From Streptomyces sp. NBC_01244 (lineage in GTDB: Bacteria; Actinomycetota; Actinomycetes; Streptomycetales; Streptomycetaceae), in NCBI RefSeq assembly GCF_035987325.1, contig NZ_CP108488.1, forward strand, positions 8,060,001 to 8,124,000: DNA of 64,000 bases, in the 5' to 3' direction. The notes beneath the pieces are model-generated. The model was given only the letters and a program-made list of their open reading frames with translations. It was not told the origin of the DNA and made no database searches. Shown here piece by piece: positions 1-64,000 of the stretch; positions within the stretch are counted from its first letter, which is position 1; the number at the start of each line of letters is the position of its first letter. Position numbers and translations under genes: made by a program.

Positions 1-1
1 G

Positions 2-34
2 AAGGAGATCATCGGCCGTTCCCTGCTGGGCTGA
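2..34 (+). CDS. C-terminal end of an upstream gene (partial)
   Basis: The window opens inside a reading frame that gives KEIIGRSLLG and then a TGA stop. Only ten codons are visible, so the family cannot be named. The stop lies 58 bases before the thiolase start on the same strand, so the two could be co-transcribed. The frame is inferred only from its clean stop and the absence of another explanation. Confidence 0.35.
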   Translation, partial: KEIIGRSLLG

Positions 35-92
35 CCTCCCCCTGCCTCCCTTGACCCTCCCCACGCCTCCGCACCCCCGAAAGGCTTGACCA

Positions 93-1307
<1,215 letters not shown>

Positions 1308-1359
1308 ATCCCGTCCTGCATCCCTGCCCCCCGGACCTTCCGAAACGAAAGCAGTGACC

Positions 1360-3531
1360 ATGAGCGAGTCCACCACGATCCGCTGGGAACAGGACGAGAC
1401 CGGCGTCGTCACCCTGGTCCTCGACGACCCCAACCAGTCCGCCAACACGATGAACCAGGCCTTCAAGGACTCCATCGCCCGGGTCGCGGACCGCGCCGAG
1501 GCCGAGAAGGACTCCATCCGCGGCATCATCTTCGCCTCCGCCAAGAAGACCTTCTTCGCGGGCGGCGACCTGAAGGACATGATCCGGCTGCGCCCCGAGC
1601 ACGCGCAGCTGGCCTTCGACATCGGCACCGAGATCAAGCGCTCGCTGCGCCGCATCGAGACCCTCGGTAAGCCGGTGGTAGCCGCCATCAACGGCACGGC
1701 CCTCGGCGGCGGTTACGAGATCTGCCTGGCCTCCCACCACCGCGTGGCCCTCGACGCACCCGGCTCCAAGATCGGCCTGCCCGAGGTCACCCTCGGCCTG
1801 CTCCCGGCCGGCGGCGGCGTCACCCGCACCGTGCGCCTCATGGGCATCGCCGACGCGCTGCTGAAGGTGCTGCTCCAGGGGACCCAGTACAGCCCCCAGC
1901 GCGCCCTGGACAACGGCCTGGTGCACGAACTGGCCGCCACGCCCGAGGAGATGCTCGCCAAGGCGCACGCCTTCATCGACGCGAACCCGGAGTCGAAGCA
2001 GCCGTGGGACGTCCCCGGCTACAAGATCCCGGGCGGCACTCCGTCCAACCCGCGGTTCGCCGCCAACCTCCCGGCCTTCCCGGCCAACTTGAAGAAGCAG
2101 CTGAACGGGGCCCCGTACCCGGCCCCGCGCAACATCCTGGCCTGCGCCGTCGAAGGCGCCCAGGTGGACTTCGAGACCGCACTGACCATCGAGGCCCGCT
2201 ACTTCACCGAGCTGGTCACCGGGCAGACCGCCAAGAACATGATCCAGGCGTTCTTCTTCGACCTCCAGGCCGTCAACGCCGGCCGCAGCCGCCCGCAGGG
2301 CGTGCCACCCCGCAAGGTCACCAAGGTGGCCGTCCTCGGCGCCGGCATGATGGGCGCGGGCATCGCCTACTCCTGCGCCCGCGCGGGCATCGAGGTGGTA
2401 CTGAAGGACGTCACCCCCGAGGCCGCCGCCAAGGGCAAGGCGTACTCCGAGAAGCTGCTCGACAAGGCCCTGTCCCGGGGCCGCACGACGGAGGCCAAGC
2501 GGGCCGAGCTGCTCGCCCGGATCACCCCGACCGCCGAGCCCGCCGACCTCGCGGGCTGCGACGCCGTCATCGAGGCCGTCTTCGAGGACACCACCCTCAA
2601 GCACAAGGTGTTCCAGGAGATCCAGGAGTTCCTGACTCCCGACGCGCTCCTCTGCTCGAACACCTCCACGCTGCCCATCACGGGCCTCGCGGAAGGGGTT
2701 TCGCGGCCCGCGGACTTCATCGGACTGCACTTCTTCTCGCCCGTGGACAAGATGCCGCTGGTCGAGATCATCAAGGGCGAGCGCACCGGCGACGAGGCCA
2801 TCGCCCGCGCCTTCGACCTCGTACGGCAGATCAACAAGACGCCGATCGTGGTCAACGACTCGCGCGGGTTCTTCACTTCGCGGGTCATCGGCCAGTTCAT
2901 CAACGAGGGCGTCGCCATGGTCGGCGAGGGCATCGAGCCCGCCTCCATCGAGCAGGCAGCCGCCCAGGCCGGGTACCCGGCCAAGGTGCTCTCCCTGATG
3001 GACGAGCTGACCCTCACGCTGCCCCGCAAGATCCGCAACGAGACCCGCAAGGCCTTCGAGGCCGAGGGCCGGGACTGGCCGGAGCACCCGGCCGACACCG
3101 TCATCGACCGGATGGTCGACGAGTTCGGCCGCCCCGGGCGCAGCGGCGGCGGCGGGTTCTACGCGTACGACGAGAACGGCAAGCGCGCCGGGATCTGGCC
3201 GGGGCTGCGGGAGCACTTCACCAAGGACGGGTACCGGATCCCCTTCGAAGACATGAAGGAGCGGATGCTCTTCTCCGAGGCGCTGGACACCGTCCGCTGT
3301 TTCGACGAGGGGGTCCTGACCTCGTACGCCGACGCCAACATCGGCTCCATCATGGGCATCGGCTTCCCGGCCTGGACCGGCGGCGTGATCCAGTACATCA
3401 ACGGCTACGAGGGCGGCCTCGCCGGCTTCGCGGCCCGCGCCCGCGAGCTGGCCGAGCAGTACGGCGAGCGCTTCGCCCCGCCCGCCTCCCTGGTGGCGAA
3501 GGCCGAGCGGGGAGAGGCGTACGCGGACTGA
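1360..3531 (+). CDS. fadB: fatty acid oxidation multifunctional enzyme (enoyl-CoA hydratase/3-hydroxyacyl-CoA dehydrogenase)
   Basis: A 723-residue two-domain enzyme that hydrates enoyl-CoA and oxidises the 3-hydroxyacyl-CoA, feeding the thiolase upstream. Residues about 1-300 are a crotonase domain with the oxyanion-hole GG and both catalytic glutamates (GGGYEICLA and GLPEVTLG). At about residue 320 the NAD-binding domain begins with VAVLGAGMMGAGIA, followed by the C-terminal dehydrogenase domains. ATG 1360 is preferred because GAAACGAAAG (1342-1351) is better spaced for it than for the in-frame GTG at 1354. It ends just before a hairpin shared with the convergent gene. Confidence 0.95.
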   Translation: MSESTTIRWEQDETGVVTLVLDDPNQSANTMNQAFKDSIARVADRAEAEKDSIRGIIFASAKKTFFAGGDLKDMIRLRPEHAQLAFDIGTEIKRSLRRIETLGKPVVAAINGTALGGGYEICLASHHRVALDAPGSKIGLPEVTLGLLPAGGGVTRTVRLMGIADALLKVLLQGTQYSPQRALDNGLVHELAATPEEMLAKAHAFIDANPESKQPWDVPGYKIPGGTPSNPRFAANLPAFPANLKKQLNGAPYPAPRNILACAVEGAQVDFETALTIEARYFTELVTGQTAKNMIQAFFFDLQAVNAGRSRPQGVPPRKVTKVAVLGAGMMGAGIAYSCARAGIEVVLKDVTPEAAAKGKAYSEKLLDKALSRGRTTEAKRAELLARITPTAEPADLAGCDAVIEAVFEDTTLKHKVFQEIQEFLTPDALLCSNTSTLPITGLAEGVSRPADFIGLHFFSPVDKMPLVEIIKGERTGDEAIARAFDLVRQINKTPIVVNDSRGFFTSRVIGQFINEGVAMVGEGIEPASIEQAAAQAGYPAKVLSLMDELTLTLPRKIRNETRKAFEAEGRDWPEHPADTVIDRMVDEFGRPGRSGGGGFYAYDENGKRAGIWPGLREHFTKDGYRIPFEDMKERMLFSEALDTVRCFDEGVLTSYADANIGSIMGIGFPAWTGGVIQYINGYEGGLAGFAARARELAEQYGERFAPPASLVAKAERGEAYAD

Positions 3532-3545
3532 GCGGTGACCGGCGC

Positions 3546-3569
3546 GAGGTCCCGGGGCTCCGGGACCTC
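3546..3569. terminator. bidirectional hairpin terminator
   Basis: A perfect 10-bp stem (GAGGTCCCGG / CCGGGACCTC) with a GGCT loop lies in the gap between the convergent fadB and maltokinase-cap genes. There is no T tract, as is usual in Streptomyces. It could serve both strands. Confidence 0.75.
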
Positions 3570-3594
3570 ACGTGCGGTGCGGGCGCGTTACGGG

Positions 3595-4311
3595 TCAGGC
3601 GGCGCCGCGCGCGGGGCCGCGCAGCGTCGCGAACGTGCCCCGGTGCGCGGAGCCGTCCGGGGTGGTCCAGCCGGCGGTGATCCGGCCGGTGACGCCGGCC
3701 GCGATGCAGGCGTCCTCCCGCGCGTCTTCGGGCCGCAGGACGCGCGTCACGCTCAGCACTGGCGGCGTCCCGGGGGTCCTGGGGGGCCCGGCCACCCGGG
3801 CGCCCGTCACGACGACGTCCGTGCCCCGCACGGTGTCCGAGGTCTCCAGACCCTCGCGGGAGAGCACGGTCGCGAGCTCCGGTCCGGCGAACAGCGCCGT
3901 GACGGAGGGGTCGGGCGCATCGCTGTCGCACTGGTCCTGCGCCACCGCACGGCCCTGGATCAGGGCGAGCAACTGGCCCACGAGCACCGGGTCGTGGGCG
4001 CCGTCGTAGATCCAGCGGGTGCCGAGCACCCCGTGCTCGGAGGTGCCCACCAGAGCGGCCGCGGCCCCGTCGAGCGGGGCTCCGCGGTAGGTCAGCGGCA
4101 CGAGGTAGGAGGTTTCCCGGCCGCCCGAGTGGTCGGTGAGCACCATGAACTCGATGCCGACCTCACCCTCGGGGTCGTCGAGGCGGAACCCGCCCGAGCG
4201 GTCGAGCTCGGGGGCGTGCCCGGTGGACGCGTACCACGGCCGCGTCGGGAGCCAGGCAGTCAGAAGCTCCGTCTTACCGGGCTTCATGGTGGTCTTGTAG
4301 ATCATCGCCAT
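3595..4311 (-). CDS. maltokinase N-terminal cap-like domain protein
   Basis: A 238-residue soluble protein beginning MAMIYKTTMKPGKTELL. It resembles the stand-alone maltokinase N-terminal cap-like (CG0192-type) family: short beta-strands with a conserved EFMVLTDHSG..YLVPLTYRG core. In true maltokinase this cap precedes the kinase domain; here no kinase follows, so a binding or accessory role is more likely than catalysis. It is the last gene of the minus-strand molybdenum hydroxylase operon, 36 bases after the ABM-domain gene. Family call moderate; substrate unknown. Confidence 0.7.
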   Translation of the reverse strand: MAMIYKTTMKPGKTELLTAWLPTRPWYASTGHAPELDRSGGFRLDDPEGEVGIEFMVLTDHSGGRETSYLVPLTYRGAPLDGAAAALVGTSEHGVLGTRWIYDGAHDPVLVGQLLALIQGRAVAQDQCDSDAPDPSVTALFAGPELATVLSREGLETSDTVRGTDVVVTGARVAGPPRTPGTPPVLSVTRVLRPEDAREDACIAAGVTGRITAGWTTPDGSAHRGTFATLRGPARGAA

Positions 4312-4347
4312 GGCCTGAATCTACCCGGACCCCGAGGGCGCCCCGGG

Positions 4348-5319
4348 TCAGGGCAGCGTCCAGAACACCTCTGTCACGAGGTAGAAGACGACGACCCAGA
4401 ACACGGTCAGCGCGGCGACGATGCCGACGCCGACGAGGTTGGTCCTGGTGGCCGGCTGGTTCGGCGGGGGCCGCAGCCATCGCCTGAGCAGCCGGTTCAC
4501 ATAGTGCGGCATCGTGAAGAAGCTCATGATGAAGCTCGACAGCAGGTTGCCCACGAGCAGTCCGAACCAGAACGGCATGCCCAGCGGATGCAGGGCCAGG
4601 GACAGCAGCACGACGGTCGGGTAGAGCCCGACCCAGACCGCGATGGCCGTCTTGGTCTCCGAGGGCGGCGGCGCCTCCTTGCCGTTCTCCTCGAAGGCGA
4701 ACCAACTGCCGAACGAGTTGTCGATCGTGCGCATCCTGAAGTCGTCGAACTTCTCCCCTTCGGCGAGCATCTCCCGCCGCTTCGCCGACGTCAGCCAGGC
4801 GTCCAGGTGTTCGGCGTTGTCGTAGCGGTACAGGGTGGTCCACTCGTCCTGAACGCCTTCGACGGGGCGGAATATCTCCGTGCCGCGGAACCCTTCGAAC
4901 TTGCCCTCCTCCTGGCTCATGTGCTCCTGCCACGCGAGGAAGTCCTCGACGTTGTCCGGGCGGACGCGATGGCTCACCACCACGGTCACGAGCGGGTCCG
5001 TCGGCTGCGTGCCGCCGCTGATCACCTGCTGGGTGGCGGGACCGTCGAAGTAGTGCGCGCCGAGGTCCAGGAGCCTCTGCCTGGTCGCGCCGTTCATCCA
5101 CGCCTGCAGATGGGCCACCGAGTCGAACCGGTAGACGATCACCCAGTCGGGCTGCAGGGCGGTCGGCTTGGTCACTTCCGCGCCGAGGTGACCGGCGTAG
5201 CGGGCGGCGGCGGTGTTGACCTCCTCCTGCCACTTCTCGTACGCCCGCTCCATGCCGGGGCGGACCTTCCGGCCGATGATGACCGTCGCCGCGGCGTCCG
5301 TCTGCCCTTTGGCCGTCAT
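4348..5319 (-). CDS. tandem antibiotic biosynthesis monooxygenase (ABM) domain membrane protein
   Basis: A 323-residue protein with two ABM-type ferredoxin-like domains (about residues 10-105 and 110-210) followed by two hydrophobic segments near residues 235-280 and a third at the C terminus. Each ABM repeat has the expected pattern RxxPGxExxYExWQ and RF.S..H..AW. ABM domains bind or oxidise small aromatic or quinone-like molecules without a metal cofactor. ATG 5319 is used because its ATGA overlaps the stop of the upstream Mo-hydroxylase gene, so translation is probably coupled. The membrane anchor suggests action at the inner membrane. Substrate is not visible. Confidence 0.8.
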   Translation of the reverse strand: MTAKGQTDAAATVIIGRKVRPGMERAYEKWQEEVNTAAARYAGHLGAEVTKPTALQPDWVIVYRFDSVAHLQAWMNGATRQRLLDLGAHYFDGPATQQVISGGTQPTDPLVTVVVSHRVRPDNVEDFLAWQEHMSQEEGKFEGFRGTEIFRPVEGVQDEWTTLYRYDNAEHLDAWLTSAKRREMLAEGEKFDDFRMRTIDNSFGSWFAFEENGKEAPPPSETKTAIAVWVGLYPTVVLLSLALHPLGMPFWFGLLVGNLLSSFIMSFFTMPHYVNRLLRRWLRPPPNQPATRTNLVGVGIVAALTVFWVVVFYLVTEVFWTLP

Positions 5320-8042
5320 CGCCGCGTCCCCGTCCGCGCCGAATGGCTCTCGACGAGCCGGCCGTAGATCCGTTCCGGAGTGAGCGGCAGGTCGCGGTAG
5401 CGGATGCCCGTGGCGTCGCGGAGCGCGTTCGCCAGCGCGGGGGCCACCGGGTTGATGCAGCACTCCGCCATCCCCTTGGAGCGCATGGCCCCGACGGAGT
5501 CCGACGAGCCCACCAGGAGCACGTCCGTGCGGGGCACGTCGGCGTAGGTGGGGATGCGGTAGTTGCGGAGGTTCGGGTTGGCCATGACGCCGTCGGCGTC
5601 GACCTGGAAGTTCTCGGTCAGCGCGAACCCGATGCCCTGGGCGACACCGCCTTCCACCTGTCCCCGCACCTGTTCCGGGTTGATGAGCACACCGGCGTCG
5701 GTCGCCTGGACGCTGTACAGGACTCGGATCTCACCCGTCACCGGGTGTACGCCGACGCGGAAGCCCTGCGTATTGGAGGTGACGCTGCGGGGCGAGCCGT
5801 ACGCCTTGCGGGCGGCCGTGAACCGGATGCCGCGCGCCCGGGCCGTGGCGACGAGGGTGGCCAGCGAGACGCGCTCGTCCCCGCAGACGACGCCGTCGTC
5901 GTCCATCGAGCACATCACGACGTGCACGCCCGTGTGCGAGGCGGCGAAGTCCAGGATGCGGTCGCGCACCGCGTTGGCCGCCCGGAGGACCGCGTTGCCG
6001 GCCACGAAGAGTCCGGCGCTCGCGAAGGCGCCGGTGTCGAATCCCGTGCGGTCGGTGTCGGACTGCACCAGGCGGATCCGCGACGGCGTCGTACCCAGTT
6101 GGTTGGCCGCGATCTGGACGTGCGCGGTCGACGTGCCCTCCCCGAACTCGACGGTGCCGACGGCCAGCTCGTACACGAGGTCGTCGCCGAGCGTGAGCCA
6201 GGCCTCGGAGACGTGCTCGGTCGGGGGCGCGGTCTCGTGCATGGAACTCGCGACGCCGACCCCGACGAGCCATCCGGGGCCGGGGGAGGGCTGGTCGGCC
6301 GTACGGGCCAGCTCGCCGGCCACGAGGTCGATGCACTTGCCGAGCCCGTCCTCGTGGAACACCACGTCGTCGGGCCCGTCGTGCAGGGCGACGAGCGGCT
6401 CGCCCGGTCGCACGATGTTGCGGCGCCGCAGTTCGAGCGGATCCATGTGCAGGGCGAGGGCCAGTTCGTCCATCGCCGATTCCACGGCGAAGGCCGGCTG
6501 GGTCATTCCGTAACCGCGCAGGGCGCCGCTCGGAACGGTGTTCGTGTAGACGGAGAAGGCGTCGTACTTCTTGTTGGGGCAGCGGTAGATCATGACGGCG
6601 GAGCCGCCCGCGTACAGGGTCTCGCCCCCGTGGTTGCCGTAGGCGCCGGTGTTGGACAGGTTGCGGACCTGGAAGGCGGTCAGGGTGCCGTCGGCCTTCG
6701 CGCCGAGCTTGACCGTCAGCTTCATCGGATGCCGGGGCGAAGCCGTGGTGAACTCCTCCTCGCGCGTGTACTCGAAACAGACGGGCCGCCCCGTGTCGAG
6801 CGCGGCGAGCGCGGCCAGGTCCTCCGAAATGACCTCCTGCTTGCCGCCGAAACCGCCGCCGACGCGCTTGCAGAACACGCGGAGCTGGTCCGGGCGCAGC
6901 GCGAACAGGTACGCCAGCTTCACCTTCGCGATCGACGGAGACTGCGAACTGGTGCGGACGTTCAGCCGCCCGTCCTCCATCCAGGCGATCGAGCCGTGCG
7001 TCTCCAGATGTGCGTGCTGTACGCGCGGTGAGAAGTACGTGCCCTCGTGGATCACGTCGGCGGCGGAGAAGCCGGCGTCGACATCGCCGATGTGCGAGTG
7101 GATCTCCAGCAGGAGGTTGTGGACGTAGTCGCGGGCGAACGGGTCCTCCGAGCCGTGCAGTTGCGGTGCCCCGTCGGCCATGGCTTCCTCGGGGTCGAAG
7201 ACCGCCGGCAGCACCTCGTACTCCACGGCCACCTTCCGGCAGCCCTCCTCGGCCGCTCCGACCGTGTCGGCGAGCACCGCGACGACGCGCTGGCCGACGA
7301 AGCGGACCGTGTTGTCGAGGATGTAGGTGTCGTCCGGATCGACGAGGTGGTCGGTGTGGATCGCCGTGGTGAAGCGCTTGCGCGGCACGTCCTCCCAGCT
7401 GTAGACGCGGTGCACGCCGGGGACCGCGAGCGCGGCGGTCTTGTCGATGGAGAGGATGCGGGCGTGCGCGTGGGGCGAGTGCAGCACCTTGAGGTGCAGC
7501 ATGCCCTCCATCCGGGTGTCCATCGTGAATTCGGCGCGACCGGTCACCACGTCGTCGGCGGCCGGCGCACCGACGCTCGTTCCCACGGCCCGTCCCGGTG
7601 CGGCGCGCTGCACACCGGCGACGCCCTTCACCGCGTCCTCGATCGCCCGGTAGCCGGTGCAACGGCAGAGATTGCCCTTCAGTGACCGTGGCAGGTCCGC
7701 CTTCTGCGCCTCGGTGAACGTCGCCGAGGTCATGATCATCCCTGCGGTGCAGAAACCGCACTGGAATCCCGGGGCGTCCCGGAACCGGCGCTGCGCGGGA
7801 TGCAGGTCGCCCGGTTCTCCGAGACCCTCGATCGTGGTCACCTCATGGCCTTCCGCGCGGAAGGCGGGCGTGATGCAGCTGTGGATCGGAGTGCCGTCCA
7901 GCCATACGGTGCACGCGCCGCAGTCGCCGGAGTCGCAGCCCTTCTTGACGCCGAAGTGGCCGAGCGCGCGCAGGAACGTACGCAGACACTGACCGGGGTC
8001 CGGTTCCTCGGCGAAGCTCCTGCCGTTCACGGTGTAGGTCAT
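5316..8042 (-). CDS. molybdenum hydroxylase, fused 2Fe-2S and molybdopterin subunits (xanthine dehydrogenase family)
   Basis: A 908-residue protein joining a small iron-sulfur subunit to a large Mo-binding subunit. The plant-type 2Fe-2S cluster ligands are Cys36, Cys41, Cys44 and Cys56; the second cluster has Cys95, Cys98, Cys126 and Cys128 (CGFC..CRC). From about residue 150 the aldehyde oxidase/xanthine dehydrogenase Mo domains follow, with the late active-site glutamate in GQVEGGVAQGIGFAL. It would hydroxylate an aldehyde, purine or N-heterocycle. It overlaps the FAD subunit upstream by four bases (ATGA). The fusion of small and large chains with a separate FAD chain is less common than three separate chains. 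Confidence 0.92.
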   Translation of the reverse strand: MTYTVNGRSFAEEPDPGQCLRTFLRALGHFGVKKGCDSGDCGACTVWLDGTPIHSCITPAFRAEGHEVTTIEGLGEPGDLHPAQRRFRDAPGFQCGFCTAGMIMTSATFTEAQKADLPRSLKGNLCRCTGYRAIEDAVKGVAGVQRAAPGRAVGTSVGAPAADDVVTGRAEFTMDTRMEGMLHLKVLHSPHAHARILSIDKTAALAVPGVHRVYSWEDVPRKRFTTAIHTDHLVDPDDTYILDNTVRFVGQRVVAVLADTVGAAEEGCRKVAVEYEVLPAVFDPEEAMADGAPQLHGSEDPFARDYVHNLLLEIHSHIGDVDAGFSAADVIHEGTYFSPRVQHAHLETHGSIAWMEDGRLNVRTSSQSPSIAKVKLAYLFALRPDQLRVFCKRVGGGFGGKQEVISEDLAALAALDTGRPVCFEYTREEEFTTASPRHPMKLTVKLGAKADGTLTAFQVRNLSNTGAYGNHGGETLYAGGSAVMIYRCPNKKYDAFSVYTNTVPSGALRGYGMTQPAFAVESAMDELALALHMDPLELRRRNIVRPGEPLVALHDGPDDVVFHEDGLGKCIDLVAGELARTADQPSPGPGWLVGVGVASSMHETAPPTEHVSEAWLTLGDDLVYELAVGTVEFGEGTSTAHVQIAANQLGTTPSRIRLVQSDTDRTGFDTGAFASAGLFVAGNAVLRAANAVRDRILDFAASHTGVHVVMCSMDDDGVVCGDERVSLATLVATARARGIRFTAARKAYGSPRSVTSNTQGFRVGVHPVTGEIRVLYSVQATDAGVLINPEQVRGQVEGGVAQGIGFALTENFQVDADGVMANPNLRNYRIPTYADVPRTDVLLVGSSDSVGAMRSKGMAECCINPVAPALANALRDATGIRYRDLPLTPERIYGRLVESHSARTGTRR

Positions 8043-8866
8043 GCCGGGCCCCCAGCCAGGAGTGCGTGCCGGATCTCGTCGGCGAAGTGCAGGGTGAGGT
8101 GGTGCCGGTGGTCCGGGGTTCCGTTGGGGTCGGCGAACCAGACGTCGGCAGGGATGGCGTTGATGCTCTGCTGCACCGTGCGGGCATCGGGCACGGTGTC
8201 GAAGGCGATGCGCACCGGGCGTGTGGTGCCGGCGGTGACGGTGAGCAGCAGGTCGCCCCTTCCCGGCGTGTGCGTACCGACGAGGAAGACCGTCGAACGG
8301 CCGAGGTGGGTCAGCGTGAAGAGGCGGTGTACGGCGCGCTTGCGCAGGGCGCGTGCCGGTATGAGGATGCGCCGCAGTATTTCCCCGGGAGCGAGGATGT
8401 TCCGGTTGTTTCCGGTCACGAAGTCGAGGGCATCCACGGTGCGCACCGAGCCGTCGGGGGCCCACAGCTCGTACTCGGCCTCGAGCGCGACCGTCAGGGT
8501 GATCATGGGGCCGGCCGGCAGGGACATGCAGATGTTTCCGCCGACGGTCGCCGAGTTCCAGACCTTGAACGAGGACAAGAACGCTTCGCAGCTCTGCGCG
8601 ATGAGGGGGCCCGCGATCCAGTCGGCCGGCGGCGTGAAGGCGTACAGGTCCCGGATGGTGCACGTGGCGCCGATCTCGAGGCCCGCTTCGCCCGGCACGA
8701 GGGGATCCCAGCCCAGGGCCGTCAGGTCGATCAGGCGGCGCAGGTCCGGCTGTTCGGCGGAGAACAGCCACGTCCCGCCCGCGAGCCAGGCATCGCCCTC
8801 GCGCCACTCGGCCCCCGGCCGGCCGGACGGTCGCCGGACGACTTCGCCAATCGTGTTGAGGTCCAT
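8039..8866 (-). CDS. molybdenum hydroxylase FAD-binding subunit
   Basis: A 275-residue FAD-binding subunit of the xanthine dehydrogenase/CO dehydrogenase family, passing electrons from the Fe-S clusters to the final acceptor. The FAD-contact motif is VWNSATVGGNICMSLPAGPM near the middle, with the C-terminal CO-deh flavoprotein domain after it. The start ATG 8866 (MDLNTIGEV, the usual N terminus of this family) has AGGTG seven bases upstream; a longer frame up to 8902 has no such support. First gene of a four-gene operon running to 3595. Confidence 0.9.
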   Translation of the reverse strand: MDLNTIGEVVRRPSGRPGAEWREGDAWLAGGTWLFSAEQPDLRRLIDLTALGWDPLVPGEAGLEIGATCTIRDLYAFTPPADWIAGPLIAQSCEAFLSSFKVWNSATVGGNICMSLPAGPMITLTVALEAEYELWAPDGSVRTVDALDFVTGNNRNILAPGEILRRILIPARALRKRAVHRLFTLTHLGRSTVFLVGTHTPGRGDLLLTVTAGTTRPVRIAFDTVPDARTVQQSINAIPADVWFADPNGTPDHRHHLTLHFADEIRHALLAGGPA

Positions 8867-8901
8867 GAAGCACCTGCCCGTTACACGCAGGGTGGCCGCC
8901 A

Positions 8902-8950
8902 CTTCGAGCGGCAGAATCCGCTGGGGCCGTAGGGGCCGACCCGCTCGAAG
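8902..8950. promoter_or_regulatory. inverted repeat upstream of the Mo-hydroxylase operon
   Basis: Perfect 10-base arms CTTCGAGCGG (8902-8911) and CCGCTCGAAG (8941-8950) with a 29-base spacer sit 36 bases upstream of the FAD-subunit start. The position fits an operator for a regulator of the operon, but no regulator was identified and the spacing is long. Confidence 0.35.
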
Positions 8951-9031
8951 CAGGATTCGGCGGGCGCCAAGATTCCCTTTCAGCGTACTGAGAACGGGCC
9001 CGCCCCGCCAAAGCAGGGCTCTGGACTGCGG

Positions 9032-9775
9032 CTATGGCCCGCAGGGTGTCTCGCCGGACACGAAGGCGGCCCGCAATTCCTCCTTCAGCGAGCGCTGGAA
9101 AGCGGTCACCAGGGCCTGCACCACCATCGGCTGCATGTGCGCGGACAGCGCCTTCATCGACTCCACCCGCTCCGGATCGCTCTCGCCCTCCGTGAACGGC
9201 CCCCACACCTCGTCGCGGAACAACGCGGTCAGCTGGTGCGCCGCCGTCCGGGCGTGCCCGAGCAGCACCTCGCGCGCGGCCAGGATCGTCTCGTGGGCGA
9301 TCGGGACGTCGAGCAGCGCGACCCCGAGCCGCAGCAGCCCCATGTCCACCCGGAAGCCATCCGGGGTCGGCGACAGCACGTTCATGGCCGTCAGCCGCCG
9401 GATGTCGGTCTCCGTCAGGGACCGCCCGGCCCGCTTCTCCAGCTCCGCGCGCGAGGAGTCCAGCGCGGCGTCCGGTGCCCAGGTCGCCACCAGCGCGCGG
9501 TGGATGGCCAGATCGTGCGCGCTCAGGTCGTCGGGCAGGGCGTCGAGGTAGCGCTCGATGGCGGAGAGGGTCATGCCCTGGTGCTGCAACTCCTCGATGA
9601 GCGCGAGGCGGGACAGGTGCTCCGGGCCGTAGCGGCCCACCCGACGGGGTCCGATCACGGGAGGGGGCAAAAGCCCGCGGGTGCTGTAGAACCGTACGGT
9701 GCGGACGGTCACACCCGCCCTGGCCGCCAGCTCGTCGACGGTCAGCGACGCCGGCTCCGGTGCCTGGGTGGTCAT
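9032..9775 (-). CDS. MerR family transcriptional regulator
   Basis: A 247-residue regulator. Residues about 11-80 form the MerR winged HTH with the characteristic VTVRTVRFYSTRGLLPPP and ..GRYGPEHLSRLALI. The C-terminal part is helical and lacks the cysteine pattern of metal sensors, so it probably binds an organic ligand. ATG 9775 has GGAG seven bases upstream. It is divergent from the acyl-CoA ligase gene, with 97 bases between the starts, and probably controls that gene and itself. Confidence 0.88.
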   Translation of the reverse strand: MTTQAPEPASLTVDELAARAGVTVRTVRFYSTRGLLPPPVIGPRRVGRYGPEHLSRLALIEELQHQGMTLSAIERYLDALPDDLSAHDLAIHRALVATWAPDAALDSSRAELEKRAGRSLTETDIRRLTAMNVLSPTPDGFRVDMGLLRLGVALLDVPIAHETILAAREVLLGHARTAAHQLTALFRDEVWGPFTEGESDPERVESMKALSAHMQPMVVQALVTAFQRSLKEELRAAFVSGETPCGP

Positions 9776-9823
9776 GGGCTCTCCGCCTTGCTCTCTGATC
9801 AGCGCGTCGACACGGTTCGTGTT

Positions 9824-9840
9824 CAACAGTATTGCTGTCG
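9824..9840. promoter_or_regulatory. candidate MerR operator
   Basis: CAACAG-TATTG-CTGTCG, an inverted repeat with one mismatch, lies about midway between the divergent MerR and acyl-CoA ligase starts. This is the expected place for a MerR binding site. Inferred from position and symmetry only. Confidence 0.35.
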
Positions 9841-9872
9841 CACCAATGATGTGAAACGGCGAGGAGCTGCCC

Positions 9873-11786
9873 ATGCCCACGGAACTGCGACTGCCCGCAC
9901 CCCCCGACGAGCTCACCCTGCCCGCCCTGCTGGCGCGCAACGCCGCCGAGTACGGCGCACTGCCCGCCCTCTCGTGGCGCGAAGGCCCCGACGGCACGGC
10001 CTGGACCACCCTCAGCTGGTCGGACGTCCGCCGCAAGGTGGCCGTCCTCGCCGCCGGCTACGCCTCCCTGGGCGTCGAACGCGGCGAGCACGTCCTGCTG
10101 ATGATGGGCAACCGGCCCGAGCACTGGCTCAGCGACCTCGCCCTGGTCCACCTCGGCGCCGTCCCCGTCACCGTGTACGGGACCTCCGCGCCCGAGCAGA
10201 TCGCCCACATAGCCCGCCACAGCCGGGCCCGGCTCGCCGTGGTCGAGGGGGCCCGGGAGCTGGCCCGGTGGGAGCCGCTGCTGGCCGACCCCGCGACCCC
10301 GCTGGAACGGCTCGTCGTCGCCGAGGCCTCCGAAGCGGGCCCGCACTCGACGTACGCGTCGGTGTACGCCGGCGGAGTCCACCTGCACCGCTCCGAGGTC
10401 TTCGAGAAGGCCTGGCGGGAGTCCCGCTCCGAGGACCCGCTGACCGTCGTCTACACCTCGGGCACCACCGGCGATCCCAAGGGGGTGCGCCTGACCCACC
10501 GCAACATCGTGCTCCAGTCCGTCCGCCTCGACCGGCACGTCGAACTGCCCGAGCACGCCGAGCACCTCTGCTACCTGCCCTTCGCGCACATCGCCGAGCG
10601 GATCCTCGGCATCTACCTCCCGCTCCTGCGGGCCGCCCACGTCCGGCTGTGCGCGGACCCCGCGGCCGTGTCGGTCGCGGTGCGCGAGCTGCACCCGGTG
10701 CAGTTCTTCGGGGTGCCCCGGGTGTGGGAGAAGCTGGCCGCCTCCGTACGGGCGGTGCTCGGGCGGCTGCCCGAGGAGCAGCGCCGGGCCATCGAAGCCG
10801 CCAACGACCTGGCGCGGGAGCGGGCGGGGCACCGGGAACGCGGTGAGGAGGTCCCGGCCGGGCTCGAAGCCTCGTACGCCCGGGCCAAGGAGCGGGTGCT
10901 GGACCCGCTGCTGACACTGGCCGGGCTGGACCGCCTCGTCTGGACGGCCAGTGCCACGGCGCCGATGCCGATCGACGTGGTCCGCTTCTGGGCGGGCTGG
11001 GGGATCACGATCATGGACGCGTGGGGGCTGACCGAGACCTCCGGCGTGTGCACGGTCAACAGCCCCGACGCCTTCCGGCTGGGCTCGGTGGGCCGCCCGA
11101 TCGCGGGGCTGGAGCTGCGGATCGCCGAGGACGGGGAGATCTTCACGCGCGGGGAGACGGTCTTCGGCGGGTACCTCCTCCCGGACGGATCGGTGGAGAG
11201 CGCCTCCGACGAGGCGGGCTGGTTCCCGACGGGGGACGTCGGGCGGCTCGACGAGGCGGGGTTCCTCTGGCTGACCGACCGCAAGAAGGAACTGATCATC
11301 ACCTCGAACGGGAAGAACGTCTCGCCCGCCCTGGTGGAGAACACCGTCAAGGAACACCCGCTGATCGGGCAGGCGCTGGTGCACGGAGACGGCCACTCCT
11401 ACCTCGTCGCCCTCCTCGTCCTGGACCCCGAACTCGCCCCGGCCTGGGCGCAGGCCCGCGGCATCGAGGCCGCGACGCCCGCGGAACTCGCCGCGCACCC
11501 GGCCGTACGGGAGGAGATCGCCCGGGCGGTCGAAGCCGCGAACGCCCGGCTCAACCGCACCGAGCAGATCAAGCGCTACCGGCTGCTGACCGAGGAGTGG
11601 GGTCCGGAGTCGGGGGAGCTGACCCCGTCCCTGAAACTGCGCCGCCGGGTGATCCGGGAGAAGTACGCGGAGCTGATCGACGGGCTGTACGCGGAGCCGC
11701 GTTCCGGGCCGCACTCCGGGCCGCGTTCCGGACCACGGCCCGGGCCGCGTTCCGCGCCGCCTTCCGAGCAGCCCGAAGCTTCGTAG
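9873..11786 (+). CDS. AMP-dependent synthetase/long-chain acyl-CoA ligase
   Basis: A 637-residue ANL-superfamily ligase. It activates a carboxylate with ATP and loads it on CoA. The P-loop motif TVVYTSGTTGDPKGV is near residue 190 and the A8-type motif WFPTGDVG..DEAGFLWLTDRKKELI near residue 455; the IKRYRLL catalytic-lysine region is present. The size and an internal helical insert match FadD15-like long-chain ligases. ATG 9873 has GAGGAG upstream. The last ~30 residues are a low-complexity SGPR/SGPH tail unlikely to be catalytic. The divergent MerR gene probably regulates it. Confidence 0.9.
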   Translation: MPTELRLPAPPDELTLPALLARNAAEYGALPALSWREGPDGTAWTTLSWSDVRRKVAVLAAGYASLGVERGEHVLLMMGNRPEHWLSDLALVHLGAVPVTVYGTSAPEQIAHIARHSRARLAVVEGARELARWEPLLADPATPLERLVVAEASEAGPHSTYASVYAGGVHLHRSEVFEKAWRESRSEDPLTVVYTSGTTGDPKGVRLTHRNIVLQSVRLDRHVELPEHAEHLCYLPFAHIAERILGIYLPLLRAAHVRLCADPAAVSVAVRELHPVQFFGVPRVWEKLAASVRAVLGRLPEEQRRAIEAANDLARERAGHRERGEEVPAGLEASYARAKERVLDPLLTLAGLDRLVWTASATAPMPIDVVRFWAGWGITIMDAWGLTETSGVCTVNSPDAFRLGSVGRPIAGLELRIAEDGEIFTRGETVFGGYLLPDGSVESASDEAGWFPTGDVGRLDEAGFLWLTDRKKELIITSNGKNVSPALVENTVKEHPLIGQALVHGDGHSYLVALLVLDPELAPAWAQARGIEAATPAELAAHPAVREEIARAVEAANARLNRTEQIKRYRLLTEEWGPESGELTPSLKLRRRVIREKYAELIDGLYAEPRSGPHSGPRSGPRPGPRSAPPSEQPEAS

Positions 11787-11810
11787 GAAAGTCCGTCACA
11801 CGAACGGCCC

Positions 11811-11842
11811 TGCCCGGTGAGCGGATGATCACTCACCGGGCA
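11811..11842 (+). terminator. hairpin terminator after acyl-CoA ligase
   Basis: Perfect 10-bp inverted repeat TGCCCGGTGA / TCACCGGGCA with a 12-base loop, 24 bases after the ligase stop codon. It has no T tract. Confidence 0.65.
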
Positions 11843-11879
11843 AGGGTGAGGGAATGTGCATATGCCCTGAATTCGCCAC

Positions 11880-11898
11880 GCCGCCCGGCAAGGGCGGC
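11880..11898 (+). promoter_or_regulatory. hairpin overlapping the aspT1 ribosome binding site
   Basis: GCCGCCC-GGCAA-GGGCGGC forms a 7-bp GC stem. Its right arm is the only purine-rich stretch upstream of ATG 11908, so folding would hide the ribosome binding site. A regulatory role is inference. Confidence 0.35.
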
Positions 11899-11907
11899 TG
11901 ATCGCCC

Positions 11908-13590
11908 ATGGGTGTGCTGCAAGACCACCCCGAACTCGCCCTGTTCCTCTGCCTCGCGGCCGGCTACCTCCTCGGCAAGGTGCGCGTCGGCCCGATCACC
12001 CTCGGCGGCATCTGCGGCACGCTGATCGTGTCACTGCTGCTCGGCGCCTGGGCCAAGATCGAGATCGACGCCGATGTGAAGACGATCTTCTTCGCGCTCT
12101 TCATCTTCGCCCTCGGCTACATGGCCGGACCGCAGTTCTTCGCCAACCTCAACCGCAAGAGCCTGCGCTTCTTCGCGCTCTGCTTCATCGAGCTCGTCAG
12201 CGTGCTCGGCCTGGCCTACCTGTTGGCCAAGGCCTTCGACCTCGACGTCGGCACCGCCTCCGGCATCCTCGCCGGAGCCGCCACCGAATCGGCCGTGGTC
12301 GGCACCGCCACCGAGGCGATCGGCAAACTGCCCGACCTGACCGCGGAGCAGATCTCCACGTACCAGGGCCACGTGGCCACCGCGTACACGGTCTGCTACC
12401 TCTTCGGCCTGGTCACCATCGTCATCTACACCAGCCAGATCATGCCGATGCTCCTCCGGGTCAACCTGGCGGACGCCTCGCGAGAGCTGTGGGAGAAGAT
12501 GCGCGGTGGCGGCTCCGGCGGCCTGGAGAGCGACGAGCGCGAATCCATGCCCGGCCTGGTCGGGCGTACGCACCTGGTCACCCTCGCCGACGGCCGCACC
12601 GTCGGGAACCTGGAAGCGGCCTTCGGCGGCGGGGTCACCGTGGAGGCCGTCCGGCGCGGCTCCAAGGACCTCACGCCCGCCCCGGACCTCGAACTCGTCC
12701 TCTCCGACCTCGTCCTCGTCGTCGGCCGGCGCTCCGAGGCCATCGCGGCGGGCCGGGCCATCGGCCCGGAGACCCCTGGCATCCCGGGGGTGGACACCCC
12801 GCTGGCCACCCGGCAGGTCGCCATGACCGACAAGTCGGTCGCCGGCAAATCGCTGGACGAGATCCGCGCCACCCACGCGGAGTTCGGGCGCAGCGGCGTG
12901 TACGTGACCGACGTGCTGCGCGGCGAGCAGCACCTGCCCGCCAACCCGGACACCGTCGTCGAGCGCGGTGACGTCGTCACCCTCGTGGGCGCCCGCTCGG
13001 GCCTGAACCGGATCGTCGAGAAGATCGGCACGGTGGCCAAGAACGACTCCACCGACTTCATCTACCTCGGTCTCGGCATCGCGCTCGGCTCGCTCATCGG
13101 CCAGCTCGTGGTCCGCCTCGGCGGGGTCCCGCTCTCGCTCGGCACCGGCGGCGGCTGCCTGATCTCGGGTCTGCTCTTCGGCTGGTTCCGCTCCCGCCGG
13201 CAGACCTTCGGCGCCTTCCCGCCGCAAGCCGCCACCACCATCAAGGACATGGGGCTCGCGGTCTTCATCGCCTGCACCGGGCTGACCTCGGGCCCGCAGG
13301 CCTGGCCGCTGCTCAAGGAGTACGGGGCCCTGCTGCCCTTCGCCGGGATCGCCATGGTCCTCGTACCGGCCACGATCTCGCTGGTCGTCGGACGCAAGCT
13401 CCTGAAGATCGAGAAGCCGTTGCTGATCGGCGCCATCGCCGGCCAGCAGTGCTCCACACCGGCCATCACCTCGGTCACGCAAGTGGCCCAGAGCTCGGTG
13501 CCGATGCTCGGCTACACGATCACCTACGCGCTGTCCAACTTCCTGCTCCCACTCACAGGGCCGATCCTCGTCGGCATCCTCGGCGCCTGA
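11908..13590 (+). CDS. aspT: aspartate:alanine exchanger family transporter (first copy)
   Basis: A 560-residue membrane protein of the AspT/YidE/YbjL family. Two membrane halves (about residues 8-190 and 385-560, each with several hydrophobic helices) flank a cytoplasmic pair of RCK-C/TrkA-C-like domains (about 205-370). Each half carries the duplicated AspT motif (GYMAGPQFF..; GLTSGPQAWP). AspT imports aspartate(1-) and exports alanine electrogenically. The gene is followed by a second AspT-type gene and by aspD, which makes alanine from aspartate, so the exchange function is well supported by context. Confidence 0.88.
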   Translation: MGVLQDHPELALFLCLAAGYLLGKVRVGPITLGGICGTLIVSLLLGAWAKIEIDADVKTIFFALFIFALGYMAGPQFFANLNRKSLRFFALCFIELVSVLGLAYLLAKAFDLDVGTASGILAGAATESAVVGTATEAIGKLPDLTAEQISTYQGHVATAYTVCYLFGLVTIVIYTSQIMPMLLRVNLADASRELWEKMRGGGSGGLESDERESMPGLVGRTHLVTLADGRTVGNLEAAFGGGVTVEAVRRGSKDLTPAPDLELVLSDLVLVVGRRSEAIAAGRAIGPETPGIPGVDTPLATRQVAMTDKSVAGKSLDEIRATHAEFGRSGVYVTDVLRGEQHLPANPDTVVERGDVVTLVGARSGLNRIVEKIGTVAKNDSTDFIYLGLGIALGSLIGQLVVRLGGVPLSLGTGGGCLISGLLFGWFRSRRQTFGAFPPQAATTIKDMGLAVFIACTGLTSGPQAWPLLKEYGALLPFAGIAMVLVPATISLVVGRKLLKIEKPLLIGAIAGQQCSTPAITSVTQVAQSSVPMLGYTITYALSNFLLPLTGPILVGILGA

Positions 13591-13633
13591 CGACCCCTCC
13601 CCACGCACCCAACCCCACCCGGACGGCGCCCAC

Positions 13634-15337
13634 ATGATCGATTTCCTGAACAGGAACGTCTTCCAGCCACACCCCGAGCTCCTGGTCTTCGTCACCGTGG
13701 CGCTCGGCTTCCTGGTCGGCAAGCTGCGCTGGAAGGCCATCGGGCTGGGCGCCGTCACCGGCTGTCTCATCGTCGGACTCGTCTTCGGCGCCCAGTTCAA
13801 GATCACCATCGACGGGACCGTGAAGAACCTCTTCTTCACGATGTTCCTCTTCGCCCTCGGCTACAAGGTCGGGCCGCAGTTCTTCCGCGGCCTGAAGAAG
13901 GACGGCCTCCCGCAGGTCCTCAACGCGGTCATCGTCTGCGTCACGGGCCTGCTGGTGTCCTGGGGGTTCGCCGTCATGCTCGGCTACGGGCCGGGGCTCA
14001 GCGCCGGTCTGCTGGGCGGCGCGCTCACCCAGTCCGCCGTCATCGGCGTGGCCCAGGACGCGATCGGGAACCTGCCGGGCCTCTCGGCCGACCAGATCAA
14101 GGAGCAGGAGGACTTCGTCGCCGTCGGCTACGCGGTCACCTACCCGCTCGGCACCATCCTCTGCGCGATGCTCCTGGCCAACGTGCTGCCCCGGCTCTAC
14201 CGGCGCAACCTCGCGGCCGAGAGCGCCCAGATCGCCAAGGAGATGGACGCTCCCAGCGACAACCCCGATCTGCACGAGGGCTACTACGAGATCGTCCTGC
14301 GGGCCTACACCATCCAGCGGCCCGATCTCGTCGGCCGAACCATCGACGACTTCGAGAACCAGCAGAAGGCGCTGGGCCACCGCATCTACCTCACCCGGGT
14401 CCGCCGGGACGGGAAGATCATCGACCACACCCAGCAGACCGCACTGCTCGCGGGTGATGTCGTCGCAGTCAGCGCCCTGCGCGGATCCCTGGTCGACTTC
14501 GACGCCCGCACCCACATCGGCCCCGAGACCGACGACGTCGAACTGCTCGGCTACCAGACCGAGACGCTGCACGTGGTCGCCTCGGAGAAGGCGCAGCTGG
14601 GCAAGACCATCGCCGAGCTGCGCGCCGAGCCCTTCATGGTCGGGGTCTACATCGACAAGCTCTTCCGCTCCGGTACGGAGTTCCCCTACCGGCTCGCCAC
14701 CCAGCTGGAACGCGGCGACACCCTGATCCTGTCCGGCCCGAAGCGGCTGGTCGACCCGGCCGGCAAGGCCATCGGCAAGCCGGTGCCCACCAGCTTCGCC
14801 ACCGACATGATCTGGGTGGGCCTCGGCATCTTCCTCGGCGGCTGCCTGGGCATCCCGGCGCTCACCGTGGGCGGGGTCCCGATCTCGCTGTCCACCTCGG
14901 GCGGCGCGCTGATCATGGGCCTGGTCTTCGGCTGGATCCGCGGCAAGTACCCGACGTACGGCAATGTCCCGCCCGGCGCCCAGTGGTTCATGGACACCCT
15001 CGGGCTCTGCCTGTTCGTCGCGGTCGTCGGCATCAACGCCGGGCCCAGCTTCACCAGCGGGCTGGCCACCGCCGGCTGGGGGCTGCTGCTCTTCGGCGCC
15101 ATCGCCACGCTGATCCCGCTGCTGGTCGGCTTCTTCGTCGGCCACCACGTCCAGAAGATCCGCTTCCCGATCCTGATGGGCGTCCTCGCGGGCGGCCAGA
15201 CCACCACGGCGGCGATCGGCGCGGTCAACGAACAGTCCAAATCGCAGGTGCCGACGCTCGGTTACACGATCCCCTACGCGATCAGCAACGTGCTGCTGAC
15301 CATCTGGGGCGCCGTCATCGTCATCCTCAACCACTGA
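13634..15337 (+). CDS. aspT: aspartate:alanine exchanger family transporter (second copy)
   Basis: A 567-residue paralogue of the preceding transporter with the same layout: membrane half, two RCK-C-like domains (about 215-375) and a second membrane half (about 390-567). The two N termini align (HPELLVFVTVALGFLVGKLR here against the first copy) but overall identity looks modest, suggesting an old duplication with divided roles rather than a recent copy. ATG 13634 lies 43 bases after the first gene. The pair may form a hetero-oligomer or differ in substrate. It precedes aspD by 37 bases. Confidence 0.88.
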   Translation: MIDFLNRNVFQPHPELLVFVTVALGFLVGKLRWKAIGLGAVTGCLIVGLVFGAQFKITIDGTVKNLFFTMFLFALGYKVGPQFFRGLKKDGLPQVLNAVIVCVTGLLVSWGFAVMLGYGPGLSAGLLGGALTQSAVIGVAQDAIGNLPGLSADQIKEQEDFVAVGYAVTYPLGTILCAMLLANVLPRLYRRNLAAESAQIAKEMDAPSDNPDLHEGYYEIVLRAYTIQRPDLVGRTIDDFENQQKALGHRIYLTRVRRDGKIIDHTQQTALLAGDVVAVSALRGSLVDFDARTHIGPETDDVELLGYQTETLHVVASEKAQLGKTIAELRAEPFMVGVYIDKLFRSGTEFPYRLATQLERGDTLILSGPKRLVDPAGKAIGKPVPTSFATDMIWVGLGIFLGGCLGIPALTVGGVPISLSTSGGALIMGLVFGWIRGKYPTYGNVPPGAQWFMDTLGLCLFVAVVGINAGPSFTSGLATAGWGLLLFGAIATLIPLLVGFFVGHHVQKIRFPILMGVLAGGQTTTAAIGAVNEQSKSQVPTLGYTIPYAISNVLLTIWGAVIVILNH

Positions 15338-15374
15338 ACGACCGCCAGAGCCCCTCGAGCCAAAGGAAGCCACC

Positions 15375-17033
15375 GTGCCGAAGACCACCTTCAGCCGCGA
15401 GGAGATCCAGTCCTTCGCGCAGCTCAGCCCGTTCGAGCTGAAGGACAAGTTCATCCAGCTCGCCACGGCCGCCCAGGCCGACAAGCCGGGCCAGAAGGAC
15501 ACCACCGCCCGCGCGATGCTCAACGCGGGCCGCGGCAACCCGAACTGGATCGCCACCGGGCCGCGCGAGGCCTTCTACGCACTGGGCTACTTCGCACTGG
15601 ACGAGTCCCGCCGGGTGTGGACCGCCGACAACCTGGGCGGGATGCCGGAGAAGAAGGGCATCGGGGAGCGTTTCGAGTCCTGGGCCCGGCGCCACCCCGA
15701 CCTGCCGGGCGTGGAGATGCTGTCCGCCTGCGTCCAGTACGCCCTGACGCGCTGGCCGTTCGACAAGGACGCCTTCGTGCACGAGCTGACCGACTCCATC
15801 ACGGGCGACAACTACCCGGTCCCGGACCGGATGCTGACCCACGCGGAGCACATCGTGCGCGGCTACGTCGCCGACGAGATGTTCGGCAAGAAGCCGCCGG
15901 AGGGCAACAACCTGTCGCTGTTCGCGACCGAGGGCGGCACCGCCGCCATGTGCTACATCTTCGACTCCCTGATGAAGAACGGGATCCTGAAGAAGGGCGA
16001 CAAGATCGCCCTGATGGCCCCGGTGTTCACCCCGTACATCGAGATCCCCGAGCTCGACACCTTCGAGTTCGAGGTGGTCAACGTCTCCGCGAGCCTGTTC
16101 GCCGAGACCGGCGTGCGCCAGTGGCGCTACCCGGAGGAGGAGGTCGCCAAGCTGGCCGACCCCTCCGTGAAGCTCGTCTGCCTGGTCAACCCGTCCAACC
16201 CGCCCTCGCTCGCGCTGAGCGACCGGGTGGCGAACCAGATCAAGGACATCGTCGCCACCACCAACCCGAACCTGCTGATCGTCACGGACGACGTGTACGG
16301 CACCTTCGTCCCCGGCTTCCGCTCGATCGCCGCCGACCTGCCCCGCAACACCCTGCTCGTGTACTCGTACTCCAAGCACTACGGCTGCACCGGCTGGCGA
16401 CTCGGCGTCATCGGGCTGCACGACGACAACGTCATCGACGACATGGTCGCGGGCTTCCCCCAGGACCAGAAGGACCGCCTGGCCAAGCGGTACGGCACCC
16501 TCAGCCTGGAGCCGGAGAAGATCCGCTTCATCGACCGGCTCGTCGCGGACTCCCGTTCGGTGGCCCTCAACCACACGGCCGGCCTCTCGCTGCCGCAGCA
16601 GACGATGATGGTGCTCTTCTCGCTCTTCGACATGCTGGACGAGGGCCAGGCGTACAAGGAGCGCATCCGGCAGATCGTCCACCGCAGGCTCGACCTGCTG
16701 CTGGAGGGCGCCCAGATGAAGATCTCCGAGGACGACAAGCGGGCCGGGTACTACATCGAGCTCGATCTGCTGGCCGAGGCGGAACGGGTCCACGGCAAGG
16801 ACTTCGCGGACTTCCTGGAGAAGAACTACGAACCGGTCGACCCGCTGTTCCGGCTCGCCGAGCAGACCTCGGTGGTCCTCCTCAACGGCGGCGGCTTCGA
16901 CGGCCCCCAGTGGTCGGTGCGCGTCTCGCTGGCCAACCTCGACGACCTGGACTACCTGAAGATCGGCCACCACCTGCGGGCGATCTTCAACGACTACGCG
17001 AGCGAGTGGGAGCGGGCGAAGGCGAACGGCTGA
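15375..17033 (+). CDS. aspD: bifunctional aspartate transaminase/aspartate 4-decarboxylase
   Basis: A 552-residue PLP fold-type I enzyme of the AspD family, longer than ordinary aspartate aminotransferases as expected. It decarboxylates L-aspartate to L-alanine and CO2. The PLP lysine is in YSYSKHYGCTGWRLG; the NPSNPPS and VTDDVYGTF motifs are upstream of it. GTG 15375 has AAAGGAAG nine bases before. Decarboxylation consumes a cytoplasmic proton, so together with the two AspT transporters this forms a decarboxylation-driven proton-motive cycle, as described for Tetragenococcus and Comamonas AspD/AspT. The gene ends at a strong terminator. Confidence 0.93.
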   Translation: MPKTTFSREEIQSFAQLSPFELKDKFIQLATAAQADKPGQKDTTARAMLNAGRGNPNWIATGPREAFYALGYFALDESRRVWTADNLGGMPEKKGIGERFESWARRHPDLPGVEMLSACVQYALTRWPFDKDAFVHELTDSITGDNYPVPDRMLTHAEHIVRGYVADEMFGKKPPEGNNLSLFATEGGTAAMCYIFDSLMKNGILKKGDKIALMAPVFTPYIEIPELDTFEFEVVNVSASLFAETGVRQWRYPEEEVAKLADPSVKLVCLVNPSNPPSLALSDRVANQIKDIVATTNPNLLIVTDDVYGTFVPGFRSIAADLPRNTLLVYSYSKHYGCTGWRLGVIGLHDDNVIDDMVAGFPQDQKDRLAKRYGTLSLEPEKIRFIDRLVADSRSVALNHTAGLSLPQQTMMVLFSLFDMLDEGQAYKERIRQIVHRRLDLLLEGAQMKISEDDKRAGYYIELDLLAEAERVHGKDFADFLEKNYEPVDPLFRLAEQTSVVLLNGGGFDGPQWSVRVSLANLDDLDYLKIGHHLRAIFNDYASEWERAKANG

Positions 17034-17062
17034 CGGCCGCGGCCCGCGGCCCGTCGAACGAC

Positions 17063-17103
17063 GAAGGGGGGTGCCCGCCGGATCGCGGCGGGCACCCCCC
17101 TTC
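17063..17103. terminator. strong bidirectional terminator
   Basis: A perfect 18-bp stem (17063-17080 against 17086-17103) with a GATCG loop lies between the convergent aspD and sphingomyelinase genes. It is among the longest perfect stems in the window. Confidence 0.92.
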
Positions 17104-17115
17104 CGCAGGAGTGGA

Positions 17116-18105
17116 TCAGCGGCCGATCAACGGGTAGTGGTCGGAGAGGTTGTCGTAGGTGTAGGAGGTACCCCAGCTGGAGACCGTCCAGGGCGCCGAC
17201 TGCTCCAGGACCACGTTGTTCTCCCAGTTCGCCGGGCGGGCGTTGCCCTTGCGGTAGAGCACGTAGTCCAGGTCCTCGCGCGGGTCGGTCGGGTAGCGGT
17301 AGCTCGCTATCGAGTTCAGCGCGGTGTCGAAGGAGTACGTGTGCCCGGTGCGGGTGTCGGAGGCCGCCAGGTCGGCGTTGGCCAGCATGGTGGCGAGCTC
17401 CGGGGTGCGCGAGTCGACGTTCAAGTCGCCCGCCACGATGACCTGCTCGCTCGCCGGGATGTTCTTGCCGTCCAGGAACGCGTCGATGTTCCGGAACTGG
17501 CGGGCGCGCATCTCCGCCGCCTCGCCCGCGCCGCAGCCCGGGTCGGTGGACTGGGCGTGGGTGCCGACCACGTGGACCTTGGTGCCGTTCACGTTCAGCA
17601 CGACGTAGGCGAAGCCCTTGTTGGACCACCAGTCGGCGCCGCAGGCGTCCTTGTAGACCACCTGCTCCTTGCGCACGATCGGCCACTTGCTGACGATCGT
17701 GACGCCGCCGTCCTCCGGGGTGGTGGAGGAGTAGGCGCCGCCCGTGGCGTCCCAGCCGCTCTTGCTGCGGCCCACGACGGGGGTCTGGTACGGGTACTGC
17801 GCGGCCGAGTTGGCCTTCAGCGCGTCGGAGGCGCCGTTGTCGAAGGCCTCCTGGAGCACGACCACGTCGTGGCCCTGGTACCAGGAGGCCTTGGGGATCT
17901 CGGCCGCCCGGTGGTCCTGGCCCCAGTTGGGGTACAGGCTCTTGCTCATCAGGAACGCGTTGTACGACAGGACGCTGAGCCGCGGTGCGGCGGCGCTCTC
18001 GGCCGCGGTGGCGGCCGGAGCCGTGGTCGCCACGAGCGATCCGACGGCGATCGCGGCGACGGCCGCGGCGGCGGCACGGGCCCTGCGGGGCTGGATCTGG
18101 GGCAT
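17116..18105 (-). CDS. secreted sphingomyelin phosphodiesterase (neutral sphingomyelinase C family)
   Basis: A 329-residue exported enzyme of the endonuclease/exonuclease/phosphatase (DNase I-like) fold. Residues 1-40 are a signal peptide with twin basic residues, an Ala-rich core and an ATAAE cleavage region. Metal and catalytic residues are visible: VVLQEAF (metal-binding Glu), GTHAQS, AGDLNVD and the general-base His in LSDHYPL. It would hydrolyse sphingomyelin to ceramide and phosphocholine outside the cell. ATG 18105 follows GAGGGA with good spacing. Length matches Streptomyces sphingomyelinase C. Other phospholipid head groups are possible. Confidence 0.85.
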   Translation of the reverse strand: MPQIQPRRARAAAAAVAAIAVGSLVATTAPAATAAESAAAPRLSVLSYNAFLMSKSLYPNWGQDHRAAEIPKASWYQGHDVVVLQEAFDNGASDALKANSAAQYPYQTPVVGRSKSGWDATGGAYSSTTPEDGGVTIVSKWPIVRKEQVVYKDACGADWWSNKGFAYVVLNVNGTKVHVVGTHAQSTDPGCGAGEAAEMRARQFRNIDAFLDGKNIPASEQVIVAGDLNVDSRTPELATMLANADLAASDTRTGHTYSFDTALNSIASYRYPTDPREDLDYVLYRKGNARPANWENNVVLEQSAPWTVSSWGTSYTYDNLSDHYPLIGR

Positions 18106-18235
18106 GGAGGTTCCCTCGTTCCTGTGGGGGAAGATCGGCTCCGCCATCCAAGCAGCCAGGGTTACTTCGCGGTAACACCTGTGACACGGGTTTCTGGACG
18201 CAGTCGTACTTCTTAGGGGTTCCGGGCCCGCGCCC

Positions 18236-18484
18236 TCAGCCGGCCCGCCGGTCGTCGTCCTGCGCGGAGGTCCAGGTGAAGCCGCCGAGACCGCCTGCTC
18301 CGGCCCCGCCGGACGTGTCGCAGGCGCCGGAGGCGTTCTCCCGGTGCCGCCGGAACCGCAGGAGGAAGTACGGCACCGCGAACAGCGCGAAGAGCACCGC
18401 GAAGACCAGGGCCAGCGTCACGGCGGTGCCGGCGAGCATCCAGGGCGCCAGGGACTTCAGCACGGCCTCGGGGGACAGGTTCAT
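18236..18484 (-). CDS. small single-span membrane protein, unknown function
   Basis: An 82-residue ORF starting MNLSPEAVLKSLAPWM. One long hydrophobic segment spans about residues 15-42, followed by a basic stretch (LRFRRHRE) and a Gly-rich cytoplasmic tail. This topology predicts a single membrane anchor with a cytoplasmic C terminus. No family recognised. Start chosen by the hydrophobic domain and composition; the ribosome binding site is weak. Divergent from the MpaB-like gene. Confidence 0.55.
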   Translation of the reverse strand: MNLSPEAVLKSLAPWMLAGTAVTLALVFAVLFALFAVPYFLLRFRRHRENASGACDTSGGAGAGGLGGFTWTSAQDDDRRAG

Positions 18485-18579
18485 GGCCGCAGGATGCACC
18501 GTCCACAGGGTCCGGCGGAAGCCGTCGGACCCCCTGCATACTGGGAGAACGGCAGTTTCGACACCCTGGGAGCACACGG

Positions 18580-19443
18580 ATGGGCACGACGGAGCAAAGC
18601 GACCCCGAGCCCCCGCCGCCCGGGGGAGTGCTCTGGACCATCGCCGGAGACGTCCGCGCGCTGCTCATGCTGCCCGCCGCCTTCACCCTGCAGGTCGCCC
18701 ACCCCGCCATCGGCGCCGGGGTCGACGAGCACTCCGTCTTCCGCACCGACCCCTGGGGCCGAGGCGAGCGCTCCCTGCGCTCCGTCCAGCTGTGGGTGTA
18801 CGGCGGGGCGGACGCCGCGGCCGAGGGGCGCCGGGTGCGCCGCCTGCACAAGGAGATCCAGGGCACCGACACCCGGGGGCGCCGCTACCACTCCCTCGAC
18901 CCGGCCTGCTACGCCTGGGTGCATGCCACCGGCTTCCCGGTCTACCTGTACGCCGGCCGCTACCTGCTGCGCCCCTTCACCCCCGCCCAGGAGCGCCGGC
19001 TCTACCAGGAGTGGCTCCAGGTCGGCCGCATCCTCGGTCTGCGCGACCGGGACATGCCGCAGAGCATCGAGGAGTACTGGCCGTACTACCACCGGATGCT
19101 GGCCGAGGAGATCGAGCCCACCAAGGTCGCCCGCGAACTCCTCGCCACCGACGCGCCCCTGCCCCGCCCCGCCGGCGGCCCGCTGCCGGTCCGTCTGCTG
19201 CTGCGCCTGACCTGGCCCGTCCTGCGGGCCGCCTTCCTGCACTTCCGGGCCTTCGTCACCGCCGGCTACATGCCGCCCGAGGCGCGCGCCGCCATCGGTC
19301 TGGAATGGACCCCGGCCCAGGAGCGCCGCCTGCGCCGCTTCAGCACGGCCGTACGCCTCCTCGTACCCCTCTTGCCGGAGCGCCTGCGCTACCTCCCGAT
19401 CGCCCGCGCCGCCCGGGCGCGCGTACGCGCCGCCGCCCGCTGA
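18580..19443 (+). CDS. oxygenase MpaB family protein (DUF2236)
   Basis: A 287-residue protein of the MpaB/latex-clearing-protein-like family. The conserved N-terminal motif LLMLPAAFTLQVAHPAIGAG is present, as are a mid-region H-x-TGF segment (YAWVHATGFPVY) and a YWPYYHRML block. In characterised relatives these histidines bind a b-type haem. Reactions range from polyisoprene cleavage to meroterpenoid oxidation, so the substrate here is unknown. ATG 18580 has a GGGAG stretch upstream. Transcribed alone. Confidence 0.8.
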   Translation: MGTTEQSDPEPPPPGGVLWTIAGDVRALLMLPAAFTLQVAHPAIGAGVDEHSVFRTDPWGRGERSLRSVQLWVYGGADAAAEGRRVRRLHKEIQGTDTRGRRYHSLDPACYAWVHATGFPVYLYAGRYLLRPFTPAQERRLYQEWLQVGRILGLRDRDMPQSIEEYWPYYHRMLAEEIEPTKVARELLATDAPLPRPAGGPLPVRLLLRLTWPVLRAAFLHFRAFVTAGYMPPEARAAIGLEWTPAQERRLRRFSTAVRLLVPLLPERLRYLPIARAARARVRAAAR

Positions 19444-19477
19444 GGGGCGACGGCGCGCGGCTTCGCGGGGCGGCGGG

Positions 19478-21004
19478 TCAGTGGTCGTGCACGGAGTCCG
19501 TCGCGGAGATCTTCTTCCAGGACTTCGGCTCGGCAGCCGGCTTGGCGGCCGGTGAGCGCAGGGTGCGGTTGCCCGGAGCCGCGGCCGGCAGCTTCTTCGT
19601 CGTGTTCAGCGCGGAGGCGTCCGGCTTGCCCGGGGTGTAGAGCCAGGTCTCGAAGAGCTGCGCGAGCGGCTGGTTCGAGACCTTCTCCGCGTAGCGGACG
19701 AAGTCGCCGACCTTGGCGTTGCCGTAGGCGCGCTCGGTCGGCCAGCCCTTCAGGATCCGGAAGAACTTCTCGTCGCCGATCTGGTTGCGCAGAGCCTGGA
19801 GGGCGATCGCCCCGCGGTCGTAGACGGCTCCGTGGAACTGGTTCTCCGGACCCGGGTCACCCGGCTTGACCTGCCAGAACGGGTCCTCGGCCGGCCGCAG
19901 GCCGTACGCCCAGTCCGCGAGCTCCTGAGCGGTTCCCTCGCCCTGCTTCTCCGACCACAGCCACTGGCTGTAGCGGGCGAAGCCCTCGTTGACCCAGATG
20001 TCCTTCCAGCCGTCGACCGACACGCTGTCCCCGTACCACTGGTGGGCCAGCTCGTGCACGACCACGGACACGTTCGCGCCGTTCGCGAACTGCCGGGGAC
20101 TGTAGAACGGCCGGGTCTGCGTCTCCAGCGCGAACCCGGTGGGCACGTTCGGCACGTAACCGCCGAGCGCGTTGAACGGGTACGGACCGAACACCCCCTC
20201 CAGCCACTCCGCGACCTCACCGGTCCGCTCCACGCTGGCGCGCGCCGCGCCCGCGTTGTCGCCGAGGTCCTGGCTGTAGGCGTTCAGGATCGGCAGCCCG
20301 CTCGCCGTCTTGTCGGTGGTGATGTCGAACTTGCCGATGGCCAGGGTGGCGAGGTACGTGGCCTGCGGCTTGTTCGAGCGCCAGTTGTACCGGGTCCAGC
20401 CAAGCCGCGAACTCTGCGACTGCAGCACGCCGTTGCTGATGGCCTGGGTGCCGTCGGGCACGTTCACCGACACGTCGAAGGTGGCCTTGTCGAGCGGGTG
20501 GTCGTTGCTCGGGAACCACCAGATCGCCGAGTCGGGCTCCTGCGCGGCGACGCCGCCGTCCGGGGTGCGCTGCCAGGCGGTGAAGCCGTCGACCTTGAAC
20601 TCGGAGGGCTTGCCCGCGTACTTGACGACCACGCTCGACTGCTTGCCGCGCTGGAGCGGGGTGGCCGGGGTGACCTCCAGCTCCTGGGTGCCGGACTTGG
20701 CGAACTTCGCCTTGACCCCGTTGACCCGGATCTCGCTGACGTCCAGACCGAAGTCCAGGTTGAAGCGGGACAGGTCCTGCTTCGCGGTGGTGAGCAGGGT
20801 GGCGGTGCCCTCCAGCAGGTCGGTCTTCGGCTGGTACTGGAGGCGCAGGTCGTAATGGGACACCTCGTACCCGCCGTTGCCGCTGGCCGGGTAGTAGGGA
20901 TCGCCGATACCCGGTGCGCCCGGAACGGAGCTCGCCGCCGACGCCGGGATCACCAGCAGAAGGGAGGCGGCGAGCACGCTCGGGGCGATGACTTTGCGGT
21001 GCAC
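19478..21004 (-). CDS. secreted M1 family zinc aminopeptidase
   Basis: A 508-residue exported M1 metallopeptidase. An N-terminal signal (VIAPSVLAASLLLVIPASA) is followed by an all-beta domain to about residue 220, then the catalytic domain with HELAHQWYGDS and, 18 residues after the second His, the zinc-ligand Glu in WVNEGFARY. It lacks the GxMEN exopeptidase motif in its usual form (GFALETQTR is at that position), which occurs in a Streptomyces secreted subgroup. GTG 21004 is chosen because GGAG sits six bases upstream; a GTG at 21052 lacks one. The C terminus is Ala/Lys/Pro-rich. Confidence 0.9.
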   Translation of the reverse strand: MHRKVIAPSVLAASLLLVIPASAASSVPGAPGIGDPYYPASGNGGYEVSHYDLRLQYQPKTDLLEGTATLLTTAKQDLSRFNLDFGLDVSEIRVNGVKAKFAKSGTQELEVTPATPLQRGKQSSVVVKYAGKPSEFKVDGFTAWQRTPDGGVAAQEPDSAIWWFPSNDHPLDKATFDVSVNVPDGTQAISNGVLQSQSSRLGWTRYNWRSNKPQATYLATLAIGKFDITTDKTASGLPILNAYSQDLGDNAGAARASVERTGEVAEWLEGVFGPYPFNALGGYVPNVPTGFALETQTRPFYSPRQFANGANVSVVVHELAHQWYGDSVSVDGWKDIWVNEGFARYSQWLWSEKQGEGTAQELADWAYGLRPAEDPFWQVKPGDPGPENQFHGAVYDRGAIALQALRNQIGDEKFFRILKGWPTERAYGNAKVGDFVRYAEKVSNQPLAQLFETWLYTPGKPDASALNTTKKLPAAAPGNRTLRSPAAKPAAEPKSWKKISATDSVHDH

Positions 21005-21212
21005 CTTTGACTCCAAAGGGTTGGGGAGTGGCTTCCGTTCGACCGTATTCACGCCCGGGACCCCACGTCATGGCTACGGCGCCTCCTGTCACACGATCGC
21101 CACGCGTCTGAAAGACGCCCGTGCGGAACGCGCCCGATCCGGGACGCAGCGACACCCCGCGCACCGCTCCCGGCTGCGCGGACCGATGTCCTGATCTGCG
21201 GTTCAGCCGTCA

Positions 21213-21241
21213 TTGCCCGCGCGTTCGCAGCGTCCTAGCGT
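21213..21241 (+). promoter_or_regulatory. vegetative-type promoter
   Basis: TTGCCC (21213-21218) and TAGCGT (21236-21241) with a 17-base spacer fit the Streptomyces HrdB consensus. Transcription would start near 21248, giving about a 50-base leader to the hydrolase gene at 21299. Confidence 0.6.
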
Positions 21242-21298
21242 TGAGGTCGTGGCCCCCGAGTCGGCCGCGAACCCCACCCTCGTGAGAACGGCACCCCC

Positions 21299-21874
21299 AT
21301 GGCTACCACCACCCTGCGTCAGCTCAACGGCTTCGACGAGACCCCCGCGACCTTCGAGGACGCGGTCCTGGTCCTCGTCGACTACCAGAACACCTACACC
21401 GGCGGCGTCATGGAACTCGACGGCTGGGAGCCCGCGCTGGCCTCCGCCTCCCGGCTCCTCGCCCGGGCCCGCGAGGCCGGCGCCCCCGTCGTCCACATCC
21501 GGGACGGCGGATACGGCGTCGACACCGAGCCGGGCACCCTCCATGCCTCGGTCGCACCCCTGGCCGGCGAGGCCGTCGTCACCAAGTCCGTACCGAACGG
21601 CTTCCACCGCACCGATCTCCACGAGATCATCGAGGCCACCGGCCGCAAGAACCTGATCATCGCCGGGTTCATGACCAACATGTGCACCCTCTTCACCACC
21701 GAGGGCGCCTTCCTACACGGCTACGCCCCGACGGTCGTCGCCGATGCCTCGGCGACGCGGGCGCTGGAAAGCCCGGCCGGAGCCCTGACCGCGCGGCAGA
21801 TCCACCAGGCGGCCCTCGCCACGGTCACCGAGCTCTACGGAGTGGTCGTCGCCACCGGAGCCGAAGTGAAGTAG
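21299..21874 (+). CDS. cysteine hydrolase (isochorismatase family)
   Basis: A 191-residue isochorismatase-like hydrolase. The catalytic triad is visible: Asp in LVLVDYQNTY, Lys in VVTKSVPNGF and Cys in MTNMCTLFTTEG. The triad with cysteine points to an amidase, nicotinamidase-like or ureidoacrylate-type reaction rather than true isochorismate hydrolysis. Substrate not predictable. ATG 21299 is the first start after the predicted promoter; the ribosome binding site is weak. Monocistronic, ending in a hairpin that begins at the base after the stop codon. Confidence 0.85.
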   Translation: MATTTLRQLNGFDETPATFEDAVLVLVDYQNTYTGGVMELDGWEPALASASRLLARAREAGAPVVHIRDGGYGVDTEPGTLHASVAPLAGEAVVTKSVPNGFHRTDLHEIIEATGRKNLIIAGFMTNMCTLFTTEGAFLHGYAPTVVADASATRALESPAGALTARQIHQAALATVTELYGVVVATGAEVK

Positions 21875-21898
21875 CGCCGGACCGCCCCCGGTCCGGCG
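21875..21898 (+). terminator. hairpin terminator after the cysteine hydrolase
   Basis: Perfect 10-bp stem CGCCGGACCG / CGGTCCGGCG with a four-base C loop, starting immediately after the TAG stop. Confidence 0.8.
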
Positions 21899-21963
21899 AG
21901 GCCCTGCCGGAGCGGGGGCCGGGCATGTCGAACGTCCCGGAAGCGGAGCCTCGCGTACCGCAC

Positions 21964-21992
21964 TTCTCTCCCTACCAAGCAGTCGTTAGCCT
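21964..21992 (+). promoter_or_regulatory. promoter for a leaderless transcript
   Basis: TAGCCT at 21987-21992 is separated by six bases (GCCCGC) from ATG 21999, with a weak -35 (TTCTCT) 17 bases upstream. This spacing puts transcription start on or next to the A of the start codon. No ribosome binding site is present. Confidence 0.6.
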
Positions 21993-21998
21993 GCCCGC

Positions 21999-22862
21999 AT
22001 GACTCTTCCGGAGCACGCCGCCCGCAGCTGCTGGCACGGGGCGATCAACCCGCTGCACTCCACCGTCTACTTCTCGCCCGACCTCGGCAAGGAATTCGCC
22101 GCCCTCGGGATCACCGACCGCAACGCCGTCAACCTCGCCTCCCGCTCCGCCGCCATGGGCGCGGTCGGCGCGGGCACGGTGACGGCCACCTTCTACAACT
22201 ACCGCCACGACCTCATCGCCCGGCACCTGCCCGCCGTCTGGGACACCGCCACCCCCGAGCAGGTCCTCGCCGCCCGGCTGCGGGCCGCGGACAGCACGCT
22301 GCGCCGGCTCCTCGGCGAGGAGACCATCGCCTCCCCCGAGATCGCCGAGGCCGCCGGGCTGGCGATGCGCGCGACCGAGGCCTGCACCCGGCACGCCCGT
22401 ACGCTCTACTCGGCCCACGCGGACCTCCCCATACCCGAGGAGCCCCACCTCAAGCTGTGGCACGCCACCACCCTGCTGCGCGAGCACCGCGGCGACGGGC
22501 ACCTCGTCGCCCTGCTCACCCTCGGCCTGGATCCGGTTGAGGCCCTGGTCAGCCACACGGCCAGCGGCCACGGCATGACCCCGAAGTACCTCAAGTACAT
22601 CCGCGGCTGGGACCAGTCCGACCTCGACGCGGCCGCGGACCGGCTGCGCGAGCGCGGCCTGCTCGACGCCGGGGGCGAGCTCACGCCCGAGGGCGCGGAG
22701 CTGCGCGAAGCGCTGGAGACGGAAACCGACCGCCTCGACGAGGCTCCGTACGAGCACCTCGGCGCGGCCTCGGTCGCCCGGCTCGCGGAGATCGGCGGCG
22801 GTCTCACCGTCCAGGCCTTCGTCGCCGGAGCCTTCCCGGGGGACCTCATGGGCAAGGCCTGA
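21999..22862 (+). CDS. SCO6745 family protein
   Basis: A 287-residue, mostly helical protein with the family signature near the N terminus: a WHGAINPLHSTVYFSP block, then AVNLASRSAAMGAVGAGTV and the ATFYNYRHDL motif. The C-terminal third resembles a winged-helix module (..AADRLRERGLLDAGGELTPEG..), so DNA binding is possible. No reaction is known for the family. Apparently translated from a leaderless mRNA. Located before tex; no operon partner. Confidence 0.8.
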   Translation: MTLPEHAARSCWHGAINPLHSTVYFSPDLGKEFAALGITDRNAVNLASRSAAMGAVGAGTVTATFYNYRHDLIARHLPAVWDTATPEQVLAARLRAADSTLRRLLGEETIASPEIAEAAGLAMRATEACTRHARTLYSAHADLPIPEEPHLKLWHATTLLREHRGDGHLVALLTLGLDPVEALVSHTASGHGMTPKYLKYIRGWDQSDLDAAADRLRERGLLDAGGELTPEGAELREALETETDRLDEAPYEHLGAASVARLAEIGGGLTVQAFVAGAFPGDLMGKA

Positions 22863-22903
22863 GACCCGGACCGGGCCCGGCTCCCGACGTCCGCCGCCGC
22901 CAC

Positions 22904-22919
22904 CTGCCACAATTGGCAG
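22904..22919. promoter_or_regulatory. inverted repeat upstream of tex
   Basis: CTGCCA-CAAT-TGGCAG, 6-bp perfect arms, overlaps a CACAAT that could serve as a -10 element for tex. It could be an operator or coincidental. Confidence 0.3.
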
Positions 22920-22927
22920 CCTTCCGA

Positions 22928-22969
22928 CGCAGCACGCAGCACGCAGCAGGCTGCACGCAGTACGCAGCA
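22928..22969. repeat. six tandem heptamers in the tex leader
   Basis: Six 7-base units in register: CGCAGCA three times, GGCTGCA, CGCAGTA and CGCAGCA. They sit 46 bases upstream of the tex start, in the predicted 5' leader. Unit number could vary between strains. Confidence 0.8.
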
Positions 22970-23014
22970 CGGACCAGCAGCACGAACACGTACGAAGGCA
23001 GGCGGGACCGCACA

Positions 23015-25516
23015 GTGACGATGTCCATCGAAGGCAGGATCGCCGAGGAGCTCGGCGTACGGGAGCGGCAGGTCAAGTCCGCCGTCGAGCTGCTCGACGG
23101 CGGCTCGACCGTGCCGTTCATCGCGCGCTACCGCAAGGAAGCGACCGAGATGCTCGACGACGCCCAGCTGCGCACCCTGGAGGAGCGCCTGCGCTACCTG
23201 CGCGAGCTGGAGGACCGGCGGGCGGCGATCCTCGACTCCGTCCGGGAGCAGGGCAAGCTCGACGCCGAGCTGGAGGCCCGCATCAACGCGGCCGACACCA
23301 AGGCACGGCTGGAGGACATCTACCTCCCCTTCAAGACCAAGCGCCGCACCAAGGCACAGATCGCCCGCGAGGCAGGCCTCGCGCCGCTCGCCGAGGGGCT
23401 GCTGGCCGATCCGTCGCAGGAACCGGCCGTGGCGGCCGCCGCGTTCGTCGACACGGACAAGGGCGTGGCCGACGCGGCCGCCGCCCTGGAGGGCGCCCGC
23501 TCCATCCTCACCGAGAAGTTCGGCGAGGACGCCGACCTCATCGGCGAACTGCGCGAGCGCATGTGGGGCCGCGGCCGGCTCGCCGCGAAGGTCCGCGAGG
23601 GCAAGGAGGAGGCGGGCGCCAAGTTCGCCGACTACTTCGACTTCACCGAGCCGTTCACCGCCCTCCCCTCGCACCGCGTGCTCGCCATGCTCCGCGGGGA
23701 GAAGGAGGACGTGCTCGACCTCACCCTGGAGCCCGAAGAGCCGAGCGACACGCCCGGGCCTTCCACGTACGAGGGCATGGTCGCCCGCCGCTTCGGCATC
23801 AACGATCGCGGCCGCCCCGGCGACAAGTGGCTCGCCGACACCGTCCGCTGGGCCTGGCGCACGAAGATCCAGGTGCACCTCGGCCTCGACCTGCGCTCCC
23901 GGCTGCGCGCGGCCGCCGAGGACGAGGCGGTACGGGTCTTCGCGTTCAACCTGCGCGACCTGCTGCTCGCCGCACCCGCCGGCACCCGCGCCACGCTCGG
24001 ACTGGACCCGGGCTTCCGCACCGGCGTGAAGGTGGCCGTGGTGGACGCCACCGGCAAGGTGGTCGCCACCGAGGTGATCTATCCGCACGTGCCCGCGAAC
24101 AAGTGGGACGACGCGCTGGCCAAGCTGGCCCGCCTCGCCAAGGAGCACGCGGTCGAGCTCGTGGCCATCGGCAACGGCACGGCCTCCCGGGAGACCGACA
24201 AGCTCGCCGCGGACCTCATCACCCGCCACCCCGAGCTGAAGCTCACCAAGGTGATGGTCTCGGAGGCCGGCGCCTCCGTGTACTCGGCGTCCGCCTTCGC
24301 CTCGCAGGAACTCCCGGACATGGACGTGTCCTTGCGCGGCGCGGTCTCCATCGCCCGGCGCCTGCAGGACCCGCTCGCCGAACTGGTGAAGATCGACCCG
24401 AAGTCGATCGGCGTCGGCCAGTACCAGCACGACCTGTCCGAGGTGAAGCTCTCGCGTTCGCTCGACGCCGTGGTCGAGGACTGTGTGAACGGCGTCGGCG
24501 TCGACGTCAACACCGCGTCCGCGCCGCTGCTTTCGCGCGTGTCGGGCATCAGCGGCGGACTCGCCGAGAACATCGTGGCGCACCGCGATGCCAACGGCCC
24601 CTTCCGCAACCGCAAGGGGCTCAAGGACGTGGCCCGGCTGGGCCCGAAGGCGTACGAACAGTGCGCGGGCTTCCTGCGGATCCGCGGCGGGGACGACCCG
24701 CTGGACTCCTCCAGCGTGCACCCCGAGGCCTACCCGGTGGTCCGTACGATGGGCAAGACGGCGGGCAGCGAGGTGGCGGCCCTGATCGGCAACACCGGTG
24801 TGCTGCGCTCGCTGCGACCGGAGCAGTTCGTCACGGAGGCCTTCGGCCTGCCGACGGTCACGGACATCCTGCGCGAGCTGGAGAAGCCGGGCCGGGACCC
24901 GCGGCCCGCGTTCAAGACGGCGACCTTCAAGGAGGGAGTCGAGAAGATCGGCGACCTGGCCCCCGGGATGATCCTGGAAGGCGTGGTCACCAATGTGGCC
25001 GCCTTCGGCGCCTTCATCGACATCGGCGTCCACCAGGACGGGCTGGCGCACGTCTCGGCCCTGTCGAAGAACTTCGTCAAGGACCCGCGGGACGTGGTGA
25101 AGCCGGGCGACATCGTCCGGGTCAAGGTCATGGACGTGGACATCCCGCGCAAGCGCATCTCGCTGACGCTGCGCCTGGAGGACGAGGCGGAGCGAGGCGG
25201 CGCCGACGGTGGCGCCCCGAGGCAGCGCGAGGAGCGGGGCGAGCGGCGGGGCGGCGGCCGGCCCCCGCAGCAGCGCGGCCCGGCGGGCGGCCAGGGAAGC
25301 CAGGGCGGTCAGGGCGGCGGCGAGCGCGGCCAGGGCGGCCAGGGCGGCTCCCGCGACGGCGGCAAGGGCCGCCGCCAGGGCGGTCAGGGCGGCGGCGGCC
25401 CGCGTCAGGGCGGTCAGGGCGGCGGCGCTCCGGCCCCCGCCAACAGCGCGATGGCCGACGCCCTGCGCCGGGCGGGGCTCAGCGGCCCCGACGAGCGGGG
25501 TGGCCGCAAGCGCTAG
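23015..25516 (+). CDS. tex: Tex family RNA-binding transcription accessory protein
   Basis: An 833-residue Tex/Spt6-like protein. Order of domains: N-terminal helical Tex domain (about 1-190), YqgF RNase H-like fold with GLDPGFRTGVKV (about 330-460), HhH/ComEA-type helices with VNTASAPLLSRVSG (about 490-560), and an S1 RNA-binding domain with GMILEGVVTNVAAFGAFIDIGVHQDGL shortened here to GVVTNVAAFGAFIDI (about 645-715). The last ~100 residues are Gly/Arg/Gln-rich RGG-like repeats. GTG 23015 or ATG 23021 are both possible; AGGCGGGA precedes them. Role: nucleic acid binding in transcription and RNA metabolism. Confidence 0.95.
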   Translation: MTMSIEGRIAEELGVRERQVKSAVELLDGGSTVPFIARYRKEATEMLDDAQLRTLEERLRYLRELEDRRAAILDSVREQGKLDAELEARINAADTKARLEDIYLPFKTKRRTKAQIAREAGLAPLAEGLLADPSQEPAVAAAAFVDTDKGVADAAAALEGARSILTEKFGEDADLIGELRERMWGRGRLAAKVREGKEEAGAKFADYFDFTEPFTALPSHRVLAMLRGEKEDVLDLTLEPEEPSDTPGPSTYEGMVARRFGINDRGRPGDKWLADTVRWAWRTKIQVHLGLDLRSRLRAAAEDEAVRVFAFNLRDLLLAAPAGTRATLGLDPGFRTGVKVAVVDATGKVVATEVIYPHVPANKWDDALAKLARLAKEHAVELVAIGNGTASRETDKLAADLITRHPELKLTKVMVSEAGASVYSASAFASQELPDMDVSLRGAVSIARRLQDPLAELVKIDPKSIGVGQYQHDLSEVKLSRSLDAVVEDCVNGVGVDVNTASAPLLSRVSGISGGLAENIVAHRDANGPFRNRKGLKDVARLGPKAYEQCAGFLRIRGGDDPLDSSSVHPEAYPVVRTMGKTAGSEVAALIGNTGVLRSLRPEQFVTEAFGLPTVTDILRELEKPGRDPRPAFKTATFKEGVEKIGDLAPGMILEGVVTNVAAFGAFIDIGVHQDGLAHVSALSKNFVKDPRDVVKPGDIVRVKVMDVDIPRKRISLTLRLEDEAERGGADGGAPRQREERGERRGGGRPPQQRGPAGGQGSQGGQGGGERGQGGQGGSRDGGKGRRQGGQGGGGPRQGGQGGGAPAPANSAMADALRRAGLSGPDERGGRKR

Positions 25517-25574
25517 CCACTCGTGGCAGTGCGTGCCGGATTGGCTGAATAGGCACCCGACATGGGGACAAACC

Positions 25575-25604
25575 TTGCCAACTCATTCGGATGATCTGTA
25601 GGGA
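25575..25604 (+). promoter_or_regulatory. vegetative-type promoter before the ImmA gene
   Basis: TTGCCA (25575-25580), an 18-base spacer and TAGGGA (25599-25604). Predicted start near 25611, giving a leader of about 145 bases that begins with the hairpin at 25614. Confidence 0.5.
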
Positions 25605-25613
25605 TGACGGAAC

Positions 25614-25650
25614 GCCCGTTCGTCTTTCGGCGAGCGGGCTTCCTTGTTTC
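25614..25650 (+). terminator. hairpin with T-rich tail (tex terminator or leader hairpin)
   Basis: GCCCGTTCG (25614-25622) pairs with CGAGCGGGC (25631-25639) over 9 bp with one G-U pair, then TTCCTTGTTT. It could end tex transcription or, as it lies just after a predicted promoter, act as an attenuator for the ImmA gene. Confidence 0.55.
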
Positions 25651-25756
25651 CCCTCGGGACCGCACTCCCGGGGTCGCCTTGAAGGCTAAGGACGTCATGC
25701 CCCAGCCCACACATACTTATCACCGTTGCCCGAGAAAGGGTCCGAAGAGGGAACAC

Positions 25757-26302
25757 ATGCGCCACCCTCAACCCAGCCTGCGCAAACGGTGTGAGGCGAT
25801 TCTCGGCCGTCTTGAACTGACACACCCCTTCTCGCTCGAAGGACTGTGCGAGCGGATAGCCGAGCAGCGGGGCCGTCCCATCCGGCTCCACCCGCTGCCC
25901 AAGGAGGCCGCGGAGTCCGGAGTGTGCGGACTGTGGGTCGGCACCGCCGCCGTGGACTACGTCTTCTACGAGGCGCAGACCACCCCGCTGCACCGGGAGC
26001 ACATCGTGCTCCACGAGATCGGCCACATCCTGTTCGGTCACCATTCGCTGGAAGTCCCCGACGAGGGCTCCCCGGGCGCCGGCGGGTCGGACGGATCCGT
26101 TCCCACCGTGCTCGGGCGCACCAACTACACCACCCGCCAGGAGCGGGAGGCGGAGATGCTCGCCAGCATGATCCGCATCCGCACGGGGACCAGCGCCCCG
26201 CACCCCGGCCACGGGGCCGCGGGCCGGGACACCCTCGCACGGCTGGAGTCCGCGATGGGCTACGAGCGGCACGGACGGGGGCCGGTTCACCGTGGCCTCT
26301 GA
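25757..26302 (+). CDS. ImmA/IrrE family metallo-endopeptidase
   Basis: A 181-residue zinc peptidase-like protein. The HExxH motif is in VLHEIGHILFGHH, with a downstream EREAEMLASMIRI that supplies the third ligand region. Such proteins usually cleave or inactivate a repressor encoded nearby. No XRE-type repressor gene adjoins it here. ATG 25757 is used (GAGG seven bases upstream); an earlier in-frame ATG at 25604 would add an unconserved 51-residue extension. It overlaps the next gene by 11 bases, so the two are translationally coupled. Confidence 0.85.
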   Translation: MRHPQPSLRKRCEAILGRLELTHPFSLEGLCERIAEQRGRPIRLHPLPKEAAESGVCGLWVGTAAVDYVFYEAQTTPLHREHIVLHEIGHILFGHHSLEVPDEGSPGAGGSDGSVPTVLGRTNYTTRQEREAEMLASMIRIRTGTSAPHPGHGAAGRDTLARLESAMGYERHGRGPVHRGL

Positions 26303-27473
26303 CCTGATCGCCTTCGGCGACGCGCTCGCCGTCCCCGGCGTCGTCTGCCTCTGGATCGCCGTCCTGCTCCGCGCGCCCGGCGCCCTGCGCGCCCCGCACC
26401 AGCGGGGCCTGTGGCTCGCCGTCGCCACCGCCGCGGCCGCGATGACCCTGAACCTCCCCGACGTCGTCGCCTACGCCATGGGCCGCGATCCGGGCTACGC
26501 GCACACCATCGGGCTGGCGCGCAACCTCATCGGCGTCCTCTCGGCCGGCGCCGTGCTCTACTTCGTGGCCGCCGCCACCCGTGGCCGCAGGCTCCAGATC
26601 GCCTCCGGGGCCGGCACGGTCCTGTGGCTGACCGTCCTCGTCGTACTGGACGCGGCCGCGCCCGACCACGGCACGCACACCATCCCGCCCGCCGGCGACC
26701 CGGTGCCCTCCCTCGCGTACTGGCTGGTGCTGATCTCCGCCCACCTGATCGCCAACACCGTCTGCGTACTGGTCTGCTGGCGCTACAGCCGCCGCGCCGA
26801 GAGCCGGGGCCTCGCCGCGGGCCTGCTGCTGTTCGCCCTGGGCACCGCGCTAGCCGGGGTGTTCTGGTTCGTGTACCTGCTCAAGGCGCTGTTCGGCTTC
26901 ACCTGGGCGATGCCCGCGAACCCGCTGCTGATGAACGTGCACGGACTGCTCCGCGCCGCCGCGATCCTCGTCCCGACGCTGTTCACCTTCCGCCGCACGG
27001 CCGCCGACGTCGCCACCGCCTGGCGGCTGTGGCCGCTCTGGCGCGACCTGGTCCACGCCGTCCCGCACGTCGCCCTCAACAAGCCGCGCGCCGGCCGGGT
27101 GCTGGAGCTGCTGTGGCCGCCGGTCCCGCGCAACCTGCTCGTCTACCGCAAGGTCATCGAGACCCGCGACGCCATCCTGATCCTGGGGGAGTACGTCGCC
27201 CCGGGCGTGCCGGAGCTCGCGCGCAGCCACGTGGCCGGCAGCGGAGTACCCGAACAGCGGGCCAGTGCGGCCGCGCTGGCCTGCGTACTGAAGGAGGCGC
27301 GGCAGGCGAAGCTGGCCGGGATCCCGCAACAGCGTGCCGACGAGGACGCCTTGGAGCTGCCCGCGGCCCTCCAGACCTGTGCCGAGGGGGGAGACCTGGA
27401 AGGCGAGACCCGCTTCCTGGTGGACGTGGCCCAGGCCTACGCCTCACCGGCCACGGCGGGCTTCACCGCGTGA
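26292..27473 (+). CDS. MAB_1171c family putative transporter (DUF6545)
   Basis: A 393-residue protein with seven predicted membrane helices in residues about 5-235 and a cytoplasmic DUF6545-type C-terminal domain beginning near RRTAADVATAWRLWPLW. The layout matches the MAB_1171c family, which commonly occurs next to ImmA/XRE genes in actinobacteria. Transport is assumed from the family name only. GTG 26292 overlaps the ImmA gene by 11 bases. The pair may form a membrane signalling unit in which the peptidase is controlled by the membrane protein (inference). Confidence 0.8.
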   Translation: MASDLIAFGDALAVPGVVCLWIAVLLRAPGALRAPHQRGLWLAVATAAAAMTLNLPDVVAYAMGRDPGYAHTIGLARNLIGVLSAGAVLYFVAAATRGRRLQIASGAGTVLWLTVLVVLDAAAPDHGTHTIPPAGDPVPSLAYWLVLISAHLIANTVCVLVCWRYSRRAESRGLAAGLLLFALGTALAGVFWFVYLLKALFGFTWAMPANPLLMNVHGLLRAAAILVPTLFTFRRTAADVATAWRLWPLWRDLVHAVPHVALNKPRAGRVLELLWPPVPRNLLVYRKVIETRDAILILGEYVAPGVPELARSHVAGSGVPEQRASAAALACVLKEARQAKLAGIPQQRADEDALELPAALQTCAEGGDLEGETRFLVDVAQAYASPATAGFTA

Positions 27474-27531
27474 ACCTGAACCCGTACAGGCAGACCCCGA
27501 ACGTGCCCGACAGCCAGGAAGCGAACGTCTC

Positions 27532-28311
27532 TTGACCACCACCGTACTGATCACAGGGGCCAGCGCCGGACTCGGCGCGGCCTTCGCCCGCGGGTTCGCC
27601 GCCAAGGGCTGCGACCTCGTCCTCGTCGCCCGGGACAAGAGCCGCCTCGAAGCCGTCGCCGCGGACCTCGCCCGGGAATTCGGCTCCGTCTGCGAGGTGT
27701 TGCCCGCCGACCTGCTCGACGCGGGCGGACTCGCGGCCGTCGCCGAGCGGCTCGCCGACCGGGCCCGGCCCGTCGACATCCTGGTGAACAACGCCGGCTT
27801 CGGACTCCCCGCGCCCTTCCCGTACAGCCCGGTCGAGGACGAGGAGCGGATGCTCGACCTGCTGGTCAAGGTGCCGCTCCGGCTCACCCACGCGGTGCTC
27901 CCCGGCCTGCGCGAGCGCCGGCGCGGCGCGGTGCTCAACGTCTCCTCGGTGGCCGGACTGCTCCCGACCGGGACCTACGGCGCCGCGAAGGCCTGGATCA
28001 CGGCCTTCAGCGAATCGCTGCGCGTGGACATGGAGCCGTACGGGGTCCGCGTGCTGGCGGTGGTGCCGGGATTCACCCGCACCGAGTTCCAGGAGCGTGC
28101 CGGGATGGACGTCACCGCCCTGCGCGACGCGGTGTGGCTGGAGCCGCACGACGTGGTGGCCCAGGCCCTGAAGGACCTGGCCCGGCGCCGGCCGGTGAGC
28201 ATCACGGGCCGGCACTACCGGGCGTACGCCCTGGCGGTGCGCCACCTCCCGCGGGCCTTCGTGGCCCGCAAGATGGCCCGCACCCGGCGCCCTCCGGCGG
28301 ACGCGGGATAA
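27532..28311 (+). CDS. SDR family NAD(P)-dependent oxidoreductase
   Basis: A 259-residue classical short-chain dehydrogenase. The cofactor motif TGASAGLG (residues 8-15), NNAG, and the catalytic Ser-Tyr-Lys set (NVSSVAGLLPTGTYGAAK) are all present. Basic residue R after the second strand (LVARDK) favours NADP(H). TTG 27532 is the only start close to AGGAAG (27516-27521); an upstream in-frame extension overlaps the previous gene. The C-terminal tail is Arg-rich. Substrate unknown. Confidence 0.88.
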   Translation: MTTTVLITGASAGLGAAFARGFAAKGCDLVLVARDKSRLEAVAADLAREFGSVCEVLPADLLDAGGLAAVAERLADRARPVDILVNNAGFGLPAPFPYSPVEDEERMLDLLVKVPLRLTHAVLPGLRERRRGAVLNVSSVAGLLPTGTYGAAKAWITAFSESLRVDMEPYGVRVLAVVPGFTRTEFQERAGMDVTALRDAVWLEPHDVVAQALKDLARRRPVSITGRHYRAYALAVRHLPRAFVARKMARTRRPPADAG

Positions 28312-28343
28312 GCCCCGCCCGTCCGCCTCCCCGTGCCGGGCCC

Positions 28344-30248
28344 TCAAGGACCGCTGATCCGGTCCAGGGCTTCCCGCGCGTCCCGGAGCAGTTCCTCGTC
28401 CATGAGGAAGCTCGCGCCGTACCGGCGGGGCGGCCCGGCCACCACGGCCCGCAGCGCCGGCAGGGCGGCCGCCGCGGGCGGGCCGATCGCCCCCAGCGCG
28501 CGCACGGTCCGCAACGTCACCTCGGTGACGCGGTGTTCGGCCAGCGGCGCCAGCTCCGGCAGCAGCGCCGTAACCGCGGGGGCCGGGTCGCCGGTGATCC
28601 GCCACCAGGCTTCGGCCGCGCCCACCCTGGTCCACTCGCCCGGGCTGTCGAGCAGGGCCCGCACCGAGTCGGCGTACGGGGCTGCGAGCGGCCCGAGGTC
28701 GGCGAGGTAGCGCAGCACCGGGCGGCCGAATCCCGCCCGGGCCGCCGGTCCGCCCGCCCCCAGCGCCAGTTCGGGGTCGCCGGTCACCCGCCAGTACGCC
28801 CAGGCCGCGGTCTGCGCACCCTGCCACGGCTTCGGCGAGCGTTCCCCGCCGGGGCCGAAGCGCCACGGGACCACGTCGCCCCGGGCGAGCCCGGCGAGCG
28901 CCCCGGCGGCGGCCGAGGCGGCCGGTCCGATCCGGCCCAGGGCCTCGGCGGCCGGACGTGCGGCCCGGCCGTCCAGCAGATCGGACAGCTCCGGCACGGC
29001 CGGAGCCGCGGCCGGGCCCCACTGGGCGAGGATCCGCAGGACCCTGTCGGCGCCGGGGGCCCCGGGACCGTGCGCGAGCCGGTCCCGGAAGACGGGCAGC
29101 AGCTCCGGTGCCCAGTGCACGGGCAGCGCGCCGACCTTCAGGAAGGAGTCCCCGAGCATCTCGCGGTACGGGGGCACCGCCCGCCGGTCTCCGATGTGGA
29201 CCAGGGCCCGTACCGCGGCGTGCGAGTCGGGCCAGACGCGACCGGCGGGCCGCTGGAGCGCGCGCACGATCCGGTCCGCGTACGGGGCCGCCGCCTTCCC
29301 GCAGTCGGCCAGCGCCATCAGTGCTTCGCCCGCGACCTCGGGCTCGTCCTCCAGTCCGCCGGCCACCGTCTCCCACAGGTGCGCCGCGGGGTGGCGCCAG
29401 GAGCGGAGCTGGAGGGCGGCCGCCCGGACGGCCTGGGTCCGCAGGGCCGGATCCCGGTGCCGGGCCAGGCCCTCGACCAGCGCTTCCCCCTCGCGCGGAT
29501 GGGCCGCGACCTGAACCGCGAACCGGTCCATCGTCGCGTAGCCCTCGGGAAACCAGGGCACCACCGGCAGCAGGCCGGTACCGATCTCGGCGAAGACCCC
29601 GGCGACGCGGCGGCCCGTGCCCTCCGCGCCTCCGGGGGCGGCCCTCAGCAGCACCACCCGCGCGGCGGCCAGTCGTACGAGGGGGTGCCGGTGGTCCAGC
29701 CAGGCCCGGGCCCACTCCGCGGCGGCCGCCCGGTCGCCCGTTCCCGACAGCACTCCCACCGCGAGCAGGTGGGAGACCAGCGCCGTCGGGTCGCGTTCCA
29801 CCGCGGCCTGCCGCCGCAGAGCGTCCAGCGTCGTGGGATCCTCGTGCCCGAGCTCGCGCAGCGCCCAGGACGCGCCGGTCCGGACCCGGGCCGACGGGTC
29901 CGACACCAGCGGGACGAGGTGGTGCGCACGGGCCGCGAAGGCGAGGAAGGTCGGGCGGTGCACGCCGACGCGGCGCTCGCCGATGCCCTGGGCGCGCCGG
30001 GCCAGCAGGCCGAGGGCCAGGGCCCGCCGGCGCCGGTCGAGGCGCGGAAGCAGCTCGATGAGCCGCCCGGTGACTTCCACGAACAGCGGCTCGTCGCTCT
30101 GCCAGCCGATCAGCTTCTCCAACCGGGCCCAGGAGGAGCGCCGCAGCCCCGGTATCCGCAGTCCGCGCAGCAGCCCGGGAACCTCCTCCCGCCCCGCCGC
30201 CACCCCTTCGAGCTCGTGCCAGGGCGTCCCGGCCCCCCGTTCGTCCAT
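28344..30248 (-). CDS. HEAT repeat domain protein
   Basis: A 634-residue all-helical solenoid. Repeated units with (D/A)PAPAV..LLPEL..L..H and RVRTGASWALRELG patterns run through most of the length, typical of HEAT/PBS-lyase-like repeats. No catalytic motif seen. Probably a protein-protein interaction scaffold; similar proteins are common and uncharacterised in Streptomyces. ATG 30248 follows TAGGCT by seven bases with no ribosome binding site, so the mRNA is probably leaderless. Confidence 0.8.
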   Translation of the reverse strand: MDERGAGTPWHELEGVAAGREEVPGLLRGLRIPGLRRSSWARLEKLIGWQSDEPLFVEVTGRLIELLPRLDRRRRALALGLLARRAQGIGERRVGVHRPTFLAFAARAHHLVPLVSDPSARVRTGASWALRELGHEDPTTLDALRRQAAVERDPTALVSHLLAVGVLSGTGDRAAAAEWARAWLDHRHPLVRLAAARVVLLRAAPGGAEGTGRRVAGVFAEIGTGLLPVVPWFPEGYATMDRFAVQVAAHPREGEALVEGLARHRDPALRTQAVRAAALQLRSWRHPAAHLWETVAGGLEDEPEVAGEALMALADCGKAAAPYADRIVRALQRPAGRVWPDSHAAVRALVHIGDRRAVPPYREMLGDSFLKVGALPVHWAPELLPVFRDRLAHGPGAPGADRVLRILAQWGPAAAPAVPELSDLLDGRAARPAAEALGRIGPAASAAAGALAGLARGDVVPWRFGPGGERSPKPWQGAQTAAWAYWRVTGDPELALGAGGPAARAGFGRPVLRYLADLGPLAAPYADSVRALLDSPGEWTRVGAAEAWWRITGDPAPAVTALLPELAPLAEHRVTEVTLRTVRALGAIGPPAAAALPALRAVVAGPPRRYGASFLMDEELLRDAREALDRISGP

Positions 30249-30255
30249 GTCCGGG

Positions 30256-30261
30256 AGCCTA
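30256..30261 (-). promoter_or_regulatory. -10 element for leaderless HEAT-repeat mRNA
   Basis: On the minus strand, TAGGCT is followed by CCCGGAC and then the ATG at 30248. This is the standard distance for transcription starting at the start codon. Confidence 0.5.
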
Positions 30262-30291
30262 ATCGACGAGGGAGGCGAGGGGCGGGGGCCC

Positions 30292-31929
30292 TCAGAGCTC
30301 GGTGACCTTGCCGTCCGCGACGTGCAGCCGGCGGGTCACCTGGACCGCGTCGAGCATCCGGCGGTCGTGGGTGACCAGCAGCAGGGTGCCCTCGTAGGAG
30401 TCCAGCGCGGACTCCAGCTGCTCGATCGCCGGCAGGTCGAGGTGGTTCGTCGGCTCGTCCAGCACCAGGAGGTTCACCCCGCGCCCCTGGAGCAGCGCCA
30501 GGGCCGCCCGGGTGCGCTCGCCGGGGGAGAGGGTGGCCGCCGGGCGGGTCACGTGCGCGGCCTTGAGTCCGAACTTGGCCAACAGGGTGCGGACTTCGGC
30601 CGGTTCGGTGTCCGGAACGGCCGCGCAGAAGGCGTCGATGAGGGGTTCGTCACCGAGGAACAGGCCGCGGGCCTGGTCGACTTCGCCGACCCGTACGCCC
30701 GAGCCGAGGGTGGCGGAGCCGGAGTCCGGGGCGAGGCGGCCCAGGAGCACGGCCAACAGGGTCGACTTCCCGGCCCCGTTGGCGCCGGTGATGGCGACCC
30801 GGTCCGCCCAGTCGATCTGCAGGCTGGCCGGTCCGAAGCTGAAGTCCCCGCGCAGGACAGCCGCTTCGCGCAGGGTGGCGACCACCGAGCCGGAGCGCGG
30901 GGCCGCCGCGATCTCCATGCGCAGCTCCCACTCCTTGCGGGGTTCTTCGACCACCTCGAGCCGCTCGATCGCGCGCTGCGTCTGGCGGGCCTTCGAGGCC
31001 TGCTTCTCGCTCGCGTCGGCGCTGAACTTCCTGGCGGACTTGTCGTTGTCGGTGGCCTTGCGCTTGGCGTTCTTCACGCCCTTGTCCATCCAGCCGCGCT
31101 GCATCGTCGCCCGGTCCTCCAGGGCGGAGCGTTTGTCGGAGTACTCGTCGTACTCCTCGCGGGCATGGTTGCGGGCCCGCTCGCGCTCCTCCAGGTAGGC
31201 GTCGTAGCCGCCGCCGTAGAGATTGATCTGCTGCTGGGCCAGGTCGAGTTCGAGGACCTTGGTGACGGTGCGCGTGAGGAACTCGCGGTCGTGGCTGATC
31301 ACGACCGTGCCGGCGCGCAGCCCCTTCACGAACTGCTCCAGGCGCTCCAGACCGTCGAGGTCGAGGTCGTTGGTGGGCTCGTCGAGCAGGAAGACGTCGT
31401 AGCGGGACAGCAGCAGCGAGGCGAGTCCGGCGCGGGCGGCCTGGCCGCCGGACAGCGCGGTCATCGGCAGGTCGAGGCCGACTGACAGCCCGAGGTCGTC
31501 GGCGACCTGCAGGGCACGCTCGTCGAGATCGGCCCCGCCGAGGTTCAGCCACCGGTCGAGGGCGTCCGCGTACGCGTCGTCCGAGCCCGGGGTGCCGTCC
31601 ACCAGACCCTGCGTCGCCGCGTCGAGTTCGGCCTGCGCCGCGGCCACACCGGTACGGCGGGCCAGGAACTCGCGGATCGACTCGCCGGGGCGCCGCTCTG
31701 GCTCCTGCGGCAGGTGGCCCACGGCCGCGGTGGGCGGGGAGAGGCGCAGCTCACCGGTCTCGGGGGCGTCCAGCCCGGCGAGCATCCGCAGCAGGGTCGA
31801 CTTCCCGGCGCCGTTGACGCCGACGAGGCCGATGACGTCGCCCGGGGCGACGACGAGGTCGAGATCGGCGAAGAGCGTGCGCTCACCGTGCGCGGCGGTG
31901 AGCTTCTTGGCGACGAGGGTTGCAGTCAT
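30292..31929 (-). CDS. ABC-F family ATP-binding protein
   Basis: A 545-residue soluble protein with two ABC domains and no membrane part. Walker A motifs are GVNGAGKST (about residue 37) and GANGAGKST (about 360); signature motifs LSGGQAARAGL and LSPGERTRAAL; Walker B VFLLDEPTNDLD and LLVLDEPTNHLD. The linker between them (about 235-310) is long and charged, as in ABC-F proteins that act on the ribosome. Could be a housekeeping translation factor or an antibiotic-resistance ribosome protector; the sequence alone does not decide. Starts nine bases after a consensus TAGAAT. Confidence 0.92.
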   Translation of the reverse strand: MTATLVAKKLTAAHGERTLFADLDLVVAPGDVIGLVGVNGAGKSTLLRMLAGLDAPETGELRLSPPTAAVGHLPQEPERRPGESIREFLARRTGVAAAQAELDAATQGLVDGTPGSDDAYADALDRWLNLGGADLDERALQVADDLGLSVGLDLPMTALSGGQAARAGLASLLLSRYDVFLLDEPTNDLDLDGLERLEQFVKGLRAGTVVISHDREFLTRTVTKVLELDLAQQQINLYGGGYDAYLEERERARNHAREEYDEYSDKRSALEDRATMQRGWMDKGVKNAKRKATDNDKSARKFSADASEKQASKARQTQRAIERLEVVEEPRKEWELRMEIAAAPRSGSVVATLREAAVLRGDFSFGPASLQIDWADRVAITGANGAGKSTLLAVLLGRLAPDSGSATLGSGVRVGEVDQARGLFLGDEPLIDAFCAAVPDTEPAEVRTLLAKFGLKAAHVTRPAATLSPGERTRAALALLQGRGVNLLVLDEPTNHLDLPAIEQLESALDSYEGTLLLVTHDRRMLDAVQVTRRLHVADGKVTEL

Positions 31930-31938
31930 GATCTGCCG

Positions 31939-31944
31939 ATTCTA
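31939..31944 (-). promoter_or_regulatory. -10 element of the ABC-F gene
   Basis: TAGAAT on the minus strand, nine bases before ATG 31929. No ribosome binding site intervenes, so the leader is at most a few bases. Confidence 0.5.
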
Positions 31945-31994
31945 TCCGCGCCCCCACCCCCGCCCTCGCCGCCCCGGTCGGCGGGCGGAGGCGG

Positions 31995-32567
31995 TCAGGG
32001 GCCCAGGAGGCGCGGGGCCGCCCACAGCGCCGCCACCGACGCGGCGAGCGCCGGGACGGTGGTCAGGAGCCCGAGCCGGGTGAAGTCCCGGAGCGTCACC
32101 AGATCCGCGCCGCCGCCGTCCCCGTGCAGGATCCGCCGCCGGAGCAGCGTGGCCGGCGAGCCCGCGTAGGTCGGGTTCGGCCCGATGTTCACCCCGATCA
32201 GCACGGCCGGCACCGGCCCCGCGCCGCCGGCCGAGGCCACCGGGAGCAGGGCGAGCACGGCGGGCAGGTTGTCGATCAGGTTGGCCAGGACCGCGGCCAC
32301 CGCCGCCACCGCGAGCAGCGCGGGCAGCGAGTCCCCGGCCGGGGTCACCCGCTCCAGGCCGTCCCCGGGGCCGTGGTCCACGACGGCCCGCACCACCACC
32401 CCCAGCGCCAGTACGAACAGGCAGAAGGCCGGCGCCGCCGAGCCGAGGATCCGGCGCCACCGGGGTCAGCAGCACCACGGTGGCGTCCAGGCTGAGCGCG
32501 GCGGTGACCACGGAGGCCACGGCCTCCGGCAGCCCGCGCGGGCGCAGCACGGCGAAGGCCGGCACCC
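31995..32567 (-). pseudogene. decayed ArsB/SLC13-type permease
   Basis: The 3' part (31995 to about 32455) encodes a normal C-terminal permease region: a helix, LANLIDNLPAVLALLPV, GVNIGPNPTYAGSPATLL and a final helix. Upstream, a different frame reads PRGLPEAVA joined directly to SVVTAALSLDATVVLLTPV, which in intact ArsB-type proteins are about 80 residues apart. Another block of roughly 100 or more residues and one frame change separate these pieces from the C-terminal part. So at least two internal deletions and a frameshift have destroyed the gene. Its original role was probably arsenite or anion export. Confidence 0.75.
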
Positions 32568-32641
32568 CGGGGCATGACCGGATAGGTGGGGTGCACGTCA
32601 TTGCAGCCGCGGGAGGGGTGCCACACGATGAGGTCATGCCG

Positions 32642-33598
32642 ATGCGAAACGTGCTCGTCGTCCTCTACGACGGCGTGCAGAGCCTGGACGTCACGGGGCC
32701 GATGGAGGTGTTCTCCGGCGCCGAGCGCCACCCCGGACCGGCGCGGTACGCGCTGCGCACCGTCTCGCCGGGCGGCGCCCCGGTCCGTACGAGCAGCGGA
32801 CTGCGGCTCGTCCCGGACGGTGCCCTGGAGGACGAGAGCCCGGGAGCCGGGACCACGCTCCTGGTGCCGGGCGGGCGGTACACCGCGGACTTCGCGCCCG
32901 GACTCACCGACTGGCTCCGCGCGTACGGGGCGTCCGCGGAGCGGCTGGTGTCGGTGTGCACCGGGGGCCTGCTGCTGGCCGAGGCCGGGCTGCTGGACGG
33001 ACGGCGCGCGACGACGCACTGGTACGTGTGCGAGCGGATGGCCCGGGACTACCCGGCCGTCACGGTGGAGCCCGACCCGATCTACGTCCGGGACGGGCCG
33101 GTGTCCACCTCGGCCGGGGTCACCGCGGGCATCGACCTCGCGCTGGCGCTGGTGGAGGAGGACCACGGACGGGAGCTGGCACTGTCCGTCGCGCGGCACT
33201 TGGTGGTCTTCCTGCGGCGGCCCGGCAACCAGGCGCAGTTCAGCGCGCAGCTCGCGGCGCAGACGGCGCTGCGGGAGCCGCTGCGGGACGTGCAGCACTG
33301 GATCACGGAGCACCCGGGGGAGGACCTGAGAGTGGAGGTCCTCGCCGCGCGGGCCGCGCTGTCGACCCGGCACTTCGCGCGGGCCTTCCAGGCGGAGACG
33401 GGGGTGACGCCGGGGCGGTACGTGGAGCGGGTACGGGTGGAGCACGCGCGGCGGCTGCTCGAGGAGGGCGGCGAGGGCGTCGCCCAGATATCCCGGGCCT
33501 GCGGCTACGGCAACCCGGAGGCCCTGCGCCGCGCTTTCGTGAAGACCCTGGGCCAGCCCCCGTCCGAGTACCGCCGCCGTTTCGGCACCCCCCACTGA
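32642..33598 (+). CDS. GlxA family transcriptional regulator (DJ-1/PfpI + AraC)
   Basis: A 318-residue regulator. Residues about 1-165 are a DJ-1/PfpI-like domain with the nucleophile-elbow SVCTGGLLLAEAGLLDG; residues about 215-315 are two AraC HTH motifs (STRHFARAFQAETGVTPGRY and ISRACGYGNPEALRRAF). It probably senses a small molecule through the N-terminal domain. ATG 32642 has AGG eight bases upstream; ATG 32636 is two codons earlier. The next gene encodes a stand-alone PfpI protein, a likely target. Confidence 0.92.
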   Translation: MRNVLVVLYDGVQSLDVTGPMEVFSGAERHPGPARYALRTVSPGGAPVRTSSGLRLVPDGALEDESPGAGTTLLVPGGRYTADFAPGLTDWLRAYGASAERLVSVCTGGLLLAEAGLLDGRRATTHWYVCERMARDYPAVTVEPDPIYVRDGPVSTSAGVTAGIDLALALVEEDHGRELALSVARHLVVFLRRPGNQAQFSAQLAAQTALREPLRDVQHWITEHPGEDLRVEVLAARAALSTRHFARAFQAETGVTPGRYVERVRVEHARRLLEEGGEGVAQISRACGYGNPEALRRAFVKTLGQPPSEYRRRFGTPH

Positions 33599-33645
33599 CC
33601 ACCGGACCCGCACCCGGCGGGCCCGACAACCGCTCCGGAGGAGCC

Positions 33646-34287
33646 ATGCAGATCGCCGTACTGCTCTACGACGGATTCACCGCCCTCGACGCCATCGGGC
33701 CCTTCGACACCCTCGGCCGCCTCCAGGGCGCCGAGACCGTGTTCGTGGCCGAGCGGCCGGGGCCCGTACGGACCGACCAGAAGTCGCTCGCACTCGTCGC
33801 CGACAAGGGGCTCGACGAGGTGACCCGGCCGGACATCGTCCTCGTGCCCGGCGGGGTGGTCACCGACCGGGAGATGAAGAACACGGTGGTCCTCGACTGG
33901 CTGCGGACCGTCGACGCCACCAGCACGTGGACCACCTCCGTCTGCTCCGGCTCGACGCTGCTCGCCGCCGCGGGCCTGCTCGACGGGCGCCGGGCCACCA
34001 GCCACTGGCTGTACCTGGACCGGCTGCCCCCCTACGGGGCGGAGCCCACCTCGGAGCGGGTGGTCTTCGACGGGAAGTACGTGACGGCCGCCGGGGTGTC
34101 CGCGGGGATCGACATGGGGCTCGCGCTGCTCGGCCGCATCGCGGGAGACGAGTACGCGCAGACCGTGCAGCTGATGACCGAGTACGACCCGCAGCCGCCC
34201 TACGACGCGGGCTCCCCCGAGAAGGCGCCCGCCGAGATCGTCGCGCTGCTCCGCTCGCTCACTCCCAAGGCCTCGCCCCATCCGTAG
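33646..34287 (+). CDS. DJ-1/PfpI family protein
   Basis: A 213-residue single-domain DJ-1/PfpI protein resembling isonitrile hydratase (InhA). The cysteine is in SVCSGSTLLAAAGLLDG, followed by the ATSHWLY block; the acidic residue near the N terminus is in ALDAIGPFD. It may hydrate an isonitrile or act on a related small molecule. GGAGGAG lies five bases before ATG 33646. It follows the GlxA-type regulator by 47 bases and its sequence resembles that protein's sensor domain, suggesting a shared ligand. Confidence 0.85.
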   Translation: MQIAVLLYDGFTALDAIGPFDTLGRLQGAETVFVAERPGPVRTDQKSLALVADKGLDEVTRPDIVLVPGGVVTDREMKNTVVLDWLRTVDATSTWTTSVCSGSTLLAAAGLLDGRRATSHWLYLDRLPPYGAEPTSERVVFDGKYVTAAGVSAGIDMGLALLGRIAGDEYAQTVQLMTEYDPQPPYDAGSPEKAPAEIVALLRSLTPKASPHP

Positions 34288-34294
34288 GCCTCGC

Positions 34295-35044
34295 TCACTC
34301 CGAAGGAGGAGTCCAGGTGAAGGCGGGCGGGCGCCGCTCCAGGAAGGCGGCCACACCCTCCGCGATGTCGCCGCTCGCGGCGGCCTGGGCGGCCCAGTGG
34401 GCGTCCCGGTCCGTGCGGCCGTCCGCGAACTCCTTCGCCGAACTCTGCGTGAGCTGGGAGCGGGTGGCCAGGATCCGGGCGAACTCCGTCACCCGCTTGG
34501 CCAGGTGCCCCGCAGGGAGCAGCTCGTCCAGCAGCCCGGTGCGCAGTGCCCGCTCGGCGTCGATCAACTCGGCTGAGAAGAGCAGGTACTTGGCGGCAGC
34601 CGGGCCCACCAGGGAGGTCAGGCGCCGGGTGGACGAGGCCGGGTACACGATGCCCAGCTTCGCCGGCGTCACCCCGAAAGAGGCACCCTCCTCCGCGAAG
34701 CGCAGATCGCAGGCGGCGGCCAGCTGACTTCCCCCGCCCACGCAGAACCCGCGGATCGCGGCGAGCGTGGGCTTGGGGAAGGCGGCGAGCGCCTCCTCCG
34801 CCGCCACGGCCAGGGCCTGCGGGTCCTCGCCCCCGGTCAGCGAGGAGATGTCGGCCCCCGCGCAGAAGGTCTCGCCGGCCCCCGTCAGGACCAGCACCCG
34901 TACGGCGGGATCCGCCGCGAGCCCGGCCAGCAGCTCCGGCAGGGCGCGCCACATCGCGGCCGTCATGGCGTTGCGCTTGGCGGGGTGCGAGATCACGACG
35001 GTGGCGACCCCGTCGGCGACGGAGGAGAGCAGGGCGGCGTCCAT
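34295..35044 (-). CDS. enoyl-CoA hydratase/isomerase family protein lacking both classical glutamates
   Basis: A 249-residue crotonase-fold protein. The oxyanion-hole regions (CAGADISSL and FCVGGGSQLAAACD) are intact. However, the two catalytic glutamates of enoyl-CoA hydratase are replaced: Gln in GGGSQLAAA where GGCE is usual, and Ala in FGVTPAKLG where QPE is usual. It is therefore probably not a hydratase; isomerase, decarboxylase or thioesterase activity is possible. ATG 35044 lies seven bases after TAGCAT on the minus strand, so the mRNA is probably leaderless. Convergent with the PfpI gene, seven bases away. Confidence 0.82.
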   Translation of the reverse strand: MDAALLSSVADGVATVVISHPAKRNAMTAAMWRALPELLAGLAADPAVRVLVLTGAGETFCAGADISSLTGGEDPQALAVAAEEALAAFPKPTLAAIRGFCVGGGSQLAAACDLRFAEEGASFGVTPAKLGIVYPASSTRRLTSLVGPAAAKYLLFSAELIDAERALRTGLLDELLPAGHLAKRVTEFARILATRSQLTQSSAKEFADGRTDRDAHWAAQAAASGDIAEGVAAFLERRPPAFTWTPPSE

Positions 35045-35051
35045 GCGCCGG

Positions 35052-35057
35052 ATGCTA
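35052..35057 (-). promoter_or_regulatory. -10 element for leaderless crotonase-family mRNA
   Basis: TAGCAT on the minus strand, then CCGGCGC and ATG 35044. TTGATC lies 20 bases upstream as a distant -35. Confidence 0.45.
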
Positions 35058-35168
35058 TCCCGGACGGTCAAACCTATGATCAAGAGACCGGTACCCGGCA
35101 GCTCGGTTGACCGGCATGCAGTCGCGGGGTCCAGAAGGTCCGTCGGGGGCAGCTGAAAGGTGGCGTCC

Positions 35169-35888
35169 ATGGGCGCAGACCGTGCCGAGCGTGCGGACCG
35201 TACGGGTCCACAGGACATCAAGGCCGACAAGAAGAAGGTCAGCCGCAGCTTCGCGTGGATGGCCCTGCTCGGGGCGCTCCTGGTGGTGGCCGGGCTGGTG
35301 GGCCTCGTCTACACCGGCGTCGCCACCCTGACCACGATGTTCCTCTTCGGCTGGCTGTTGCTGGCCGGCGGCGTCGTGGGCCTGCTCCAGGCGATCCAGT
35401 CACGCAAGAGCAACTACTTCTGGCTCGCCGTGATCGTCGCCGCGATCAACATCGCGGCCGGTTTCGTGATCCTGCGCCGCCCGGAGGCGAGCGCGGAGGC
35501 GCTCACCATGTTCGCCGCGCTGCTGTTCCTCACCGGCGGGGTGTTCCGGCTGGCCGGCGCCGTCGTGGTGCGCGGCGCGCACCTCGGGCTGACCCTGGTC
35601 CAGGGCGCCTTCGGCATCCTGCTGGGCCTCCTGATCCTCGCCAACTGGCCCGGCAGCAGCCTGTACGTGATCGGAGCGTTCTTCTCCCTCGCGCTGCTGT
35701 TCGACGGCCTGAGTCTGATCGCCGTGGGCATGGGAGCCCGCCGCATCCTGGGCTTGGTCAGGGACGACGAGGTTCCGGTGACGCCCGCAGGGGCGGGAGC
35801 GGCCGCGCCCGAGACGGGCCAGGCGCCCGAGACGGGCCAGGCGGCCGAGAAGCTTCCCCCGGAAGATCAGGAACGGTCGAACAACTGA
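35169..35888 (+). CDS. HdeD family membrane protein (DUF308)
   Basis: A 239-residue membrane protein with six predicted helices between residues about 30 and 200, in the paired arrangement of DUF308/HdeD proteins. The N terminus is charged, and the cytoplasmic tail contains a short duplicated ETGQA unit. In E. coli HdeD aids acid resistance; in actinobacteria the role is unknown. ATG 35169 follows GAAAGG at a good distance; a GTG at 35160 is less likely. Confidence 0.85.
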   Translation: MGADRAERADRTGPQDIKADKKKVSRSFAWMALLGALLVVAGLVGLVYTGVATLTTMFLFGWLLLAGGVVGLLQAIQSRKSNYFWLAVIVAAINIAAGFVILRRPEASAEALTMFAALLFLTGGVFRLAGAVVVRGAHLGLTLVQGAFGILLGLLILANWPGSSLYVIGAFFSLALLFDGLSLIAVGMGARRILGLVRDDEVPVTPAGAGAAAPETGQAPETGQAAEKLPPEDQERSNN

Positions 35889-35928
35889 CTCTGTCATACG
35901 CCAGCGGTCAGAAAGTGTCCGATTGATG

Positions 35929-35943
35929 CTGACTTCTGGTCAG
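35929..35943. repeat. short inverted repeat between hdeD-like and HATPase genes
   Basis: CTGAC-TTCTG-GTCAG, perfect 5-bp arms, 40 bases after the HdeD stop and 40 before the HATPase start. It may be an operator for the latter; weak evidence. Confidence 0.3.
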
Positions 35944-35982
35944 TGGTCGGGCTCGGAGCGGTCCGGTCCCCACTCTTGACGT

Positions 35983-36537
35983 GTGCAGACGATCGAGCGT
36001 GAAGACGGGGGCCGGGAGATGGATGTCAGCGGGAGCGTCCCGCCAGTCAAGGGGGAGGAGCCGGAGGTCGCGGCCGCCCCCCTCGCGTACGAGGGTGTGT
36101 GGCGATTCACGGCACCCGCGGTAGAAGAATCCGTTCCGCAGGCCCGCCGTGCGGTCCGTGACCTGCTCGGCCGCCAGGAGGTGCCGGCCGACCGGGACCT
36201 GGTCTACTCCCTGCTGCTGATCGTCTCCGAACTGGTGACGAACTCGGTCCGGCACGCGGCCCTGCTCTCGCCGGAGGTCGCGGTGGAGGTCGCCATCGGC
36301 CGGGAGTGGGTACGGGTGGCCGTCGAGGACAACCACCCGTACCGCCCCAAGGCGCTGGAGGCCGATTTCGGCCAGACCGGCGGCCGGGGCCTGCTCCTCG
36401 TCCGGGAGGTCACGCTGGAGGCCGGCGGGGTCTGCGACGTGGAGCACACCTCCACGGGCGGCAAGGTGATCTGGGCGGCCCTGCCGCTCACCACGGCCCT
36501 CGCGTCACCCGCCGCCACCCCGACCTCGGCGGTCTGA
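35983..36537 (+). CDS. ATP-binding protein (HATPase_c, anti-sigma-factor-like)
   Basis: A 184-residue GHKL ATPase-domain protein of the SpoIIAB/RsbW-like family abundant in Streptomyces. The N box is LIVSELVTNSVRHA, G1 is VEDNHPYRP (D present) and G2 is GQTGGRGLLLVREV. Proteins of this kind bind sigma or anti-anti-sigma factors and may phosphorylate them on serine. No partner gene is adjacent. GTG 35983 lacks a ribosome binding site; ATG 36019 has a purine run too close to it, so the start is uncertain. Confidence 0.82.
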   Translation: MQTIEREDGGREMDVSGSVPPVKGEEPEVAAAPLAYEGVWRFTAPAVEESVPQARRAVRDLLGRQEVPADRDLVYSLLLIVSELVTNSVRHAALLSPEVAVEVAIGREWVRVAVEDNHPYRPKALEADFGQTGGRGLLLVREVTLEAGGVCDVEHTSTGGKVIWAALPLTTALASPAATPTSAV

Positions 36538-36629
36538 GCCCGCGCGGGGCAAGCGGCCGGCCGCCACGGGTGCCCGAGGTGCCACCGGGCGTCACCCGCA
36601 CGACCCGGTCCACCGGCCGGGGCCGGCTG

Positions 36630-37229
36630 CTACCAGCCCGCCGCGTCGCCCGTCAGCTCGCGGATCGCGGGCCGGGCCGCGTCCAGCACGGTCGTGAACC
36701 ACGCCGAGAACGGGACCTCCGCGTGCCGCTTCGCGAGTTCCTCCGCGGTCACGAAGGCGGTGTCCGCGATCTCTTCCGGATCCGGCCGCACCGACCGCTG
36801 CGCGAGTCCCACGAACAGGTGGTTGTACTCCTGCTCCACCAGCCCCGACGCCGGGTCCGGATGGTTGTAGCGCACCGTCCCCGCCTCCGCGAGCAGCGAG
36901 GGCGACAGCCCCAGCTCCTCGTGGGTCCGCCGGGCGGCCGCCGCGAACGGCGACTCCCCCGGGTAGGGGTGGCCGCAGCACGTGTTCGACCAGACACCGG
37001 GGGAGTGGTACTTCCCGAGGGCGCGCTGCTGGAGCAGCATCCGTCCCTGCTCGTCGAAGAGGAACACCGAGAACGCCCGGTGCAACTGACCGGGTGCCTG
37101 ATGGGCGGAGAGCTTCTCCGCCGTACCGATGGTGTTGCCGGCCTCGTCGACCAGTTCGAGCATGATCGGTTCTTGAGCGCCGGTGCCGGTGGTCGCACTG
37201 TTCGCGGCGGTGGCTGGTGTGGTCGGCAT
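36630..37229 (-). CDS. idi: isopentenyl-diphosphate delta-isomerase (type I)
   Basis: A 199-residue Nudix-fold isomerase interconverting IPP and DMAPP. The catalytic cysteine is in NTCCGHPYPGES and the metal/catalytic glutamate region in EQEYNHLFVG; the Nudix-like RRTHEELGL is between them. ATG 37229 is chosen over ATG 37235 because AAGGA sits at proper distance. It supplies prenyl precursors and lies 9 kb from the hopanoid operon, with which it is also linked in S. coelicolor (from memory). Confidence 0.95.
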   Translation of the reverse strand: MPTTPATAANSATTGTGAQEPIMLELVDEAGNTIGTAEKLSAHQAPGQLHRAFSVFLFDEQGRMLLQQRALGKYHSPGVWSNTCCGHPYPGESPFAAAARRTHEELGLSPSLLAEAGTVRYNHPDPASGLVEQEYNHLFVGLAQRSVRPDPEEIADTAFVTAEELAKRHAEVPFSAWFTTVLDAARPAIRELTGDAAGW

Positions 37230-37390
37230 ACCCATCCTTCGCTTCGGACTTCGGCTTTCAGTCTGCCGTACAAATCGGGATTGCCCCCACTTCGGTGATC
37301 CGCGCATGTCCGCCCCCCGCCGCGTGATATGCGACGAGGGGCGGAGCGTGCCGGTCGGCCGGTTCATCCGGCAACGGGCCGGATCCCGCG

Positions 37391-38722
37391 TCAAACCCCG
37401 AAGGGGGAGGGGTACTTGATCGTGCCCGCGGGAACCGGCACCGAATCGTCGAGCACCAGCGCCATCATGGCCTCGTCGGGCACCTCGAAGGGTGCCCTGA
37501 TGCCGAAGCGCGAAGCCGGCACGAACCCGAAGCGCGCGTAGTAATCGGGATGCCCGAGGACCAGCACGAGGCTCTCCCCGCGCTCCGCGGCCGCCGCGAG
37601 CAGCGCCCGTACGACCGCGCTGCCGGCGCCCGAGCGCTGGAGCGCGGGAGCGGCGGCCACCGGGGCGAGCGCGAGGGCCGCGGCCCCGTCCACCTCGCAC
37701 CGGGTCAGCAGGGCGTGCGCCGCGATCGACCCGTCCGGGCCCTCGGCCACGTAGGAGAGGCCGGGCAGCCAGGAGCCGTCCGCGCGCAGGGCGTCCACCA
37801 GGTCGGCCTCGGCCGGGGTCCCGAAGGCGGCCGAGTTCAGCGCGTGCACGGCGGCCGCGTCCCCGTCCGCCTCGGGGCGGACGGACCAGGCGCCGCCGTC
37901 TCCGGCCGTCACCGGCCGCAGGACGTAGGCGGTGTACCCGTACTCGTGCCCGTACCGCTCCCGTACGTCGATCTCCTCCCGTACGAAGCCCAGCGCGGCC
38001 GCGGCCTCGGGCCCGGCGGGCTCCGGAGCCGCGGCCGCCCGCTCGCCGAGCGGACCGTAGTAGGCGGCCCAGTCGGAGTCGGGCTGCCGGTGGACGCCGA
38101 GCACCCGGTACCCGGCGGCCTGGACGGCGGCCAGGTTGCGGGCGGTGGAGCGCAGGGCGTAGTGCGGGTCCCAGAAGGCGCGGACTCCGGCGGAGGGCTC
38201 GTCGACGGTCCATTCGCATTCGCTCAGGACCAGGGTGCCGCCGGGAGCGAGCAGGGGCTTCCACCGCGCGAGCGCGGTGGCGAAGCCGATGTTGTAGGCG
38301 GAGCCCTCGGCCCAGACGAGGTCGAAGGAACCGTCCGGGTACGCCGAGAGGTCGCCGATGTCCGCCCTGACGGCGCGGACGCGGTCGGTGAGCCCGCGGG
38401 CCGCGGCGGCCGCACGGAGCTCGCCGAGGAAGCCGTCCTGGAGGTCGACGCCGATGACGTCGGCCCCGCGGCCGCCCGCCTCCGCGGCGAGCAGCAGGGC
38501 GCTGGGGCCGGGACCGCAGCCCAGGTCCAGGGCGCGCGGCCGCTCGGGCAGCGGTCCGCACAGGGACAGCAGGTGGCGGGTGGTCGCCTCGGAGCCGGGG
38601 GACTGCCGGGGCAGGCCGCGGTGCAGCTCCAGGAACGCCTCGAAGAAGAGGTCGCTCTGGGTGCTGAAATCGGCGGTGTGGGAGTTGTGGGAGTTGCTGG
38701 TGTTACCGGTGTTGTCGGTCAA
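37391..38722 (-). CDS. SAM-dependent methyltransferase/GNAT acetyltransferase fusion
   Basis: A 443-residue two-domain protein. Residues about 20-270 form a class I methyltransferase with motif I ALDLGCGPGPSAL and a VIGVDLQDGF motif II. Residues about 280-420 form a GNAT N-acetyltransferase with the acetyl-CoA loop LQRSGAGSAVVRALL and a YYARFGFVPA block typical of YhbS-like proteins. Substrates unknown. TTG 38722 has AAGGG eight bases upstream. A 26-codon ORF with its own strong ribosome binding site ends 48 bases before it. Confidence 0.85.
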   Translation of the reverse strand: MTDNTGNTSNSHNSHTADFSTQSDLFFEAFLELHRGLPRQSPGSEATTRHLLSLCGPLPERPRALDLGCGPGPSALLLAAEAGGRGADVIGVDLQDGFLGELRAAAAARGLTDRVRAVRADIGDLSAYPDGSFDLVWAEGSAYNIGFATALARWKPLLAPGGTLVLSECEWTVDEPSAGVRAFWDPHYALRSTARNLAAVQAAGYRVLGVHRQPDSDWAAYYGPLGERAAAAPEPAGPEAAAALGFVREEIDVRERYGHEYGYTAYVLRPVTAGDGGAWSVRPEADGDAAAVHALNSAAFGTPAEADLVDALRADGSWLPGLSYVAEGPDGSIAAHALLTRCEVDGAAALALAPVAAAPALQRSGAGSAVVRALLAAAAERGESLVLVLGHPDYYARFGFVPASRFGIRAPFEVPDEAMMALVLDDSVPVPAGTIKYPSPFGV

Positions 38723-38770
38723 CGTGAACCCTTGAAAGGGGGCTCCGGCCGACGGGGGTGATCGGTGTGA

Positions 38771-38851
38771 TCAGGCCCGGCCGGACGCCCGGAAGGAGAG
38801 GGGGATGAACCGGAGTGCGCTGCGCTGGGCGGCGACGCCTGCGACGGTCAT
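38771..38851 (-). CDS. 26-residue ORF upstream of the methyltransferase-GNAT gene
   Basis: Encodes a 26-residue peptide beginning MTVAGVAAQRSAL and ending SFRASGRA, rich in basic and hydrophobic residues. The minus strand carries GAGGTGGGG shortly before ATG 38851, one of the best ribosome binding sites nearby. It ends 48 bases before the TTG of the fusion gene, so it could be a leader peptide controlling it. No known leader sequence recognised; expression unproven. Confidence 0.4.
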   Translation of the reverse strand: MTVAGVAAQRSALRFIPLSFRASGRA

Positions 38852-38875
38852 CAACCCCACCTCTTTCTTTCTTTC

Positions 38876-38892
38876 GTCACATCCCGTGTGAC
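38876..38892. promoter_or_regulatory. inverted repeat before the 26-codon ORF
   Basis: GTCACA-TCCCG-TGTGAC, perfect 6-bp arms, 25 bases upstream of the small ORF's start and just upstream of its ribosome binding site. It could be an operator or an RNA hairpin. Confidence 0.4.
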
Positions 38893-39082
38893 ATTCGGGC
38901 GATTGGGACGCTTCTACGGAACTCGTACGCGTCTGCGGCCAGCCTAACAGCAGCGGCCCCGACAGCGGTTTGTGATCGCTCCTCCCGATCGTCAATGATG
39001 ATCGGCACAGGGTCGACAGGCCCGTGATTTTCGGCTTATCGATGCGTAAACAGGCAGTGAACCCCTGCTTCCGTTCATCCGA

Positions 39083-39088
39083 TAGCCT
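39083..39088 (+). promoter_or_regulatory. candidate -10 element for the phosphotransferase/exporter operon
   Basis: TAGCCT, with a weak GTGAAC 19 bases upstream, 65 bases before the operon's first start. The rest of the gap between 38893 and 39153 shows nothing else I can name. Confidence 0.4.
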
Positions 39089-39153
39089 CTGCCGACGTGC
39101 CGCCGGTCCACCCGGCGTCCGTTAACCCGTGTGCGTGCAAGGAGTGAGTTCGT

Positions 39154-40944
39154 CTGCCGACCGTCATCCTTACCGGCCTGCCGGTGCCCGGATCAGCGCT
39201 CGCCGACGAGCTGCGCTCCCTCGGCTTCGAGGTCCGACCCGCGGCCACCCCGTCGGACACGGCCGCCGCGCTGGCGCTCGTACCCGCCGACCAGCGGGTG
39301 GCCGTCGTGGACGGGGAGTTCGTCGGGCACGTGCACGCGCTGCGGCTCGCGCTCACCGACCCCCGGTTCGACGCCTGCGCCGTCACCGGGGCCCTCGCCG
39401 TGCAGCCCGGCGCCCGCGCGGCCCTGGACCGGGCCGCCGCGCTCGACGCGTCCGCCCCCGTGGGCGACGGCCCGTACCCCGACCGGCTCGCCGCCGCCGT
39501 CGAGGCCGCCGGCACCCCGGTGCACCGCCCCGAGCTGGGCACCCTCGTCGCCGCCGTGCCCGCCACGACCGCCGAGCGCCGGGCGGCCGCAGCCGCCGTC
39601 GCGGCCGTCGACGACGAGGCCGTCCGGCTGCGCACCGCCGTGAAGTCCCGCGACGGGTTCTTCACCACCTTCTTCGTCAGCCCGTACTCGCGCTACATCG
39701 CCCGCTGGTGCGCGCGCCGCGGACTGACCCCCAACCAGGTCACCACCGCCTCGCTGATCACCGCGCTGATCGCGGCCGGCTGCGCGGCGACCGGAGACCG
39801 CTGGGGCTACGTCGCCGCAGGCGTGCTGCTCCTCGTCTCCTTCGTCCTGGACTGCACGGACGGGCAGCTCGCCCGCTACTCGCTCCAGTACTCGACGATG
39901 GGCGCCTGGCTCGACGCCACCTTCGACCGCGCGAAGGAGTACTCCTTCTACGCGGGCCTCGCGCTCGGCGCGGCCCGCAACGGCGACGACGTGTGGGCCC
40001 TGGCCCTCGGCGCCATGATCCTGATGACCTGCCGGCACGTCGTGGACTTCGCCTTCAACGAGGCCAACCACGACGCCACGGCCAACACAAGCCCCACCGC
40101 GGCCCTCTCCGACAAGCTGGACAGCGTCGGCTGGACGGTCTGGGTCCGGCGCATGATCATCCTGCCGATCGGCGAGCGCTGGGCCATGATCGCCGTCCTC
40201 ATCGCCTTCACCACCCCGCGGATCGTCTTCTACGCCCTGCTGGTCGGCTGCGCCTTCGGCGCGCTCTACACCACGGCCGGCCGGGTCCTGCGCTCGCTGA
40301 CCCGCAAGGCCCGGCGCACCGACAGGGCCGCCCAGGCCCTGGCGGACCTCGCGGACTCCGGCCCGGTCGCCGAGCTCACGGGCCGCGCGGTGGGCCGGAT
40401 GGCCCCCGGCGCCGGGATCGCCGCCGCCGTGATCGGATCGGTCGCGCTGCTGTGGGCGGCCTGGGCGTACGAGTTCGGCGCCCGCCAGGTGATCGTCGCC
40501 GCCGTCTTCTACGCCGTACTCGCCGGCGCGGCCGTCGCCCGCCCCCTCAAGGGCGCCCTCGACTGGCTCGTGCCGCCCGTCTTCCGGGCCGCCGAATACA
40601 CCACCGTCCTGATCCTCGCCGCCAAGGCGGACGTCCCCGGGGCCCTTCCCGCGGCATTCGGACTGGTCGCGGCGGTCGCCTACCATCACTACGACACGGT
40701 CTACCGCATCCGCGGTGGCACCGGCGCGCCCCCGCACTGGCTGGTGCGGACGATCGGCGGGCACGAAGGCCGGATCTTGCTGATCACGGTCCTGGCCTCC
40801 GTCCTGGCGTCGCGCGCCGTGGACTTCCCCGTCGCGCTCACGGCCCTCGCCGTGTTCGTGGCACTCGTGGTGCTCGTGGAGAGCATCCGCTTCTGGGTGT
40901 CCTCAGGGGCACCCGCCGTACATGACGAAGGAGAACCAGCATGA
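39154..40944 (+). CDS. DUF5941 domain/CDP-alcohol phosphatidyltransferase fusion
   Basis: A 596-residue protein. Residues 1 to about 155 are a soluble alpha/beta domain (DUF5941-like) beginning PTVILTGLPVPGSALADEL. From about 165 the membrane part has the complete CDP-alcohol phosphotransferase motif: DCTDGQLAR, eight residues, then GAWLDATFD with all four Asp residues. Several more helices follow. It transfers an alcohol phosphate from CDP. The start is put at CTG 39154: AAGGAG lies nine bases upstream and the codon begins the first beta-strand. GTG 39184 would delete that strand and has no ribosome binding site; an in-frame stop at 39145 excludes an earlier start. Ends ATGA into the next gene. 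Confidence 0.85.
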   Translation: MPTVILTGLPVPGSALADELRSLGFEVRPAATPSDTAAALALVPADQRVAVVDGEFVGHVHALRLALTDPRFDACAVTGALAVQPGARAALDRAAALDASAPVGDGPYPDRLAAAVEAAGTPVHRPELGTLVAAVPATTAERRAAAAAVAAVDDEAVRLRTAVKSRDGFFTTFFVSPYSRYIARWCARRGLTPNQVTTASLITALIAAGCAATGDRWGYVAAGVLLLVSFVLDCTDGQLARYSLQYSTMGAWLDATFDRAKEYSFYAGLALGAARNGDDVWALALGAMILMTCRHVVDFAFNEANHDATANTSPTAALSDKLDSVGWTVWVRRMIILPIGERWAMIAVLIAFTTPRIVFYALLVGCAFGALYTTAGRVLRSLTRKARRTDRAAQALADLADSGPVAELTGRAVGRMAPGAGIAAAVIGSVALLWAAWAYEFGARQVIVAAVFYAVLAGAAVARPLKGALDWLVPPVFRAAEYTTVLILAAKADVPGALPAAFGLVAAVAYHHYDTVYRIRGGTGAPPHWLVRTIGGHEGRILLITVLASVLASRAVDFPVALTALAVFVALVVLVESIRFWVSSGAPAVHDEGEPA

Positions 40945-41693
40945 TCGGCCTCGTCCTCGCTGCCGGAGCCGGACGCCGCCTGCGTCCCTACACCGACACC
41001 CTGCCCAAGGCCCTCGTGCCCGTCGGTCCCGAAGGGGCCGAGGAGAGCATCACGGTGCTCGACCTGACGCTCGGCAACTTCGCCGAGGTCGGCCTGACCG
41101 AGGTCGCCATCGTCGTCGGCTACCGCAAGGAAGCCGTGTACGAGCGCCGGGAGGCCCTGGAGGCCAAGTACGGCGTCAAGATCACGCTGATCGACAACGA
41201 CAAGGCCGAGGAGTGGAACAACGCCTACTCCCTGTGGTGTGCGCGTGACGTCCTGAAGCAGGGTGTGATCCTCGCCAACGGCGACACCGTCCACCCCGTC
41301 TCCGTCGAGAAGACCCTGCTCGCCGCCCGCGGCAAGGGTCAGAAGATCATCCTCGCCCTCGACACGGTCAAGAGCCTGGCCGACGAGGAGATGAAGGTCA
41401 TCACCGACGGTGAGAAGGGCGTCCGCCGGATCACCAAGCTGATGGACCCGGCCACCGCGACCGGCGAGTACATCGGCGTCACCCTCATCGAGCCGGAGGC
41501 CGCCGAGGCGCTGGCCGAGGCGCTGAAGACCACCTTCGAGCGCGACCCCGACCTCTACTACGAGGACGGCTACCAGCAGCTCGTCAACGACGGTTTCACC
41601 ATCGACGTGGCCCCCATCGGCGACGTCAAGTGGGTCGAGATCGACAACCACGACGACCTCGCCAAGGGCCGGACGATCGCATGCCAGTACTGA
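40941..41693 (+). CDS. sugar/polyol-phosphate nucleotidyltransferase
   Basis: A 250-residue nucleotidyltransferase beginning with the pyrophosphorylase motif LAAGAGRRLRPYTDTLPKAL. It also has the EEWNNAYSLWCAR block and the LANGDTVHP metal-site motif, both typical of phosphocholine or inositol-phosphate cytidylyltransferases. It should make a CDP-alcohol (or NDP-sugar) from a phosphorylated alcohol. Flanking CDP-alcohol phosphotransferases favour CTP as the donor. Overlaps both neighbours (ATGA before; 13 bases after). Confidence 0.88.
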   Translation: MIGLVLAAGAGRRLRPYTDTLPKALVPVGPEGAEESITVLDLTLGNFAEVGLTEVAIVVGYRKEAVYERREALEAKYGVKITLIDNDKAEEWNNAYSLWCARDVLKQGVILANGDTVHPVSVEKTLLAARGKGQKIILALDTVKSLADEEMKVITDGEKGVRRITKLMDPATATGEYIGVTLIEPEAAEALAEALKTTFERDPDLYYEDGYQQLVNDGFTIDVAPIGDVKWVEIDNHDDLAKGRTIACQY

Positions 41694-42742
41694 CGAGGCT
41701 CATCCCCTCGCCCGTCGTCGTCGACATCAGCCGCGGCGCGATGGACGATCTGGCCGGCCTCCTGGCCGACCAGCGCGTCTCCGCGTCCGGCAAGCTCGCG
41801 ATCGCCATCAGCGGCGGCTCCGGCGCCGTGCTGCGCGCGAAGCTGGAGCCGGTGCTGCCGCACGCCGACTGGTACTCCGTCATCGACGGGACCATCGACT
41901 CCGCGGTGAAGCTCGCCGACGACATAAAGGGAAACCGTTACGACGCCGTCGTGGGCCTCGGCGGCGGAAAGATCATCGACGTGGCGAAGTACGCCGCGGC
42001 GCGGGTCGGGCTGCCCATGGTGGCCGTCGCCACCAACCTCTCGCACGACGGCATCTGCTCGCCGGTGTCCATCCTGGACAACGACAACGGCCGCGGCTCC
42101 TACGGCGTGCCCATGCCGATCGCGATGGTCGTCGACCTCGACGTCATCCGTGAGGCCCCGGCGCGGTTCGTCCGCGCGGGCATCGGCGACGCGATCTCCA
42201 ACATCTCGGCCATCGCCGACTGGGAGCTCTCGCACCGCCTCAACGGCGAGCCCGTCGACGGCCTGGCCGCCGCCATGGCCCGTACCGCGGGCGAGTCCGT
42301 ACTGCGCCACCCCGGCGGGGTCGGCGACGACGAGTTCCTCACCGTGCTGTCCGAGGCGCTGGTCCTCTCCGGCATCGCCATGGCGATCAGCGGGGACACC
42401 CGCCCCTCGTCCGGCGCCTGCCACGAGATCAGCCACGCCTTCGACCTGCTCTACCCGGGACGCTCCGCGCTCCACGGGGAGCAGGTCGGCATCGGCGCGG
42501 CCTTCGCCATGCACCTGCGGGGGGACACGGACAAGTCCGAGCTCTTCGTCCGGGTGCTGCGCGGTCACGGGCTGCCGGTCCTGCCCGAAGAGATCGGGTT
42601 CAGCGTGGACGAGTTCGTCGCGGCCGTCGAGTACGCCCCTCAGACCCGTCCGGGACGCTTCACGATCCTGGAGCACCTCAACCTGTCCGCAGCCGAGATC
42701 AGGGACGCTTACGCCGACTATGCCAAGACCATCCGTAGCTGA
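41681..42742 (+). CDS. glycerol-1-phosphate dehydrogenase-like iron-containing alcohol dehydrogenase
   Basis: A 353-residue dehydrogenase of the dehydroquinate synthase-like superfamily closest in layout to sn-glycerol-1-phosphate dehydrogenases (AraM/EgsA type). The NAD-binding GLGGGKIIDVAKYAA is near residue 90. Metal ligands are expected at ATNLSHDGICSP (Asp), HEISHAFD (His) and ALHGEQVG (His). It would reduce dihydroxyacetone phosphate or a similar ketose phosphate to the polyol phosphate that the upstream nucleotidyltransferase activates. Substrate is inferred from family and context. Overlaps the next gene by 23 bases. Confidence 0.82.
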   Translation: MPVLTRLIPSPVVVDISRGAMDDLAGLLADQRVSASGKLAIAISGGSGAVLRAKLEPVLPHADWYSVIDGTIDSAVKLADDIKGNRYDAVVGLGGGKIIDVAKYAAARVGLPMVAVATNLSHDGICSPVSILDNDNGRGSYGVPMPIAMVVDLDVIREAPARFVRAGIGDAISNISAIADWELSHRLNGEPVDGLAAAMARTAGESVLRHPGGVGDDEFLTVLSEALVLSGIAMAISGDTRPSSGACHEISHAFDLLYPGRSALHGEQVGIGAAFAMHLRGDTDKSELFVRVLRGHGLPVLPEEIGFSVDEFVAAVEYAPQTRPGRFTILEHLNLSAAEIRDAYADYAKTIRS

Positions 42743-43499
42743 ACTCCGGCCCGTCGTTCACCCGGCGGGCGTCAAGGACCGAGTCAGCGGCGAGCACTGG
42801 GGCGGGCGCCTCTACATGCGCGAGATCTCCCTGCGCATCACCCGCCTCCTGGTCACCACCAAGGTCACGCCCAACCAGCTGACCTACGTGATGACCCTCG
42901 CCGGAGTCCTCGCCGCCCCGGCCCTGCTGGTGCCGGGCGTCTGGGGCGCCGTCCTCGGCGTGGTCGCGGTCCAGATGTACCTGCTGCTCGACTGCGTCGA
43001 CGGCGAGGTCGCCCGCTGGAAGAAGCAGTTCTCGCTGTCCGGGGTCTACCTGGACCGGGTCGGCGCCTACCTGTGCGACGCGGCGGTGCTCGTCGGCTTC
43101 GGCCTGCGCGCCTCCGACCTGTGGGGCACCGGGCGCATCGACTGGCTGTGGGCCTTCCTGGGCACCCTCGCGGCACTCGGCGCGATCCTGATCAAGGCCG
43201 AGACCGACCTGGTCGGCGTGGCCCGCCACCAGGCGGGCAAGCCCGTGGTCCAGGACGCCGCGGCCACGCCGCGCTCGTCCGGCATGGCGCTCGCCCGCCG
43301 GGCCGCCGCCGCGCTGAAGTTCCACCGCCTGGTCCTCGGCATCGAGGCCTCGCTGCTCATCCTGGTGCTGGCCGTCCTGGACCAGATCCGCGGAGACCTG
43401 TACTTCTCCCGCCTCGGCGTCGCGGTGCTCGCGGGCATCGCCCTGCTGCAGACGGTGCTGCACCTGGTCTCGGTCTTGGCCTCCAGCAGGCTCAAGTGA
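42720..43499 (+). CDS. CDP-alcohol phosphatidyltransferase family protein (variant motif)
   Basis: A 259-residue membrane protein with about six helices. The CDP-alcohol phosphotransferase motif reads DCVDGEVAR, eight residues, GVYLDRVGA: the first three aspartates are present, but the fourth, the usual catalytic base, is Ala. Either another residue takes its role in this subfamily or the protein is not a standard transferase. ATG 42720 overlaps the dehydrogenase gene by 23 bases and the GT2 gene overlaps its stop. Confidence 0.83.
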   Translation: MPRPSVAELRPVVHPAGVKDRVSGEHWGGRLYMREISLRITRLLVTTKVTPNQLTYVMTLAGVLAAPALLVPGVWGAVLGVVAVQMYLLLDCVDGEVARWKKQFSLSGVYLDRVGAYLCDAAVLVGFGLRASDLWGTGRIDWLWAFLGTLAALGAILIKAETDLVGVARHQAGKPVVQDAAATPRSSGMALARRAAAALKFHRLVLGIEASLLILVLAVLDQIRGDLYFSRLGVAVLAGIALLQTVLHLVSVLASSRLK

Positions 43500-44407
43500 C
43501 GGCGCCGCTGCGGCTGGGCGCCGTCATCATCACCATGGGCAACCGCCCGGACGAGCTCAAGGCGCTCCTCGACTCGGTGGCCCGGCAGGACGGGGCCCCG
43601 GTCGAGGTGGTCGTCGTGGGCCAGGGCGTACGGCTCCCCGGCCTGGCGGACCCGGCGGCCGGCGTGCGCACCGTCGAGCTGCCCGAGAACCTGGGCATCC
43701 CGGGCGGCCGCAACGTCGGCATCGAGGCCTTCCGCACCGCGGGCGCCGACGGCTCGGACGACTTCGACGCGGACGTCCTGCTCTTCCTGGACGACGACGG
43801 ACTGCTGGAGCGCACCGACACCGCCGAGCTGTGCCGGCAGGCCTTCACCGAGGACCCCGAGCTGGGCATCGTCAGTTTCCGGATCGCCGATCCGCAGACC
43901 GGAGAGACCCAGCGCCGGCACGTCCCCCGGCTGCGGGCGGCCGACCCGATGCGCTCCTCGCGCGTCACCACCTTCCTGGGCGGCGCCAACGCCGTCCGCA
44001 CGAAGGTGTTCGAACAGGTCGGGGACCTTCCGGGGCAGTTCTTCTACGCGCACGAGGAGACCGATCTGGCCTGGCGGGCGCTCGACGCCGGGTGGCTGAT
44101 CGACTACCGGGCCGACATGGTCCTCCTGCACCCCGCCACGGCCCCCTCCCGGCACGCGGTCTACCACCGTATGGTGGCCCGCAACCGGGTGTGGCTCGCC
44201 CGCCGCAACCTGCCCGCCCCGCTGGTCCCGGTCTACGTGGGCGTCTGGCTCCTGCTGACGCTCCTGCGCAAGCCCTCGGGGCCCGCGCTCAAGGCCTGGT
44301 TCGGCGGTTTCAAGGAGGGCTGGACCACCCCCTGTGGTCCGCGGCGCCCTATGAAATGGCGCACGGTCTGGCGGCTGACCCGGCTGGGCCGACCGCCTGT
44401 CATCTGA
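43496..44407 (+). CDS. glycosyltransferase family 2
   Basis: A 303-residue GT-A fold glycosyltransferase. N-terminal GAVIITMGNRPDELKALL, the acidic LLFLDDDG metal-binding motif, and the downstream EETDLAWRALDAGW block are present. A hydrophobic stretch (VPVYVGVWLLLTLL) near residue 250 may sit on the membrane. It would add a sugar to the product made by the neighbouring CDP-alcohol enzymes before export. GTG 43496 overlaps the previous stop. Confidence 0.88.
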   Translation: MTAPLRLGAVIITMGNRPDELKALLDSVARQDGAPVEVVVVGQGVRLPGLADPAAGVRTVELPENLGIPGGRNVGIEAFRTAGADGSDDFDADVLLFLDDDGLLERTDTAELCRQAFTEDPELGIVSFRIADPQTGETQRRHVPRLRAADPMRSSRVTTFLGGANAVRTKVFEQVGDLPGQFFYAHEETDLAWRALDAGWLIDYRADMVLLHPATAPSRHAVYHRMVARNRVWLARRNLPAPLVPVYVGVWLLLTLLRKPSGPALKAWFGGFKEGWTTPCGPRRPMKWRTVWRLTRLGRPPVI

Positions 44408-44503
44408 CACGTCCGGGTCTGAGACCATGGCGCGATCACGATCCGATCGACTCAGGCCCGATGCCACCTTCTGCCGCATCATGAAGACGGAAAGTTTCAT
44501 CTT

Positions 44504-45433
44504 GTGAGTGACACAACCCAGGACGGAACCCTTGCCACGAGCAAGCGGCCGTCCGATGACGCCGGGCTGAGCCCCGCGGAGCTCGCCAGGAAGTACGGCC
44601 TGTCCGTCAGCGGACGCCGGCCGGGTCTGACCGCCTACGTGCGCCAGCTGTGGGAGCGCCGCCACTTCATCATCGCGTTCTCCCGGGCCAAGCTGATGGC
44701 CCAGTACAGCCAGGCGAAGCTGGGCCAGATCTGGCAGGTGGCGACCCCACTGCTGAACGCGCTGGTCTACTACCTGATCTTCGGGCTGATCCTGAACGCC
44801 GGCCGGGGCATCGACAAGCACGACTACATCCCCTTCCTGGTGATCGGCGTCTTCGTCTTCACCTTCACGCAGACCTCGCTGATGGCGGGTGTCAGAGCGA
44901 TCCCGGGCAACATCGGCCTGGTCCGCGCCCTGCACTTCCCGCGCGCCTCGCTGCCGATCTCCTTCTCGCTGCAGCAGCTCCAGCAGCTGATGTTCTCGAT
45001 GATCGTCGTGTTCGTGGTCACGATCGGATTCGGCAACTACCCGTCCCTGTCGTGGCTGCTCGTGATCCCGGCGCTGATCCTCCAGTTCGGCTTCAACACC
45101 GGTCTCGCCCTGGTCTTCGCCCGGATGGGGTCCAAGACCCCCGACCTCGCGCAGCTCATGCCGTTCGTCACGCGTACGTGGATGTACGCCTCCGGCGTCA
45201 TGTTCTCGATCAACACGATGCTCGAGGGCAAGCCCGCGTGGATCGCGGACGTCCTGCAGTGGAATCCGGCCGCGATCTACATGGACCTGATCCGCTTCGC
45301 GCTCATCGACGGGTACGGCGGGGAGAACCTGCCGCCGCACGTCTGGGCCTTCGCGGTCGGCTGGGCCGTCCTGCTCGGCGCCGGCGGATTCGTGTACTTC
45401 TGGAAGGCTGAGGAGCGTTACGGCCGTGGCTGA
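44504..45433 (+). CDS. ABC-2 type transporter permease (polysaccharide/teichoic-acid exporter type)
   Basis: A 309-residue permease of the TagG/RfbD family with six predicted helices in about residues 70-300 after a ~50-residue cytoplasmic N terminus. The motif KLGQIWQVATPLLNALVYYL is typical of wall-polymer exporters. It pairs with the ATPase encoded by the next gene, which overlaps it by eight bases. Substrate: probably the lipid-linked product of the upstream genes. Confidence 0.9.
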   Translation: MSDTTQDGTLATSKRPSDDAGLSPAELARKYGLSVSGRRPGLTAYVRQLWERRHFIIAFSRAKLMAQYSQAKLGQIWQVATPLLNALVYYLIFGLILNAGRGIDKHDYIPFLVIGVFVFTFTQTSLMAGVRAIPGNIGLVRALHFPRASLPISFSLQQLQQLMFSMIVVFVVTIGFGNYPSLSWLLVIPALILQFGFNTGLALVFARMGSKTPDLAQLMPFVTRTWMYASGVMFSINTMLEGKPAWIADVLQWNPAAIYMDLIRFALIDGYGGENLPPHVWAFAVGWAVLLGAGGFVYFWKAEERYGRG

Positions 45434-46202
45434 GAACAATCAGGGGCACGTCCCCACCGTCATCGCCGACGACGTGCACATCGTCTACCGGGTCAACACC
45501 GGCAGCTCCGGCAGGGGCAGCGCCACGGCGGCGCTCAGCAAGATACTCCGCCGGCGCGGCGACGCACCGGGAGTCCGCCGGGTCCACGCCGTGCGCGGGG
45601 TCTCCTTCACGGCGTACCGGGGCGAGGCCATCGGTGTCATCGGCTCCAACGGCTCCGGCAAGTCCACCCTGCTGCGTGCCATCGCGGGTCTGCTGCCCTG
45701 CGAGTCGGGCAAGGTCTACACCGACGGCCAGCCCTCGCTGCTGGGCGTCAACGCGGCGCTGATGAACGACCTCACCGGTGAGCGCAACGTGGTCCTCGGC
45801 GGTCTCGCGATGGGCATGACCCGCGCGCAGGTCCGGGAGCGCTACGAGGACATCGTCGACTTCTCGGGCATCAACGAGAAGGGGGACTTCATCTCCCTGC
45901 CGATGCGGACCTACTCCTCCGGCATGGCCGCGCGCCTGCGTTTCTCCATCGCCGCGGCGAAGGACCACGACGTCCTGATGATCGACGAGGCGCTGGCCAC
46001 CGGTGACCGGAAGTTCCAGGTGCGTTCCGAGGCCCGCATCCGCGAACTGCGCAAGACGGCCGGAACCGTTTTCCTCGTGAGTCACAACAACAAGTCCATC
46101 CGCGACACCTGCGACCGGGTGCTGTGGCTGGAGCGGGGCGAACTCCTCATGGACGGTCCCACCGAGGAAGTCGTCGCGGCGTACGAGAAGGCGACCAGCT
46201 GA
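45426..46202 (+). CDS. ABC transporter ATP-binding protein (TagH/RfbE type)
   Basis: A 258-residue ATPase. Walker A is GSNGSGKSTLL, signature region TYSSGMAARLRFSIA, Walker B VLMIDEALATGD and the H-loop LVSHNN, the variant set found in O-antigen and teichoic-acid exporters. A ~45-residue N-terminal stretch (HIVYRVN..) precedes Walker A, as in those exporters. It lacks a C-terminal carbohydrate-binding extension, so chain-end recognition is not provided here. Last gene of the operon, followed by a strong terminator. Confidence 0.92.
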   Translation: MAENNQGHVPTVIADDVHIVYRVNTGSSGRGSATAALSKILRRRGDAPGVRRVHAVRGVSFTAYRGEAIGVIGSNGSGKSTLLRAIAGLLPCESGKVYTDGQPSLLGVNAALMNDLTGERNVVLGGLAMGMTRAQVRERYEDIVDFSGINEKGDFISLPMRTYSSGMAARLRFSIAAAKDHDVLMIDEALATGDRKFQVRSEARIRELRKTAGTVFLVSHNNKSIRDTCDRVLWLERGELLMDGPTEEVVAAYEKATS

Positions 46203-46214
46203 CGGATTTCCACC

Positions 46215-46249
46215 GACGGCCCCCACCGCGTCCGGCGGCGGGGGCCGTC
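46215..46249 (+). terminator. strong terminator of the exporter operon
   Basis: Outer stem GACGGCCCCC / GGGGGCCGTC (10 bp) with an inner CCGC / GCGG stem, starting 12 bases after the ATPase stop. Confidence 0.85.
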
Positions 46250-46507
46250 GCATGCCGTACGGGTGCCGGGCGCACAAGGCGGCCCCCTTTTCCCGCGCTG
46301 GCGTGCGGGCGACATTGTGTGGTGGACCGAATACCCGTCGAGGCCCGGCGGCGTTGTACAGCGTAAGCTGGGCCAAGCCTCAATCGCGGGCAAGAGGGGG
46401 CGATTCCCCCCTAGGTGAATAGCCCGGGACGCCCCGGGAAAAACCCGGCGGCGTGTCCGAAATGGGATGTATTGGGTTGGCAGTGTAGAACGGGAGATGT
46501 GACGGCA
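46250..46507 (+). other. intergenic region before the hopanoid operon
   Basis: About 260 bases without a gene. A hairpin AGGGGG-CGATTC-CCCCCT lies at 46395-46412, and CCCGGG palindromes follow near 46422-46438. A TAGAAC at about 46485 just upstream of GGGAG is the most likely -10 element for the hop operon, but no good -35 is seen. Confidence 0.4.
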
Positions 46508-46573
46508 ATGGCTACGGGAATTCTCCGGCCCCCAGGCACGACGGCCGTCCCCGCCCCGGGCGGCGGGCGGTGA
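46508..46573 (+). CDS. 21-codon ORF coupled to hpnC
   Basis: Encodes MATGILRPPGTTAVPAPGGGR with GGGAG 11 bases before its ATG. Its TGA overlaps the GTG start of hpnC (GTGA), so ribosomes ending here could restart on hpnC. It may be a leader for translational coupling rather than a functional peptide. Confidence 0.35.
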   Translation: MATGILRPPGTTAVPAPGGGR

Positions 46574-47529
46574 CCCCGGGGCACGGCACCAGCCCCCGGC
46601 CGCACGAGCAGCCCGACGCCCCCGGCTCCTTCCCCGTCCACCCGGGCGCCGCCACCCTCGGAAAGGCGCGCTCCGAGAACTTCCCCGTCGCCCCCGCCTT
46701 CCTGCCCCGCGCCTGGCGCGAGGGCCTGATGGCGGTCTACGGCTATGCCCGCCTGGTCGACGACATCGGCGACGGCGACCTCGCCCCGGGCGGCCAGGAC
46801 GCCGTGCTGCTCGGTCTCGACCCCGCCGCCGCGGACGACCGGCCCGCGATGCTCGACGCCCTCGAAGCCGACCTCGGACGCGTCTTCGGCGGCACCGACG
46901 GGCCCCCGCGCCACCCGCTGATGCTGGCCCTGCAGCCCGTCGTGCGCGCCCACGGGCTCACTCCCGAATCGTTTCTCGGGCTCATCGAAGCCAACCGCCA
47001 GGACCAGCGGGTCGCGCGCTACGCGACGTACGGCGACCTCATCGGCTACTGCGAGCTGTCCGCCAACCCGGTGGGCCGGCTCGTCCTCGACCTCACCGGC
47101 ACCAGTACCCCCGAGCGGATCCGCCGCTCCGACGCCGTCTGCTCCGCCCTGCAGATCGCCGAGCACCTCCAGGACGTCGCCGAGGACCTCACGCGGGACC
47201 GGATCTACCTCCCGGGCGAGGACATGCGCCGCTTCCACGTCACCGAGACCGACCTGAAGGCCCCGTCCGCGGGAGCGTCCGTACGCGCCCTCGTCGCCTT
47301 CGAAACCGAACGGGCGCGGGAACTCCTCGACGAAGGCACGCCGCTCGTGGGCAGCGTCCACGGAAGGCTCCGGCTGCTGCTCGCGGGCTTCGTGGGAGGA
47401 GGACGCGCCGCCCTGCGAGCCGTCACCGCCGCCGGCTTCGACGTCCTTCCCGGCCCGCCCAAGGCCACCAAGAGCGGCCTGCTCCGCGAAGTGGCCACCG
47501 TCCTGCGCACAGCGCCGAGAAAGGGGTGA
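46570..47529 (+). CDS. hpnC: squalene synthase HpnC
   Basis: A 319-residue prenyl synthase of the squalene/phytoene synthase fold. The two Asp-rich motifs are RLVDDIGD and EHLQDVAEDLTRD, with RIYLPGEDM after the second. In the bacterial three-step route HpnC turns presqualene diphosphate into hydroxysqualene. It has a Pro-rich N-terminal extension of ~40 residues before the conserved ENFPVAPAFLP. First enzyme gene of the operon; its stop overlaps the hpnD start (GTGAG). Confidence 0.92.
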   Translation: MTPGHGTSPRPHEQPDAPGSFPVHPGAATLGKARSENFPVAPAFLPRAWREGLMAVYGYARLVDDIGDGDLAPGGQDAVLLGLDPAAADDRPAMLDALEADLGRVFGGTDGPPRHPLMLALQPVVRAHGLTPESFLGLIEANRQDQRVARYATYGDLIGYCELSANPVGRLVLDLTGTSTPERIRRSDAVCSALQIAEHLQDVAEDLTRDRIYLPGEDMRRFHVTETDLKAPSAGASVRALVAFETERARELLDEGTPLVGSVHGRLRLLLAGFVGGGRAALRAVTAAGFDVLPGPPKATKSGLLREVATVLRTAPRKG

Positions 47530-48536
47530 GCCCGACCGTGGAGGGCCCCACACACGCGTCCGCTCCGGACGCGCCGACAGCGATGTCCGCACCGGCTGCG
47601 ATGTCTTCACCGATTTCCGCCGCCTACAGCTACTGCGAGGCCGTGACCGGCTCGCAGGCGCGCAACTTCGCCTACGGCATCCGGCTGCTGCCCGCAGACA
47701 AGCGGCAGGCGATGTCCGCGCTGTACGCCTTCTCCCGGCGGGTCGACGACATCGGCGACGGCACGCTGCCGCGCGAGGTCAAGCTGACCCGGCTGGAGGA
47801 GACCCGCACCCTGCTCGGCCGGATCCGCGCCGAGGAGATCGACGAGGACGACACCGACCCGGTCGCGGTCGCCCTCGCGCACGCCTCGCGCCGGTTCCCG
47901 ATCCCGCTCGAAGGGCTCGACGAACTCATCGACGGCGTCCTCATGGACGTCCGCGGCGAGACCTACGAGACCTGGGACGACCTCAAGGTCTACTGCCGCT
48001 GTGTGGCCGGGGCCATCGGCCGGCTCTCGCTCGGCGTGTTCGGCACCTCCGGCGGTACGGCCGGCTCCGGCGCGCACGACGCGGCACGGGCCGGCGAGTA
48101 CGCCGACACCCTCGGTCTCGCCCTGCAACTCACCAACATCCTGCGGGACGTTCGCGAGGACGCGGGCAACGGCCGGACCTACCTGCCCGCCGAGGACCTC
48201 GCCAAGTTCGGCTGCTCGGAGGGCTTCGGCAGCGAGCGGATGCCCAGCGGCTCCGACTTCGCCGGACTCGTCCACCACGAAGTGCGGCGCGCCCGCGCCC
48301 TGTTCGTGGAGGGCTACCGGCTGCTGCCCCTGCTCGACCGGCGCAGCGGCGCCTGCGTCGCGGCCATGGCCGGCATCTACCGGCGCCTCCTCGACCGCAT
48401 CGAGCGCGAGCCGGAGGCGGTGCTCCGCGGCCGGGTCTCGCTGCCGCCGCACGAGAAGGCGTACGTGGCCGTCCGCGGCCTCTCCGGGCTGGACGCGCGG
48501 ACCATCGCGCGCCAGAGCACCAGGAGGCGGCTCTGA
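47526..48536 (+). CDS. hpnD: presqualene diphosphate synthase HpnD
   Basis: A 336-residue squalene/phytoene synthase family enzyme joining two farnesyl diphosphates to presqualene diphosphate. Motifs: SRRVDDIGD (first Asp-rich) and NILRDVREDAGNGRTYLP (second). The N terminus carries a 30-residue Ala/Pro/Met-rich extension. GTG 47526 overlaps the hpnC stop. A 31-codon ORF bridges the gap to hpnE. Confidence 0.93.
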   Translation: MSPTVEGPTHASAPDAPTAMSAPAAMSSPISAAYSYCEAVTGSQARNFAYGIRLLPADKRQAMSALYAFSRRVDDIGDGTLPREVKLTRLEETRTLLGRIRAEEIDEDDTDPVAVALAHASRRFPIPLEGLDELIDGVLMDVRGETYETWDDLKVYCRCVAGAIGRLSLGVFGTSGGTAGSGAHDAARAGEYADTLGLALQLTNILRDVREDAGNGRTYLPAEDLAKFGCSEGFGSERMPSGSDFAGLVHHEVRRARALFVEGYRLLPLLDRRSGACVAAMAGIYRRLLDRIEREPEAVLRGRVSLPPHEKAYVAVRGLSGLDARTIARQSTRRRL

Positions 48537-48631
48537 TGACGGCGCGCCGGCGAGCCGTGCCGCAGGGGCGGGCAGGAGCAACCCCGCGGCGCCCGGCGGC
48601 GTCTGTGGGAGCGACAGAGGAGGACGCATGA
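48536..48631 (+). CDS. 31-codon bridging ORF between hpnD and hpnE
   Basis: Starts at ATG 48536 overlapping the hpnD stop (TGATG) and ends in TGA 48629-48631 overlapping the hpnE ATG (ATGA). It exactly fills the gap, so ribosomes could pass from hpnD to hpnE without a long untranslated stretch. The peptide is Arg/Ala-rich with no recognisable fold. The AGAGGAGG ribosome binding site of hpnE lies inside it. Confidence 0.35.
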   Translation: MTARRRAVPQGRAGATPRRPAASVGATEEDA

Positions 48632-50001
48632 CCGCGCACCACGCCGTGGTCGTCGGCGGCGGGCTCGCCGGCGTCACCGCCGCGCTGGAACTCGCCGACG
48701 CGGGCCTGCGGGTGACCCTGCTGGAGGGCCGGCCCCGCCTCGGCGGCCTGGCGTTCTCCTTCAAGCGCGGCGAGCTGACCGTCGACAACGGCCAGCACGT
48801 CTACCTGCGCTGCTGCACCGCCTACCGGTGGTTCCTCGACCGAGTCGACGGCGCCGACCTGGCGCCCCTGCAGGACCGGCTCGACGTACCCGTGCTCGAC
48901 GTCGCCCACCCCGGCGGCCCCCGGCTCGGCCGGCTGCGCCGCAGCGCCCTGCCCGTACCGCTGCACCTGGCCGGCTCGCTGGCCCGCTACCCGCACCTCT
49001 CGCTCGCCGAGCGGGCGTCCGTCGGGCGCGCCGCGCTCGCGCTGCGCCGCCTCGACCCCGCCGACCCGGCGCTCGACGGCGTGGACTTCGCGACCTGGCT
49101 CGGCCGCTACGGCCAGTCCCCGCGCACCATCGAGGCGCTGTGGGACCTCGTCGGCATCGCCACCCTCAACGCCACCGCCGGACAGTCCTCGCTGGGCCTG
49201 GCCGCCATGGTCTTCAAGACCGGCCTGCTCTCCGAGAACGGCGCGGCCGACATCGGCTGGGCCCGCGTACCCCTCGGCGACCTGCACGACACCCTGGCCC
49301 GCAAGGCCCTGGACGCCGCCGGGGTGCGCACCGAACTGCGCACCCGGGTCACGGACATCTCCCGTACCCCGCAGGACGGTTGGCGGGTGGCCACCGAGAG
49401 CGGGTCCTTCGACGCCGGCACCGTCGTGCTGGCCGTCCCGCAGCGCGAGGCGCACGGGCTGCTGCCCGCCGGAGCGCTCGCCGACCCCGACAAGCTGCTC
49501 GACATCGGCACCGCGCCGATCCTCAACGTGCACGTCGTGTACGACCGCAAGGTACTCAAGCAGCCCTTCTTCGCGGCCCTGGGCTCCCCGGTCCAGTGGG
49601 TCTTCGACCGCACGGACTCCTCCGGACTGCCCGACGGCGGCCAGTACCTGGCGCTGTCCCAGTCGGTCGCCCACGAGGACATCGACGAACCCGTCTCGGT
49701 CCTGCGCGCGAAGTACCTGCCCGAGCTGGAACGGCTGCTGCCCGCCGCGCGCGGAGCCAAGGTGCGCGACTTCTTCGTCACCCGGGAGCGCACCGCGACC
49801 TTCGCCCCCACCCCCGGCGTCGGCCGGCTGCGGCCCGGAACCCGGACCGACACGCCGGGGCTCTTCCTCGCCGGTGCGTGGACCGCGACGGGTTGGCCCG
49901 CGACCATGGAGAGCGCCGTCCGCAGCGGACTGAGCGCGGCCCATGCCGCGCTCGTCCCGCTGGGCCGCCACCGCGAACACCCCTTGCAGGAGGCGGTATG
50001 A
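48628..50001 (+). CDS. hpnE: hydroxysqualene dehydroxylase HpnE
   Basis: A 457-residue FAD-dependent amine oxidase/phytoene desaturase-like protein. The N-terminal dinucleotide-binding motif is AVVVGGGLAGVTAALELA with the RLGGLAFSF follow-up; the C-terminal FAD motif GLFLAGAWTATGWPATMESAVRSG is present in shortened form FLAGAWTATGWPATM. It reduces hydroxysqualene to squalene. AGAGGAGG lies five bases before ATG 48628. Confidence 0.93.
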   Translation: MTAHHAVVVGGGLAGVTAALELADAGLRVTLLEGRPRLGGLAFSFKRGELTVDNGQHVYLRCCTAYRWFLDRVDGADLAPLQDRLDVPVLDVAHPGGPRLGRLRRSALPVPLHLAGSLARYPHLSLAERASVGRAALALRRLDPADPALDGVDFATWLGRYGQSPRTIEALWDLVGIATLNATAGQSSLGLAAMVFKTGLLSENGAADIGWARVPLGDLHDTLARKALDAAGVRTELRTRVTDISRTPQDGWRVATESGSFDAGTVVLAVPQREAHGLLPAGALADPDKLLDIGTAPILNVHVVYDRKVLKQPFFAALGSPVQWVFDRTDSSGLPDGGQYLALSQSVAHEDIDEPVSVLRAKYLPELERLLPAARGAKVRDFFVTRERTATFAPTPGVGRLRPGTRTDTPGLFLAGAWTATGWPATMESAVRSGLSAAHAALVPLGRHREHPLQEAV

Positions 50002-50093
50002 CCACCACCGGCACCGTCGGCGCCATCGGTACCGGCACCACCGGCACCGCAGCATCACGCACCGCAGTACGTACAGGAACCAGAGGAGAGCCA

Positions 50094-51188
50094 GTGAACC
50101 CGGGGAATCCGGCCGTCGAGAACACGGACGCCAGTGCGGGCCCGGCCGGCGGGGAGAAGGCGGACACGCTCGCCCTCCTCGAACGAGGCCGTACGCTCTC
50201 GACGCCCGTGCTCCGCGCCGCCGTGGACCGGCTCGCCGCGCCCATGGACACCGTCGCCGCCTACCACTTCGGCTGGATCGACGCCCACGGCAACCCGGCG
50301 GACGGCGACGGCGGCAAGGCCGTCCGCCCCGCCCTCGCCCTGCTCTCGGCGGAGGCCGCCGGCGCCGCCGCCGAGGTCGGCATCCCCGGCGCCGTCGCCG
50401 TCGAGCTCGTCCACAACTTCTCGCTGCTGCACGACGACCTGATGGACGGCGACGAGCAGCGCCGCCACCGCGACACGGTGTGGAAGGTCCACGGACCCGC
50501 CCTCGCGATCCTGGTCGGCGACGCGCTGTTCGCCCTGGCCAACGAGGTGCTCCTGGAGCTCGGCACGGTCGAGGCCGGCCGGGCGGCGCGCCGCCTGACC
50601 ACGGCGAGCCGCAAGCTCATCGACGGCCAGGCCCAGGACATCTCCTACGAGCACCGCGAGAGCGTCACCGTCGAAGAGTGCCTGGAGATGGAGGGCAACA
50701 AGACCGGCGCCCTGCTCGCCTGCGCGGTCTCCATCGGCGCCGTGCTCGGCGGCGCGGACGACCGTACGGCCGACAAGCTGGAGGAGTACGGCTACCACCT
50801 CGGCCTCGCCTTCCAGGCCGTCGACGACCTCCTCGGCATCTGGGGCGACCCGGAGTCCACCGGCAAGCAGACCTGGAGCGACCTGCGCCAGCGCAAGAAG
50901 TCGCTGCCGGTCGTCGCCGCCCTCGCCGCCGGCGGACCGGCCAGTGAGGAACTCACCCAGTTGCTCTCCGCCGACGCCAAGAGCAACGACTTCGAGAACT
51001 TCTCCGAGGAGGAGTTCGCGGCCCGCGCCGCGCTCATCGAGGCCGCCGGCGGCCGCCGGTGGACCGCCGACGAGGCGCGCCGCCAGTACGAGATCGCCAT
51101 CAAGGCCCTCGACGACGTGGACATGGACCAGCGCGTGCGCGACCAGCTCGTGGCGCTCGCCGACTTCGTCGTCGTGCGCAAGAGGTGA
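50094..51188 (+). CDS. polyprenyl synthetase (farnesyl/geranylgeranyl diphosphate synthase type)
   Basis: A 364-residue trans-isoprenyl diphosphate synthase. First Asp-rich motif LLHDDLMDGD and second AFQAVDDLLGIWGD are present. It should supply farnesyl diphosphate to HpnD. GTG 50094 has AGAGGAG seven bases upstream. An in-frame ATG at 49998, overlapping the hpnE stop, would add 32 low-complexity Thr/Gly residues and is less likely but not excluded. Product length cannot be read with confidence from the residues before the first motif. Confidence 0.92.
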   Translation: MNPGNPAVENTDASAGPAGGEKADTLALLERGRTLSTPVLRAAVDRLAAPMDTVAAYHFGWIDAHGNPADGDGGKAVRPALALLSAEAAGAAAEVGIPGAVAVELVHNFSLLHDDLMDGDEQRRHRDTVWKVHGPALAILVGDALFALANEVLLELGTVEAGRAARRLTTASRKLIDGQAQDISYEHRESVTVEECLEMEGNKTGALLACAVSIGAVLGGADDRTADKLEEYGYHLGLAFQAVDDLLGIWGDPESTGKQTWSDLRQRKKSLPVVAALAAGGPASEELTQLLSADAKSNDFENFSEEEFAARAALIEAAGGRRWTADEARRQYEIAIKALDDVDMDQRVRDQLVALADFVVVRKR

Positions 51189-51223
51189 TCGCCACCCGTA
51201 CGCGCATATGAATCGCGAGTCGC

Positions 51224-51255
51224 CGGCCGGTACTGCCTGCCAGTAGTACCGGCCG
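51224..51255 (+). other. intercistronic stem-loop between polyprenyl synthase and shc
   Basis: Perfect 11-bp stem CGGCCGGTACT / AGTACCGGCCG with a 10-base loop, 35 bases after the stop and 58 bases before the shc start. It may be a partial terminator, an mRNA-stabilising or processing element that changes shc expression. Confidence 0.6.
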
Positions 51256-51313
51256 ACGGCGGCCCCCAGTACAGCGGATGACAGCAGAGGACACTGCACG
51301 CAAAGGGGAAGCC

Positions 51314-53380
51314 ATGACTGCGACGACCGACGGCGGCGCCAGTGCCTGCGGCGCCGACCCGAACGAGCCCGGTCCCGGGCCCGCCGCCGGGCCGCCGGGT
51401 CCGGCCCCCGGAGCCGGCCCGGATCCCGGCCCCGCCGGGCTGCGCGGGGTCCGAGAGGCCACCGAGCGGGCGGTCCGGGACCTGCTCGACCGGCAGGACC
51501 CGGCCGGCTGGTGGAAGGGCGACCTGGAGACCAACGTCACCATGGACGCCGAGGACTTGCTGCTGCGCCAGTTCCTCGGCATCAGGGACGAGGCGACCAC
51601 CCGGGCCGCGGCCCTGTTCATCCGCGGAGAGCAACAGGACGACGGCACCTGGGCCACCTTCCACGGCGGCCCCTGCGACCTTTCCGCCACCATCGAGGCC
51701 TACGTGGCCCTGCGCCTCGCCGGAGACGCGCCCGACGCCCCGCACATGGCCCGCGCCTCGGCGTGGATCCGGGCCCACGGGGGAGTCGCGGGAGCCCGCG
51801 TGTTCACCCGCATCTGGCTGGCGCTGTTCGGCTGGTGGAGCTGGGACCACCTGCCCGAACTCCCGCCCGAACTGCTGTTCCTGCCGCCCTGGGTACCGCT
51901 GAACATCTACGACTTCGGCTGCTGGGCCCGCCAGACGATCGTCCCGCTCACCGTGGTCTCCGCACTGCGCCCGGTCCGCCCGGCCCCCTTCGCCCTGGAT
52001 GAACTGCACACCGACGCGCGGACGCCGTACCCCGTCAAGAAGCTGGCGCCATTGGCCAGTTGGGGCGGCGCCTTCCAGCGCATGGACAAGGCCCTGCACG
52101 TCTACCGCCGGTTCGCCCCGCGCCGGCTGCGCGCGGCGGCCATGGCGAGCGCCGGCCGCTGGATCGTGGAACGGCAGGAGAACGACGGCTGCTGGGGCGG
52201 CATCCAGCCGCCCGCCGTGTACTCCGTCATCGCCCTGCACCTGCTCGGCTACGACCTCCGGCACCCGGTGATGCGCGCCGGACTGGAGTCGCTGGACCGC
52301 TTCGCCGTCTGGCGCGCGGACGGCGCCCGCATGATCGAGGCCTGCCAGTCCCCGGTCTGGGACACCTGCCTGGCGGCCATCGCCCTGGCCGACGCGGGAC
52401 TGCGTCCCGACCACCCCGCCCTGGTCAAAGCCGCCGACTGGATGCTCGGCGAGGAGATCGTGCGCAGCGGGGACTGGGCCGTGCGCCGGCCCCAACTGGC
52501 CCCGGGCGGCTGGGCGTTCGAGTTCCACAACGACAACTACCCCGATATCGACGACACTGCCGAGGTCGTCCTCGCTCTGCGCCGCGTCAAGCATCCCGAC
52601 CCGGCGCGCATGGAAGGCGCCATCGCCCGGGGAGTGTCCTGGAACCTCGGCATGCAGTCGAAGAACGGCGCCTGGGGCGCCTTCGACGCCGACAACACCA
52701 GCCCCTTCCCCAACAAGCTGCCCTTCTGCGACTTCGGCGAGGTCATCGACCCGCCCTCGGCCGACGTCACCGCCCACGTGGTGGAGATGCTCGCCGTCGA
52801 GGGCCGGGCGGGCGACGCGCGGACCCGGCGCGGCATCGCCTGGCTCCTCGCCGAACAGGACCCGAACGGCGGCTGGTTCGGCCGCTGGGGCACCAACTAC
52901 GTCTACGGCACCGGCTCCGTGGTCCCGGCCCTGACCGCCGCCGGCTTCTCCCCCTCGCACCCCGCGATCCGGCGGGCCGTGCACTGGCTGGAATCCGTAC
53001 AGAACGAGGACGGGGGATGGGGCGAGGACCAGCGCTCCTACCAGGACCCGTCCTGGGCGGGGAAGGGCGCCTCGACCGCCTCGCAGACGGCGTGGGCGCT
53101 GATGGCCCTGCTGTCGGCCGGGGAGCGCGACGCGCCGTCCGTGGAACGGGGGATCGGCTACCTCGTCTCCACCCAGCGCTCCGACGGCACCTGGGACGAG
53201 CCGTACTTCACCGGTACCGGCTTCCCCTGGGACTTCTCCATCAACTACCACCTGTACCGCCAGGTCTTCCCGCTCACCGCGCTCGGCCGCTACCTGTACG
53301 GAGAACCGTTCGGCCCGGGCGGGCGGTACGCGGATCCCGCCGCCCTCCCGCACGCGGCCCCCTCCCCCAGGGAGGCCTGA
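51314..53380 (+). CDS. shc: squalene--hopene cyclase
   Basis: A 688-residue cyclase converting squalene to hopene and hopanol at the membrane. The acid motif DxDD is DIDDTAE in the middle; multiple QW repeats (QEQDDGTW-like, QENDGCWGG, QDPNGGWFG, QNEDGGWGE, QRSDGTW) are spread along the chain, and the WDT region (SPVWDTCLA) is present. ATG 51314 has AAAGGGGAAG in position; ATG 51278 has none. A ~40-residue Pro/Gly-rich N-terminal extension precedes the conserved catalytic domain. The next ATG overlaps its stop (TGATG). Confidence 0.96.
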   Translation: MTATTDGGASACGADPNEPGPGPAAGPPGPAPGAGPDPGPAGLRGVREATERAVRDLLDRQDPAGWWKGDLETNVTMDAEDLLLRQFLGIRDEATTRAAALFIRGEQQDDGTWATFHGGPCDLSATIEAYVALRLAGDAPDAPHMARASAWIRAHGGVAGARVFTRIWLALFGWWSWDHLPELPPELLFLPPWVPLNIYDFGCWARQTIVPLTVVSALRPVRPAPFALDELHTDARTPYPVKKLAPLASWGGAFQRMDKALHVYRRFAPRRLRAAAMASAGRWIVERQENDGCWGGIQPPAVYSVIALHLLGYDLRHPVMRAGLESLDRFAVWRADGARMIEACQSPVWDTCLAAIALADAGLRPDHPALVKAADWMLGEEIVRSGDWAVRRPQLAPGGWAFEFHNDNYPDIDDTAEVVLALRRVKHPDPARMEGAIARGVSWNLGMQSKNGAWGAFDADNTSPFPNKLPFCDFGEVIDPPSADVTAHVVEMLAVEGRAGDARTRRGIAWLLAEQDPNGGWFGRWGTNYVYGTGSVVPALTAAGFSPSHPAIRRAVHWLESVQNEDGGWGEDQRSYQDPSWAGKGASTASQTAWALMALLSAGERDAPSVERGIGYLVSTQRSDGTWDEPYFTGTGFPWDFSINYHLYRQVFPLTALGRYLYGEPFGPGGRYADPAALPHAAPSPREA

Positions 53381-54069
53381 TGACCGGCCCCGCGGCCGCG
53401 GCCGTGGCCGCCCCGCCGCCGCTGCTGATCGCCTGCGCGCTGCGCATCGAACGGACCGCCCTGCGCAGCGCCCCGTACCGCGGCGGCCGGGAGCGGGGCG
53501 CGCCCGAGCGCCACGAGGTCCTGCGCACCGGCATGGGCCCGCGCGCGGCCGAGCGCGCCGTGGGCCGGAAGCTGGCCGAGCCGGAGCTGCACGGCGCCGC
53601 CGTGCTCGCCACCGGATTCTGTGCCGGGCTGCTGCCCGGCATGAGCCCCGGCGACCTGATCGTCGCCGAGGAGACCCGGGACCCGCGCGGCACGGTCGCC
53701 TGCGCCGGTACCGCCCTGCTCGCCGAGGCGCTGGCCCGGGCCGTACCCGGCCGGACCGTACACCTCGGTGCACTGACCGGATCCGACCACGTCGTCCGGG
53801 GCCAGGAGCGCGCACAGCTGCGCGCCGGCGGCGCCATCGGGGTCGACATGGAATCGGCCGCCACGCTGTGGACCGCGACCCGGGGCGGGAGTGCCCCGGG
53901 AGCCCGGGACCGTCCGGTTGCGGCCGTCCGGGTGATCGTGGACGCTCCGGAGCATGAGCTCGTCCGTATCGGCACCGTTCGCGGGGGAATATCGGCCTTT
54001 CGCGTACTGCGTGCCGTACTGCCCGCGTTTTATGAATGGCACCGTTCTTTGCTGCTCCCCAGGAGGTGA
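53380..54069 (+). CDS. hpnG: phosphorylase-family nucleosidase HpnG
   Basis: A 229-residue nucleoside phosphorylase-fold protein. The substrate/catalytic region GVDMESAATLW near residue 165 and the VLATGFCAGL and GDLIVAEET blocks fit the MTA/SAH nucleosidase family. In hopanoid pathways HpnG removes adenine from adenosylhopane to give ribosylhopane. GGGAGG lies five bases before ATG 53380, which overlaps the shc stop. Position directly before hpnH supports the role. Confidence 0.85.
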   Translation: MTGPAAAAVAAPPPLLIACALRIERTALRSAPYRGGRERGAPERHEVLRTGMGPRAAERAVGRKLAEPELHGAAVLATGFCAGLLPGMSPGDLIVAEETRDPRGTVACAGTALLAEALARAVPGRTVHLGALTGSDHVVRGQERAQLRAGGAIGVDMESAATLWTATRGGSAPGARDRPVAAVRVIVDAPEHELVRIGTVRGGISAFRVLRAVLPAFYEWHRSLLLPRR

Positions 54070-54074
54070 GCCAG

Positions 54075-55109
54075 ATGGCCATGCCACTGCGACAGACCAT
54101 CAGGGTCGGGACGTACCTGCTCGAACAGAAGCTCCGCAAGCGTGAGAAGTTCCCGCTGATCGTCGAGCTGGAACCGCTCTACGCCTGCAACCTGGCCTGC
54201 GAGGGGTGCGGGAAGATCCAGCACCCGGCCGGGGTGCTCAAGCAGCGCATGCCCGTGGCCCAGGCGGTGGGCGCCGTGCTGGAATCGGGCGCGCCGATGG
54301 TGTCCATCGCGGGCGGCGAGCCCTTGATGCACCCGCAGATCGACGAGATCGTGCGCCAGTTGGTGGCGAAGCGGAAGTACGTGTTCCTCTGCACCAACGC
54401 GATGCTGCTCCGCAAGAAGATCGAGAAGTTCACACCCTCCCCGTACTTCGCCTTCGCCGTGCACATCGACGGTCTGCGCGAGCGCCACGACGAGTCGGTG
54501 GCGAAGGAAGGCGTCTTCGACGAGGCGGTCGCGGCCATCAAGGAGGCGAAGAAGCGCGGATTCCGGGTGACGACCAACTCGACCTTCTTCAACACCGACA
54601 CCCCGCAGACCATCATCGAGGTCCTGAACTACCTCAATGACGATCTCCAGGTGGACGAGATGATGATCTCGCCGGCCTACGCCTACGAAAAGGCCCCCGA
54701 CCAGGAGCACTTCCTCGGCGTCGAACAGACCCGCGAACTCTTCAAGAAGGCCTTCGCGGGCGGTAACCGGCGGCGCTGGCGGCTCAACCACTCCCCGCTC
54801 TTCCTGGACTTCCTGGAAGGCAAAGCCGATTTCCCCTGCACCGCCTGGGCCATTCCGAATTACTCGCTCTTCGGATGGCAGCGCCCCTGCTATCTGATGA
54901 GCGACGGGTACGTGCCCACGTACCGGGAACTGATCGAGGACACCGACTGGAGCAAGTACGGCCGCGGGAAGGACCCGCGCTGCGCGAACTGCATGGCGCA
55001 CTGCGGGTACGAGCCCACGGCCGTCCTGGCCACCATGGGGTCGCTGAAGGAGTCGCTGCGGGCGGTCCGCGAGACCGTGGGGGGCGGGAACCGGGACAAG
55101 TCGGCATGA
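54075..55109 (+). CDS. hpnH: adenosyl-hopene transferase HpnH (radical SAM)
   Basis: A 344-residue radical SAM enzyme that joins the adenosyl group of SAM to diploptene, starting the C35 side chain. The Fe-S motif is CNLACEGC (Cx3Cx2C) at about residue 38, followed by SIAGGEPLMHP. The C-terminal cluster of cysteines (CANCMAHCGYEP) is typical of HpnH. AGGAGG sits 8-10 bases before ATG 54075. Overlaps the next gene by ATGA. Confidence 0.95.
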   Translation: MAMPLRQTIRVGTYLLEQKLRKREKFPLIVELEPLYACNLACEGCGKIQHPAGVLKQRMPVAQAVGAVLESGAPMVSIAGGEPLMHPQIDEIVRQLVAKRKYVFLCTNAMLLRKKIEKFTPSPYFAFAVHIDGLRERHDESVAKEGVFDEAVAAIKEAKKRGFRVTTNSTFFNTDTPQTIIEVLNYLNDDLQVDEMMISPAYAYEKAPDQEHFLGVEQTRELFKKAFAGGNRRRWRLNHSPLFLDFLEGKADFPCTAWAIPNYSLFGWQRPCYLMSDGYVPTYRELIEDTDWSKYGRGKDPRCANCMAHCGYEPTAVLATMGSLKESLRAVRETVGGGNRDKSA

Positions 55110-56488
55110 CCGGCTTCGATCTCGGTGCCCTGCTGGCCGAGCGGGGTGGCGAGCGGTACGAACTGCACGCCCGCCACCTCAACCACCAGCTGCCCCGGAT
55201 GCTGCACACCATCGGCTTCGACAAGGTCTACGAGCGGGCCGAGGGGGCCCACTTCTGGGATGCCGAGGGCAACGACTACCTCGACATGCTGGCCGGCTTC
55301 GGAGTGATGGGCCTGGGCCGCCACCATCCGGTGGTCAGACAGGCCCTGCACGACGTGCTGGATGCCCAGCTCGCCGACCTGACCCGCTTCGACTGCCAGC
55401 CGCTGCCCGGGCTGCTGGCGGAGAAGCTGCTCTCCCACAGTCCGCACCTGGACCGGGTCTTCTTCGGCAACAGCGGCACCGAGGCGGTGGAGACCGCCCT
55501 GAAGTTCGCCCGGTACGCCACCGGGCGCCCCAGGGTCCTCTACTGCGACCACGCCTTCCACGGGCTCACCACGGGCTCGCTCTCGGTCAACGGCGAGGCC
55601 GGCTTCCGCGACGGGTTCGCGCCGCTGCTGCCGGACACCAAGGTCGCCCTCGGGGACCTGGCCGCGCTGGAGCGGGAGCTGAAGAAGGGCGACGTCGCGG
55701 CCTTCGTGGTGGAGCCGATCCAGGGCAAGGGGGTGCTCGCCGCCCCGCCCGGGTTCCTGCTCGCCGCGCAGGAGCTGCTGCACCGGCGGGGAGCACTGCT
55801 GATCGCGGACGAGGTGCAGACCGGCCTCGGACGGACCGGCGACTTCTACGCCTACCAGCACGAGGCCGGAGTCGAACCGGACCTGGTCTGTGTGGCCAAG
55901 GCGCTCTCCGGCGGCTACGTGCCCGTCGGCGCGACCCTGGGCAAGGACTGGATCTTCAAGAAGGTCTATTCCTCCATGGACCGGGTGCTCGTCCACTCCG
56001 CCAGCTTCGGCTCCAACGCGCAGGCGATGGCGGCCGGGCTCGCCGTCCTGTCCGTCATGGAGGACGAGCAGGTGGTGGCCAATGCCCGCGCCATGGGCGA
56101 CCTGCTGCGCGGGCGGCTCGCCGCGCTCGTGGACGAGTACGAACTGCTCCACGAGGTACGGGGACGCGGGCTGATGATCGGCATCGAGTTCGGCCGGCCG
56201 TCCTCACTGGGGCTGCGGAGCCGCTGGAGCATGCTGCAGGCGGCGCGCAAGGGCCTGTTCGCGCAGATGGTGGTGGTACCGCTGCTGCAGAAGCACCGGA
56301 TCCTCACGCAGGTCTCCGGCGACCACCTGGAGGTGATCAAGCTGATCCCGCCGCTGATCGTGAACGAGGCGGACGTCGACCGGTTCGTCGGCGCCTTCCG
56401 CGCGGTCATGGACGAGGCCCACGGCGGCGGCGCGCTGATGTGGGACTTCGGCCGGACCCTGGTGAGGCAGGCCGTCGCGAACCGCTGA
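55106..56488 (+). CDS. hpnO: class III aminotransferase HpnO
   Basis: A 460-residue PLP fold-type I class III aminotransferase. The PLP lysine is in VCVAKALSGGYVPVGA, preceded by LLIADEVQTGLGRTG. In hopanoid clusters HpnO converts the side-chain aldehyde to aminobacteriohopanetriol. ATG 55106 overlaps the hpnH stop; no ispG or dxs gene lies between, unlike my recollection of S. coelicolor. Last gene of the operon; the next gene is convergent, 19 bases away. Confidence 0.9.
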   Translation: MTGFDLGALLAERGGERYELHARHLNHQLPRMLHTIGFDKVYERAEGAHFWDAEGNDYLDMLAGFGVMGLGRHHPVVRQALHDVLDAQLADLTRFDCQPLPGLLAEKLLSHSPHLDRVFFGNSGTEAVETALKFARYATGRPRVLYCDHAFHGLTTGSLSVNGEAGFRDGFAPLLPDTKVALGDLAALERELKKGDVAAFVVEPIQGKGVLAAPPGFLLAAQELLHRRGALLIADEVQTGLGRTGDFYAYQHEAGVEPDLVCVAKALSGGYVPVGATLGKDWIFKKVYSSMDRVLVHSASFGSNAQAMAAGLAVLSVMEDEQVVANARAMGDLLRGRLAALVDEYELLHEVRGRGLMIGIEFGRPSSLGLRSRWSMLQAARKGLFAQMVVVPLLQKHRILTQVSGDHLEVIKLIPPLIVNEADVDRFVGAFRAVMDEAHGGGALMWDFGRTLVRQAVANR

Positions 56489-56507
56489 CGGCCCACCTCG
56501 TCGGACG

Positions 56508-57329
56508 TCAGTCCAGCAGCCGGTCGCGGAGCCGGCCGAGGGTCTCGGGCGTGAGCCCGAGGCCCTCGGCGAGGTAGCGCTCCACCCCGCCCCACTCCTC
56601 GTCGATGGTGTCGAAGGCCGTGGTCAGATACGGGGCGCGGGCGTCGAAGAGCGGGGCGAGCAGCTCCATCACCTCGGGGGCGCGGGCCTCGGGGGAGTCG
56701 CTGCCCCGGCGGACCCGGTATCGGTTGTGCGGGGCGTTCGACTCCAGGTAGTCCGCGAGGATCGCCTCCCGCTCGACGCCCAGCGCGAGCAGGGTGACGG
56801 CGATCGACAGACCGGCCCGGTCCTTCCCGGCGGCGCAGTGCATGAGCGCCGGGACGCTGTCCTCGGCGAGCGCGTGCACGACCCGGCTGTGCTCGGCGGT
56901 ACGGGTCCGGATCATCGTCCGGTACGAACGGGACATCCGCGCGGCGGCCTTGCCCTCGCCCAGGATCTCGCGGAGCTGCGCCAGGTCCCCGTCGCGGACC
57001 ATCTTCCAGAACTCGCTGCCGTCGGCCGGATCCGACAGCGGAATGTTGACTTTGAGCACCCCGGGCAGCTCCACGTCCGCACCCTCCAGCGCGTGGTCGG
57101 CGCCGTTGCGGAAGTCGAAGACGGTGTGCAGTCCGAGCGACCCCAGGAATTCCGCGTCGCTTTCGGTGGCATGCGCCAGATGTCCGCTTCGGAAGAGTCG
57201 TCCCGACTTGACCCTTCGGCCCTCCGTGGTCGGCAAGCCGCCCACGTCGCGGAAGTTGCGCACTCCGGTCAGTGCCGCTTCCGGCGCGGCCGGATCGGTG
57301 TGGGGGCTCTGGGGTATCTGCTGGGTCAC
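56508..57329 (-). CDS. tyrosine-protein phosphatase (PTP-like, lipid/tyrosine phosphatase family)
   Basis: A 273-residue phosphatase with the P-loop HCAAGKDRAG (HCx5R) at about residue 165. The N-terminal GVRNFRDVGGLPTTEG and LFRSGHL motifs place it with the MptpB/LipA-type atypical phosphatases that can also act on phosphoinositides. GTG 57329 has GGAGGAG upstream. Substrate unknown. Confidence 0.9.
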   Translation of the reverse strand: MTQQIPQSPHTDPAAPEAALTGVRNFRDVGGLPTTEGRRVKSGRLFRSGHLAHATESDAEFLGSLGLHTVFDFRNGADHALEGADVELPGVLKVNIPLSDPADGSEFWKMVRDGDLAQLREILGEGKAAARMSRSYRTMIRTRTAEHSRVVHALAEDSVPALMHCAAGKDRAGLSIAVTLLALGVEREAILADYLESNAPHNRYRVRRGSDSPEARAPEVMELLAPLFDARAPYLTTAFDTIDEEWGGVERYLAEGLGLTPETLGRLRDRLLD

Positions 57330-57601
57330 AGGGGCTCCTCCGTGTTTTCCGTGCGGTCGTCGTCGCTCTTCGTCGCTCACCGTCGCTCGTGTCCGAATTA
57401 CGCCACTTGTGGCCAACTTGCCATAGCGAGAGGCGAGATCGGACACGTCCCCGTGAGCCAGATCATACGGTGACCGTGAGTGCCTGATCGCGAATGGCGA
57501 ATTCCCCTGTCCGGACGGCTGTTGGGGGAGGGGAATGGACGCAGGGTGACCGTAATTCCGTCGGTCCATCATCACTGGGAATCCGTCGGGGAATTCGGGA
57601 C

Positions 57602-57631
57602 TTGTTCCGTGCGGCCGGGCTCGATTACCTT
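57602..57631 (+). promoter_or_regulatory. candidate promoter of the riboswitch transcript
   Basis: TTGTTC (57602-57607), 18 bases, TACCTT (57626-57631). Transcription from about 57638 would begin just before the riboswitch. The rest of 57330-57600 shows no gene and nothing else I can name. Confidence 0.4.
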
Positions 57632-57644
57632 CGCGATCGATCCG

Positions 57645-57800
57645 GATGGACCGCCTAATCCTGCCGCCGTCCGGAAACCGCACCCGACTATTCACGCGCG
57701 CGGCAGGAGCGGGGGAACCAGGTAAGCCGCTGTTCCGGAGCTCCTTCGGGATCTTTACAACGGGACAGCTCGGGGTGAAGCCGTGCATGTGCTGTTCACC
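57645..57800 (+). promoter_or_regulatory. c-di-AMP (ydaO/yuaA) riboswitch
   Basis: The leader contains the conserved blocks of the ydaO class: CCTAATCCTG near 57654-57663, GGCAGGAGCGGGGGAACCA at 57702-57720 and GGGGTGAAGCC at 57772-57782, with pairing stems between them. In Streptomyces this RNA commonly precedes cell-wall hydrolase genes and reduces their expression when c-di-AMP is bound. Here it precedes a LysM/M23 hydrolase. Boundaries approximate. Confidence 0.88.
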
Positions 57801-57873
57801 GGCACATACACCGCCGGACATCTCCAGTCCGAACCCGACAGCTCACCTCGCAGGCGTCGGAGAGGAATTCGCC

Positions 57874-58857
57874 ATGTCCGGAACGGGTAAGCACCGCCGT
57901 CCCAAGTCCCGCTCGATATCCCGTGGGTTCGCCGTCGCGGGCACCGGTGGCGCGGCCCTCGCGCTTCCGCTGCTCGGCGCCACCGGCGCCCAGGCCGCGG
58001 GTGTCCCGGCCGCGGCGCCCGCCGCCGCTCCGGTCCAGGCTCCGCAGACCGTGGCCTTCCGGGCCGCGGCCGCGCCCGCCGCCGTGCAGGCCGCCCCCAC
58101 CGTCTACACCGTGGTGCCGGGCGACCACCTCTCCAAGATCGCCGAGCGTCAGCACCTCGCCGGTGGCTGGGAGCAGCTCTACGCGGACAACCTCGAGGCC
58201 GTCGGCACCGACCCGTCGCTGATCCACCCGGGCCTCGAGCTCACGCTCGGCGCGAAGGGCTCGGCTCCGGCCGCGGCGGCCGAGTCCGCGCCGGCCGAAG
58301 CGCCGAAGCCGGCCAAGAAGTCCGCTTACTCCGGTTCTTCCAGTTCCCCCGATTCCTCTGATTCCTCCGCTTCTGTCGATTCGTCGGATTCCTCCGACGA
58401 GGCCGTGCCCGCCGCCAAGGCGCCCGCCAAGCAGCAGGGCGGCTCCGCGTCGACCGGCTTCGTCGCCCCGGTCAGCGGCGGCCCGTCCACCGCCTACAAG
58501 ACCGCCGGCTCCATGTGGTCCAGCGGCTACCACACCGGTGTCGACTTCACCGCGAGCACCGGCACCACCGTCAAGGCGGTCGGCGCCGGCACCGTGGTCT
58601 CCGCCGGCTGGGGCGGCTCGTACGGCAACGAGGTCGTCATCCGGCACGACGACGGCAATTACAGCCAGTACGCGCACCTCTCCCAGCTCTCCGTCTCCAC
58701 CGGTCAGAGCGTCACCGCCGGGCAGACCCTCGGCCTCTCCGGTGCCACGGGCAACGTGACCGGCCCGCACCTGCACTTCGAGATCCGCACCGGTCCCTCG
58801 TACGGCTCGGACATCGACCCGCTGGCCTACCTGCGGTCGAAGGGCGTCAGCATCTGA
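57874..58857 (+). CDS. LysM and M23 peptidase domain cell-wall hydrolase
   Basis: A 327-residue secreted peptidoglycan hydrolase. Signal peptide about residues 1-50 (SRSISRGFAVAGTGGAALA, ending GAQAAG), LysM domain about 85-130 (YTVVPGDHLSKIAERQ), a Ser/Asp-rich linker about 150-180, and an M23 endopeptidase domain about 200-325 with HTGVDF and HLHF metal-binding motifs. It cuts peptide cross-links in the wall during growth or spore germination. ATG 57874 has AGAGGAA upstream. Controlled by the c-di-AMP riboswitch in its leader. Confidence 0.93.
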   Translation: MSGTGKHRRPKSRSISRGFAVAGTGGAALALPLLGATGAQAAGVPAAAPAAAPVQAPQTVAFRAAAAPAAVQAAPTVYTVVPGDHLSKIAERQHLAGGWEQLYADNLEAVGTDPSLIHPGLELTLGAKGSAPAAAAESAPAEAPKPAKKSAYSGSSSSPDSSDSSASVDSSDSSDEAVPAAKAPAKQQGGSASTGFVAPVSGGPSTAYKTAGSMWSSGYHTGVDFTASTGTTVKAVGAGTVVSAGWGGSYGNEVVIRHDDGNYSQYAHLSQLSVSTGQSVTAGQTLGLSGATGNVTGPHLHFEIRTGPSYGSDIDPLAYLRSKGVSI

Positions 58858-58924
58858 AATCCGAGGCGCTGTCGGAGGTGCCGGTTAGGCTGCCCGTTCG
58901 GACAGGGGACGGGACGGTCATGGC

Positions 58925-60079
58925 ATGAAGGTCAGCGCGGGGGAGCTCAACCGCTCCACGCTCGCACGGCAGTTGCTGCTGGGGCGCGAGGCGATGGACG
59001 TGGGTGACGCGGTGCGCCGGGTGGTCGCCCTGCAGGCGCAGCACGCCGCCTCGCCGTACCTCGCGCTGTGGAACCGGCTCGCCGGCTTCGACCCGGCAGA
59101 CCTCGACGCCGCCTTCACGGGGCGCGCGGTCGTCAAGTCGACGTTGATGCGGCTGACCCTGCACGCCGTGCACGCGGAGGACTACCCGGCCTTCCGGGAG
59201 GCCGTGCAGCCCTCCGTACGGGCCGCCCGGCTCGGGACCCGTTTCACGGACTCCGGGCTGACGGCCGCGGACGCCGACGTCCTCGTGCCGCAGCTGCTGG
59301 ACTTCGCCGACCGGCCCCGTACGACGGCGGAGTGCGAGGACTGGCTCGGTCACCGGCTGGGAGCGGCGCCGCGGCCCGGAGCGTGGTGGGGGCTGCGGCA
59401 GTACGCACCGCTCCTGCACGCGCCCACCGCCGCGCCGTGGTCGTTCGGGGAGCGGCCGTCCTACGTCGCGCCCCCGCGCCGGCCGCGCACGGTACCGGCG
59501 GACCCGGAGGCGTCGGAGGAATCCCTGCGGACGCTGGTCCTGCGCTACCTGGAGGGGTTCGGGCCGGCGTCGGCGGCGGACGTGGCGCAGTTCTCCCTGG
59601 TCCAGCGGGCCAGGGTCCGCCAGGCGCTGCAGGTGCTGGAGCTCTCCGGGAGGCTCGACCGGCTGGAGGGGCCGGACGGCGAGGAGCTGTTCGACGTCCA
59701 GGGCGCACCGCGCCCGGCGCAGGACACGCCGGCGCCGCCCCGGCTGATGGCCATGTGGGACAGCGTGCTGCTCGCGTACTTCGACCGGAGCCGCATCGTC
59801 CCGCCGCAGTACCGCAAGCTCGTCGCGCGGATGAACGGCGACACCCTGGCGACCCTGCTGGTCGACGGGCACGTCGCCGGGGTGTGGCGCCCGGCCGGGC
59901 CCGGCGGCGGGATCGAGGCGACCGCCTTCCACCCCCTGCCGGAGGAGGTCTGGGAGGCGCTCGCGGGCGAGGCCCGCGCGCTGACGGCCCTCCTGGCCGA
60001 CCGCGAACCGGAGGTCTACCGGCGGTACGGCCACTGGTGGAGCAAACTACCGAGCGCCGAAACCCGGTTGCTCGTCTGA
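58925..60079 (+). CDS. AlkZ-like winged helix DNA glycosylase family protein (HTH_42)
   Basis: A 384-residue HTH_42 protein. The N-terminal block LNRSTLARQLLLGREAM and Gln37-Ala-Gln39 in VVALQAQHAASPYLALW match the AlkZ subfamily, where a QxQ motif is catalytic. AlkZ unhooks azinomycin DNA interstrand crosslinks; relatives remove other bulky alkyl lesions. Three winged-helix modules are expected along the chain; the C-terminal beta-rich part ends with a Trp/Tyr-rich RRYGHWW. ATG 58925 is preceded by AGGGGACGGGACGG. Transcribed alone, ending at a hairpin with a T-rich tail. Confidence 0.85.
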   Translation: MKVSAGELNRSTLARQLLLGREAMDVGDAVRRVVALQAQHAASPYLALWNRLAGFDPADLDAAFTGRAVVKSTLMRLTLHAVHAEDYPAFREAVQPSVRAARLGTRFTDSGLTAADADVLVPQLLDFADRPRTTAECEDWLGHRLGAAPRPGAWWGLRQYAPLLHAPTAAPWSFGERPSYVAPPRRPRTVPADPEASEESLRTLVLRYLEGFGPASAADVAQFSLVQRARVRQALQVLELSGRLDRLEGPDGEELFDVQGAPRPAQDTPAPPRLMAMWDSVLLAYFDRSRIVPPQYRKLVARMNGDTLATLLVDGHVAGVWRPAGPGGGIEATAFHPLPEEVWEALAGEARALTALLADREPEVYRRYGHWWSKLPSAETRLLV

Positions 60080-60082
60080 GCC

Positions 60083-60130
60083 GTGGGGCCGGGACCGGAG
60101 GGGGGTCCCGGTCCCACCTTTCTTATTCCC
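60083..60130 (+). terminator. terminator with T-rich tail
   Basis: 14-bp stem (60083-60096 with 60104-60117, one G-U pair), loop GGAGGGG, followed by CCTTTCTTATT. The best factor-independent terminator shape in the window. Confidence 0.88.
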
Positions 60131-60215
60131 CGCCCGGGGGGTGGTGAAGATCACGGTCCGTAAGGCCCTGGCTACGGTCGCGTAGGTCATGATCCACGGT
60201 GAAGTATGGGGTCCC

Positions 60216-61082
60216 GTGGCAGCGACGACGACATCCAAGACCAAGACCATTGGCTCGTACGCGGCGCTCGGGGACAGTTTCACCGAGGGCGTGGGGGACC
60301 CGGGACCGGGGGGCACCTACCTCGGCTGGGCGGACCGGCTGGCCGTCCTCCTGGCCGACCGGCGCGAGGAGCGAAACGAAGAATCAGGGGCGCCCGGCGG
60401 GGCGGGAGCTTCCGGCGCGTCGGGTGACTCCGGCGAGTACGCCGGTTCCGGCGGGTTCCGCTACGCGAACCTGGCCGTACGGGGTCGGCTGCTGGACCAG
60501 ATCGTGGCCGAGCAGGTCCCCCGGGCCAAGGAGCTCGCACCCGACCTGGTGACCTTCTGCGCGGGCGGCAACGACATCATCCGGCCCGGCAGCGATCCGG
60601 ACGACGTGGCCGAACGGTACGAGGCGGCCGTGCGCGACCTCGCCGGATCCGTCGGCCTGGTCGTGATCACCACCGGCTTCGACACCCGGGACGTGCCGGT
60701 CCTCAAGCACATGCGGGGCAAGATCGCGACGTTCAGCGCGCACGTCCGCTCGATCGCCGACCGGTACGAGTGCCCCGTACTGGACCTCTGGTCGCTGAAA
60801 TCCGTACAGGACCGGCGGGCCTGGGACGACGACCGGCTGCACCTCTCGCCCGAGGGACACACCCGGGTGGCCCTGCGCGCCGCCCAGGTGCTGGGCCTCG
60901 ACACGCCGGCCGACCCGGACCAGCCCTGGCCGCCGATGCGCCCGCGCGGATCGGTGGACACCACCCGCGACAACATCCACTGGGCGCGCGAGCACCTGGT
61001 GCCGTGGATCGGCCGACGGCTGCGCGGGGAGTCCTCCGGGGACCACATGGAGGCGAAGCGGCCGGACCTGCTGCCGCTGTAG
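60216..61082 (+). CDS. SGNH/GDSL hydrolase family protein
   Basis: A 288-residue hydrolase. Block I with the nucleophile is YAALGDSFTEGVGDP, block III CAGGNDI, and block V with Asp/His DDRLHLSPEGH. No signal peptide, so it acts in the cytoplasm. Block I is followed by an inserted Gly/Ala/Ser-rich loop (about residues 55-85). The start is uncertain: GTG 60216 has a G run before it; ATG 60189, nine codons upstream in frame, has none. An esterase or lipase role is the family norm; substrate unknown. Confidence 0.85.
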   Translation: MAATTTSKTKTIGSYAALGDSFTEGVGDPGPGGTYLGWADRLAVLLADRREERNEESGAPGGAGASGASGDSGEYAGSGGFRYANLAVRGRLLDQIVAEQVPRAKELAPDLVTFCAGGNDIIRPGSDPDDVAERYEAAVRDLAGSVGLVVITTGFDTRDVPVLKHMRGKIATFSAHVRSIADRYECPVLDLWSLKSVQDRRAWDDDRLHLSPEGHTRVALRAAQVLGLDTPADPDQPWPPMRPRGSVDTTRDNIHWAREHLVPWIGRRLRGESSGDHMEAKRPDLLPL

Positions 61083-61218
61083 CAGGGGTGCGGGGGCGGG
61101 CCGGGAGGGGGGCCGGGCGCGTTCGGAGCCGGGTAGCGGAATCCTTGGGGAGTGTCGCGCGTTGGGATGGTGGTAACCATGAGAACGCCCCGCCCGCACC
61201 CCCCACACTGGAGGCGCC

Positions 61219-62418
61219 TTGACCGGCTCCCGTCCCTTGCGTCCACGGCTGCGTGCACTGCGGCCCGAAGCCTTCGGCGCGGACCCGTCCGGTGCCCGGC
61301 TGGAGCGGATCCGGCGTTCGCCGAACTTCGCCGACGGAGTCTTCCAGAACCCGGCCGGGACCCGGACCAGACCGTCCGGGTCCATGGCGGAGTTCGCCAA
61401 GATCTACTTCCACAAGGAGCAGCGCCTCCGGCGTAGCCCCGGCGCCCCCATCCCGGTCTACCCGACGACCCTCGCGGAGCTGTCGAAGCCCGCGGTCAGC
61501 GGCCTGCGGCTGACCTGGATGGGCCACTCGAGCGTGCTCGCCGAAATCGACGGGCGCCGGGTCCTCTTCGACCCGGTCTGGGGCGAGCGGTGCTCCCCCT
61601 TCCCCTTCGCCGGGCCCAAGCGGCTGCACCCGGTACCCGTACCGCTGGCCTCGCTGGGCGAGGTGGACGTGGTGGTGATCTCGCACGACCACTACGACCA
61701 CCTCGACCTGCCGACGATCAAGGCCCTGGCCGGCACGGACACGGTCTTCGCCGTCCCGCTGGGCGTCGGCGCGCACCTGGAGCGCTGGGGAGTCCCGGCC
61801 GACCGGCTGCGCGAGCTCGACTGGAACGAGACCACCAAGGTCGCCGGACTCTCGCTCACCGCCACCCCGGCCCAGCACTTCTGCGGGCGCGGTCTGCGCA
61901 ACCAGCAGTTCACCCTGTGGGCGTCCTGGGTCGTCGCGGGCGACGAGCACCGGATCTACCACAGCGGGGACACCGGCTACTTTCCCGGCTTCAAGGAGAT
62001 CGGCGCGGCGCACGGGCCGTTCGACGCCACGATGATCCAGATCGGTGCGTACTCGGAGTTCTGGACCGACATCCACATGACGCCCGAGGAGGGCGTACGT
62101 GCCCACCTCGACCTCCAGGGCGGTGTCCCGCGCGGGACGATGCTGCCGATCCACTGGGGCACCTTCAACCTGGCCCCGCACCCGTGGGACGAGCCCGGGG
62201 AGGGCACGGTGACCGCCGCGGCGGGGGCCGGGGCAGCGATCGCCCTGCCGGTGCCGGGGCAGCCCTTCGAGCCGGGCGCGGCCGACGCGCCGAGCGCACC
62301 CTGGTGGCGGCCCTTCGTCGCCGCGGGTTCGCCCCCGCCGGTCACGGCGGCCCGGCCCACCGTGGTCGCACGGCCGGAGGCCGTGACGCGCGAGGAGCCG
62401 GAGGCGGTGGGCTCCTAG
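61219..62418 (+). CDS. NAPE-PLD-like MBL-fold metallo-hydrolase
   Basis: A 399-residue metallo-beta-lactamase fold protein of the NAPE-hydrolysing phospholipase D-like family. The metal motif is ISHDHYDHLD (HxHxDH), with LTWMGHSSVL upstream and the later HSGDTGYFPGF and LPIHWGTFNLAPHPW motifs. It may hydrolyse N-acyl phosphatidylethanolamine or another phosphodiester; bacterial relatives are mostly uncharacterised. TTG 61219 has GGAGG five bases upstream. The C-terminal ~50 residues are Ala/Pro-rich. Confidence 0.9.
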   Translation: MTGSRPLRPRLRALRPEAFGADPSGARLERIRRSPNFADGVFQNPAGTRTRPSGSMAEFAKIYFHKEQRLRRSPGAPIPVYPTTLAELSKPAVSGLRLTWMGHSSVLAEIDGRRVLFDPVWGERCSPFPFAGPKRLHPVPVPLASLGEVDVVVISHDHYDHLDLPTIKALAGTDTVFAVPLGVGAHLERWGVPADRLRELDWNETTKVAGLSLTATPAQHFCGRGLRNQQFTLWASWVVAGDEHRIYHSGDTGYFPGFKEIGAAHGPFDATMIQIGAYSEFWTDIHMTPEEGVRAHLDLQGGVPRGTMLPIHWGTFNLAPHPWDEPGEGTVTAAAGAGAAIALPVPGQPFEPGAADAPSAPWWRPFVAAGSPPPVTAARPTVVARPEAVTREEPEAVGS

Positions 62419-62445
62419 GCCCGCAGGCCGTAGGACTGGAACGTG

Positions 62446-62486
62446 AGCGGAGCGGGACCTCCCGGGTGGGGAGGTCCCGCTCCGCT
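62446..62486 (+). terminator. strong hairpin terminator
   Basis: Perfect 18-bp stem (62446-62463 with 62469-62486) and GGGTG loop, 28 bases after the metallo-hydrolase stop. Together with the hairpin at 17063 it is the strongest stem in the window. Confidence 0.92.
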
Positions 62487-62823
62487 GTGCTTTCGGGGCC
62501 GCCCGCGGCGTCGCTGGGGAGGCTGCCGACGAGGTGGGGCCCCCGAGGTCGCCTTGCCGAACTCGGTCGTGGTGGGGCGGGAGAGGGGTGAGGTGCGGGC
62601 GGGACCCGCGGGAGGCGGCGCGTGCCCGCGGAGAGCCGGGGCGTGCGCGCTCCCGGCGCATTCGGGCTGTCGTGCGAGCGCTCCATCGGGAGCGGGAAGC
62701 ACCCGGGCGAAGTTCCCCAACTGGCCGTCCTGGGGCCGAGCGTGCGGTCTAGCGTGGGTATCCGGTGATCAACACCGGATCCCGGGAAGCCCGGGGGCCG
62801 GGCCCCACATACCGAGGACGACG
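62487..62823 (+). other. intergenic region before the sensor ATPase gene
   Basis: About 340 bases with no convincing gene. TAGCGT at 62750-62755 is a likely -10 element. Immediately after it, ATCCGGTG-ATCAA-CACCGGAT (62760-62780) is a perfect 8-bp inverted repeat at the predicted transcription start. Confidence 0.5.
62760..62780. promoter_or_regulatory. inverted repeat at the transcription start of the sensor ATPase gene
   Basis: Perfect 8-base arms and a 5-base spacer, five bases downstream of TAGCGT. It could be a repressor operator or a 5'-end mRNA hairpin. Confidence 0.45.
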
Positions 62824-64000
62824 ATGTCCGGACTCCGCGCCGCCCGCCACTCCCCGTCGAGACATGCCGTCACCGGTCCCGGTCGGCAGATACGGCCCCA
62901 GCTGATCCGCGCCGCCCTGCTGCCCACGCTCGCCGCCGGGCTCAGCGGCGCCGCCGCGGTGATCTTCGCGCTCCAGCTCGGCGGCGGCGCGGGTGCCCGC
63001 GACCCCCGGCTGTGGCCGGTCCTCAGCGGCTGCGCCCTGCTCTTCGCCGGCGCGCTCGCGGCCGCCCTGCTCGGGGCCCAGCGCGCGGCCAAGACCGTAC
63101 GGGACCGCTGCGAGGCGCTGCGCCGCTCCAGCGTCCGGGGCCGGCAGGAGCTGCACATCACCGCCGACCGGCTGGAGCGCGGCGAGCTGCCCGCCCGCCC
63201 GGTGCGCGGCGGGCCGACCGCGCCGTCCTTCGGTGCCGAGACGGCGGGGATCGACGAGTTCTGGCTGCTCTCGCAGGAACTGCGCGGCGCCCGCGAACAG
63301 GCCCACGCGACCCTGGTCCGCCTCGGCGGCCCCGTCACGCCCTCCGACAGCGACCGCAAGGTCGAGGTCTTCGTCAACCTCGCGCGCCGCCTCCAGTCCC
63401 TCGTGCACCGGGAGATCTCCCTGCTGGACGACCTGGAGGACACGGTCGAGGACCCGGACCTGCTCAAGGAGCTCTTCCACGTCGACCACCTCGCCACCCG
63501 GATCCGGCGCCACGCGGAGAACCTCGCGGTGCTCGGCGGAGCCGCCTCGCGCCGTCAGTGGACGCGGCCCGTGGACCTGAGCGAGGTGCTGCGCTCCTCG
63601 GTCGCGGAGGTCGAGCAGTACACCCGGGTCAAGGTGGTGCCCCCCGCGGGCGGTTCCGTACGGGGCCACGCCGTCGCCGACGTCGTGCACCTGCTGGCCG
63701 AACTCGTCGAGAACGCCACCGTGTTCTCCGCCCCCGACACCGATGTCGTGGTGCGCGCGGAGCGGGTCACCGCCGGGATCGCGGTCGAGGTGGAGGACCG
63801 GGGCCTCGGCATGCCGCCCGAGGAAGCGCACCGGATGAACGCCCTGCTCGGCGATCCCGACCAGATCAGCGTCCGGCAACTGCTGGCCGACGGCCGGATC
63901 GGCCTGTTCGTCGTCTCGGCGCTCGCCCGCAGGCACGGGATCGCCGTCGAGCTCAAGTCCAACATCTACGGTGGCGTGCTCGCCGTACTGGTCCTGCCCC
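62824..64000 (+). CDS. conservon-type sensor histidine kinase-like ATPase (partial)
   Basis: The first 392 residues of a gene that runs off the window. Two hydrophobic segments near residues 25-50 and 58-82 predict membrane anchoring, followed by a helical dimerisation region (VEVFVNLARRLQSLVHREI) that resembles the DHp of CvnA-type kinases. The ATPase domain has an N box LLAELVENATVFSAP and a G1 motif VEDRGLGMP. In Streptomyces conservons, CvnA acts with a small GTPase (CvnD) and partners encoded downstream; those genes would lie beyond the edge. ATG 62824 follows GAGGACGACG. Confidence 0.85.
   Translation, partial: MSGLRAARHSPSRHAVTGPGRQIRPQLIRAALLPTLAAGLSGAAAVIFALQLGGGAGARDPRLWPVLSGCALLFAGALAAALLGAQRAAKTVRDRCEALRRSSVRGRQELHITADRLERGELPARPVRGGPTAPSFGAETAGIDEFWLLSQELRGAREQAHATLVRLGGPVTPSDSDRKVEVFVNLARRLQSLVHREISLLDDLEDTVEDPDLLKELFHVDHLATRIRRHAENLAVLGGAASRRQWTRPVDLSEVLRSSVAEVEQYTRVKVVPPAGGSVRGHAVADVVHLLAELVENATVFSAPDTDVVVRAERVTAGIAVEVEDRGLGMPPEEAHRMNALLGDPDQISVRQLLADGRIGLFVVSALARRHGIAVELKSNIYGGVLAVLVLP

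Follow-up and report, generated by a model that had tools for sequence, protein, structure and literature searches.

The seven consecutive genes at 39154-46202 of the window, the 64,000-nucleotide stretch of Streptomyces sp. NBC_01244 DNA analysed here, raise the question of what product their enzymes would make together. Translation and profile identification of all seven open reading frames confirmed the gene set, which lies on a single strand, and Pfam and NCBIfam profiles upheld the family assignments of the first-pass annotation. The genes and their relevant parts are as follows.

39154..40944, + strand: g1, three-part membrane protein (Pfam DUF5941, 2.2e-92; CDP-OH_P_transf, 1.6e-9)
39634..40308, + strand: CDP-alcohol phosphotransferase core of g1, D..DG..AR..G...D...D intact
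40321..40941, + strand: DUF5941, extra hydrophobic segments, C-terminal in g1
40941..41693, + strand: g2, LicC-like nucleotidyltransferase (NTP_transferase PF00483, 3.6e-13)
41681..42742, + strand: g3, glycerol-1-phosphate (G1P) dehydrogenase-like protein (Fe-ADH_2)
42720..43499, + strand: g4, CDP-alcohol phosphotransferase homologue (CDP-OH_P_transf)
43065..43067, + strand: g4 Ala116 codon, GCC, at the position of the catalytic-base (fourth signature) Asp
43496..44407, + strand: g5, family-2 glycosyltransferase (GT2; PF00535, 1.6e-11) with a hydrophobic C-terminal segment
44504..45433, + strand: g6, ABC-2 permease, TagG/Wzm type
45426..46202, + strand: g7, ABC ATPase, TagH/Wzt type

The genes had been described as one overlapping run, which holds for every junction except that before the exporter: g1 to g5 overlap successively by 4, 13, 23 and 4 bases and g6 and g7 by 8 bases, but g5 and g6 are separated by a gap of 96 bases. 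The inferred start of g1 is the in-frame CTG at 39154, located behind an AAGGAG-like box; the first ATG/GTG/TTG codon, the GTG at 39184, may be the start instead. Samples of 296, 396 and 394 genomes were scanned, with genes in the compared loci called by a codon-usage heuristic that is weak for low-GC loci. The marker gene g4 was present in 61/61 Streptomyces genomes sampled. Embleya (L104) and Actinopolymorpha (L131) show the same g1-g7 order, a Nitriliruptorales locus (L059) keeps it with 4.5 kb separating g5 from g6, and a Thermoleophilaceae locus (L110) has it with g5 undetected. Together these occurrences show that the arrangement is not due to chance, and the gene system reaches beyond Streptomyces into several other actinobacteria. 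Synteny within Streptomyces was noted in 2026 in association with teichoic acid genes (excerpts of PMC13118837).

The dehydrogenase g3 matches the archaeal G1P dehydrogenase 4rgq at 5.7e-43 and the glycerol dehydrogenase 1kq3 at 2e-19, and scores 150.7 bits with 4rgq versus 91.5 bits with the G1P dehydrogenase chain 9h4x, which we take to be AraM-like. Its motifs GIGD, SGACHE, LHGE and GLGGGKIID align with 4rgq and presumably hold the Asp/His/His metal ligands and the GGG-K-x-D dinucleotide loop; five g3 orthologues agree at the D, H, H and GGGK..D positions. The best NCBIfam match is G1P dehydrogenase NF002022 (243 bits, equivalog cut-off 413), and g3 is accordingly termed G1P dehydrogenase-like, not certified by NCBIfam. 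Streptomyces G1P dehydrogenase genes, probably the same as g3, already appear in evolutionary papers (passages of PMC5059525 and PMC6431249). Among solved structures, g2 comes closest to the phosphocholine cytidylyltransferase 1jyk (2.4e-12), and we infer a CTP:glycerol-1-phosphate cytidylyltransferase. The g3 scan confirmed 545 stretches, of which the best 80 were retained. In 63 of these 80 loci g2-g3 precede just one CDP-alcohol phosphotransferase, its four Asp complete; in 11, g3 accompanies g4, with g2 found in nine. The Micromonosporaceae operon combines g2-g3 with one CDP-alcohol phosphotransferase and contains neither exporter nor glycosyltransferase.

In g1, the core carries the class I signature D1xxD2G1xxAR...G2xxxD3xxxD4 with all four Asp, as do 117/120 relatives (the remaining three are unmatched by the pattern), and two Arg (LPIGER, GRxLR) line up with the Arg pair of PIP synthase that binds the acceptor phosphate. 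The best solved-structure match is Af2299 (4e-9). The N-terminus (about residues 1-160) is degenerate and NTP-transferase-like; an active nucleotidyltransferase there was not supported, since an A[AG]G..R-like motif occurs in only 13/120 relatives and profile comparison with g2 gave little similarity (hhalign probability 3.5%, E 0.012), although PF12804 is marked by Pfam in some relatives. DUF5941, for which no paper was found in the literature searched, is a stand-alone gene in L059 and in Solirubrobacteraceae (L088) and is fused in the Thermoleophilaceae locus. Its profile comparison with CDP-alcohol phosphotransferases was negative, and a reading as a second, degenerate copy of that enzyme is not supported.

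The description of g4 as a second CDP-alcohol phosphotransferase stands as to family, but the catalytic-base Asp is absent in every member seen, so that g4 is not simply another such enzyme. It also lacks both acceptor Arg, and where this g4 has Ala, those of other lineages have His. The search pattern demands the first three Asp; the fourth position in 57 g4 rows is Ala in 39 and His in 18, never Asp, and His was found in 18/18 further g4 loci, two of which are refetched genes. Among the 120 best of 1807 g4 relatives, every one named with an organism was from Streptomyces. As for g1, the best solved match of the g4 profile is Af2299. A decaying pseudogene was not supported: median identity to other Streptomyces is 86.8% and median pN/pS 0.31, resembling the neighbouring genes (34 loci, with g2, g3 and g6 partial in some and g1 and g7 covered in 8 loci only). 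The g1 signature is gone in eight loci from a different family, where g4, still with His, is the sole candidate transferase within the operon; this suggests that g1 and g4 form one heteromeric CDP-alcohol phosphotransferase. In a Nitriliruptoraceae genome (L020/L024), g1 likewise fails the signature pattern.

The remaining genes are a frequent g4 partner and a transporter. The g5 gene adjoins g4 in 7/10 first class-sample loci and has one match among solved structures (E 0.0049). The ATPase g7 matches TagH NF010066 at 1.7e-49 and 168.6 bits (equivalog cut-off 320) and scores above the broad PF01061 and PF00005 cut-offs. The closest paralogue of g6 in its own genome, a 55% identical permease at ~3.76 Mb, lies next to genes for a GT2-TagF fusion, a TetR protein and a TagH-like protein. 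In S. roseosporus, tagR-tagG-tagH were tested for a role in exporting WTA (PMC10269677, in part).

The partner genes of other loci favor a teichoic-acid-like polymer over a lipid that merely shapes the membrane. Genes resembling TagB/F (25.8-37.3 bits, cut-off 22.1) adjoin g4 or g4-g5 in L213, L215/L239 and L219/L238, a TagA/WecG gene lies alongside a CDP-alcohol phosphotransferase and G1P dehydrogenase in L057, and sulfotransferase, GT4 or UDP-glucose dehydrogenase genes accompany the set in some loci. Non-glycan neighbours also occur: THAP4-like (L064), short-chain dehydrogenase (L061), TMEM164 (L099), Mce (L133), aldehyde dehydrogenase (L055) and a molybdopterin enzyme (L110). In L213, L214, L215/L239, L217, L234, L235 and L236, g4 has no g2-g3 nearby, and two of these loci (L234, L236) pair it with g1 and an exporter, so that G1P is not necessarily the substrate of g4-g5 and g1. 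Downstream in the window lies a hopanoid operon (HpnC, HpnD, HpnE, polyprenyl synthase, squalene-hopene cyclase, HpnH), from which a joint effect on the membrane had been proposed. The adjacency itself is real, with a hopanoid gene at most 3.6 kb downstream of g7 in 9/9 Streptomyces loci and directly next in seven; however, none was found at the Embleya or Actinopolymorpha locus (0/2 non-Streptomyces loci tested), and a functional tie is not supported.

The families support the chain proposed in the first-pass annotation, from ketose phosphate through polyol phosphate and CDP-polyol to membrane transfer, glycosylation and export, as far as homology can indicate. We consider it about an even chance that the product is an exported, membrane-anchored, teichoic-acid-like molecule with sn-glycerol-1-phosphate as its polyol. 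Here g3 would convert dihydroxyacetone phosphate to G1P, and g2 would use CTP to form a CDP-glycerol opposite in handedness to the usual CDP-(sn-3)-glycerol. A heteromeric g1/g4, in which DUF5941 would serve as a membrane accessory, would then transfer phosphoglycerol to a lipid acceptor or a lipid-linked sugar on the inner side of the membrane, g5 would add sugar and g6-g7 would flip the product outward. This explanation draws on the proximity of g3 to the archaeal enzyme with its metal-ligand motifs kept, on the closest solved structure of g2, on the linkage of g2-g3 to CDP-alcohol phosphotransferases across the g3-scan loci, on the g6 paralogue beside the GT2-TagF fusion and on the glycan-related neighbours. 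Af2299, the shared best match of g1 and g4, was solved with CDP-glycerol, its donor (PMC4634129 and PMC8633023, in part), and the hydrophobic DUF5941 occupies the place of the three or four extra C-terminal helices typical of CDP-alcohol phosphotransferases with lipid acceptors (PMC4634129); both count in its favor. Against it count the sub-cut-off NCBIfam score of g3, the exporterless Micromonosporaceae set, the loci where g4 stands apart from g2-g3, the non-glycan neighbours and the dissimilarity of DUF5941 to CDP-alcohol phosphotransferases. So do the Arg kept in g1, as the PIP synthase pair binds the phosphate of a soluble acceptor (PMC4634129) and a soluble phosphorylated acceptor could be meant.

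A Kennedy-type head-group route, in which CDP-(sn-1)-glycerol and diacylglycerol yield phosphatidylglycerol with the natural configuration, or a glycosylated derivative, with no polymerisation, is an unlikely alternative. The natural head group is sn-glycerol-1-phosphate, which would make G1P a logical precursor; a LicC-like enzyme with a CDP-alcohol phosphotransferase follows Kennedy logic, and the minimal three-gene Micromonosporaceae set fits. The extra C-terminal helices are consistent with a lipid acceptor (PMC4634129), and a nucleotidyltransferase plus CDP-alcohol phosphotransferase scheme was proposed for Caulobacter phosphosphingolipids (PMC11324152, in part). However, PgsA and cardiolipin synthase are already encoded in the genome, above cut-off, and g4-g5, the TagGH-type exporter and the TagB/F-like neighbours of g4 are left unexplained.

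Equally doubtful is a specific form of the teichoic-acid-like explanation, an LtaS-independent Streptomyces LTA whose poly(glycerol phosphate) g1/g4 would build from CDP-(sn-1)-glycerol, g5 decorate and g6-g7 export. S. hygroscopicus LTA is poly(glycerol phosphate) with alpha-GlcN/GlcNAc, and excerpts of the same paper name Thermobifida and Agromyces as LTA producers, cite actinobacterial genomes without clear LtaS orthologues and treat biosynthesis as open (PMC3196553). By hydropathy, none of the six PF00884 places in our genome has an LtaS-like membrane N-terminus (the four strong ones carry no more than one or two signal-like segments there, the two weak ones none), and the universal presence of g4 in the sampled Streptomyces fits. 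On the other side, the view preferred in PMC3196553 is an overlap, via TagB/TagF, with the making of WTA, and those excerpts give no chain stereochemistry. A Pfam search found no Glyphos_transf (TagB/TagF) domain among the seven genes, but four such genes, TagF-like ones included, lie elsewhere in the genome; the best TagD match there reaches 68.8 bits (cut-off 165.4), about equal to the RfaE domain model.

More improbable still is a different polyol phosphate, such as that of inositol, leading to a soluble compound or a lipid (as in di-myo-inositol phosphate or phosphatidylinositol phosphate synthesis). The best models for g1 and g4 are archaetidylinositol phosphate, PIP and DIPP synthase, and g1 keeps both acceptor Arg, but all scores fall far below cut-offs (g1: 63 bits with NF040950, 52 with PIP synthase NF045883 and 50 with NF041135, against 180, 170 and 580), a true PIP synthase (269 bits, cut-off 170) is encoded outside the operon and the operon dehydrogenase is G1P dehydrogenase-like. 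Archaeal-type ether lipid synthesis, suggested by the archaeal-type g3 and by a G1PDH, GGGPS and DGGGPS route proposed for Streptomyces (PMC6431249), is scarcely credible, as a search giving 7/14 genomes positive as control found no GGGPS/PcrB in this genome, and g2, g1 and g4 would be left unused.

If the teichoic-acid-like explanation is true, bacterial G1P gains a metabolic role outside ether lipids, the question of LtaS-independent LTA in Actinobacteria becomes testable by one deletion, and the Asp to His/Ala change in g4, with decay of the paired subunit in another lineage, provides a naturally occurring test case for catalysis by CDP-alcohol phosphotransferases. The earlier remark that no product is assigned agrees with the literature searched, where none was found for the gene set; nor, judged by title or abstract start, was a paper on it found under SCO67xx locus tags, presumably the S. 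coelicolor orthologues. With g4 in every Streptomyces sampled, the pathway seems to belong to the core envelope functions of the main antibiotic-producing genus, and the operon may be the missing route to teichoic-acid-like lipids of Streptomyces and related actinobacteria. We further hypothesize, rather speculatively, that Actinobacteria build a surface glycerophosphate polymer or phosphoglycolipid from G1P, the glycerol phosphate of archaeal handedness, via CDP-(sn-1)-glycerol, using a heteromeric CDP-alcohol phosphotransferase in which the subunit that keeps the active site has been swapped between lineages, and that in Streptomyces this is an LtaS-independent LTA route with stereochemistry set by the dehydrogenase, not by phosphatidylglycerol.

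Among known systems, the Streptomyces WTA locus (GT2-TagF fusion, TetR, TagG, TagH; S. roseosporus tagR-tagGH) resembles the operon in its TagGH-type exporter with the 55% identical permease, GT2 enzymes and glycerol phosphate chemistry, whereas the operon lacks TagF/TagB, has CDP-alcohol phosphotransferases and an archaeal-type G1P dehydrogenase, and lies at another genomic place. Af2299 of Archaeoglobus shares with g1 an extramembrane nucleotidyltransferase-like domain, which we take to be inactive, before the membrane core; DUF5941 is added in g1, the catalytic base is absent in g4, and we know of no such operon context for Af2299. IPCT-DIPPS likewise has a nucleotidyltransferase beside or fused to a CDP-alcohol phosphotransferase, but acts on inositol, its models score the operon far below cut-off and, to our knowledge, it comes without exporter and GT2. 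LicC-type Kennedy pathways, which include the Treponema CDP-choline and CDP-aminoethylphosphonate systems, share the LicC-like cytidylyltransferase and CDP-alcohol phosphotransferase, and L056 may be an aminoethylphosphonate version of them; the operon differs in its probable G1P head group, paired CDP-alcohol phosphotransferases and exporter. The B. subtilis AraM-PcrB pathway, from G1P to heptaprenylglyceryl phosphate, also uses a bacterial G1P dehydrogenase, but PcrB is absent here and g3 scores higher with archaeal 4rgq than with 9h4x.

Seven genes, all on the plus strand, lie at 39154–46202 of the window in a genome of 10.0 Mb. By family assignment, they are:

g1, plus strand: CDP-alcohol phosphotransferase (CDP-AP) with a C-terminal DUF5941
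g2, plus strand: LicC-like nucleotidyltransferase
g3, plus strand: glycerol-1-phosphate dehydrogenase (G1PDH)-like enzyme
g4, plus strand: CDP-AP homologue, the second in the set
g5, plus strand: GT2 glycosyltransferase
g6–g7, plus strand: exporter of TagGH/Wzm-Wzt type

The first-pass annotation described one overlapping run; the g1–g5 junctions indeed overlap, by 4, 13, 23 and 4 bases, and g6–g7 by 8 bases, but a 96-base gap separates g5 from g6. The gene set fits an outward-going glycerol-phosphate product made from sn-glycerol-1-phosphate (G1P), in line with the earlier proposal of a CDP-alcohol-derived, exported envelope product.

Against solved structures, g3 matches the archaeal G1PDH 4rgq at 5.7e-43 compared with 2e-19 for glycerol dehydrogenase 1kq3, and the metal-ligand motifs of G1PDH are conserved in the alignment; its 243 bits fall under the NCBIfam G1PDH cut-off of 413. 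Bacterial G1PDH, including that of Streptomyces, is discussed in PMC5059525 and PMC6431249. The top solved relative of g2 is a phosphocholine cytidylyltransferase, and Af2299 is the top solved match for both g1 (4e-9) and the g4 profile (1.1e-15). The donor of Af2299 is CDP-glycerol (PMC4634129), and a structure with this ligand exists (PMC8633023). In the CDP-AP signature (D..DG..AR..G...D...D), the fourth Asp probably acts as the catalytic base (a tuberculosis enzyme with the D93N change is almost inactive); two Arg probably bind the acceptor phosphate, and three or four additional C-terminal helices are typical for lipid-acceptor members (PMC4634129). All four signature Asp and both acceptor Arg are present in g1, to which DUF5941 adds hydrophobic segments at the C-terminus. 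DUF5941 was detected in 13 of 296 sampled phylum genomes; it is a gene of its own in L059 (Nitriliruptorales) and L088 (Solirubrobacteraceae) and fused in L110 (Thermoleophilaceae).

Both acceptor Arg are missing from g4, and the fourth-Asp position of its 57-row tree holds His in 18 rows, Ala in 39 and Asp in none. On this tree His gave way to Ala twice, once within the main Streptomyces clade and once in a stand-alone paralogue. Ala occupies this position in 120/120 database relatives (best 120 of 1807). The first ten class-sample loci carried nine His and one Ala, the latter in the stand-alone paralogue, and all 18 further loci carried His (two of them, L238 and L239, repeat the genes of L219 and L215). 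Because the search pattern demands Asp at the first three positions, it would miss a g4 lacking these. Conservation of g4 equals that of the neighbouring genes; it is present in 61/61 Streptomyces genomes, and its profile at E 1e-30 matches 137 of 394 sampled class genomes. The stand-alone paralogue (Streptomyces loci L174–L178 and L220) is 52–54% identical and carries Ala in place of the fourth Asp, and none of the other six operon genes was found beside it at these loci; a second g4 match is carried by 5 of the 61 Streptomyces genomes.

The g1 signature is kept in nine Streptomyces loci (L009–L017) and in 117/120 relatives, three being unmatched by the pattern, a figure biased by the intact query that retrieved them. 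In eight loci of f89, a family other than that of Streptomyces (L212, L218, L224, L225, L227, L228, L232 and L233), the protein at the g1 position has lost the signature, and all eight retain the g4 His; the decayed stretch was viewed for six of the eight, and no Pfam domain was found in the two proteins tested. Seven other f89 loci (L216, L222, L223, L226, L229, L230 and L231) have an intact g1. Degenerate g1 was never found together with g4 Ala among loci where both genes were checked, the g4-Ala pairs being those of the window, L026–L028 and L132. This reciprocal pattern suggests that g1 and g4 may form a heteromer needing one active site; PMC4634129 describes the CDP-APs it compares as homodimers. 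In a Nitriliruptoraceae genome, g1 (L020/L024; L024 9699–11207) is likewise unmatched by the signature pattern and g4 (L058/L062) has His; g1 may have changed in this lineage too.

At E 1e-35, the g2 profile matched 22 of 396 sampled genomes. Among the best 80 of 545 confirmed stretches in the g3 scan, g2–g3 is followed by one normal CDP-AP at 63 loci (L093 and 62 similar ones), mostly in Micromonosporaceae; g3 accompanies g4 at 11, nine of them with g2, and six show neither arrangement by pattern, some on short contigs. No exporter or glycosyltransferase was found in the operon of the three-gene loci looked at, and the set is perhaps a minimal G1P lipid pathway. At L099 (9279–11920, Nocardioidaceae), a TMEM164-family membrane protein follows g2–g3 in place of the CDP-AP. 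L056 (6311–9100) combines a LicC-like enzyme, a CDP-AP and a class V aminotransferase, perhaps for aminoethylphosphonate activation and transfer.

In the wider sample, g4 and g5 are adjacent in 7/10 loci, and a g1-like CDP-AP adjoins them in L214, L216 and L217. At L213, L215/L239 and L219/L238, g4 or g4–g5 lies next to a TagB/F-like gene, with scores of 25.8 to 37.3 bits against a cut-off of 22.1. No g2–g3 pair was found near g4 in L213, L214, L215/L239, L217, L234, L235 or L236, which argues against g4 being strictly bound to G1P. In other lineages the set is joined by sulfotransferases (L053, L075), by GT4 enzymes (L054, L088), by UDP-glucose dehydrogenase (L055, L133) or by TagA/WecG (L057), all common enzymes of exported-glycan clusters, but not every neighbour is of this kind: THAP4-like, TMEM164, Mce, short-chain dehydrogenase, aldehyde dehydrogenase and molybdopterin-enzyme genes are found as well.

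Downstream of g7, a hopanoid operon follows at 46570 (HpnC, HpnD, HpnE, polyprenyl synthase, squalene-hopene cyclase, HpnH). A hopanoid gene follows g7 in 9/9 Streptomyces loci, directly in seven and no more than 3.6 kb away in L027 and L182; the search showed none near g7 in the Embleya (L104) or Actinopolymorpha (L131) locus. The neighbourhood noted earlier is no direct evidence for the shared function then suggested. The polyprenyl synthase (50094–51188) reaches 413.5 bits, under the 450-bit cut-off, against the model for the family 2 encapsulin cargo polyprenyl transferase.

Elsewhere in the genome, PgsA, cardiolipin synthase, PIP synthase and PssA score above cut-off, GGGPS was not found, Glyphos_transf occurs at four places, and hydropathy revealed an LtaS-like membrane N-terminus at 0/6 PF00884 places. 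The nearest own-genome relative of g6 (55%; the sole further match is 22%) adjoins a GT2-TagF fusion, a TetR gene and a TagH-like ATPase. Judged by gene order, this locus probably corresponds to tagR-tagG-tagH of S. roseosporus, studied as a wall teichoic acid (WTA) exporter (PMC10269677). A second teichoic-acid-like cluster (L186, G000:C1:7394001-7414000, locus 7799–16194) pairs a 393-aa CDP-AP with a 1479-aa GT2-Glyphos_transf fusion, together with a weak GDSL-like protein and a NAGPA protein. At about 6.495 Mb (L007/L179, G000:C1), a TagD/RfaE-like cytidylyltransferase adjoins a small CDP-AP encoded on the other strand.

A Streptomyces synteny of crtB, tagGH, araM, a CDP-alcohol phosphatidyltransferase, a GT2 gene and a nucleotidyltransferase is tied to teichoic acid biosynthesis and secondary metabolism in a passage of PMC13118837 that names no product. 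The first-pass annotation knew of no assigned product for the gene set, and none was found in the literature searched, which mostly excluded subscription papers.

We give an even chance to the operon being a teichoic-acid-like pathway in the broad sense; the main rival, a Kennedy-type phosphatidylglycerol-like lipid, appears unlikely. Inside the teichoic-acid-like reading, CDP-(sn-1)-glycerol would yield the same hand as lipoteichoic acid (LTA) made from phosphatidylglycerol. With LTA present in S. hygroscopicus and clear LtaS orthologues lacking in Actinobacteria, the operon is also a candidate LTA or LTA-like pathway, a narrower reading that likewise appears unlikely. Thermobifida fusca and Agromyces are further reported producers of LTA. 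In S. hygroscopicus the LTA is poly(glycerol phosphate), clear LtaS orthologues are lacking in the actinobacterial genomes that the authors cite, and they treat LTA biosynthesis there as open, favouring an overlap with WTA synthesis (PMC3196553).
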